From a virus: a stretch of DNA of 32,299 bases. Positions within the stretch are counted from its first letter, which is position 1; every line of letters begins with the position of its first letter. Shown here piece by piece: positions 1 through 32,299 of the stretch. The stretch spans positions 1 through 32,299 of IMG/VR virus record IMGVR_UViG_3300025266_000027; one strand, given 5' to 3'. Both the position numbers and the translations under genes were made by a program. The notes beneath the pieces are model-generated. The model searched no databases. It saw nothing but the letters and a program-made list of their open reading frames with translations, and was not told the origin of the DNA.

Positions 1-3000
1 ACCATTCTCAGCATGCTTAACTTTAGTTAAAGCTTCCATAGTGTTGAGCATTGATAACTCAGGGAACTGATTAAAGTAAGGAAGTCCTTTACCATATTGG
101 AATGGGAAAGTATCTGAAGGGTCTACCTCTCTATATGAAGCAGTAGCTTGTCTATCAAATACAATCTCAGACACTTGATTAAGTGGATTAGCACCTATCT
201 TCTTAGTTCGTACAGTAAACAACCCACCATTGTGCTTGTTTTTTATTCTTGATTCTCCAGTCTTTGAATCTATAGTTACTGTAGCGTTAGGTCCATTCAG
301 TCCTATCTGAAGAACTAAAGCAATCCTTCTATTGTCTAGTTCAGTATCTCCAGTGAAGTTCATTATATGACTTAGCTTTTCTTTCATTATAGCCATATCA
401 TCAGTGAAGTTACTTACAGCTGGGTCGTTTATAGCACTAAACATACTATTCACTTTAGAAGAATAAGCAGCAGACATGTAAGGTATCATAGACTTTCCAG
501 GGTTTTTAGAACCCCAACCAGTTGATAACAAGTCATTAAATACTAAGAACCTCTTAAGGGATTCAGGAAGCTTTTCAAAATCCTTTCTATATATATCAAC
601 ATGCTCAGTAAACTCTAACTCTCGTTGAAGCTTAGCAACATCTATATCAAACTTAATATAATCTGCTATTTGTGTTTTACCTTTCTCTGTTATATAACCC
701 TTAGTAGGCATAATCTTTAGTATACCGTCAGCTCCCAACCATTTGTTCTGATTGTTTGAATGGTCGTTTTGGAACGCTTTAGCTACATTCCCAGCAGCAG
801 TTGTTAGATGTACTAACTTCCCTGCATTTGTTGGTAGTGCAGCAAACTCTTCGTATTTAAGCCCCATTTCCTCCTTAAACATACCACCTAGTTGTAGAAT
901 CTTATTAGATACATCATAACCAGCATGAATAAGAGCTCTTGATAATGTTAAAGCTTTTTGTAGCTGACTTATTAACTCAGGGTTATTAACTAATCCATTT
1001 GAGTTTTTATTAAATATTCCTAAAGGTGTTTCCTCGTCATTAATTTCAATAATCTCTATACCTAAAACTCCTGCAGTACCCTTAACCTCTTTGAAGTTGT
1101 AGTCCCCAAGTAATCCCTTAGCATAACCATTACTTAATTCTATAGACTCTTTTATCGCTTTCTCTATAAGCTTTTGATTTGCCTCTAGTTGTCTGTTATA
1201 TAAAGGGTTGTTTGTTCTTAAGTTTTCATTTATACCTGTTTGTAACTCTAAAGCAGTTAACGCTGCTTGATGCTGTATTAAGTTATCAAGAGGGTTTGCC
1301 GTAAACTTCTTATCTAACCCCACGAATAGGCTTAAATCTTTAAGGTCTTGACCTATCTGACTAGTAACATAATAAAGAAGCATAGCTTTATCATTAACAT
1401 CTTTTTCATCATTCTTAGACTCTTCAGCGATGGAAGGTATGTTAAAAGAAAGACCTACTCCACCACCAAAAACTGATTGTATAACTTGGCTTAAATTTGC
1501 AGGCTCTTCACCTCCTATGTTGTATTCAGCATCTAAGCTCATTGCAGCCTCATTAGCCCTATCGTATATCTCTTTAGAGCTCAACCCTTTAAGGGCAGCC
1601 CAATTCATATCTCTTATATACGTAGATATTTGAGCAGGCTTAATACCATACTTCATCATCATTATAAACTGTCCAGCAGTTTCTTTTATGAATTGGAAGT
1701 TAGCTCTGTTGTTATTTTTACCATCATCTAATACTAAGTTTAAGTACTTACATACCTCATAGTAAGTTCCAGTACCATCTTTTTTAACTACGTTATCTAG
1801 TGTAGTTAAAGTAGATTTATTCGATGCTACAAAATTATTAAATCCTTGTATGTCTTTTTCTGAGCCTAGTTCGTGAATTTGATTAGTATCCCTTTTAACA
1901 AGGAAGTGGTCGCCATCATTAAGCATAGCCCCGTCATGACCATTTTTATAAGCATCTCTATTGTTTTGTAAATCTTCTTGTACTATCTCTTCTTTGTATG
2001 AGTTTTTAATATTTAGCAATACTTCCTGTACCTTCCCTACGTCACTTGATTTAAAGTATAAAGATTTTAATTCGGCTAATAATTTTTTATAATCATCTAT
2101 TGTGTCTCTATAGTCTGTATCATCAAAGGGCTTCATTGCATCACTCTCTGATTCTATCTTAACTATATCATACATTCTTTTTAACTTCTCTATCTTGTTA
2201 AAAATAGACTTATCAGACGGACTAAGTTTGTTTATAGCATTTGGTACAAATCCTTTAAAAAAGTCATCTGGAGCTAGCGGCTCATGATATAAACTTTTTA
2301 TTAGACTTTCATCATACTTATTTTTTAATCCCTCTTTAAAGTTTTTATCAATAGAATTGGTAGGATTTCTTTCAGAAATTATACCGCTTTTAGGAACGTT
2401 AGCTTTAGCAAAAAGAGTTGCTTCTCCTTTTACTGTTGTAAAATATTGATATGTTGAGCTTGAAGCTAATGGGTCTGAGCCTCTATACACAACGTCCTTC
2501 ACTTCACTATTAGGGAATACTGTTTCCAAGAATTCTGAATACTCTTCTGCAGTTCCAATTTCTGATAACTTTTTATTGTTAGAATAAAAATCTAAACCTA
2601 AAGAACTTTTACTAAACCCTTTATCAATTTGAAACTCTATAGCTGTACCATCATAAAGAAGTTCAGGATTACCTTGAGATATATAGTTGTACATAAGGTT
2701 CTGAGATGCAATTATACCAATCATCGGTACATTACCCTTAGTCGTCTCATATATATTACTTGCACCTAATAAACCTAAATCATTATTTACTTCAGTACTT
2801 CCTTCTTCATTTCCAAACAAAGCAAGGTTACTAGATTTTGTAGTAGATTCAATTTCAATCTCTTGAATTAACATATTAACTACAGAAGGTTCTGAATATA
2901 AATCTATAATAGATTGTATAACATCATTCTTAGCGTTCTGCAGGTCTGTTAAGTTCTCTCCAGTCTCTACCATGTTAATGTGTAGCATATCCCCATCGAG

Positions 3001-6000
3001 GTCAGCCCCCATAATAGAAGAAGTCTTAGAGTTAACAGCGATTGTATTACCTTGTTTATCAGATATTTTAGCAACTCTCAATACTACAGTAGAACCTGCA
3101 GATGATGCTGGAATACGAGTGGCAAGAAATAATATCTCTTTACCACTAGTTCTAGCTTTTTCTACATCCTCTTTAGTAACACCTAGCATTTTAGCCATGT
3201 GTTGAGATATAGATGCTTCAGCGTGTGATACTTTTAAATTACCTTCTGTACCACTTACTCTAATAGGTTGCAATGCTTTGTCTGTTTCTACTAACTTACC
3301 CTTATCTGATATTTCAAATCCTTGGATTATATCAGACTCTTGTAAAGATAGAGTCCCCTCAGTTCTTAACTTAAATCCTTTCTTTCTTAACTTAGAATTA
3401 GCCAACTCTAAAACTCTAGCTCTAATAGTAGGTAGAGAATCGTTATCTTCTTGGAACATAACAGCTTGAACAGGAGGCATAGATGATGACTCCATATCTT
3501 GTTTAGCTAATCCTTCGTATGTAAGGCTAGCAATCTCTTCGTCATATTGTAAATCTAAAGCAAGTGCGTAAGCATTCATAACCTTCTGAGAAAGAGCTTG
3601 TACGTTCGTATCCCAGTGGTCAGCAAATACATTCATGTTAGATATACCTTGCTTCGCTACAGTTGCAGAGTTAGCTTCTTTATCTAACTCATTCTGTACA
3701 CCAAAGAACCTACCATCAAATCCTCTAAGATTGTTAACCTCATCATAACCCCACTTATCTAAACGACCATTAAGGTCAAAGTTTCTATCATTTAACTCTT
3801 CTAAAGAGAATGTGTTAACTCCTTTAATGTTAAACTTCTTTACACCACTATCTGCATAAGATAAAACTCTATGGTTCTTTAAACCTTTATCAGAATAAAA
3901 CTTCTCTCTAGCTTTTAATGACTTATACACTCCACTAAGAGGTCCTCTAACCTTATTGTTTAATACAATAGTGTGACCTTTGAAGTAGAATTGATTTGAT
4001 TTCTGACCTGTATGAGAAGCTATCCTTTTGTTGTCTATATTTCTTCCATATCCTACAAGCTTAAATGAGCCCTTAACGTCAGATAAACCACCATGACTAC
4101 CTTCTAGTCTTGTTGCTTCCTCTTGTGTTATGTATGACGCTGAATCAGCAAGTTTAGGAGTTAGTTCTACCTCTTCAAGTTCGCCTGTTTCATAATTAAA
4201 TATTTGTACTTTCTGAGACTCATTTTCGAAATCTAATTTTTGGTCATCAAAAATAATAGTCTCTACTCTGTTACCAGAATAAGAAGAATCGTGTGGAGCA
4301 ATAAGCCCCGTAGAGCGCTTATTCTTCATACTAAAATTCTGCTCTTCCATAGTGTTAGCATTCAAGTCTTGTAACCAAAACTTGTTTACAAAGTAATTCA
4401 TAGAAGCCACAGCATCGAAAGGACTTCTTCCTAACTTATCCATCATGGCTATATGAGTCTCTACATTATTTAAGTATTGAATCTTACCATTTATAGTTTG
4501 TTGGAACGCTAGTTTACCTAATAGGTTAAGCTCTCCTTTTACCTTAGACTTCTGAGTGTCAGAGTTCTTTATTTTATAACCTTCTGATAATAAGCTATCT
4601 ATAGTGGCTTGACTAGTAACATTAAACAAGTCAAAGTCACTGTTGCTATTATGATTAGCTATAATTTCTCTAGTCTTAGCGTTGTGGTAATCTACGACCT
4701 CATCCATCTTGGCTTGCAACTCTGTGGTTACAGCCATTACATACTTTCTCTTAACATTATTTAAAGCTAATAACTTTTGACTTTTAGTAGCGGTTATATC
4801 AACCTCTAACTCTAAGTGCTTATCTATAGCTCTTAATTGTTCTTCAGTAAAGTCATTACGATTGCTTACAGCATTCTCTATAAATATAGCAACACCACCT
4901 TTTAAGTTGTATTGATTGTCTGCAGGAATTAGAGTAGCCTTAGCGTAGTATCTTCTAGACTTATCAGAGTAGTCACGGACGACCTGATTATACTCTTTAG
5001 ACCCAGACTTTAAAGCCCTATTAATTTCATTAATATCTCCTTCAGTAATACCTACACTAGATATGTTTTGTCTATCTAATTCAGATTTTGAATCACCAAG
5101 TAAAGAAAGGAACTCTAACTTATAGTCATCCTCAAGAGCCCTCATAGCATAAGGGTTTTGATACCCTTCGTAAGAGAATAATTCAGCAAAAGCCATTCCG
5201 TCACCCTTATTCATAAAGTCTCTTAGTGAGTCTGCATTGTATTCTAAGAAGTACTTTCTTGTATTAAGATTAAGAGTCTTGTCTTCTGGTGTCAATATAG
5301 TAGACATGTAACCTTCGTTATGCTCTGAATTAAATGTGGCTATAACTGCTTGTGCTAGTTTTTTATGCCCCTGTAAATCATTAAGAGAACTAGAGTTGCT
5401 TGCGCCTTTCTCTTCGGTCACTACAGTATACATAGCAATAGAACCTCTTTCAGAAGTCTTCCATTCTTTTACTATTTCTCTTTCCCATACCCTTCTACCA
5501 GGTTCTATTCCAGAAGAAGAAAAAGACATAAGCCCGTTTTTCTTAGCAAAGTCTTCTTTTTGTTTATCAGTTTTTAACTCTGTAAGTTTAATCTGCCTAG
5601 TAACCTTACCATTCCTTTGGAATTCTGGTACTTTAGGAAATTTAGTTAAACCAGCTTCAGGGAGCGTTTCAACATACTCAACTTGACCTTCTTTATCTGC
5701 AGGGAATTTCTCCATACTATTATAAGCTTCCTCAATCTGCTTTTCAAAGTCGTCTCTAATTTGAGACATAATCTCTTTATCTATAAGCGTGTTGTCTTGA
5801 ATCTTATTTCCACCTATCTTGTTTTTAATATTAGCTATAAAAAACGGCATAAACACATCAGCATTAGCTTTTTTCTTTAAGTCTTCAAGAGAAATATTGT
5901 TATTTTTAACGCTCTCGGCTAAATCAAAACTAATTGATTGGTTATATAAAGCTTTAAGCCTGTCGCCTTCAAAGTACTCTCTAAGCGTAAGGTTCTTTTT

Positions 6001-9000
6001 TGTTTCTTCATCGTATATACGGAACTCATCTAAAGCTAATTCATTGAAATTAAAAGAAGCTCCACTCTCGTTAGTACCAAATGGTAAAAAGAAAGCGTTT
6101 ATAAAATGAAGTAAGTCTTTGTCTCGTTGCCCTTTTTCATATGTGTGTTTAGGAGCGTATACAAGACGTGCTAAATTCCTAGTGTATAGTATTCTTTTTC
6201 TAAGCTGAGATAACATTCCAGCTTGTCTTTCATTTGTAGGTGTTGCATTAACATTCTCAGTTAATAAACCTAATGGTACATTACCTGTTCTTTGTTTATT
6301 TAAAAACTCAGAACCAAACATTACAGCATCCTTAAGAGCAGTCTGTACTCTATTTGCGTCTTGTCTTGACAAAGCAGGAGCGTATCCATCAGCAGTAAGA
6401 AAGAGACCTTTCTCTGTAGTCATAGAGTTCATCTGAAGATATAACCCACCTAATACAGAACCGAATGCCATATTAGCACCTTTCTTTGTGTATGGCACTG
6501 CAGTCTTTGGTAATAATTCATATTGCCCTACTAGAGTTGTAAGGAATCTTGCAACATGCTCGTCCTTATCCTCCATGTAAGTCCAACTCTGACCTGCTTC
6601 TTGAATTCTTAAACCGTCTATAAGGTTATAAGCACTTGTGATAAACTGCTCTTTAGTCTTCCCTTCGGTGAAGTTTTTTATATGGAATAGTAATTTATCC
6701 TTCCCAATTATTCCATCCCTGTTGTAAGTATGACTTACAATTTGTAAATGGAACTCAAGAATAGAATATAACTTATCAGATAATTGCTGAGGGTTATCAT
6801 CTATCATTGCAGAGAATACCTCATCTGCATCAAAAGTTTCCTTATTACCTTCGTTATCAGTAGCTGTTACTTCTTTCTGAGCTTCAGCAAATTTCGCCTC
6901 TAAAGCTTTTATATAAGCGCTATCTGACTCAGACAATCGTTTAGATAAAACCTTAGAAGCTTCAGCTGTAAGCCCTGTAAGGTGTTGATTACGAATAAGA
7001 GCTTTTATAGTCTTCTCGTTGTTCTTAAGTATTTGTAATACTTTGTTGTAATCTTTTGTATTCCAGTAATCAGATAATATATCACTTGCTATATCTACGT
7101 AAGATTTATTTATACTTTCAGTTAGTAATAACTTCTCCTGTATATACTTAGATAATTCTTCAACAGTAAAGTTTTCTTTCTTATCTACTTCAAGCAACTT
7201 GTCAAGTTCATCATTTACAAACTCTTTAGCTCTCTTGTGAACAGAACCCTCTAAGTCGTTTAATAAATACTTAACATCTTCTATTACCCTAGCTTGCTTA
7301 AGTAGTTTCTTATTTAATGACTGTTGAGTTGTAGCAGTGTAAGCACCGTACTTAGCTTTGTTATCAGCTATTAACTTATTAACATTCTTAAACTGTTCCT
7401 CTAAACTTTGCTCTCCATTAGCTTTATACAAGCCTTTAGATACAGCTTCAAAAGCAGACTCTGCTTCTTCTTTAGTAACAGAATCTTTTATTTTTTCTTT
7501 CCAAGCTTTTAGCTTGCTATTGTACTCTGTCTTGTTTTGACCAGAAATGAATAAATCTTGATTAACAGAACCATACAAACCACCTAACTTAGCTAAAGCT
7601 TCATCTTGTATATGTACTTGTGCTTCTTCTTCTAACTCAACAAATCCTGCTTGTGTTAGCACATTTAAAGAAGACTCATAGAACTCTTTACGTAATTTCT
7701 CTGTAATATCTTTCCCATTATCTAAGGCATACTTCTCTACGGAAGTTACAACATTAAATAACTCTTGTTGAGATGCATTCTCTTGCTTAAGCTTTAAGTA
7801 TTCTAAAGCTTCTTCTTGAGTCATTGTATTCTTATTACCTTCCTTATCTACAAAGAAGTACAAAAGCTCTTCTTGGTAATCTAGTCTAGTTGTCTTGTAT
7901 ACAGGCTGACCTACTACGGACAGCATCATATCTTTAACTTCTTTTAGATGCCCATAAAGCATTCTAAATATGTGAAAGTTCTCGTGAAATATAGCTTCTT
8001 CAGCACTGTCTGTCGCAGCGTCTGGGTTAATAAACACCCCTAATCCCATTGCGTAAGCAGCACCTTCATCGCCCCTACTATATATCTCATCTAAAAACTG
8101 TACGGAAATTAATCCGTCTGCAGATTTCTTTGCATATAAATTAGCAAGAGTTCTTTGCGAACCTTTACCCATTGTATACGCTCTACGTATTTTACGTCTA
8201 TGTAAAGCAGCTTCAACCTTATCTACTATTCTTACGGCTCTCTCTTTATTAAAGAACGCTTTAATAATACCAGTTGTAGCGTCTAAAGCTAACTTTGCTG
8301 TAGCTTTTAAGTTGCTACCAGTCAAGTACTTAGGTATAGTTTCCTTACCTTTTTCTTCTACTTTCTCTTCTGCTTTTACTTCAGGCTTATAGTTTTCTAT
8401 ATCAGCCTTAGTAAGTCTACCATTTTTACCCTTACCATTACCTATTAAACCAGACTCTTCTAAGTCTATACCTAGCTTATTAGCTAAGGCTAGTGCCGAA
8501 GGAGATATAACCTTTCCTTTAAATTGACTATTCTTCTCAGTTAGATTTTTCTCTTTCTCCTCTTTTGTGTCTTTTTCGTCTCTAGCTTTTTCCTTCTCTT
8601 CTCTAAGAGCTTTCTCTTTCTCTGTCTTAGCTTCGCTTTTCTCTTTAGCCTTCTTCTCTATCTCAGATAAGTTCTCATCAAGTGTATCAGTCTTCATTTC
8701 AACTGAACCATCAGGAGATACAGTTATAACACTTAAAGTATTATTCTTCTCATTCCTTTTAGTATATACATAAGTACCATCTTTTGAACTAGCAGCGTTA
8801 GCTTTATGACCTTTAAACTTTCTACCTGCTTTCTTTTTTGCAGCTTTTAATGCATTAGACTTTTGACCTTCTAATTTCCTCTTACCATAAAACTCTTTAG
8901 CTTTATCATCTGAAGTTGTTAAAGCTTGTTCTTCAGCAGTTAAGGCTTCACCCTTTAACTCCTTCTCTAATATACCTTCTAGCTTCTTACCTGTATCTTT

Positions 9001-10986
9001 CTTCCAGGTTTCTTCATCTGTCCTAACCTTAGCTTCGCTATATATTTCATTTATCCTAGATTCAGTAGCACTAACTATATCTTCTTGAGCTTGCAAGGAA
9101 GCCTTGGTTAGTTCTTTTAATCCATTAATTTCTATATCAGCACTAGGTTGGTCTAATGGACCATCATCCACTTGAGCTTGAATTTCATCAATCTTAGCTT
9201 GAAGAGCTTCTTTTTGTTTATTTAACTGAACTTTACTTGTACTGTTTAGCCAAGAGTTATAAACTAATTCAGTCTTACCTTTATTATCTAAGGTACTACT
9301 AGGCTTACCATCCATAGCAGCTTTAATCTCATCAAAAGTACCCTTGTAAGAGCTGTGCTGTTCTTCTGATATATTACCAGAATCTAATTTAGATTGGAAA
9401 AAGTCTAATATAACTTGTTCATCTCCTTGTTTTACAGCGTTAAGAATCATAGTATGAGCTGCAGCATCTCTACCCCAGTTACTAGCTTCTTCAGCGTTTA
9501 ACTCCTCTATAACTTCTTTCTGACTTATTGTACCGTCTTCATTAGTTACATTAACCTTACGCTTAGTTCTGTATACTCCTTCATCTAAATCCTTCTCAAA
9601 TATCTTAATCATTTCATGAGACTCATTTCTCTCATCTATAGCAGTCTGTAGTGTAGTTCTGTTTTCTGTAGCTGTTCTAATAGTATTACTAGCACCAGAC
9701 ATAAGTAAACTTGTAGCAAAAGAAAGAACCCTTGTAGGTCTTTGTTCGTCTGCTAAAAAGAAATCTAAGTAATCAGGAAATTCATCCCCCTCACCTTTAG
9801 CTTCTGCTATCCTTCTTTGTACAGACCAGTCTTGAAACACCTCTTGGAATTGCTCTACAACACCATCAGTAATACCATGAATCGCACCCATCCCAATAGC
9901 CTTAAATGAACTACGAATAACATCATTCATTCCTGGAGCTTTTAAAGCACTAACTCCTGACTTTGCAGCTGCTTTACCAGCAACACCAGCAACAGCCTTA
10001 GCCGTGCTAGTACCTGCGAATTTAGCACCTAACTTCTGTGCACTTGCCATAGCACCTTTACCAATACCCATTTGTCCCATAAACAAACCATACTGAACAA
10101 TATCAGCACCCATAGACGCAAGGTTGTCTCTATATACTAAACTCGCAGCATTCATTGCTTCCGCTTCAGTAAGACCTTGTTTGACACCTTCATTTAATGT
10201 CTGTCCTGCTAATGCAGCACCTTCTATAAGGTTAGCTGTAGCACCCGCAGATACAGTTGAGATACCAGCGGTTATTAAACCTCTAGCTACTAATGGGTCA
10301 GCATATTTAGTTATACCTATAGACTTAGAACCTTTAGCTATAGCTGCAGCAGCCTTAGTAAACTTACGACCTTTAGTCGCCATACCTGCTAATTTAGCAG
10401 CACCCGTAGCAGGAATCATTAATGATAAAGCAAACGGAAGCATACGAGCTACGCCCGTTCCCCAGAAATCTATATCAGATAAATCATCCCAAGTTACATT
10501 TTCTAAGTCCGCTAATCCAGGAACGTCATCACCATAAGACTGTAAGTAGTCAGCAAAACCATGCAATGAATCAGAAATAGGTTTAGATGTGTCTGTGCCA
10601 TATACTTGTTGAGATATTTCAGAAGAAGTACTACCTCCCATGAAGTCAGCTATGTCACCAAAGCTATCCACCATATCACCTAAACCAACAACAAACGATT
10701 TACCAGCCATTTCAAACCAGTTCATATCCTCGTCTATTTCAACCTTTGGTTGCTCTGGTTGCCTCCACGCTGTAGTAGCGTCCTGTATAGCTTCGTTTTC
10801 TAGATTTAAATTTCGTCTATAAACAGGCACATCATCTTGGGGAACATCCAAACCCTCCGAAGAAGAGGGTTCATTAAACGAACTATCTAAAGAGGAGTCG
10901 TACTGTTGTACTCCTTCTTTAGGTTCGTCTATATTCCAAAAATCATTTGATGGTTGTATTGTCGGTGCTAACTTCTTCTCTTCCAT
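1..10986 (-). CDS. Giant virion polyprotein: membrane region, E3-binding-like domain, Zn-protease motif and DxDGD RNA polymerase (3' end outside window)
   Basis: The ATG is at 10986-10984 and the frame stays open for 3662 codons to the left edge, so the C-terminus is missing. Layout by residue: 1-80 acidic and disordered; about 175-345 Ala/Gly-rich with hydrophobic helices; 763-822 Lys/Glu-rich; 826-866 resembles a peripheral-subunit-binding domain; 867-885 a second charged linker; 1001-1005 HENFH with a possible third ligand at E1039/E1040; 2623-2680 TRIP...GADLDGD, an RNA polymerase catalytic loop. Crassvirales are known to carry giant virion RNA polymerases with a DxDGD loop, injected with the DNA to transcribe early genes; this protein is inferred to do the same. 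The protease may cut the polypeptide into cargo pieces (inference). It starts 8 bases after the stop of the 577-aa cargo gene and closes the ejection gene cluster. The leader is A/T-rich with no Shine-Dalgarno. The RNA polymerase call is firm; boundaries of other domains are approximate. Confidence 0.88.
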   Translation of the reverse strand, partial: MEEKKLAPTIQPSNDFWNIDEPKEGVQQYDSSLDSSFNEPSSSEGLDVPQDDVPVYRRNLNLENEAIQDATTAWRQPEQPKVEIDEDMNWFEMAGKSFVVGLGDMVDSFGDIADFMGGSTSSEISQQVYGTDTSKPISDSLHGFADYLQSYGDDVPGLADLENVTWDDLSDIDFWGTGVARMLPFALSLMIPATGAAKLAGMATKGRKFTKAAAAIAKGSKSIGITKYADPLVARGLITAGISTVSAGATANLIEGAALAGQTLNEGVKQGLTEAEAMNAASLVYRDNLASMGADIVQYGLFMGQMGIGKGAMASAQKLGAKFAGTSTAKAVAGVAGKAAAKSGVSALKAPGMNDVIRSSFKAIGMGAIHGITDGVVEQFQEVFQDWSVQRRIAEAKGEGDEFPDYLDFFLADEQRPTRVLSFATSLLMSGASNTIRTATENRTTLQTAIDERNESHEMIKIFEKDLDEGVYRTKRKVNVTNEDGTISQKEVIEELNAEEASNWGRDAAAHTMILNAVKQGDEQVILDFFQSKLDSGNISEEQHSSYKGTFDEIKAAMDGKPSSTLDNKGKTELVYNSWLNSTSKVQLNKQKEALQAKIDEIQAQVDDGPLDQPSADIEINGLKELTKASLQAQEDIVSATESRINEIYSEAKVRTDEETWKKDTGKKLEGILEKELKGEALTAEEQALTTSDDKAKEFYGKRKLEGQKSNALKAAKKKAGRKFKGHKANAASSKDGTYVYTKRNEKNNTLSVITVSPDGSVEMKTDTLDENLSEIEKKAKEKSEAKTEKEKALREEKEKARDEKDTKEEKEKNLTEKNSQFKGKVISPSALALANKLGIDLEESGLIGNGKGKNGRLTKADIENYKPEVKAEEKVEEKGKETIPKYLTGSNLKATAKLALDATTGIIKAFFNKERAVRIVDKVEAALHRRKIRRAYTMGKGSQRTLANLYAKKSADGLISVQFLDEIYSRGDEGAAYAMGLGVFINPDAATDSAEEAIFHENFHIFRMLYGHLKEVKDMMLSVVGQPVYKTTRLDYQEELLYFFVDKEGNKNTMTQEEALEYLKLKQENASQQELFNVVTSVEKYALDNGKDITEKLRKEFYESSLNVLTQAGFVELEEEAQVHIQDEALAKLGGLYGSVNQDLFISGQNKTEYNSKLKAWKEKIKDSVTKEEAESAFEAVSKGLYKANGEQSLEEQFKNVNKLIADNKAKYGAYTATTQQSLNKKLLKQARVIEDVKYLLNDLEGSVHKRAKEFVNDELDKLLEVDKKENFTVEELSKYIQEKLLLTESINKSYVDIASDILSDYWNTKDYNKVLQILKNNEKTIKALIRNQHLTGLTAEASKVLSKRLSESDSAYIKALEAKFAEAQKEVTATDNEGNKETFDADEVFSAMIDDNPQQLSDKLYSILEFHLQIVSHTYNRDGIIGKDKLLFHIKNFTEGKTKEQFITSAYNLIDGLRIQEAGQSWTYMEDKDEHVARFLTTLVGQYELLPKTAVPYTKKGANMAFGSVLGGLYLQMNSMTTEKGLFLTADGYAPALSRQDANRVQTALKDAVMFGSEFLNKQRTGNVPLGLLTENVNATPTNERQAGMLSQLRKRILYTRNLARLVYAPKHTYEKGQRDKDLLHFINAFFLPFGTNESGASFNFNELALDEFRIYDEETKKNLTLREYFEGDRLKALYNQSISFDLAESVKNNNISLEDLKKKANADVFMPFFIANIKNKIGGNKIQDNTLIDKEIMSQIRDDFEKQIEEAYNSMEKFPADKEGQVEYVETLPEAGLTKFPKVPEFQRNGKVTRQIKLTELKTDKQKEDFAKKNGLMSFSSSGIEPGRRVWEREIVKEWKTSERGSIAMYTVVTEEKGASNSSSLNDLQGHKKLAQAVIATFNSEHNEGYMSTILTPEDKTLNLNTRKYFLEYNADSLRDFMNKGDGMAFAELFSYEGYQNPYAMRALEDDYKLEFLSLLGDSKSELDRQNISSVGITEGDINEINRALKSGSKEYNQVVRDYSDKSRRYYAKATLIPADNQYNLKGGVAIFIENAVSNRNDFTEEQLRAIDKHLELEVDITATKSQKLLALNNVKRKYVMAVTTELQAKMDEVVDYHNAKTREIIANHNSNSDFDLFNVTSQATIDSLLSEGYKIKNSDTQKSKVKGELNLLGKLAFQQTINGKIQYLNNVETHIAMMDKLGRSPFDAVASMNYFVNKFWLQDLNANTMEEQNFSMKNKRSTGLIAPHDSSYSGNRVETIIFDDQKLDFENESQKVQIFNYETGELEEVELTPKLADSASYITQEEATRLEGSHGGLSDVKGSFKLVGYGRNIDNKRIASHTGQKSNQFYFKGHTIVLNNKVRGPLSGVYKSLKAREKFYSDKGLKNHRVLSYADSGVKKFNIKGVNTFSLEELNDRNFDLNGRLDKWGYDEVNNLRGFDGRFFGVQNELDKEANSATVAKQGISNMNVFADHWDTNVQALSQKVMNAYALALDLQYDEEIASLTYEGLAKQDMESSSMPPVQAVMFQEDNDSLPTIRARVLELANSKLRKKGFKLRTEGTLSLQESDIIQGFEISDKGKLVETDKALQPIRVSGTEGNLKVSHAEASISQHMAKMLGVTKEDVEKARTSGKEILFLATRIPASSAGSTVVLRVAKISDKQGNTIAVNSKTSSIMGADLDGDMLHINMVETGENLTDLQNAKNDVIQSIIDLYSEPSVVNMLIQEIEIESTTKSSNLALFGNEEGSTEVNNDLGLLGASNIYETTKGNVPMIGIIASQNLMYNYISQGNPELLYDGTAIEFQIDKGFSKSSLGLDFYSNNKKLSEIGTAEEYSEFLETVFPNSEVKDVVYRGSDPLASSSTYQYFTTVKGEATLFAKANVPKSGIISERNPTNSIDKNFKEGLKNKYDESLIKSLYHEPLAPDDFFKGFVPNAINKLSPSDKSIFNKIEKLKRMYDIVKIESESDAMKPFDDTDYRDTIDDYKKLLAELKSLYFKSSDVGKVQEVLLNIKNSYKEEIVQEDLQNNRDAYKNGHDGAMLNDGDHFLVKRDTNQIHELGSEKDIQGFNNFVASNKSTLTTLDNVVKKDGTGTYYEVCKYLNLVLDDGKNNNRANFQFIKETAGQFIMMMKYGIKPAQISTYIRDMNWAALKGLSSKEIYDRANEAAMSLDAEYNIGGEEPANLSQVIQSVFGGGVGLSFNIPSIAEESKNDEKDVNDKAMLLYYVTSQIGQDLKDLSLFVGLDKKFTANPLDNLIQHQAALTALELQTGINENLRTNNPLYNRQLEANQKLIEKAIKESIELSNGYAKGLLGDYNFKEVKGTAGVLGIEIIEINDEETPLGIFNKNSNGLVNNPELISQLQKALTLSRALIHAGYDVSNKILQLGGMFKEEMGLKYEEFAALPTNAGKLVHLTTAAGNVAKAFQNDHSNNQNKWLGADGILKIMPTKGYITEKGKTQIADYIKFDIDVAKLQRELEFTEHVDIYRKDFEKLPESLKRFLVFNDLLSTGWGSKNPGKSMIPYMSAAYSSKVNSMFSAINDPAVSNFTDDMAIMKEKLSHIMNFTGDTELDNRRIALVLQIGLNGPNATVTIDSKTGESRIKNKHNGGLFTVRTKKIGANPLNQVSEIVFDRQATASYREVDPSDTFPFQYGKGLPYFNQFPELSMLNTMEALTKVKHAENG
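2947..3120 (-). other. RNA polymerase catalytic motif (TRIP ... GADLDGD) in the giant protein
   Basis: Residues 2623-2642 begin TRIPASSAGSTVV and residues 2660-2669 read MGADLDGDML; the three catalytic aspartates would be D2662, D2664 and D2666. The loop corresponds to the NADFDGD loop of the largest subunit of cellular RNA polymerase and to the DxDGD loop of crAss-like virion RNA polymerases, where it lies in a double-psi beta-barrel. The upstream RIP...S segment and a downstream NVPMIGIIASQN segment also match the pattern I recall from giant crAss-like proteins. Confidence 0.88.
7867..7986 (-). other. HExxH zinc-metalloprotease motif in the giant protein
   Basis: Residues 1001-1005 are HENFH, preceded by the helix-forming AEEAIF and followed by hydrophobic helix residues (IFRMLYGHL). 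An EELL at residues 1039-1042, about 34 residues after the second His, could give the third zinc ligand expected for a gluzincin-type enzyme. Zn-protease domains have been reported in crAss-like giant proteins. Likely roles are self-processing or cleavage of host or virion targets; the sequence does not decide between them. Confidence 0.62.
8389..8511 (-). other. Peripheral-subunit-binding (E3-binding) like domain in the giant protein
   Basis: Residues 826-866 read SPSALALANKLGIDL, then a Gly-rich loop, then GRLTKADIENY. This matches the hallmark pattern of the E3-binding domain of 2-oxo acid dehydrogenase E2 subunits: S-P-x-A, LA-x-x-LGIDL, a G-x-G loop, then G-R-[IL]-x-K-x-D-[IV]. The usual loop is lengthened by a few residues (GNGKGKNG). 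The domain is a roughly 40-residue two-helix binding module. Its partner here is unknown: it could dock another virion protein or a host dehydrogenase complex. Confidence 0.7.
8521..8685 (-). other. Lys/Glu-rich charged arm before the E3-binding-like domain
   Basis: Residues about 768-822 of the giant protein are almost entirely Lys, Glu, Ala, Arg and Asp (for example KEKALREEKEKAR), predicted to be a single long charged helix or coiled coil. A shorter arm of the same kind (residues 867-885) follows the E3-binding-like domain, so the small domain is held between two charged linkers. Confidence 0.7.
9952..10464 (-). other. Ala/Gly-rich hydrophobic region of the giant protein (residues ~175-345)
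   Basis: This segment encodes hydrophobic stretches (for example LPFALSLMIPATGAA near residues 183-197, and GLITAGISTVSAGA near 236-249) alternating with Ala/Gly/Lys-rich amphipathic pieces such as KAVAGVAGKAAAK near 330-342. There is no signal peptide at the N-terminus. Such regions occur in phage ejection proteins that insert into the host envelope during DNA delivery. A channel or membrane-anchoring role is inferred from composition and neighbours only. Confidence 0.55.
10851..10871 (-). other. Hairpin inside the 5' coding end of the giant gene
   Basis: On the minus strand AACCCTC is followed by a 7-base loop and GAGGGTT, a perfect 7-bp stem in codons 39-46. The core resembles the terminator hairpin at 23630-23651 (same CTTCTTCGGAG centre), but only a short T run follows and the sequence encodes Ser/Glu residues in frame, so it is probably not a terminator. 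Confidence 0.4.
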
Positions 10987-10994
10987 AATTATTT

Positions 10995-12728
10995 TTAAGC
11001 CTTTTGTATTTTATTTCTTAACTCGTCTACCATTTTAAGGTAGCTTGACGCTTGTTCCGAACTAGCTCCAAGTCCCATCAATACTTTATAGTAAGCATCA
11101 AAGAAAACTTTACTGTCGCCTTTCATTAAAGCATCGTTTAGTTCAGGGAAATCGTTATTGTTAAACCTTTCAGAAAGGCCACTGATTCCTTTATCCATAT
11201 CTCCGTCAAGAGCAGCTAAAGATAATAAAATACTTTTAGTAGTGTTGTCCTTTCTTTTCTCTCCAAGACCTAAAGTTTGCATAACTCTATTTACCTTAGA
11301 GTCGTAGTTAGGTAGTTGTGCGGATATTTCTTCTATACTAGAATCAAACCCTATGTTAGCGATAGCAGTAGGAGCTGGTTGTTCAAACGAAGCACCAGCA
11401 GTATACCTAGCTAAACCTGCGCTTTCACCAGCTTTTAAAGACTCATAAACAGACATAACCTTAGCGTCGTTAGGGTCTATTTCGTTGTAGAAATAACTAT
11501 TAAACCACAAGACATCATCACTTTCGTACTCTTGTATAAGAGCATGTTCAGCATCTTTAGGTTCTCCTTCTAAATCTTCAGCCTTAACTAACTTGTAAGA
11601 ACCGTCAGACTGCTTAAGTTTGTAACCCATAAAGATAGCACCAGGCCTTATGTCACCTAAGTCATCTCCTGGAGTTACAGTGCCACCATCTTCATCGTAC
11701 CACATACCTTTAGCTTTAACATCTGGTATAAACCCTTCAAGGTCTACAACCTTTTCAACACCTAAAGAAGCTTTAGCCATATCAAGTTCATCACCGACAA
11801 ACCCTCTATTACCCATTATCTCAGTGTTCTCAGGATTGATTCCATATTCAAAACCACCCATATCATAATCACCTAAAGCTACTTTGTGGTCGTTAGAGTT
11901 CTTGCCTATCAAACTTGTGCTAATAGGTTTAAGTCTTCTGTGTTGTCTTTGTATTCTACCAGACACTGCTTTACTAATTTGTAGTTCACCGCTTGGTTGT
12001 AATGACTGTTCTGGGTTAATACCACCTATGTAAGACGCTGTATACCTTCTTAATTCATCTATAGGAATATCCATAGCCTCAGATTGAGTTAGGTCGTATT
12101 CCTTCATATAGTTTCCTGTAAATATCTGCATGTTAGAACCTTGATTTAAGAATCTATCAGCCTTAGTATTACCCTCTACGTCATTACCTGGTTCTTCCCA
12201 TTGAGATAACTGTCTATGCTTGAATGTATCTATGTCACCATTCATGAAAGCATCAAACTCTCTCCTAACTTGATTAGGTATAAGGTGAGCAAGCTTCCCA
12301 TTATCACTCTCTTGTTGTTCGTAGAATTGCTGTACCTGAGATGTGTTACCTTTAATTCTTTTAGCGTCCTCTGAAAATGCTATGTTGTTATAGAAATTCT
12401 TCATGGTTTTTCTACCACCAGAATTCATAAACTTAATAGGGTCGTTACCAGACTTCTCTAATTCAGACAAGAAGGTATCCTTCTCTTGGTCGTACATAGC
12501 TTGGATTCTTTCTTTATCCTCATTACGTATAGCAACCTGGCTAGACATGTCATGGATGTGTTGCATCCACTGGTCCATCTCTTGCGTCTTAGCATCTTCA
12601 TTTGCTTGCATTTGACTTTGAGCCTGCTGCAACTGCATAGCTTGACCTAGTTCAGCTTGAGCTCTATCTCTTCTAGCTCCTGAACCAACCCAACCATTAA
12701 GTGCACTATTTACTTTAGAATAATCCAT
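10995..12728 (-). CDS. Coiled-coil virion cargo/ejection protein candidate (577 aa)
   Basis: I do not recognise a named family. The N-terminal ~110 residues are rich in Gln, Glu, Met and Ala (AQAELGQAMQLQQAQSQMQ), typical of a long coiled coil; the middle is mixed; the C-terminal ~150 residues look helical. There is no signal peptide, no clear membrane segment and no catalytic motif. The start codon overlaps the stop of the 720-aa gene by one base (TAATG), suggesting translational coupling, and the giant gene starts 8 bases after its stop. Its place between a transglycosylase-bearing protein and the giant RNA polymerase protein argues for an internal virion (cargo) protein ejected with the DNA. 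Function is inferred from context only. Confidence 0.72.
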   Translation of the reverse strand: MDYSKVNSALNGWVGSGARRDRAQAELGQAMQLQQAQSQMQANEDAKTQEMDQWMQHIHDMSSQVAIRNEDKERIQAMYDQEKDTFLSELEKSGNDPIKFMNSGGRKTMKNFYNNIAFSEDAKRIKGNTSQVQQFYEQQESDNGKLAHLIPNQVRREFDAFMNGDIDTFKHRQLSQWEEPGNDVEGNTKADRFLNQGSNMQIFTGNYMKEYDLTQSEAMDIPIDELRRYTASYIGGINPEQSLQPSGELQISKAVSGRIQRQHRRLKPISTSLIGKNSNDHKVALGDYDMGGFEYGINPENTEIMGNRGFVGDELDMAKASLGVEKVVDLEGFIPDVKAKGMWYDEDGGTVTPGDDLGDIRPGAIFMGYKLKQSDGSYKLVKAEDLEGEPKDAEHALIQEYESDDVLWFNSYFYNEIDPNDAKVMSVYESLKAGESAGLARYTAGASFEQPAPTAIANIGFDSSIEEISAQLPNYDSKVNRVMQTLGLGEKRKDNTTKSILLSLAALDGDMDKGISGLSERFNNNDFPELNDALMKGDSKVFFDAYYKVLMGLGASSEQASSYLKMVDELRNKIQKA

Positions 12729-14890
12729 TAGTTTGTTGTGTTTTTAGCGTTTGCTGCTGCTTCTTTATCTATTGCTGCTTGCTGTTCTGGTGTTATGTTT
12801 GCAGTGGTAATCTTTTGATTTAGTAAAGAGGTATCATAACCATCATCTTTACCTTTTTTTCCAGACAAGTTTTTTATTAGGTCTTCTGTAGCTTTCCTGT
12901 TAGGATTCATGTAGTATGATACATCACTAATAGCATCTGACAATAAGTTACTACCAACTCCAGAAAGTATTTGTCTGTTATTACTTAGTGTAGCTTGTCT
13001 CATTTGCTCTACGTTCATATCTCTGTTTAACTTCATAGAGCCTACAGATGTAGCTAAAGAGTTATACTCCTTTATGTTCTCTCTGTGGACAGCTGCGTCT
13101 TGTGCGGCTAATTGATTAAGTCCTTGTATACGCTGTGCATCTACAGTTCCTTGATTAGCTAAGTACATACCTCTTTGACCTCCTGAAGCTCTTAATACAT
13201 TCTTCATAGCTCCTGCATAAGCATCACCCATGTTCTGCATTGCAGCACCCTTTTCCTTAGCCGTAAGACCCGACTCTGATAATGCTTTTTGTTTTGATAA
13301 AGCTTCATATATTAAAGGGTCTAATTCAGGCGTTTCAACATCTGGTGCTCTTAATGCTTGAGACAAAGATAGTATTCCTGCAGCAGCTTTCAAACCTGTT
13401 AGAGCCATTTCTGCTTTACGCATTTGACCTTCTCTCTTTTCAGCGTTTGCTGCATTAAGCTTATCTTGATTTACTTTGTCTTCTGCGGCTTGTTTAGCTT
13501 TAACTTGTTCCTCTGTGATTAAAGTTCCATCCTCATTGTAAGAGTCAGTATCTTTAAGCATTTGCTTAATACGAGCATCATGGTCTTCCTCTCCCTGTGC
13601 TATTCTAAGAGCCTTATTTGTAGCGTCTTGCTCTGCAGCATCTCCAGCTATAAGACCCGTTTCAACCTCAGTTCTTTCTGCTGTTTCTTCAGTTGCTTTA
13701 ACAGCAGGACCTAAGCCTCCAGTTTCGTCAATCCTAACTAACGAATCGTCTGTAGCTTGAACATTTAAAGAATTACGTAAAGCATCTCCTTCTTTATTTA
13801 TTACAGCAAGAGCAACTTTTTCATCTTCAGTTAAAGAATCAGGGTCTTTCTTATTCTTTAACATTAAAGCTATATCAGCATCAGTCATAATACCTTTAGT
13901 GTTCTTAGAGGCTTCTGTGGCTTCATAAAACACTTCATGATTATTTAACTGAGCATTGTATAGGTAGTCGCTTTCTTGTTCCGTTAATGACTCGCCATTA
14001 GCTTCTTTTCTAAGTAAGTCTTCAATTTTTTCTTTGTCTCCATCTGCACTATAATCGTAATCTGAAGCCACATTCTTTCTAACTTCTTTCTCAGGCTCTT
14101 CTTCTTTTTTCTTTTTTGCAGCTTTTTTAGCTTTCGCTTTATCGTTTACTTCCTTTACAGCTTTTAGTATAACATCTTCTGGATTGTCTGAATTAGCCCA
14201 GTCAACCAATTTACTAACTCCAGAATCTACATCTTCTTTTGTTACGCTGTAATCCTTATCCTCTTCTTCTTCTTCTTCTTCTTCTGGTTCTTCTATAGTT
14301 TCAGACCAACCAGCAACTTGAGGGGTATATGTAAAGAATTCTGGACTACCTCCAAAGTTAGCCATACTGTCTGTGGTAACAGAGCCGTCCTCATTTTGCC
14401 ATCCTGGATTCTGTTCAGCAGCGTCACTTCCTGCTTCGTATATAACTTTATCCCCAGCCTTACCTACACTTGAAGGTGCTGCTATAGAGTTGTATATCTG
14501 ACCTGGTTTACCGCCTTTCTTTTTGAAATTCTCAGTAAAGTAACCTTCAACAACATCTAATTGCTCAAGAGTAGTCATAGCCTCTAAGTCTGAAGACTTA
14601 TAGAAAGTACCATTTACAGTTTTACCACCCTTACCTTTGTCAGTTCCAGTCCCAACGAACTGTATTAAACCAACAGCACTACCTCCAGCTAGATTCTTCT
14701 GAGCAGGAGAATAACTACCAGCAGTTTCTTTTTCAATAGCATGAAGTATCTCGTCAGGGCTAACACCCATAGATTCAGCTATACTATTAATCTTATCGTT
14801 AACCCCTTCCTCTTTCAAGAATGCAGCTCTGTTTTTTGCTTTCTGTGACTTTGTAAGGTTTGTCCCTTTAACTATAGCTTTATTACTCAT
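12728..14890 (-). CDS. Virion protein with N-terminal lytic transglycosylase (SLT-like) domain (720 aa)
   Basis: Residues 30-140 look like a lysozyme-fold lytic transglycosylase: MGVSPDEILHAIEKETAGSYSP holds the putative catalytic Glu (E55, in an E-T-x-G-x-x-x-P context), GLIQF at 74-78 fits the family's G-L-M/I-Q-F motif, and IYNSIAAPS at 132-140 fits the late motif. Residues 200-215 are very acidic, with eight Glu in a row at 203-210. The middle is Lys/Glu/Asp-rich and helical, and the C-terminal ~230 residues are Ala/Gln/Met/Asn-rich. There is no signal peptide or holin-like segment beside it, so it is probably not a lysis enzyme; virion-borne transglycosylases open the peptidoglycan locally for DNA entry. 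The gene starts 2 bases after the 314-aa gene stops. The catalytic domain is well supported; the rest is unassigned. Confidence 0.83.
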   Translation of the reverse strand: MSNKAIVKGTNLTKSQKAKNRAAFLKEEGVNDKINSIAESMGVSPDEILHAIEKETAGSYSPAQKNLAGGSAVGLIQFVGTGTDKGKGGKTVNGTFYKSSDLEAMTTLEQLDVVEGYFTENFKKKGGKPGQIYNSIAAPSSVGKAGDKVIYEAGSDAAEQNPGWQNEDGSVTTDSMANFGGSPEFFTYTPQVAGWSETIEEPEEEEEEEEDKDYSVTKEDVDSGVSKLVDWANSDNPEDVILKAVKEVNDKAKAKKAAKKKKEEEPEKEVRKNVASDYDYSADGDKEKIEDLLRKEANGESLTEQESDYLYNAQLNNHEVFYEATEASKNTKGIMTDADIALMLKNKKDPDSLTEDEKVALAVINKEGDALRNSLNVQATDDSLVRIDETGGLGPAVKATEETAERTEVETGLIAGDAAEQDATNKALRIAQGEEDHDARIKQMLKDTDSYNEDGTLITEEQVKAKQAAEDKVNQDKLNAANAEKREGQMRKAEMALTGLKAAAGILSLSQALRAPDVETPELDPLIYEALSKQKALSESGLTAKEKGAAMQNMGDAYAGAMKNVLRASGGQRGMYLANQGTVDAQRIQGLNQLAAQDAAVHRENIKEYNSLATSVGSMKLNRDMNVEQMRQATLSNNRQILSGVGSNLLSDAISDVSYYMNPNRKATEDLIKNLSGKKGKDDGYDTSLLNQKITTANITPEQQAAIDKEAAANAKNTTN
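14261..14284 (-). repeat. In-frame GAA microsatellite (8 Glu codons)
   Basis: The minus strand has eight consecutive GAA/GAG codons encoding Glu203-Glu210 of the transglycosylase protein. It lies at the junction between the enzymatic domain and the helical body. Slippage by whole codons would change spacer length without breaking the frame. Confidence 0.75.
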
Positions 14891-14892
14891 AT

Positions 14893-15837
14893 CTATTTAT
14901 GTTTCCAAGTTGTCATTTCATTTTGAACTGCTTTACCAGCTTCTTGGTATTTACCACCAGCCAATAAATTCTTAACCTTACCCATGAATGGTTTATCAAA
15001 TACTCCCTCACCACCAGTGAGTTCCATACCTGTAGGCTTGCCACTCTTGTCTACTACAGTAAGAGGGTTGGATGAATGGCTATAAGCCCCTTTAGTCATA
15101 CCACCTGTTTTGTAGGTATTCATATATGTTTTCCTATCTTCCAAAGGTGTATTCTCATAATCTCGTTCTACGTTAGTTCTAAACATTTCTAAACGGTCTT
15201 TACTTGGAAGACTCACCTTAGTATTGTCAGAGTACGTACTATTGAACTGATTAAAGAAATCGTCTTTAAAATCATCTCCTTGTATTTTTCTCATAAAGGC
15301 TGCCTCTGCTTCGTACTTTGCTTTTATCTTTCTGTAAGCAGGGTCTTGTTCGTATTCCATTTGCTTGTTAGGCTTTATAGTCCCACCTTCTTGGTATCCA
15401 GCAAATTCTTCTTGGTCTTGCATAAAAGAATCAAAACCTTCTTGTTGTTGTTTCTTTTGTTCAATCTTTTTTTCTTCTTTTTGAAACTTATTCTTTTTAA
15501 TAAGACCAACACCAAGTCCAACGAGTGCACCAACACCAGCACCTACAGGGCCTGCTGCAGCTCCCATTTGAGCAAACTGTACTGCTGAACCTGCTACATC
15601 AGCATTATCGTAATCAGGATTAGTATCTAAAGCTGAAATAACAGAGCCAGCTGCACCTAATCCAGCACTTAACTGATTAGCAGTGTTTTCTTTCTTTCCA
15701 GCTTTAGCTGCGTCAGCTGATGCTATTTGTTCTGGGGTAAGACTACCTCCTTCAGTATATTTTTGAGTTACTCCGCCTCCGTAATATAAGTTGTTAGCTA
15801 ATTTCTTCTCTTGCTCAAACGATAAATCTTTTATCAT
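14893..15837 (-). CDS. Virion/ejection protein candidate with glycine-zipper membrane segment (314 aa)
   Basis: No named family is recognised. Residues 91-113 are a Gly/Ala/Val-rich hydrophobic stretch (GAGVGALVGLGVGLI) ending in KKNK, a glycine-zipper-type membrane segment. Residues 114-135 are a Lys/Glu/Gln helix. Short GG motifs recur (YYGGG at 18-22, EGG at 30-31, EGG at 150-152, TGG at 244-246). The C-terminal part has GGMTKGAYSH then ELTGGEGVFDK, resembling the GG...G.SH...E.GGE.V.NK pattern I recall from phage tape-measure and internal proteins. The ATG overlaps the stop of the muzzle-type gene as ATGA, so translation is probably coupled. Neighbours suggest a membrane-active cargo protein acting at DNA ejection; this is inference. 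Confidence 0.7.
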   Translation of the reverse strand: MIKDLSFEQEKKLANNLYYGGGVTQKYTEGGSLTPEQIASADAAKAGKKENTANQLSAGLGAAGSVISALDTNPDYDNADVAGSAVQFAQMGAAAGPVGAGVGALVGLGVGLIKKNKFQKEEKKIEQKKQQQEGFDSFMQDQEEFAGYQEGGTIKPNKQMEYEQDPAYRKIKAKYEAEAAFMRKIQGDDFKDDFFNQFNSTYSDNTKVSLPSKDRLEMFRTNVERDYENTPLEDRKTYMNTYKTGGMTKGAYSHSSNPLTVVDKSGKPTGMELTGGEGVFDKPFMGKVKNLLAGGKYQEAGKAVQNEMTTWKHK

Positions 15838-18800
15838 GTCGTAGTTCTATTATGTATTAAAGTACCAAACAACTCTATTAAACCTGTATTTGTACTTTGT
15901 GTTCTTATAATTAAATATTGCCCTGTTGCTTTTGCAGTACCAGCAGTATTTGTTATTGGTATTATGTGTTTACCGTTTGCTGTTCTACTTAGAGTTGCGT
16001 TACTAGCAAAAGAGGAATTACTAACTGAGTCTGTAAATGTAAAAGTAGTAAATTTTTGTGCATTTTCATTTCCAGATAAATACATGACTAATTTATCAAA
16101 CTTTTTAGAAGAGTATACATTCTCATTACAAACAAAAGTTACATCTAAACTATATGTATTGTTTACTTCGTAATAGCTTATATGACTTGTATTAACGTCT
16201 TCTCTATACACTTTTGACAAGTCTATAGAACTTGTGGCATTGTTTCGTCCTACAGTTAGCAATTCACCTGGCAAATTAAAAGCCATTGCTATTACATCTT
16301 CTTTCTTAGTTATCATTAAATCACGCAACTCACTGTAAACCATGTGCGTAACACTAGCATTATTTGCTGTCGTAATACATATACCAACTTCGTCGAAAAC
16401 TTTATTGTTATACAATGAAATTCCTCCTACTGCATAATCAAGAGGTTTATCCCCTATAGAAGAATTTTTTAAAGCATTAAATATGTTAGAGTTTTGTGTT
16501 GTTAAACCTAAATCTTGAACAACAATACCTTTACCAAATACTAATTTACAAAAAGACGACATATTTGAATCAAACCAATATGCTGATGTATTTGTAATCA
16601 TCATGTTATTAAAATGTTGACTACCATACAATGTATCTATATAATCACTACGTTGTATAATTTGACCAGTTCCTGTTACAATAGTTACAGCTGCTGCATC
16701 TGCATTATCTACAACTACTCTTGGGTTTATAGATAATTTGCTAACACCTTTTGTTTGTAGAGCAAATAATTCGTTTCTTAAATTAAATAAATTAAAGATA
16801 GCACCCTTATTATTATCTAGTTCGTGAATTTCATTAGCATCAAATGTCGAGTAAGCATCAAATAAATCACCCGCTAACTTAATGTTAGAAGCTGCTATTA
16901 AATTTCCGTAATTATTAACATCTTTAAAGTTTGTTGGTTTTGGTAAAAAAGTTTTTGTGCTATTACGACATGAGTATGTTTCGTTAATTAAAAAATTATC
17001 ATGTACAGATGGTGATACATCATCAGTTGAACCAAAGAAAACACCATCTCTTAAATCTATATTTATAGATGATTCTACAGGGAACATAATAGCTGTAGAT
17101 GGGTATGATTTAGAACTACTAAACGTAGTAGAGCCTGTTTTAAATTTTTGCAATGAATACATGTTAACGTAAGTATCCCCTCCAAATATTTTATCTCTAT
17201 TAGACGTGCTTGGACTAAAGTTGACGTGACCTGTAGATATGTATTGATTATTTTCGTAGTTAGATGTTAAGCTACCTCCATACTGAGAGGCTTCTACGTT
17301 TCTTCTTATTTGCGTGTACAATTTAGATGCAAAACATTTTTGTGCTGAATCTTGGTCACCAGATTTTAAATTTAACATAAAAGGCGAATACGTAGAATCA
17401 TTTGAATCTGAAGCTATATCAAAATTTGCATGCCTAATTTTATCATTTTGTGAATCACCTAAAGATATAAAAATACTGTCTACACCAAACATAGTTGTAT
17501 CTCCTGTGTTCGATTCTTCTCCTGATTCATATTTTTCAGTAGTAAGAGCTGTAGGCATGTGTCGAAACACTTTATCGTCTGATTGAAATCTTGTCCTATT
17601 AGTAAAGCTTTGATTAACACGACCAGTGCCATTATCGTCATGACCCATTCTTGATTTATTTATAGTCTCTCCTGGAGCTACGTTTGAACCATATTGAATA
17701 GTATTAAAACCTTCTGCCTCAGTTGCTTGATTTATAGCAACAGCACTACATTCGTAACTTGAATAAATTGTTTTATTTGAAAATTGGTACGATTTAAGTG
17801 CCGCGTTAGATTTAGGGTCAAATCTACCTGCTAAAATTCTACTTCTATATGTTAATGTAGTACCAGTAGTAGCAATATTTATTTTGTTTTTTAAATGATG
17901 AAAATCATCATCTGTAACTTCATCGTTGTGAGTAATATTATCACTATTCGTAACTTGAGCTCCAGCATCTAATCTTCCAACTACCTTGAGTGTATCTGTA
18001 GATTTAGATGAATATTGTAATTTTCCTAACGTGGATTCTGGTGTGTCAAATAAAAAGTCTGTATGAGACAAGGTCTCAAAACCCTGTAAGGGTGTGTATA
18101 TGTTTCCATAGTGTGTACCGTTTTTATGTCTTAATGATTCATTACCCTCTACATTTGCATGTATAATAATTTGATTTAAAACACCAGAAGCTAAAACTGA
18201 TTTATCACTTTCTGTTCTATCTACACGTACTATTGAATAGCCCCCAATTTTATCTAAAATTGATTGTGCAAGTTTAACTTCAAAATTAGGAAATAAAGCA
18301 AAACCATTTACATCATCAGTTAATGTATCAAATGTTAGCGTAGTATTACTTCCTTGAGATAATGTGTTTTGATTTAAAGTAACAGTAGTACTGCTTATTG
18401 ATATTACTGAAGTATTTTTTGGTATACCTGTACCTGTCACAACATCGTTTACGTTAATAGCAGAAACTCCTGCACTTCTAACAAATGTGTTTGCACCACT
18501 ACTAAAAACACAACCACTTAAAGGCGTAGGTATATTACCTGCGTGTTTAAAAGTCGTAACACCATCATCACTTGTAGTCCTTCTGTTACCGCTAGCGTCT
18601 ATGCTTAAATAATCCATAGTACCATCAGGCATACGAATATCGCCTATTGGTTTTACAAAAGTAGGATTTCCTTGAGTATCATAAAATAAAATACCAAATC
18701 TATATATTTCACCCCTTTGATAGCCAGTAAATTTTGATGTAAATAAAGGGTCTTTGTAGTTTTCAAAACTACCATTATCGTTTTTTGTTATATACCCATA

Positions 18801-20576
18801 ATGAGGCACTTGCCCGAGCATTGTTTCAGCTTTATTGCTGCTATTACCAACGCCATCGTTTTCAAAATATTTTACTTGTGTTAAATTAAATCGTTTAGTA
18901 TCAAATGTTACTCTTACACCAGTTGCTGCAGTGTCAAAATCATCTGTTTGAGCTCCTGGAACTCTAGTAGAATACGTACGTTTTAACCAATTATATCGCA
19001 AGTCATTATAAAAGTTTACATAATGTATTTGTGGGTTTTCTTTTACGCTGTAAGTTGTAGAAACTCCGTTACTATTAATAAGAGCAGTTGTATACTTATA
19101 TGACTTTACTCTAAAATCTGCATCTACTGACTGTGCATTGTTTGTTAAATTTGCTGCAAACAATCTATTATCTTTAATAGCCAAATCACCACAAGTATCC
19201 CAACTAACATGACTTTTTAAAAGCTCATTAATTGATATAGTTGTTGTTGTTTCATTTCCATTATGTACATATTGAAAAGAATCAGAAACAATTGCACCTT
19301 CTGATATTATATTTGCTTCTATTGCACCTTCAGAAGATAAATATCTTATGTTTATTATTTGTATAGTACCATACGATTTATCTATATCTGATATTTCTAC
19401 ATGAACAGAGTTTGATGACTGTAAACTTAATGGTCCTCCTTTAGATAAATGATATTCTGAGTTTTGGGACGTTTGTAAAACTTGCACAGGGTTCGTAATA
19501 TTTGAAACCCTTGAACTTTTACCATCAGTTGTAATAAGTCTGTACGCGTAAGAATGAGAGCCGCACAAAACACTACCCCCTGGTGAAATGCTTTTTACAA
19601 CTGGACTTGCTAGATTAGATTTTTTAGATAAATTTAATTGGTCGCTAGTTAAGGTTGAATAATATTCTGGAGCTTCTTTTAAATTTAGTGTACGTAAAGG
19701 CTGTATACCGTCAGTCCAATAAATTCTATGAAAATATTCGTTTTCTTCTGAAACTTCAACTCTTAAAGAAGTTTTAGCCGTCAAACCTAAATCGGTTCTC
19801 AAAATCATCTTTGTTACAGAAGAAGAAAAATCAGACTGCGGAGTTAGTGTAAATATAGTATCTTGAACATTACTACCTATACCTCTAGTTATAAATGCAA
19901 CATAATTAGAAAATTCTGCTTGCCCAACAACTTCATATTTATTTTGTGATAAAGTTGCTAAAGTACCACCGTATACTTTATACGCATAGCCTTCACTTCC
20001 ATTAGAAGGGTTTCCTGTCTGAACCCATGGTGTTATCACCAAAGTCATTGCTTCGGTTGTTTTATTACTATATCTAATCTTATAAACTCCAGTAGAAGTT
20101 ATAGGGTCTGCTGATAAATTTAATTTTGCAGAAATTGCAGGAGTAGATATTGCTGTTATTAAAGCAGCAGACATTAAAAGATTAGAATTTATTAAAACAC
20201 CATTTGTATATTCGCCTAAAATTAAAGCTGCTTGACTCAGTAAGCTATAACCATTTTTAAATTCTACAACTTCATTAAAACCATTATCTCCCGTTATAGT
20301 AAGTTTCCAACCGTGTAGTTCAGGCGTGGTTAAGTTTGTGATATTTGTAGACGCTAAAGCTAAAGCATCAGAAAATGTAATAGTTTTTTCTGTATCTTCA
20401 AATGTTGTAAATAAAGTATTTCCTTTTGCATTTTTTAATACAAAGCTATTATCTTCTTTAGTTACAAGCCTAGCGTTTATAGCTGATTTGTATGTGTCTG
20501 CTGGTAACGCATTTGCATCTATATCTGACATCATCCCCTTAGAGAACGAATTAGGTTTCTTAGTAGGTTGTGCCAT
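15834..20576 (-). CDS. Muzzle/tail-stabilization-type protein (1580 aa)
   Basis: The N-terminus (NSFSKGMMSDIDANALPAD ... INARL ... LKNAKGN) matches the start of the large 'stabilization' or muzzle proteins of crAss-like phages, which share an F-x-KG-x-x-x-D opening and an N-x-x-GN turn. The length of 1580 aa also fits. The protein is rich in Ser, Thr, Asn and Asp, predicted mainly beta, with no signal peptide or membrane segment. It would sit at the bottom of the short tail, plugging or stabilising it and contacting receptor-binding proteins. Residues about 690-750 look like an inserted small beta module listed separately. It begins 2 bases after the ring-protein gene stops and its stop overlaps the next start. 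By eye the gene is more A/T-rich than its neighbours. Family call is good; exact tail position is inferred. Confidence 0.8.
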   Translation of the reverse strand: MAQPTKKPNSFSKGMMSDIDANALPADTYKSAINARLVTKEDNSFVLKNAKGNTLFTTFEDTEKTITFSDALALASTNITNLTTPELHGWKLTITGDNGFNEVVEFKNGYSLLSQAALILGEYTNGVLINSNLLMSAALITAISTPAISAKLNLSADPITSTGVYKIRYSNKTTEAMTLVITPWVQTGNPSNGSEGYAYKVYGGTLATLSQNKYEVVGQAEFSNYVAFITRGIGSNVQDTIFTLTPQSDFSSSVTKMILRTDLGLTAKTSLRVEVSEENEYFHRIYWTDGIQPLRTLNLKEAPEYYSTLTSDQLNLSKKSNLASPVVKSISPGGSVLCGSHSYAYRLITTDGKSSRVSNITNPVQVLQTSQNSEYHLSKGGPLSLQSSNSVHVEISDIDKSYGTIQIINIRYLSSEGAIEANIISEGAIVSDSFQYVHNGNETTTTISINELLKSHVSWDTCGDLAIKDNRLFAANLTNNAQSVDADFRVKSYKYTTALINSNGVSTTYSVKENPQIHYVNFYNDLRYNWLKRTYSTRVPGAQTDDFDTAATGVRVTFDTKRFNLTQVKYFENDGVGNSSNKAETMLGQVPHYGYITKNDNGSFENYKDPLFTSKFTGYQRGEIYRFGILFYDTQGNPTFVKPIGDIRMPDGTMDYLSIDASGNRRTTSDDGVTTFKHAGNIPTPLSGCVFSSGANTFVRSAGVSAINVNDVVTGTGIPKNTSVISISSTTVTLNQNTLSQGSNTTLTFDTLTDDVNGFALFPNFEVKLAQSILDKIGGYSIVRVDRTESDKSVLASGVLNQIIIHANVEGNESLRHKNGTHYGNIYTPLQGFETLSHTDFLFDTPESTLGKLQYSSKSTDTLKVVGRLDAGAQVTNSDNITHNDEVTDDDFHHLKNKINIATTGTTLTYRSRILAGRFDPKSNAALKSYQFSNKTIYSSYECSAVAINQATEAEGFNTIQYGSNVAPGETINKSRMGHDDNGTGRVNQSFTNRTRFQSDDKVFRHMPTALTTEKYESGEESNTGDTTMFGVDSIFISLGDSQNDKIRHANFDIASDSNDSTYSPFMLNLKSGDQDSAQKCFASKLYTQIRRNVEASQYGGSLTSNYENNQYISTGHVNFSPSTSNRDKIFGGDTYVNMYSLQKFKTGSTTFSSSKSYPSTAIMFPVESSINIDLRDGVFFGSTDDVSPSVHDNFLINETYSCRNSTKTFLPKPTNFKDVNNYGNLIAASNIKLAGDLFDAYSTFDANEIHELDNNKGAIFNLFNLRNELFALQTKGVSKLSINPRVVVDNADAAAVTIVTGTGQIIQRSDYIDTLYGSQHFNNMMITNTSAYWFDSNMSSFCKLVFGKGIVVQDLGLTTQNSNIFNALKNSSIGDKPLDYAVGGISLYNNKVFDEVGICITTANNASVTHMVYSELRDLMITKKEDVIAMAFNLPGELLTVGRNNATSSIDLSKVYREDVNTSHISYYEVNNTYSLDVTFVCNENVYSSKKFDKLVMYLSGNENAQKFTTFTFTDSVSNSSFASNATLSRTANGKHIIPITNTAGTAKATGQYLIIRTQSTNTGLIELFGTLIHNRTTT
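18327..18509 (-). other. GTGIP-type beta module inserted in the muzzle-type protein (residues ~690-750)
   Basis: The segment reads NTFVRSAG, then VVTGTGIPKNTSVISI (residues 712-727), then TTVTLNQNT and TLTF. This matches a short repeat module often seen in marine phage structural proteins, with the pattern V-x-G-x-GIP-x-x-T-x-V-x-x-I...T-x-VTL-S. It is flanked by sequence of different character, consistent with a domain insertion into a surface loop. Confidence 0.6.
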
Positions 20577-20578
20577 TG

Positions 20579-21190
20579 TTAAAACAATTTGTTTTCATTA
20601 CTATTAGGCTTAAGAGTGTTCCAGTATTTACTGATATTTCTCCACTGCTGTTTAGTAGGCATATTATCTCTACCTCTAGCTTGAGCACACTGAAAAGACC
20701 ACTCTTGCTTTAAATCTTGATAAACATATCTAGGAAGTTTTTGATTGTAATATTCTCTTCCTTTGTATTTATACATAATGTAAGAAGCAATAGCATCTTC
20801 ATGAGCTGACGATATAGTAGGGTATCCTTCTTCGTCAGTTGATATAGCATCGTAATGAAGCTTTATAGTTGTTCCGTCTGCTACATCTATATTTAAAAAA
20901 CCCCCTGATACATACATATCTACACCCTGGTCATAAGAAGAACCCGATATATCTAAAGGGTTCTTGAGTTCTATCATATTAAGAAAGTCAGAAGGAAGTA
21001 AAACTTTCTTGCTTGTAACTACAAGTGAAACAACTTTTTTATCAAAAGTAGTGTAAGAGCCAATCTTTTTTTCTGCCTCAAAAGCCCACTCTACAAAGTT
21101 ATGAAATTCTCTTGCAGCATCTTGTATACCTAAATTACGTATAACTGCTGCTACAACTTGTTTAACACTTATTCTAGGATTTCCTTTCAT
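20579..21190 (-). CDS. Connector/ring protein or tail-tubular-A-like adaptor (203 aa)
   Basis: The opening helix-rich part (SVKQVVAAVIRNLGIQD ... FVEWAFEAEKKIG) is followed by a beta-rich middle (VLLPSDFLNMIEL) and the segment KLHYDAISTDEEGYPTI, then AHEDAIASYIMYKYKG. This architecture and the Y-D/E-x-x-x-x-DEEGYP...A-I-x-x-Y pattern are typical of the neck/tail adaptor proteins of podovirus-type and crAss-like phages. It would form part of the ring stack between portal and muzzle. The C-terminus ends in a basic, Gln/Trp-rich helix. Its ATG overlaps the previous stop as ATGA; the muzzle-type gene begins 2 bases beyond its own stop. Role is inferred from pattern and position. Confidence 0.68.
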   Translation of the reverse strand: MKGNPRISVKQVVAAVIRNLGIQDAAREFHNFVEWAFEAEKKIGSYTTFDKKVVSLVVTSKKVLLPSDFLNMIELKNPLDISGSSYDQGVDMYVSGGFLNIDVADGTTIKLHYDAISTDEEGYPTISSAHEDAIASYIMYKYKGREYYNQKLPRYVYQDLKQEWSFQCAQARGRDNMPTKQQWRNISKYWNTLKPNSNENKLF

Positions 21191-21633
21191 GTTTGTTGTT
21201 TTATTATCTCCTTAAATCTCCTCAAGGGCAATACTTTATATTGATTATACTTGTAAGGTCTATCCCACATAACTTTTACATACTCATCATCAAGTATAGG
21301 AACTTTATATAAAACAGTCTTATTTTCTCTTTTACTTGCCTCAACATCTAATCTTACATGAAAAGGTCTTTTGTGAGGTAATTTCTTTGTATAAATAGAA
21401 CCCAGCTTTACAGGCAGTTTAAAGACCTCTTGCTGTTTTGCTACTATATCTATTGTATTATCTAAGAAAGACTCCATAATAGAGTAATACTCAGCATAAG
21501 ACATAGCTCTATCACTTCTCTCCCCCTTAACTCTTAGACTACTCTTTATAGAGTTGTATATATCTTTAATAGATACATATTTGTCTTTGTATTTCTTGTA
21601 AGTATTATTACTTGCCTTTTGCCGCGTTTTCAT
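21187..21633 (-). CDS. Small conserved connector-region protein of unknown function (148 aa)
   Basis: The preferred start is ATG at 21633; a TTG lies just upstream at 21636. The protein is basic and mixed alpha/beta: an N-terminal Lys/Tyr-rich part, a helix around SYAEYYSIMESFLDN, then KLPVKLGSIYTKKLP, a DVEASKRENK segment and a terminal YKVLPLRRFKEIIK. The 'lPvkLGsi' plus late 'y.v.P.R.fk..i' signature resembles a protein found beside ring proteins in crAss-like phages, where the gut homologues are longer. No function is known to me. It overlaps the upstream ring-protein gene by 26 bases and the downstream one by 4, so the three are probably translated as a coupled set. Confidence 0.65.
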   Translation of the reverse strand: MKTRQKASNNTYKKYKDKYVSIKDIYNSIKSSLRVKGERSDRAMSYAEYYSIMESFLDNTIDIVAKQQEVFKLPVKLGSIYTKKLPHKRPFHVRLDVEASKRENKTVLYKVPILDDEYVKVMWDRPYKYNQYKVLPLRRFKEIIKQQT

Positions 21634-22249
21634 CAACTTGGTTGTTTGGTCCTTTCGACGGTACGCTCATAATGATGCTAAATTCTTGTTTCAATACTTC
21701 CTTAACTAATACAGCTATTAACTCTTCTGGTATAGGGTATTGAGTTGTATCATCATTTACATAAGAACTAACCTCTGTTGGGTTAGAAAATATACCATTA
21801 ACCTCTACAGAACCTCCAGAAACTATTGTGTCTCCTTCCCAAACGTAAAGCTTTCTATCGGATAATGTTGCTATCTTACTTCCTGCACTTAATATAAATC
21901 TTGAGTTATTCACGAACATCCTGTCGTGGTGTTGTATTATAGGTAGTGATGAGTAGTTTGAATCAATAGCTGAATCATCTTTATATGCTACACTTCTAAT
22001 ACCTCTATTGTCATTAAACCCTATTACATGTTTTATTGTAACTCCAGAAGAGGAGGGACTTATAATATCCATTTGAAAACACACATTAGAAGCTTTCTTT
22101 CCATTATCAGTGTATTGCATTAATAAATTAGCTCTATGGTAATGCACCATAAACTTAATCTGTCGATTGGATATATCAGAATCATCAGAAGCAACGCCTC
22201 CAGAGACTAAGTTTTTTATGTTATATGTTATCTCATTTAATGTAGCCAT
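21608..22249 (-). CDS. Connector ring protein, crAss-like (213 aa)
   Basis: The N-terminal part (ITYNIKNLVSGGVASDDSDI, then SNRQIKFMVHYHRANLL) matches the opening of a ring/adaptor protein family I recall from crAss-like phages, with the NL-x-x-GG-x-x-SDD-x-x-[IL]-S-x-RQ pattern. The middle is beta-rich (HDRMFVNNSRFIL, RKLYVWEGDTIV) and the C-terminal helix carries IPEELIAVLVKEVLKQEF before a polar tail. It is likely to be one of the rings stacked under the portal. It is the first gene after the 78-base gap with the stem-loop at 22265-22303, so its expression could depend on that element. The start leader is A/T-rich. Confidence 0.7.
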   Translation of the reverse strand: MATLNEITYNIKNLVSGGVASDDSDISNRQIKFMVHYHRANLLMQYTDNGKKASNVCFQMDIISPSSSGVTIKHVIGFNDNRGIRSVAYKDDSAIDSNYSSLPIIQHHDRMFVNNSRFILSAGSKIATLSDRKLYVWEGDTIVSGGSVEVNGIFSNPTEVSSYVNDDTTQYPIPEELIAVLVKEVLKQEFSIIMSVPSKGPNNQVDENAAKGK

Positions 22250-22264
22250 AATATCTTTTTAATA

Positions 22265-22303
22265 AGAAAGGGCAAAGTAAGGAAACCCTACTCTACCCTT
22301 TCT
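22265..22303 (-). promoter_or_regulatory. Stem-loop in the 78-base gap between connector genes
   Basis: On the minus strand AGAAAGGG (22303-22296) pairs perfectly with CCCTTTCT (22272-22265) across a 23-base loop. It lies between the stop at 22328 and the start at 22249. What follows is TATTAAAAAG rather than a U run, so it does not look like a normal intrinsic terminator. An mRNA-processing, stability or protein-binding site is possible. Confidence 0.5.
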
Positions 22304-22327
22304 AGAAGCAGGGAGCAAAAAGCATCT

Positions 22328-22924
22328 TTAAACTCGTCGTTCAGTTATTTCTGCCTGAATCATTTGGTATCTTGGGTCTCCCAACGTTGCAAGTACCTTA
22401 CGAGCTGCAATCTGACACACCTCTTCGTGTGTAGTTGCGTTTAATTTTAAAATATCAGTAGTGTATTGTAAATAAGTTACCACAACTACTGTGCTTGCAG
22501 TAAAACCAATAGAATGTATATTTCCACCTTTAAAATACAATACTGGATTAGATGCATCAGCTTTATTAAATGGGTCGTTCAGATAAGCTGAAATGTCGCT
22601 TATTTGTATAACTTTAACATTTACATTAGGTGTGGTTTTAATATAAGCAGATAAAAATCTACCATACTCTAAACCTGTTACAGCACCATCCATTGTGTTA
22701 ATAACGACAGTCGTGCCATCTATAAAATTTTGGTCTTTACTTATAACTAAATTTTGTAGTTTATCACGACTATCTTGTGTAGTCTCAAACGCCATATAAT
22801 ATTGTTGAATAAATTCATCTACACCCATTTTGATGAATTCTTGTAACTCAGCATCACTAAAGTATGCAGTTGTTTCACTTTCAATAATATTCCGAATACG
22901 TGATACAGCGTTATCTACAGTCAT
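22328..22924 (-). CDS. Head-tail connector / ring protein (198 aa)
   Basis: The N-terminus (AVSRIRNIIESE, then YFSDAELQEFIKMGVDEFIQQYY) is a helical bundle of the kind seen in phage head-completion/adaptor proteins that bind under the portal. A beta-rich centre (VVINTMDG, GRFLSAYIKT, PVLYFKGGNIHSIGF) precedes a terminal helix HEEVCQIAARKVLATLGDPRYQ, which also fits crAss-like ring proteins. It sits 4 bases after the stop of the 223-aa gene and is followed by the stem-loop gap. There is no signal or membrane segment. The assignment rests on helix pattern, size and position. Confidence 0.65.
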   Translation of the reverse strand: MTVDNAVSRIRNIIESETTAYFSDAELQEFIKMGVDEFIQQYYMAFETTQDSRDKLQNLVISKDQNFIDGTTVVINTMDGAVTGLEYGRFLSAYIKTTPNVNVKVIQISDISAYLNDPFNKADASNPVLYFKGGNIHSIGFTASTVVVVTYLQYTTDILKLNATTHEEVCQIAARKVLATLGDPRYQMIQAEITERRV

Positions 22925-22928
22925 TTAA

Positions 22929-23600
22929 TTATTTCTTTGCAAGTTTCTTTTTAGGCTTTTCTTCACCTCTTATTTCATGCTTCAAGATAGCTAAAATATC
23001 TTTGTTATCTTTTAACCAAACTAGCACTTGTTCTTCGTTAGTTCCTATAGCTTCTTTACCATAGTAGAAGGTCTCGTTCTTATAGTTTAACTTTTTAGCC
23101 TTCAACGCTTCTATAATAAACACTCTAAGTTCTTTTTCTGGGTCAAAATGAACCTCCATAAACTTAGCGTGGTTACTTTGAGCCACATTAATTGCTTTAG
23201 CTCTTAACACATCTGAGCTAGCATTAAGGTTAAAACGACTTAATATTGCAAATACTTTTACATCAGCATCTGACATTTTAGCTGCTTCAATAATAGCTTG
23301 AGCAGAGGTTAATGTTTCTTTAGTATCAGCTTCTTCTTTTTCTTGTATGTCAATACGACTCCAAGCAGCTAATATAGACGGATGGTTTTTTAACCAGTCA
23401 TCTGTTATTACATCTCCTTCTATAGAGGTATTTAAGATGAATGAAGCACGACTTGTAACAAACTGTTGTTCTAGTCCGTTTATATCTTTTAACTCGTGCA
23501 ATCTTCCTGTTTTGTCTTTGTATGCACTTCCAAAATTAAAGTTAGTAATCTTAGAGTGCTTCTTGTTTTTGTAATGAATAAGGTTTTTTGTAATCTCCAT
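22929..23600 (-). CDS. Hypothetical structural-region protein (223 aa)
   Basis: No function is recognised. The first 80 residues are mixed; 80-135 are helical and charged (RIDIQEKEEADTKETL, then AKMSDADVKVFAILSRF); the C-terminal part around residues 163-198 has IEALKAKKLNYKN, FYYGKEAIG and VLVWLKDN. The last pattern (helix, short Y/W hairpin with 'G..iG', helix 'yLk.n') recurs in many phage proteins and superficially recalls the RecA C-terminal tail. The protein ends in a Lys-rich tail (KPKKKLAKK). It is the first gene after the strong terminator at 23624-23651 with only 23 bases between, so it is reached by read-through or a promoter not seen. Position suggests a minor virion or assembly protein. 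Confidence 0.65.
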   Translation of the reverse strand: MEITKNLIHYKNKKHSKITNFNFGSAYKDKTGRLHELKDINGLEQQFVTSRASFILNTSIEGDVITDDWLKNHPSILAAWSRIDIQEKEEADTKETLTSAQAIIEAAKMSDADVKVFAILSRFNLNASSDVLRAKAINVAQSNHAKFMEVHFDPEKELRVFIIEALKAKKLNYKNETFYYGKEAIGTNEEQVLVWLKDNKDILAILKHEIRGEEKPKKKLAKK

Positions 23601-23623
23601 GCTTGCTTTTTTTATTGTTAGTT

Positions 23624-23651
23624 AAAAAACACCCCCTCCGAAGAAGGGGTG
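23624..23651 (-). terminator. Intrinsic terminator with UUCG tetraloop after the capsid genes
   Basis: On the minus strand CACCCCTTC, TTCG and GAGGGGGTG form a 9-bp stem (one G-T pair) with a C(UUCG)G tetraloop, followed directly by TTTTTT. It sits 11 bases past the stop of the decoration-like gene. It should end or reduce transcription between the capsid genes and the connector genes. Confidence 0.9.
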
Positions 23652-23662
23652 AATATTATAAA

Positions 23663-24124
23663 TTATCCTGCAAATGTTATAGAACCAATTACATCTTGAA
23701 TTACTGTACAGTACCAAAAAGAACCGTCACATTCAAATTCAATTGTTTCACCACCTGTAGCGGCAGCTTCAATAGTTACAGTATCTGCTAATAAATTTTT
23801 AGCACCATCTGCACCAGCATCAGCTGTAGAGATAGCAACTATAGTATCTGCATCAGCAGATGTAATTATAGCATCTCCAGCACCAGCATTAGTTAAACAG
23901 TTAATAAATTTAAAGTTTAACCCAGCTTTAAGAGCAGGTAGCGTGTAAACCACGTCATTACCATCAGTCATGGTAACCATTACTACAGAACCTGACTCTT
24001 CTTGAGTAAAGATTCTAGCCGTAGGGCCTGTTGTAATAATGTTTCTTAATGTACCGCGTGAACGTAGTAAATAATTACCAGTTGCGGATTTATCATATTG
24101 CTTAAGGTATCTTTCTTCAGCCAT
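23663..24124 (-). CDS. Capsid decoration/head-fibre-like small beta protein (153 aa)
   Basis: A short, Thr/Ala/Gly/Ile-rich, mostly beta protein. The segment VVYTLPALKAGLNFKFINC is followed by ITSADADTI, then TVTIEAAATGGETIEFECDG and SFWYC, the 'f...G..f.f ... i ... tg.....l.cdG..W.v' pattern common in small phage head-surface and fibre-base proteins. It lies directly after the major capsid gene (35-base gap) and before the strong terminator, so it should be made at high level like the capsid protein, fitting a decoration or auxiliary capsid role. The N-terminal ~30 residues (YLKQYDKSATGNYLLRSR) could be an arm for capsid binding. No enzymatic motif. Confidence 0.68.
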   Translation of the reverse strand: MAEERYLKQYDKSATGNYLLRSRGTLRNIITTGPTARIFTQEESGSVVMVTMTDGNDVVYTLPALKAGLNFKFINCLTNAGAGDAIITSADADTIVAISTADAGADGAKNLLADTVTIEAAATGGETIEFECDGSFWYCTVIQDVIGSITFAG

Positions 24125-24159
24125 TTTATTTGTATTTAAAAGTTTTTAATTTAATTTAA

Positions 24160-25617
24160 TTAGATTGTTAATCCAGCAGGCATAATTACACCGCAAGATT
24201 GTGGGTTACGAATAATAATTCCAGACTCAGATAAGATATGACATTCGAAAGTATCATTACCGTTAGCAGCCATCATTGAAGACGGGTCGTTAGGGTTAAT
24301 CATACCAGGAACATATTTCTTAACATAGTTTCTGTTGTATCCTTCAGCACCTTTAGAGATAAGCTCTACGTTAGCTACACCATCTTGAACACTCATATCC
24401 ATAACTACCATTAATCCTGATAATTGTGAAGTGTTAAAGCCAGTACCAGAAATACCTGAAGTCATAGTAGCAACATTAGGGTCATCAAAACATGGATTGT
24501 GTACCAATTTGATGTTGTTACCTAAAGCAGAGTAAGAAGTAAAGTTAGTTCCTACAGCTACACCTTCACCAGATTTAGATGCAATTAAGCTAGAAGCAGA
24601 ACCCATTGTTGCCAAGTGAGCAGTCATAGCTTGTTGGAATTGAATCATTCCTTGCATTCCAGTAAATACTACATATTCGTTACCTGTTGCCTTTAATGAA
24701 CTTAAAGATAAAGTACCAATGAATTTTAATAACTCACCTTCTGTAACTCCGTTACCTGCAGTACTAAATTGATTAGCAGAAGCAATTTGAGCTAAGATTC
24801 CGTCACCCATAATTGGAAGACCGTTAGCAACTGCACCAGCATCACCAGGATAAGTAATATCTCCAGAAACAGAAGACTTACCAAACCAACGATTCAATTC
24901 AAGTTCGTACATGAATTGGTCAGTCATTTGTTGCTCTTTAGTAAAGTACCATAGTCTGTGACCATTGTGCTCAACCCAAGTAACATCATGTAAATCAATA
25001 CCATTAATCTTACACTTTCTACGAGAAAGAGTTAAGTGGTTTCTGTGAGTTTCTGGGTAAGCATAACCTTCACCAACTTCATCACCTAAAGAACCTTGTC
25101 CATAAGCTGAACCAATTACGGCAACAACTTCTGTTACAGCAGCAGAAGCACCAGCAGCAGAGAAATTAAAAGCATCAATATGCTTAATTGTTACATCAGT
25201 GTTTCCATCTGCAGCAGTGTTAATTGAACCTACAGCAGTTACTAATGCGGTAGCACCACATTCGAAACGAACTACATCGTTTACAGTTAACATACAGTAT
25301 TCCTCAACACCAGTAGATGTTGTATCACTTTGAATCTTAAGTGTTCCTACAGTTCCAACTGTAGCATTAACAGCATAAGCTACATCAATTCCAGCAGGAG
25401 CTTTGTAACGTTGCATGATTTTCCACTCGAATGAGCTTCCACCAATTACTTTTTCAGAAGCACCAAATCCTAGGCGTTCTAGTAAGTACGTCATAGAGTA
25501 GCGAGGATACAATTCAATGATTTTCTTCGCAATCTCAGGGTACTTTAGCATATTATTTACAAGGGAGTTATCCGCTGTGTTATATGCTGGGTCATATTTT
25601 GCATTATAAACCTTCAT
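24160..25617 (-). CDS. Major capsid protein, HK97-fold type (485 aa)
   Basis: Position after the portal and scaffold and a length of 485 aa fit the crAss-like major capsid protein. The N-terminus (YNAKYDPAYNTADNSLVNNML, broken by KYPEIAKKIIELYPRYS) forms the arm and early helix; FEWKIMQRYKAP, HRNHLTLSRRKCKING and QFMYELELNRWFG fit the elongated loop and spine-helix region. The C-terminal half is Gly/Ser/Thr-rich and beta, ending GIIIRNPQSCGVIMPAGLTI. No signal or membrane segment. A 42-base A/T-rich leader with repeated AACAAAA before the ATG, and no Shine-Dalgarno, suggests strong Bacteroidota-type translation initiation. The HK97 fold is inferred from pattern, not measured. Confidence 0.88.
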   Translation of the reverse strand: MKVYNAKYDPAYNTADNSLVNNMLKYPEIAKKIIELYPRYSMTYLLERLGFGASEKVIGGSSFEWKIMQRYKAPAGIDVAYAVNATVGTVGTLKIQSDTTSTGVEEYCMLTVNDVVRFECGATALVTAVGSINTAADGNTDVTIKHIDAFNFSAAGASAAVTEVVAVIGSAYGQGSLGDEVGEGYAYPETHRNHLTLSRRKCKINGIDLHDVTWVEHNGHRLWYFTKEQQMTDQFMYELELNRWFGKSSVSGDITYPGDAGAVANGLPIMGDGILAQIASANQFSTAGNGVTEGELLKFIGTLSLSSLKATGNEYVVFTGMQGMIQFQQAMTAHLATMGSASSLIASKSGEGVAVGTNFTSYSALGNNIKLVHNPCFDDPNVATMTSGISGTGFNTSQLSGLMVVMDMSVQDGVANVELISKGAEGYNRNYVKKYVPGMINPNDPSSMMAANGNDTFECHILSESGIIIRNPQSCGVIMPAGLTI

Positions 25618-25659
25618 TTTGTTTTGTTTATTAGTTGTTAATAATTAATCAAACATTAT

Positions 25660-26685
25660 TTAATTACTAAACTTACTAGGGTCAAAACCTTTCTTCGGAG
25701 CTTCAAAGCTCTTAGATGAATGATTTTTCCTAGACGGTGATGTTATACCATCTAAAATACGAGATTTTCCTTGCTCTACGCCTTGCGTTCGAACCATTTT
25801 AAAAATCTTTTCTTTGTTTCTCCATAAGAAGGCAGCCTCCGCAACATTGGCATGAGTCTCAAACACTTCTTGGGCGAAATCCCCTTTGGTTATGTAATTA
25901 TATAGTTGTTTCTTATCTTTATGAGATACTTTTCCACCAAAAAACTCTTCTTTATCTTTAATAAAGCTTTGTAGTTCTTTACGTGAGTTTTTAGCACCCT
26001 CAGTCTTTTGTTGTTCAGATTCCTTTTCTTCCTTTCTAATTCTATCCTTCTCTCCGTGGATGTGCTTAGTAAGTTGTTGTCGAACTAATCCAGCTTCACG
26101 CTTTAGTAATCCAGCATCTTGTAATCTGTCAACTGTATCTGCAATATCTTCATCTTCGTATTTTGCAGCACGCATATCAGCAATAACTAAATCTTTATCA
26201 TCCATTTCAAGGAATGAGTTTAGATTCTTAATTATATCGTTTTCTTGAACTGGAGGCTTCTGTAAATCTTTTATCTTAGCGATAAACTCTTCCTTACTTG
26301 TAGCTTCAACACCAGCTTCTTTACCTATTCCTTCCCAATCAAATTCAGCAGCAACCTCTTGCTCTGCGTCATCTTTAGATTCAACTTCATCCCAGTCGTC
26401 ATCAGACTCCTCGGCTACCACCTCTTCTTTAGCTGGCTCTTCTACCTTCTCTTCTTCCTCTACTTGAGTTTCGTCTTCAACATCACCCCAAGAAAATCCA
26501 TCTTCCTGGTTGTCAGTTGTTTCCACTTCCTTAGAGTCTTCCGTTTCCGTAGTCAAACTCTCAGCTAGACTAGTAGCGTCATCGCCAGCACCACTTAAAA
26601 ATGATGTTGGGTCAAACCCTTTATCTTGAGTTGTTTCTTTTGAGTCGCTTAAAACCTCATTAATTAATTTGCTTTCTTCTGCCAT
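25660..26685 (-). CDS. Capsid scaffolding protein candidate (341 aa)
   Basis: It lies between portal and major capsid protein, the usual scaffold position. Residues 45-125 are extremely acidic (for example EEEEKVEEPAKEEVVAEE), 185-245 a charged helix or coiled coil (REAGLVRQQLTKHIHGEKDR), and 255-300 helical. There is no signal peptide. The motif KGFDP-x-x-F occurs twice, at residues 22-29 (KGFDPTSF) and at 332-339 (KGFDPSKF), almost at the C-terminus, which may mark two capsid- or portal-binding ends. Composition (acidic, helical, low aromatic) is typical of scaffolds that help shell assembly and then leave. A possible promoter box lies just upstream at 26708-26715. Portal side and capsid side both have short gaps. 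Confidence 0.8.
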   Translation of the reverse strand: MAEESKLINEVLSDSKETTQDKGFDPTSFLSGAGDDATSLAESLTTETEDSKEVETTDNQEDGFSWGDVEDETQVEEEEKVEEPAKEEVVAEESDDDWDEVESKDDAEQEVAAEFDWEGIGKEAGVEATSKEEFIAKIKDLQKPPVQENDIIKNLNSFLEMDDKDLVIADMRAAKYEDEDIADTVDRLQDAGLLKREAGLVRQQLTKHIHGEKDRIRKEEKESEQQKTEGAKNSRKELQSFIKDKEEFFGGKVSHKDKKQLYNYITKGDFAQEVFETHANVAEAAFLWRNKEKIFKMVRTQGVEQGKSRILDGITSPSRKNHSSKSFEAPKKGFDPSKFSN

Positions 26686-26707
26686 TTTGTTTGCTTTTAA
26701 CTAGTTA

Positions 26708-26715
26708 CAAAGATA
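26708..26715 (-). promoter_or_regulatory. Candidate Bacteroidota-type -7 box (TATCTTTG) before scaffold and capsid genes
   Basis: TATCTTTG matches TAnnTTTG, the -7 element described for Bacteroidota sigma factor promoters. It lies immediately after the portal stop, 22 bases before the scaffold ATG. No TTG/TTTG -33 element is visible at the expected spacing. It could give the capsid genes their own transcript. Confidence 0.4.
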
Positions 26716-28971
26716 TTATTTTTTTTGTATACTTTTTTTGGCTTCCATGTTAGATTGGTGTTCGTTGTCTTTGTCCTTTTGTTGTGAACTAAAGTCAGAC
26801 TTAACTTTCTCTAAAACAAGTTTGTTTTTCTCTCTCGTATCATCCATGTCTCTACTTGCGTCAGAAGCAATCTCCTGAGCAGCGATTCTAGCTTCTGCAT
26901 TAATTTGAGCCACTTGGATTCTACCTTCAATATCCATTCTCTTAAGTTCGGTTTCTGCCTGAACTTTAGCTTGGTCAGCTTCTGCTTGTTGTTGTTGCAT
27001 TTGTTGTTGTTGTTCTTGAGCACCAGCTTGTTCTTTCTTCATAGCATCTATACCCTGTTCTAATATAACTTGAGCTTCACTCATAGTATCTGCTTTCATA
27101 ACCTTAAGAGCATCTAATAAAGTAATAGTACCTGATTGAAGAGCTGCTTGAGACATTTGCTGAACTTGAGTTTTAAGTGCATCATCTTTACCAGAATCAC
27201 CCATAAAGATACCATAGTCATTTAAAGCTACATCAGGAAGAACGCTAAGCATCTTATATCCAGCATCTCCAAATATGAATGCTGCTTTCTTTCCACCAGC
27301 CCAAGCTATCTTCATTAAGTTAGCAAGGTCTTCCATAACCTTCTTCTTAACTATGTTATGAGAAAATACCCAACCACCAGTTGATATAGCAGACTGAGTT
27401 ACAGACCTTTGCACATTACCTACATATTCATATTGTTCTACAGCACCTTCTCTTTGTGGTGATACACCTGAAACCTGACCTGCAGTCTGTTCAAGCATTA
27501 CCTTAAGGTTTATAAGTTGTTGAACAGATTGAGATAATGTAAAGTCAATTTGTTGGAACTGATTAAACGGTGCAGAGTCGCCACCCTCATCACGAGAGTT
27601 TATAGGAATAATACCATCATTCTTTAAGTGGTACATAACATCTTGCATATCCATACCTAAGTTTGTAGGCATCTGAGACACATCATACACTACTGCTTTA
27701 CCCCCAGAACGAGCTAATGCTAATTCAATATGGTACATAACAATGTTATATAGCATTTGTATATGACTAAGAATATCCATCAAACTAGTAGACTTACCTG
27801 TAGTGTGGTTGTATATAACACCAACATAAGATAAAGAAGTACTACCAGCATCATCTACAGAACGTATTTGATTAGGTCTTCTTCTACAGTTTACTGTAAT
27901 CTTTCCACCAATCATAGTCCCTTCCCATATATCATCTACATGTTTAGTTTCTATTACATCACCTTTTCTTGCTTTGTAATGTTCTCCTACAACTTTATGG
28001 AATGGGTGTTCTGGGTTGTGTTTGTTTTCTGAAACCTTTACTCTAATGGTTTTTATGGATTTCCATTCTGCAGATACCACTCTAACTTTTACATTTTTGT
28101 AATCATCTACATCTACCCAATTAAATTGACTATTCCATTTATCTATATTTTCAGAACCAGACTGACGCATATCCTCAAGTTCACGAACATCTTCGTCATC
28201 AAACTCGTTTCTATACTCATCTAATATTTCATTTACGCTTAACCATCTTTCTTCTCCTGCCCATTGAGCATCATCTAAAAAATCACTTTCTATAGACTTA
28301 TCGAATACGAATGTACGTGGGTCTACCCTTCTAAAGTAAGGGTCACCATCTTTTACATATATCTTATAAAATTCCTTACCAGTTACAAGTAAATCTCTCA
28401 TTCCTTCATGGAACACCTTCTTCATCTTGTACTTCTCACCTAAGTAATCTAAACCATCCTTAATAGACTCTTCTACAACTTCCTTATATTCAAATCTCAT
28501 GAAATGGTCAATATCGTCAGGTATAGGGAAATCTTTATTATCCATATCCAACTCCATCCCGTAGTCGTTCTCTAATTCGGAATTGATTTCATTAAGCAAG
28601 TCATTAGCTATAAGAGAAACTTTAAACTGTTCCTTTCTAATCGCTGCATCCATGTTAATAGCAAATACACTTTTATCTAAAGGTCTACTCAACTCTTCAT
28701 TACATAGAAGGTCAATTTTATTTTTAGACAAAGGGTAATTCCCCATGGTTGCTGGAGATGTCATCTTATACTGCTCAGTCACATAACTGTAATCATCATA
28801 GATTAAATCACCATTGTATAACCTGTAGTTTCTAACATCCTTATCGTAACTACTGGTAGAGCCTTCAGCATTACTCTGCTCTAACTCTGCTACAATAGCT
28901 TTAATGTTTTTCTCACACCATTCTTCATTTTTTTCGCTATCTGGAACGAACTGTTTTGGAAAGTCACTCAT
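26716..28971 (-). CDS. Portal protein, crAss-like (751 aa)
   Basis: The portal forms the dodecameric ring at the capsid vertex through which DNA passes. Supporting features are its place straight after TerL (3-base gap), its length, and recognisable segments: residues 41-100 with YRLYNGDL and SKNKIDLLCNEE; 185-225 with RDLLVTGKEFYKIYV and DPRTFVFD; a hydrophobic helix IQMLYNIVMYHIELALARSG near 404-423; and SGVSPQREGAVEQYE at 501-515, a signature I recall from crAss-like portals. Residues 645-750 are a long Gln/Lys/Glu coiled coil with a Gln-rich stretch (648-665), probably the barrel inside the capsid. No signal peptide. Neighbours and motif agree, so the call is strong. Confidence 0.93.
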   Translation of the reverse strand: MSDFPKQFVPDSEKNEEWCEKNIKAIVAELEQSNAEGSTSSYDKDVRNYRLYNGDLIYDDYSYVTEQYKMTSPATMGNYPLSKNKIDLLCNEELSRPLDKSVFAINMDAAIRKEQFKVSLIANDLLNEINSELENDYGMELDMDNKDFPIPDDIDHFMRFEYKEVVEESIKDGLDYLGEKYKMKKVFHEGMRDLLVTGKEFYKIYVKDGDPYFRRVDPRTFVFDKSIESDFLDDAQWAGEERWLSVNEILDEYRNEFDDEDVRELEDMRQSGSENIDKWNSQFNWVDVDDYKNVKVRVVSAEWKSIKTIRVKVSENKHNPEHPFHKVVGEHYKARKGDVIETKHVDDIWEGTMIGGKITVNCRRRPNQIRSVDDAGSTSLSYVGVIYNHTTGKSTSLMDILSHIQMLYNIVMYHIELALARSGGKAVVYDVSQMPTNLGMDMQDVMYHLKNDGIIPINSRDEGGDSAPFNQFQQIDFTLSQSVQQLINLKVMLEQTAGQVSGVSPQREGAVEQYEYVGNVQRSVTQSAISTGGWVFSHNIVKKKVMEDLANLMKIAWAGGKKAAFIFGDAGYKMLSVLPDVALNDYGIFMGDSGKDDALKTQVQQMSQAALQSGTITLLDALKVMKADTMSEAQVILEQGIDAMKKEQAGAQEQQQQMQQQQAEADQAKVQAETELKRMDIEGRIQVAQINAEARIAAQEIASDASRDMDDTREKNKLVLEKVKSDFSSQQKDKDNEHQSNMEAKKSIQKK
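26986..27016 (-). repeat. CAA/CAG codon repeats in the portal coiled coil
   Basis: Two runs of CAA codons (minus strand) separated by an ATG encode QQQQMQQQQ at about residues 654-662. It is simple trinucleotide repetition within the portal barrel region and may vary by slippage in related phages. Confidence 0.7.
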
Positions 28972-28974
28972 TTT

Positions 28975-30774
28975 TTATTTTTTATATGGAACTAATCTTC
29001 CGTTTTCTCTTTTATAATATACAAAGCCTAAATTACTTTGTACATGTTCATCTCTTTTTACTTGCTTATCGTATAAGTCAATGTCATGTACTAAACATAA
29101 ACCAAAGGCTATTGCCCTATCCGTGTTACGTAATCCGTAACTACCAAGCTCATCTAATAAATCTACAAACCAAATATCACCACAATTCTCCTCTATATAG
29201 TTCTCCATGAATTGTTCCATCACTGCTTTAGTGTGTTTATTCATTTGAAGACCGTACCTGTTTCTGTTAACAGTTTTAGGTGAGTGAGCTGTTGTTGGTC
29301 TCTCTTTTAAATACTGCTTTCCCCCTGCTCTTTGGAAGTATCCAATAACTCCAATACGAGTAAATTCAATCAGCATTTTCGCATTGTAATATACGGCTAA
29401 TTTTAAACACCCATCCCAGAACTCTTCTGCTGTGTCTGGACGCTCTGTATACTCAGCAATAGGGTAGTTTCCAGCTATCTCCATGTTATAGAATCGCCTA
29501 AAGATAATAGCACTACCTAAAGAGGAAGTTGACGACTCATCCTGGTCATACGAATCAATTCCACCTATGTCTAAACCTTTAAGCTCAGTGTTTGGGTGTG
29601 CTAATATTTTATATGGACCATTCCTATCAAGAACAAACTTGACTTGCATTCCTTCGGCTTCCCATTCTAGTCTACCGCTTTGTATCTGACCTTGTAAATC
29701 TTCACTACTTAGTATTTCACTTCGTTGTGCGTTTATCTTGGCCACGTTAAATCTAGAGTTCTTAGTTTGTAAGAAAGCTTCTTCTACGGATAATGGGTAA
29801 TTTTGTAGCTCTAGGTTGTACCCTTTCTGATTACCTGCCTTATGTAGTTGTTCTCTTCTGTCTTTAAGGGCTTTTGTAGCCCCGTCATTATCTGAAGTAC
29901 CTGTCTTTATATCAAAGAATCCATGATAACACATGGAAGCGGGGATAAACATAGGTATAAGGTTAAAGGCATCAGCATTATAATACATCTCCATGAAATC
30001 CTTAGAGGCTGCCTCAATATCTCCACCCGTTCCACCAATAATAGGGACTCCATACTGGACATTCCCATCCATGAAACAAGCCTTAGATGACATATAAGCG
30101 TTAAGCAACTCTTTGAATTCCCCAGCTTCCTCAAAAACCATAACAGAAAGACGTTCACCCTTATATACTTCAGGATTACTCATCGTTCTACAGTGTATAA
30201 CAGATTGAAATCCATCTACACCCCACTTACCTTCTTTGTCTTTTATTTTATAACCAGATTTAAGAACTTCCTCACCTTCTTTAAGTGTTGAGTGTCTAAA
30301 ATTAGAGTTTTGATTGTTGAGTCCTGCTTTCACTTTATCAAAGAAAGATGTAGCAGTCACCTGAAGCCCTGCAGCTACCCCTACGTGGTTGTATGGATAG
30401 AATGTGTATTCGTGTGCTAGAATACCAGAGTTCATGTAAGAGAACCCCTTATCTCTAGCCTTAATGACAATCATTCCTTTCTCGTCTTCCTTGGATGTAT
30501 CGAACAAGTCAAAGTAATACTTATCCATATCTCTATACCAAGGAGCAATAAGAGTCTTACGACTGTTACCCTTGACACCATCACTACCTAAAATTTTATA
30601 GAAGTTTAAATAATAATAATGTTTACCAGTAATACGTGGCATGCCTTTAGGTGCAAACCCAAATTTACACCTCTCAATCTGTTCGTCCCAATACTCCCTG
30701 AAAGAAACACTCTCTGGGTTTAAGGTAGGAACACCTTCATAAATTAAAGGTTGATACTTTTTTGCATCAAACAT
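28975..30774 (-). CDS. terL: Terminase large subunit (599 aa)
   Basis: TerL is the DNA-packaging motor and cutting nuclease. Visible motifs in order: Walker-A-like KARDKGFS at 105-112 (the R-x-x-G-x-S variant of terminases), Walker B VMVFEE at 211-216 with the catalytic Glu following, coupling motif GGTGGD at 247-252, and a C-terminal RNase-H-type nuclease domain with LDIGGIDSYDQDE (D407 likely metal ligand), LIEFTR (E470) and TDRAIAFG (D552). Length is usual for the family. The ATG overlaps the upstream 175-aa gene by 8 bases; the portal gene begins 3 bases after its stop. No large in-frame break, so the enzyme looks intact. The call is very secure; exact nuclease residues are my reading. 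Confidence 0.95.
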   Translation of the reverse strand: MFDAKKYQPLIYEGVPTLNPESVSFREYWDEQIERCKFGFAPKGMPRITGKHYYYLNFYKILGSDGVKGNSRKTLIAPWYRDMDKYYFDLFDTSKEDEKGMIVIKARDKGFSYMNSGILAHEYTFYPYNHVGVAAGLQVTATSFFDKVKAGLNNQNSNFRHSTLKEGEEVLKSGYKIKDKEGKWGVDGFQSVIHCRTMSNPEVYKGERLSVMVFEEAGEFKELLNAYMSSKACFMDGNVQYGVPIIGGTGGDIEAASKDFMEMYYNADAFNLIPMFIPASMCYHGFFDIKTGTSDNDGATKALKDRREQLHKAGNQKGYNLELQNYPLSVEEAFLQTKNSRFNVAKINAQRSEILSSEDLQGQIQSGRLEWEAEGMQVKFVLDRNGPYKILAHPNTELKGLDIGGIDSYDQDESSTSSLGSAIIFRRFYNMEIAGNYPIAEYTERPDTAEEFWDGCLKLAVYYNAKMLIEFTRIGVIGYFQRAGGKQYLKERPTTAHSPKTVNRNRYGLQMNKHTKAVMEQFMENYIEENCGDIWFVDLLDELGSYGLRNTDRAIAFGLCLVHDIDLYDKQVKRDEHVQSNLGFVYYKRENGRLVPYKK

Positions 30775-31294
30775 TCTTTTGACTCTGTAAAGTTTCTAAA
30801 TAACTAAGCTCTCTATTACCAGCAATCTTAGAACGTTCACCACGCCTTTCAATAGCGTCTAATAGCTTCTGTCTAGTTCCTAATACTTTCTCTACACCAA
30901 TCATAATCTTTTGTATGTCGGCTGCATTATCTATATTAATCTTAGTAGAATCAAGCAATTCAGTATACTCATTTATTTTCTCATTAAAAGCTGAGAGTTG
31001 AGCATCGAGGGGGTCATATTGAAGTTGGTTGTACTTAAGTATTGCGGCAGCAATTTTTTTATTTTTTGAGCCTTTCCACTCATAGTCTTGATATAAGTCT
31101 TTAGATACGACTCTTACTCTTTCATCGAGTGTGAAGTGTCGGTATGGGGAGTCATAGTCTGCTATATACGCAACATACATAAGTCCTTTGCTACCAAAGT
31201 TTTTGGAATCTATAAGGTCTTTGAATTCTGGTATACCAAATATACCATCATCTTCAACAACGCTTCCTTTATTACTTATTTTTAGTAGGTACAT
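30767..31294 (-). CDS. TerL-adjacent conserved protein, candidate terminase small subunit (175 aa)
   Basis: It sits immediately upstream of TerL, overlapping it by 8 bases, the usual place for a terminase small subunit. Residues 38-65 hold LMYVAYIADYDSPYRHFTLDER, cut here as LMYVAYIADYDSPY and HFTLDERVRVV, a motif I recall in proteins preceding TerL in Bacteroidota phages. The C-terminal half (AAAILKYNQLQYD, LDAQLSAFNEKINEYTELL, KIMIGVEKVLGTRQKLLDAI) is predicted helical and likely oligomeric. No clear helix-turn-helix can be pointed out, so small-subunit identity is a position-based inference. It overlaps the preceding 104-aa gene by 23 bases. Confidence 0.68.
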   Translation of the reverse strand: MYLLKISNKGSVVEDDGIFGIPEFKDLIDSKNFGSKGLMYVAYIADYDSPYRHFTLDERVRVVSKDLYQDYEWKGSKNKKIAAAILKYNQLQYDPLDAQLSAFNEKINEYTELLDSTKINIDNAADIQKIMIGVEKVLGTRQKLLDAIERRGERSKIAGNRELSYLETLQSQKNV

Positions 31295-31586
31295 ACTTTT
31301 TGAGTTCTGTTATCATTATAAAGACACCGTGAATTACATGAGTTGACTCACCTTCTTCTGGTTCACCATCTTGGTCAAGGTACTTAAAGTGTATAGTTGA
31401 TGTGCTACCCCCAGCAAGTTTATAGTTATTAACAATTGGTAGGTATCCCATTTCTATATAGTCTTCTATAATTTCAAACTCTCTATTGTCGGATATTTCA
31501 GACACGTTCACGTACCCAAATATCTTTCCATTTGGCATTAGCTCCACTACACCAAACTTTGATTTTTGCTTCTCCATTGTTTCCAT
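31272..31586 (-). CDS. Small hypothetical protein at the head of the packaging operon (104 aa)
   Basis: No function recognised. It is a compact mixed alpha/beta protein (FGVVELMPNGKIFGYVNVSE, EFEIIEDYIEMGYLPIVNNY, then TIHFKYLDQDG and VIHGVFIMITELKKYV). There is no signal peptide or metal-binding motif. Two starts are possible: ATG at 31586 and ATG at 31577. If the TAACTTTG box at 31591-31598 is a real -7 element, transcription would begin near 31585, so the first ATG would be leaderless or absent and the second ATG would be the better start. Its 3' end overlaps the next gene by 23 bases, so it belongs to the terminase-portal transcript. Confidence 0.65.
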   Translation of the reverse strand: METMEKQKSKFGVVELMPNGKIFGYVNVSEISDNREFEIIEDYIEMGYLPIVNNYKLAGGSTSTIHFKYLDQDGEPEEGESTHVIHGVFIMITELKKYVPTKNK

Positions 31587-31590
31587 GGTA

Positions 31591-31598
31591 CAAAGTTA
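31591..31598 (-). promoter_or_regulatory. Candidate Bacteroidota-type -7 box (TAACTTTG) for the packaging operon
   Basis: TAACTTTG fits TAnnTTTG exactly and lies 4 bases downstream of the terminator U run of the preceding gene, at the only gap that separates that gene from the terminase operon. The expected -33 region falls inside the terminator hairpin and shows no TTTG. A promoter directly after a terminator is a sensible arrangement. Confidence 0.5.
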
Positions 31599-31601
31599 AT
31601 G

Positions 31602-31628
31602 AAAAAAAGGGCTCATATTACTGAACCC
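31602..31628 (-). terminator. Intrinsic terminator after the small basic gene
   Basis: On the minus strand GGGTTCA (31628-31622), loop GTAATA and TGAGCCC (31615-31609) form a 7-bp stem with one G-T pair, followed by TTTTTTT (31608-31602). It ends transcription of the gene at 31670-32122 just before the candidate packaging-operon promoter. Confidence 0.85.
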
Positions 31629-31644
31629 TCCTTAAATCAAAAAA

Positions 31645-31664
31645 TATAATATTAATATATTATA
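31645..31664 (-). repeat. A/T-only inverted repeat between stop codon and terminator
   Basis: TATAATAT and ATATTATA form 8-bp arms around a 4-base spacer, 5 bases beyond the stop of the small basic gene and upstream of the terminator hairpin. Being A/T-only, it could arise by chance in this A/T-rich DNA; it may also add an exonuclease block to the transcript end. Confidence 0.45.
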
Positions 31665-31669
31665 AAATA

Positions 31670-32122
31670 CTAGTCGTGTTGTATAAAGCCACCTTTAGAA
31701 TATCCTCTATCCTTTGGGTTACCCTTATCTTGCAAATTAGTGTTGTGAGTTCTTTTATATTGCTTCTCAACCTTACGATTCTTAATTTGAGAAATCTTAC
31801 GCCCAACTTTATTTTTAAGAGGCTCTTTAGCTTTCTTTATTTTACCGCCCTTAGAATAACCCATTAATTTTGTAGCTTTCTTATTTACAGAAGAAACTTT
31901 TTTCTTTGCTCGTGTTGATAAAACACTTTGAGCCTTCCCTTGGACTTTCTGTAAGTTAGTTGTTTTTGTAATACTTCCACTACCACCTTTTACAGGGTCT
32001 TTTGTACGTCCAACTACCTTAGCCATAGCATCTTTAGAAGATTGAGACTGAATGTCTTTACCTCTCTTTATTTTACGTATCGCTTTCTTACCAGCTCTTT
32101 TTGCTTTTTTGTTATCAGGCAT
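31670..32122 (-). CDS. Small highly basic protein with duplicated GYSKGG motif (150 aa)
   Basis: About 45 of 150 residues are Lys or Arg against 9 Asp/Glu, so the protein is strongly cationic and probably binds nucleic acid or is packed with DNA. The hexapeptide GYSKGG occurs twice, at residues 88-93 (GYSKGGKIKKA) and 140-145 (GYSKGGFIQHD, the C-terminus). No fold or catalytic motif is recognised and no signal peptide is present. It forms a single-gene transcription unit: a candidate promoter box at 32147-32154 before it, an inverted repeat and an intrinsic terminator after it. A histone-like DNA condenser, packaging accessory factor or virion cargo protein are all possible; none is shown by the sequence. 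Confidence 0.7.
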   Translation of the reverse strand: MPDNKKAKRAGKKAIRKIKRGKDIQSQSSKDAMAKVVGRTKDPVKGGSGSITKTTNLQKVQGKAQSVLSTRAKKKVSSVNKKATKLMGYSKGGKIKKAKEPLKNKVGRKISQIKNRKVEKQYKRTHNTNLQDKGNPKDRGYSKGGFIQHD

Positions 32123-32146
32123 AATATTATCTATTTAGTTTAGATT

Positions 32147-32154
32147 CAAAAGTA
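32147..32154 (-). promoter_or_regulatory. Candidate Bacteroidota-type -7 box (TACTTTTG) before the small basic gene
   Basis: TACTTTTG fits TAnnTTTG, 24 bases upstream of the ATG at 32122. The leader downstream (A/T-rich, no Shine-Dalgarno) resembles the other leaders. No -33 TTTG is visible at 17-23 bases upstream. Confidence 0.4.
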
Positions 32155-32299
32155 CATAAAAATAATTTATATTTATTTGAGTGTGAATGTATTCCGTTAG
32201 TGCCCCCCGTGTTGCGTAAAACTTTTGATACCCCTATGCTTCCTGGCACAGCCTGTCATTCTTCTCTGATATAACTAACTAAAAACTATTCGTTATGAA
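32155..32299. other. Non-coding right-end stretch with a GC-richer core
   Basis: No open frame enters from the right edge on the minus strand: all three frames meet stops within about 20 bases. The part at about 32200-32262 is near 50% G+C with a CCCCCC run, clearly above its surroundings, and no tRNA cloverleaf or strong hairpin could be made out. A plus-strand ATG sits at 32295-32297 but only its first codon is in the window. The stretch may be a regulatory or packaging-related element, or a structured RNA. Confidence 0.4.

Follow-up and report, generated by a model that had tools for sequence, protein, structure and literature searches.

The analysed window comprises the whole of the IMG/VR record IMGVR_UViG_3300025266_000027 (32,299 nucleotides), and it raises the question of whether a metallopeptidase motif and a virion RNA polymerase (RNAP) are encoded in one polypeptide and, if so, what the peptidase would do there. 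The genes under consideration are the following:

1..10986, minus strand: giant cargo open reading frame (ORF), residues 1-3662, an open frame whose 3' end is cut by the contig end
10995..12728, minus strand: gene of 577 aa, equated with cargo protein C2 (gp46) from its position only
12728..14890, minus strand: gene of 720 aa, equated with cargo protein C1 (gp45) from its position only
15834..20576, minus strand: Crassvirus muzzle protein (Pfam PF25731, E 2.5e-117)

Extent, relatives and neighbourhood of the giant gene

The giant ORF is read through 3662 codons without a stop and runs past the contig end, in agreement with the original prediction of a single uninterrupted frame of at least 3662 residues carrying both HENFH (residues 1001-1005) and GADLDGD (2660-2666), each of which occurs once in the chain. 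When the chain was shuffled, HExxH appeared in 4.8% and DxDGD in 6.7% of the copies; with a chance occurrence of about 5-7% for each motif, their presence alone means little and conservation must carry the claim. Relatives of the same lineage, designated here by L numbers, were gathered by scans of IMG/VR contigs. FHENFH was kept in 13/13 aligned family members reaching the site and DLDGD in 11/11, at 34-95% identity to the window, and both motifs are therefore judged to be real; the spacing between them ranges from 1457 to 1661 residues across the family. Both motifs lie in one frame in 10 other IMG/VR contigs, 7 of which hold complete copies of 4048-4701 aa (L003, 4701; L047, 4627; L010, 4424; L015, 4174; L014, 4172; L044, 4062; L016, 4048), with L014 and L015 being nearly identical and possibly one species. 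Since all members reaching each site keep both motifs, the union of protease motif and polymerase in one chain is a stable property of the lineage. An error of sequencing or assembly fusing two genes, an artefact named beforehand as one that would refute the prediction, is ruled out by these homologues with the same fused frame and has a negligible probability; the contig does end inside the gene, but nothing was found in favour of a joined-gene artefact.

The closest complete copy, that of L003, is 94.6% identical to the window and continues for 1034 residues beyond the window end, suggesting that the complete giant of the window would measure about 4,700 residues. Identity between the two is mosaic, with blocks of 99-100% alternating with blocks of 81-92% (residues 601-800, 1201-1500, 1701-1900, 2501-2700, and 3201-3400), which points to recombination among close relatives.

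The assignment to Crassvirales holds, given the muzzle gene located four genes upstream of the giant, the giant RNAP downstream, and tblastn matches to phi14:2 and gut crass phages. The 577-aa and 720-aa genes gave no significant homology to C2 and C1 by hhalign. In L005, L012, L013, and L047, the gene at the C2 position before the giant (581-588 aa) bears DLDGD at about residues 333-391 in some copies and lacks it in others, which is probably due to chance or to a metal-binding loop. The host was sought through bacterial genome contigs, among which no relative was found.

Domain organization of the giant protein

When the whole chain and its slices were compared with Pfam, PHROGs, and NCBIfam, the sole match was an E3-binding domain, and tblastn of parts of the giant against annotated phages returned no match. 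The elements distinguished along the chain, all on the minus strand, are listed below in order from the N-terminus.

9607..10749, minus strand: N-terminal region, residues 80-460, conserved, rich in Gly/Ala and hydrophobic in part (invariant residues, hydrophobic segment)
8473..8733, minus strand: Glu/Lys-rich low-complexity linker, residues 752-838 (composition)
8395..8508, minus strand: E3-binding/peripheral-subunit-binding domain, residues 827-864 (Pfam PF02817, E 1.8e-6)
7537..8199, minus strand: probable zincin-like metallopeptidase, residues ~930-1150 (profile of published Crassvirales zincins)
7972..7986, minus strand: HENFH, residues 1001-1005, invariant (family alignment)
7600..7602, minus strand: E1129 of the invariant IQDE, a candidate for the third zinc ligand (alignment, from which the role is inferred)
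1327..4839, minus strand: RNA polymerase region as modelled, residues 2050-3220 (template-free model, hmmsearch)
2989..3009, minus strand: GADLDGD, residues 2660-2666, catalytic DxDxD motif, invariant (alignment with the phi14:2 RNAP)
1813..2613, minus strand: in-frame insert of 267 residues, ~2792-3058 (missing from relatives except L003)

The polymerase was expected to be of the virion type, and this was borne out. The family profile matched phi14:2 gp077 (GenBank numbering), the crystallised virion RNAP 6VR4, by hmmsearch, with DLDGD placed on DFDID 1361-1365 and followed by a second collinear block. In hhalign against the crAss001 gp50 family, the catalytic slice scored 88% (E 2.9e-6) and the block after it 46%, while PDB sequence profiles showed no match to the RNAP region. 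Residues 2050-3220 were also modelled with AlphaFold without templates, from 11 sequences. The model is of moderate to low confidence, with a mean pLDDT of 50; it matched 6vr4_A first among PDB structures (E 2e-4, probability 1.00, 774 columns), then large subunits of RNAPs and p97 N domains, the latter likewise containing a double-psi barrel. The RNAP part matches the phi14:2 virion RNAP in its predicted fold and weakly in sequence. Because the model matches 6VR4 first and RNAP large subunits next, a double-psi barrel is predicted at D2662; of the two barrels originally proposed, the catalytic one is supported, and the second was not separately identified within the 774-column match.

The N-terminal region contains many invariant positions at residues 101-450 of the family alignment, and its hydrophobic segment (179-203, mean Kyte-Doolittle 1.38) has Gly/Ala-rich stretches on both sides. 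This single segment lends weak support to the membrane-type N-terminus of the original prediction, and residues 80-460 are probably the ejection or membrane part. The E3-binding domain (best E 1.9e-7 for the profile against E2 structures) adjoins the zincin and was found in some relatives only, being missing from L009, L010, L014, and L015. The usual home of this domain is in the E2 proteins of 2-oxoacid dehydrogenases; here it perhaps serves as a docking module.

The region around HENFH is probably a zincin, judging from profile comparisons. The HExxH preceding the RNAP in published Crassvirales takes the form HEA[FWY]H or HEGFH, with a conserved E..AE.F some 40 residues further on. The zincin profile of crAss001 gp47/Suoliviridae aligned with the window family at HENFH by hhalign (68% over 49 columns), and of the 60 slices into which the giant was cut, the one with HENFH alone matched (65%, the next best being 2.8%); this match appeared once slices were trimmed to the core, and longer slices gave none. 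With HExxH masked, the best alignment was weak and its register unchanged, suggesting that the similarity is largely carried by the motif. The distance from HExxH to the candidate third ligand is about 125 residues in the window family compared to about 40 in other Crassvirales zincins; in such zincins, the two helices that bind the metal are described as separated by variable inserts (PMC5512222). E1129 sits in a predicted helix of a poor AlphaFold model (residues 815-1210, 10 sequences), which found no match in the PDB and had a pLDDT of about 61 overall and about 40-60 near HENFH. The literature search found no statement on a Crassvirales zincin; one may be annotated in the founding paper of 2018 or in that of 2021 on the phi14:2 RNAP, both outside the search.

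The in-frame insert follows the catalytic barrel and precedes the next conserved block of the RNAP, a stretch where the model carries no confidence. It is shared by the window and L003 only; L004 (88% identical) lacks it, as do the remaining relatives. Its DNA is 99.7-100% identical between the window and L003, within a similarly high-identity block of the otherwise mosaic gene. An intein was ruled out, as the insert neither starts with Cys/Ser nor ends in HN. The insert bears motifs resembling those of ADP-ribosyltransferases (ARTs), namely VVYRG at 2832, YFTT at 2848 (YFTT..EA..FA), and GHDG at 3016 (GHDGAML...VKRD), which recall the LYHG, FFT, and GYDGAIV...VVKRD of the ART in the Roseovarius podovirus vRNAP, with R replacing the catalytic H; the pattern was picked after the sequence had been seen. 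The best blastp alignment with the Roseovarius vRNAP (E 0.026) falls at the GxDG strand of the ART, and without composition correction its score was no better than that of shuffles. Neither ART-PolyVal PF18760 (at E<=10) nor annotated phages searched by tblastn matched the insert. An ART-like domain inside the RNAP of the window and L003 is a doubtful reading, kept as a lead, for which no precedent within a Crassvirales-type RNAP was found in the literature. If true, one injected chain would combine an RNA polymerase, a peptidase, and an enzyme able to modify host proteins. In phage T4, Alt modifies the host polymerase.

Further domains had been anticipated in the missing 3' end, and the 1034 additional residues of L003 do end in one: its last 500 aa are homologous to the C-terminus of the crAss001 gp49 family (hhalign 97.2%, E 3.9e-11, 381 columns). 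The giant of L003 is followed by genes of 170, 241, and 1189 aa, and no gp49-like gene was recognised directly after it in a check against Pfam. Given the gp49-like end, with no separate gene recognised, the lineage appears to carry a gp47-type zincin, a gp50-type RNAP, and a gp49 C-terminus in one chain.

The same pairing in other phages

The joining of protease and polymerase, originally regarded as unusual, is the normal layout in the giants of Suoliviridae and also occurs in N4 vRNAP and P23-45 gp96. Giant RNAPs of up to ~6000 aa are a hallmark of the group (2023 review, PMC10136315). In Suoliviridae, cr118_1 (4946 aa), cr10_1 (4460), cr115_1, cr52_1, cr273_1, cr6_1, and cr4_1 bear both motifs, with HExxH preceding DFD[IV]D by 1431-1876 residues on a single chain, in the same order as in the window; HExxH was kept in 8/8 giants examined. 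Several of these were translated through in-frame stops, which are expected in recoded crass phages (PMC7886860). Like the window, the Suoliviridae giants (cr118_1 gp14, cr10_1 gp32, cr115_1 gp52, cr4_1 gp26, and others; ~4,400-5,800 aa) have a muzzle gene upstream. In contrast to the window, they have 1734-2587 residues rather than ~1000 before the zincin, usually encode the gp49-like protein as a separate following gene, and carry DFD[IV]D and HEA[FWY]H/HEGFH in place of DLDGD and HENFH.

In Steigviridae, on the other hand, the zincin and the RNAP are encoded by separate genes. The single chain of the window corresponds to three genes in crAss001 (gp47, gp50, and gp49) and in phi14:2 (gp078, gp077 (6VR4), and gp076); the RNAP and, by profile, the crAss001 gp47 zincin are homologous to those of the window, and the gp49 C-terminus to the end of the L003 giant. 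The crAss001 zincin makes up the C-terminal end of gp47, whose gene adjoins those of the RNAP; it is homologous to the zincin of the cr118_1 giant (blastp E 1.3e-6). Mass spectrometry found crAss001 gp47, gp49, and gp50 in virions, and crassvirus cargo proteins, including RNAP-associated ones, are present in virions and modelled as ejected ahead of the DNA (PMC10172136). In phi14:2, gp078 lacks HExxH, which occurs in gp076 instead. A second, distinct HExxH domain (HEIMH, HEIVH, or HELLH) was observed at the N-terminus of gp49-like proteins in L018 (phi14:2 gp076, residue 245), L021, L024, L028, and L050, with a likeness to the N4 vRNAP zincin of 66.5% by profile.

When comparing to other phages, the vRNAP of N4/Schitoviridae is likewise a giant injected RNAP with an N-terminal entry part, a low-complexity linker, and an HExxH domain, the HExxH being located in the C1 domain (PMC12633501); it differs in being a T7-type single-subunit enzyme rather than a two-barrel one, with the main zincin after the RNAP. 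In this group, the vRNAP of Roseovarius Plymouth podovirus 1 also bears an ART domain, along with two HExxH motifs. Thermus phage P23-45 gp96 combines a two-barrel vRNAP and a metallopeptidase in a single 5,002-aa chain (PMC10770324), but it is a tape-measure protein of another phage type with the RNAP at its N-terminus. The polyvalent proteins of Iyer et al. 2017 (PMC5512222) resemble the window in being large multidomain injected proteins built around zincin-like peptidases, with ARTs and RNAPs; their RNAP cases are N4-like, and crass phages are unmentioned in the main text. Unrelated injected polymerases, T7-like in the case of N4 and two-barrel in that of crass phages and P23-45, are all joined to an HExxH domain in one chain. 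What is new here is an uncharacterised Crassvirales lineage that extends the fused form and puts zincin, RNAP, and the gp49 end on the same chain, together with an insert in the polymerase.

Possible role of the peptidase

We consider it probable, with some reserve, that the giant is a virion-packaged transcription protein of this lineage with the peptidase as a co-delivered accessory enzyme; its packaging, injection, peptidase activity, and target are what we infer. From homologues in other phages, it would be expected to reside in the capsid and to leave it before the DNA or together with it; the two-barrel RNAP, active at D2662-D2666, would then start early transcription. The parts would be arranged as a conserved, partly hydrophobic N-terminus, a charged flexible linker, the E3-binding module in some members, the zincin-like metallopeptidase (H1001, H1005, and probably E1129), ~850 poorly conserved residues, the RNAP, and the gp49-like C-terminal domain seen in L003. 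The peptidase would act inside the cell or upon entry into it, on host or entry-related proteins, rather than as an obligatory RNAP maturation protease; we give such post-delivery action an even chance. The options for peptidases of this class comprise cis-processing before or in the capsid, domain release after injection, and attack on host proteins, so that self-processing and host-protein attack had both been proposed by 2017 (PMC5512222).

The main alternative is a self-processing polyprotein, in which the zincin cuts the chain in cis at packaging or after ejection and frees the RNAP from the N-terminal entry part. The retention of FHENFH in 13/13 members and of HExxH in 8/8 Suoliviridae giants would also fit this, as would the charged low-complexity linkers, the gene boundary ~180 residues past the zincin in crAss001, where such a cut would fall, and the precedent of P1 DdrB, which is processed before packaging, a role having been proposed for such peptidases (PMC5512222). 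However, in Steigviridae the two domains are already on separate chains, and DAC15, which has the RNAP (DFDID), has three large cargo proteins in which neither HExxH nor HExxxH occurs. Obligatory self-processing is less likely given this cargo and the HExxH-bearing N4 vRNAP, which is packaged unprocessed (PMC5512222), and we regard the alternative as possible yet unlikely. DAC15 gp078 is homologous to crAss001 gp47 (E 3e-15; PDDEXK-like region, 6e-10) and stops soon after the PDDEXK-like region, the terminal zincin being missing, while phi14:2 gp078 ends in a weak GNAT-like stretch. The gp47-type end is therefore variable in Steigviridae, as would suit an accessory effector more than a protease required for maturation.

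A domain that has no catalytic activity or is chiefly structural, acting in encapsidation or polymerase regulation, is rather improbable. In N4, the region with the HExxH domain is needed for encapsidation (PMC5512222) and the C-terminal domain, HExxH included, inhibits the polymerase (PMC12633501), but HExxH and the downstream Glu are invariant down to ~34% identity in the window family, beyond the needs of a purely structural helix. No demonstration of the function of the HExxH domain in injected polymerases was found in the literature; the contrast provided by DAC15, and that between split and fused Crassvirales, make the question testable in cultured laboratory phages.
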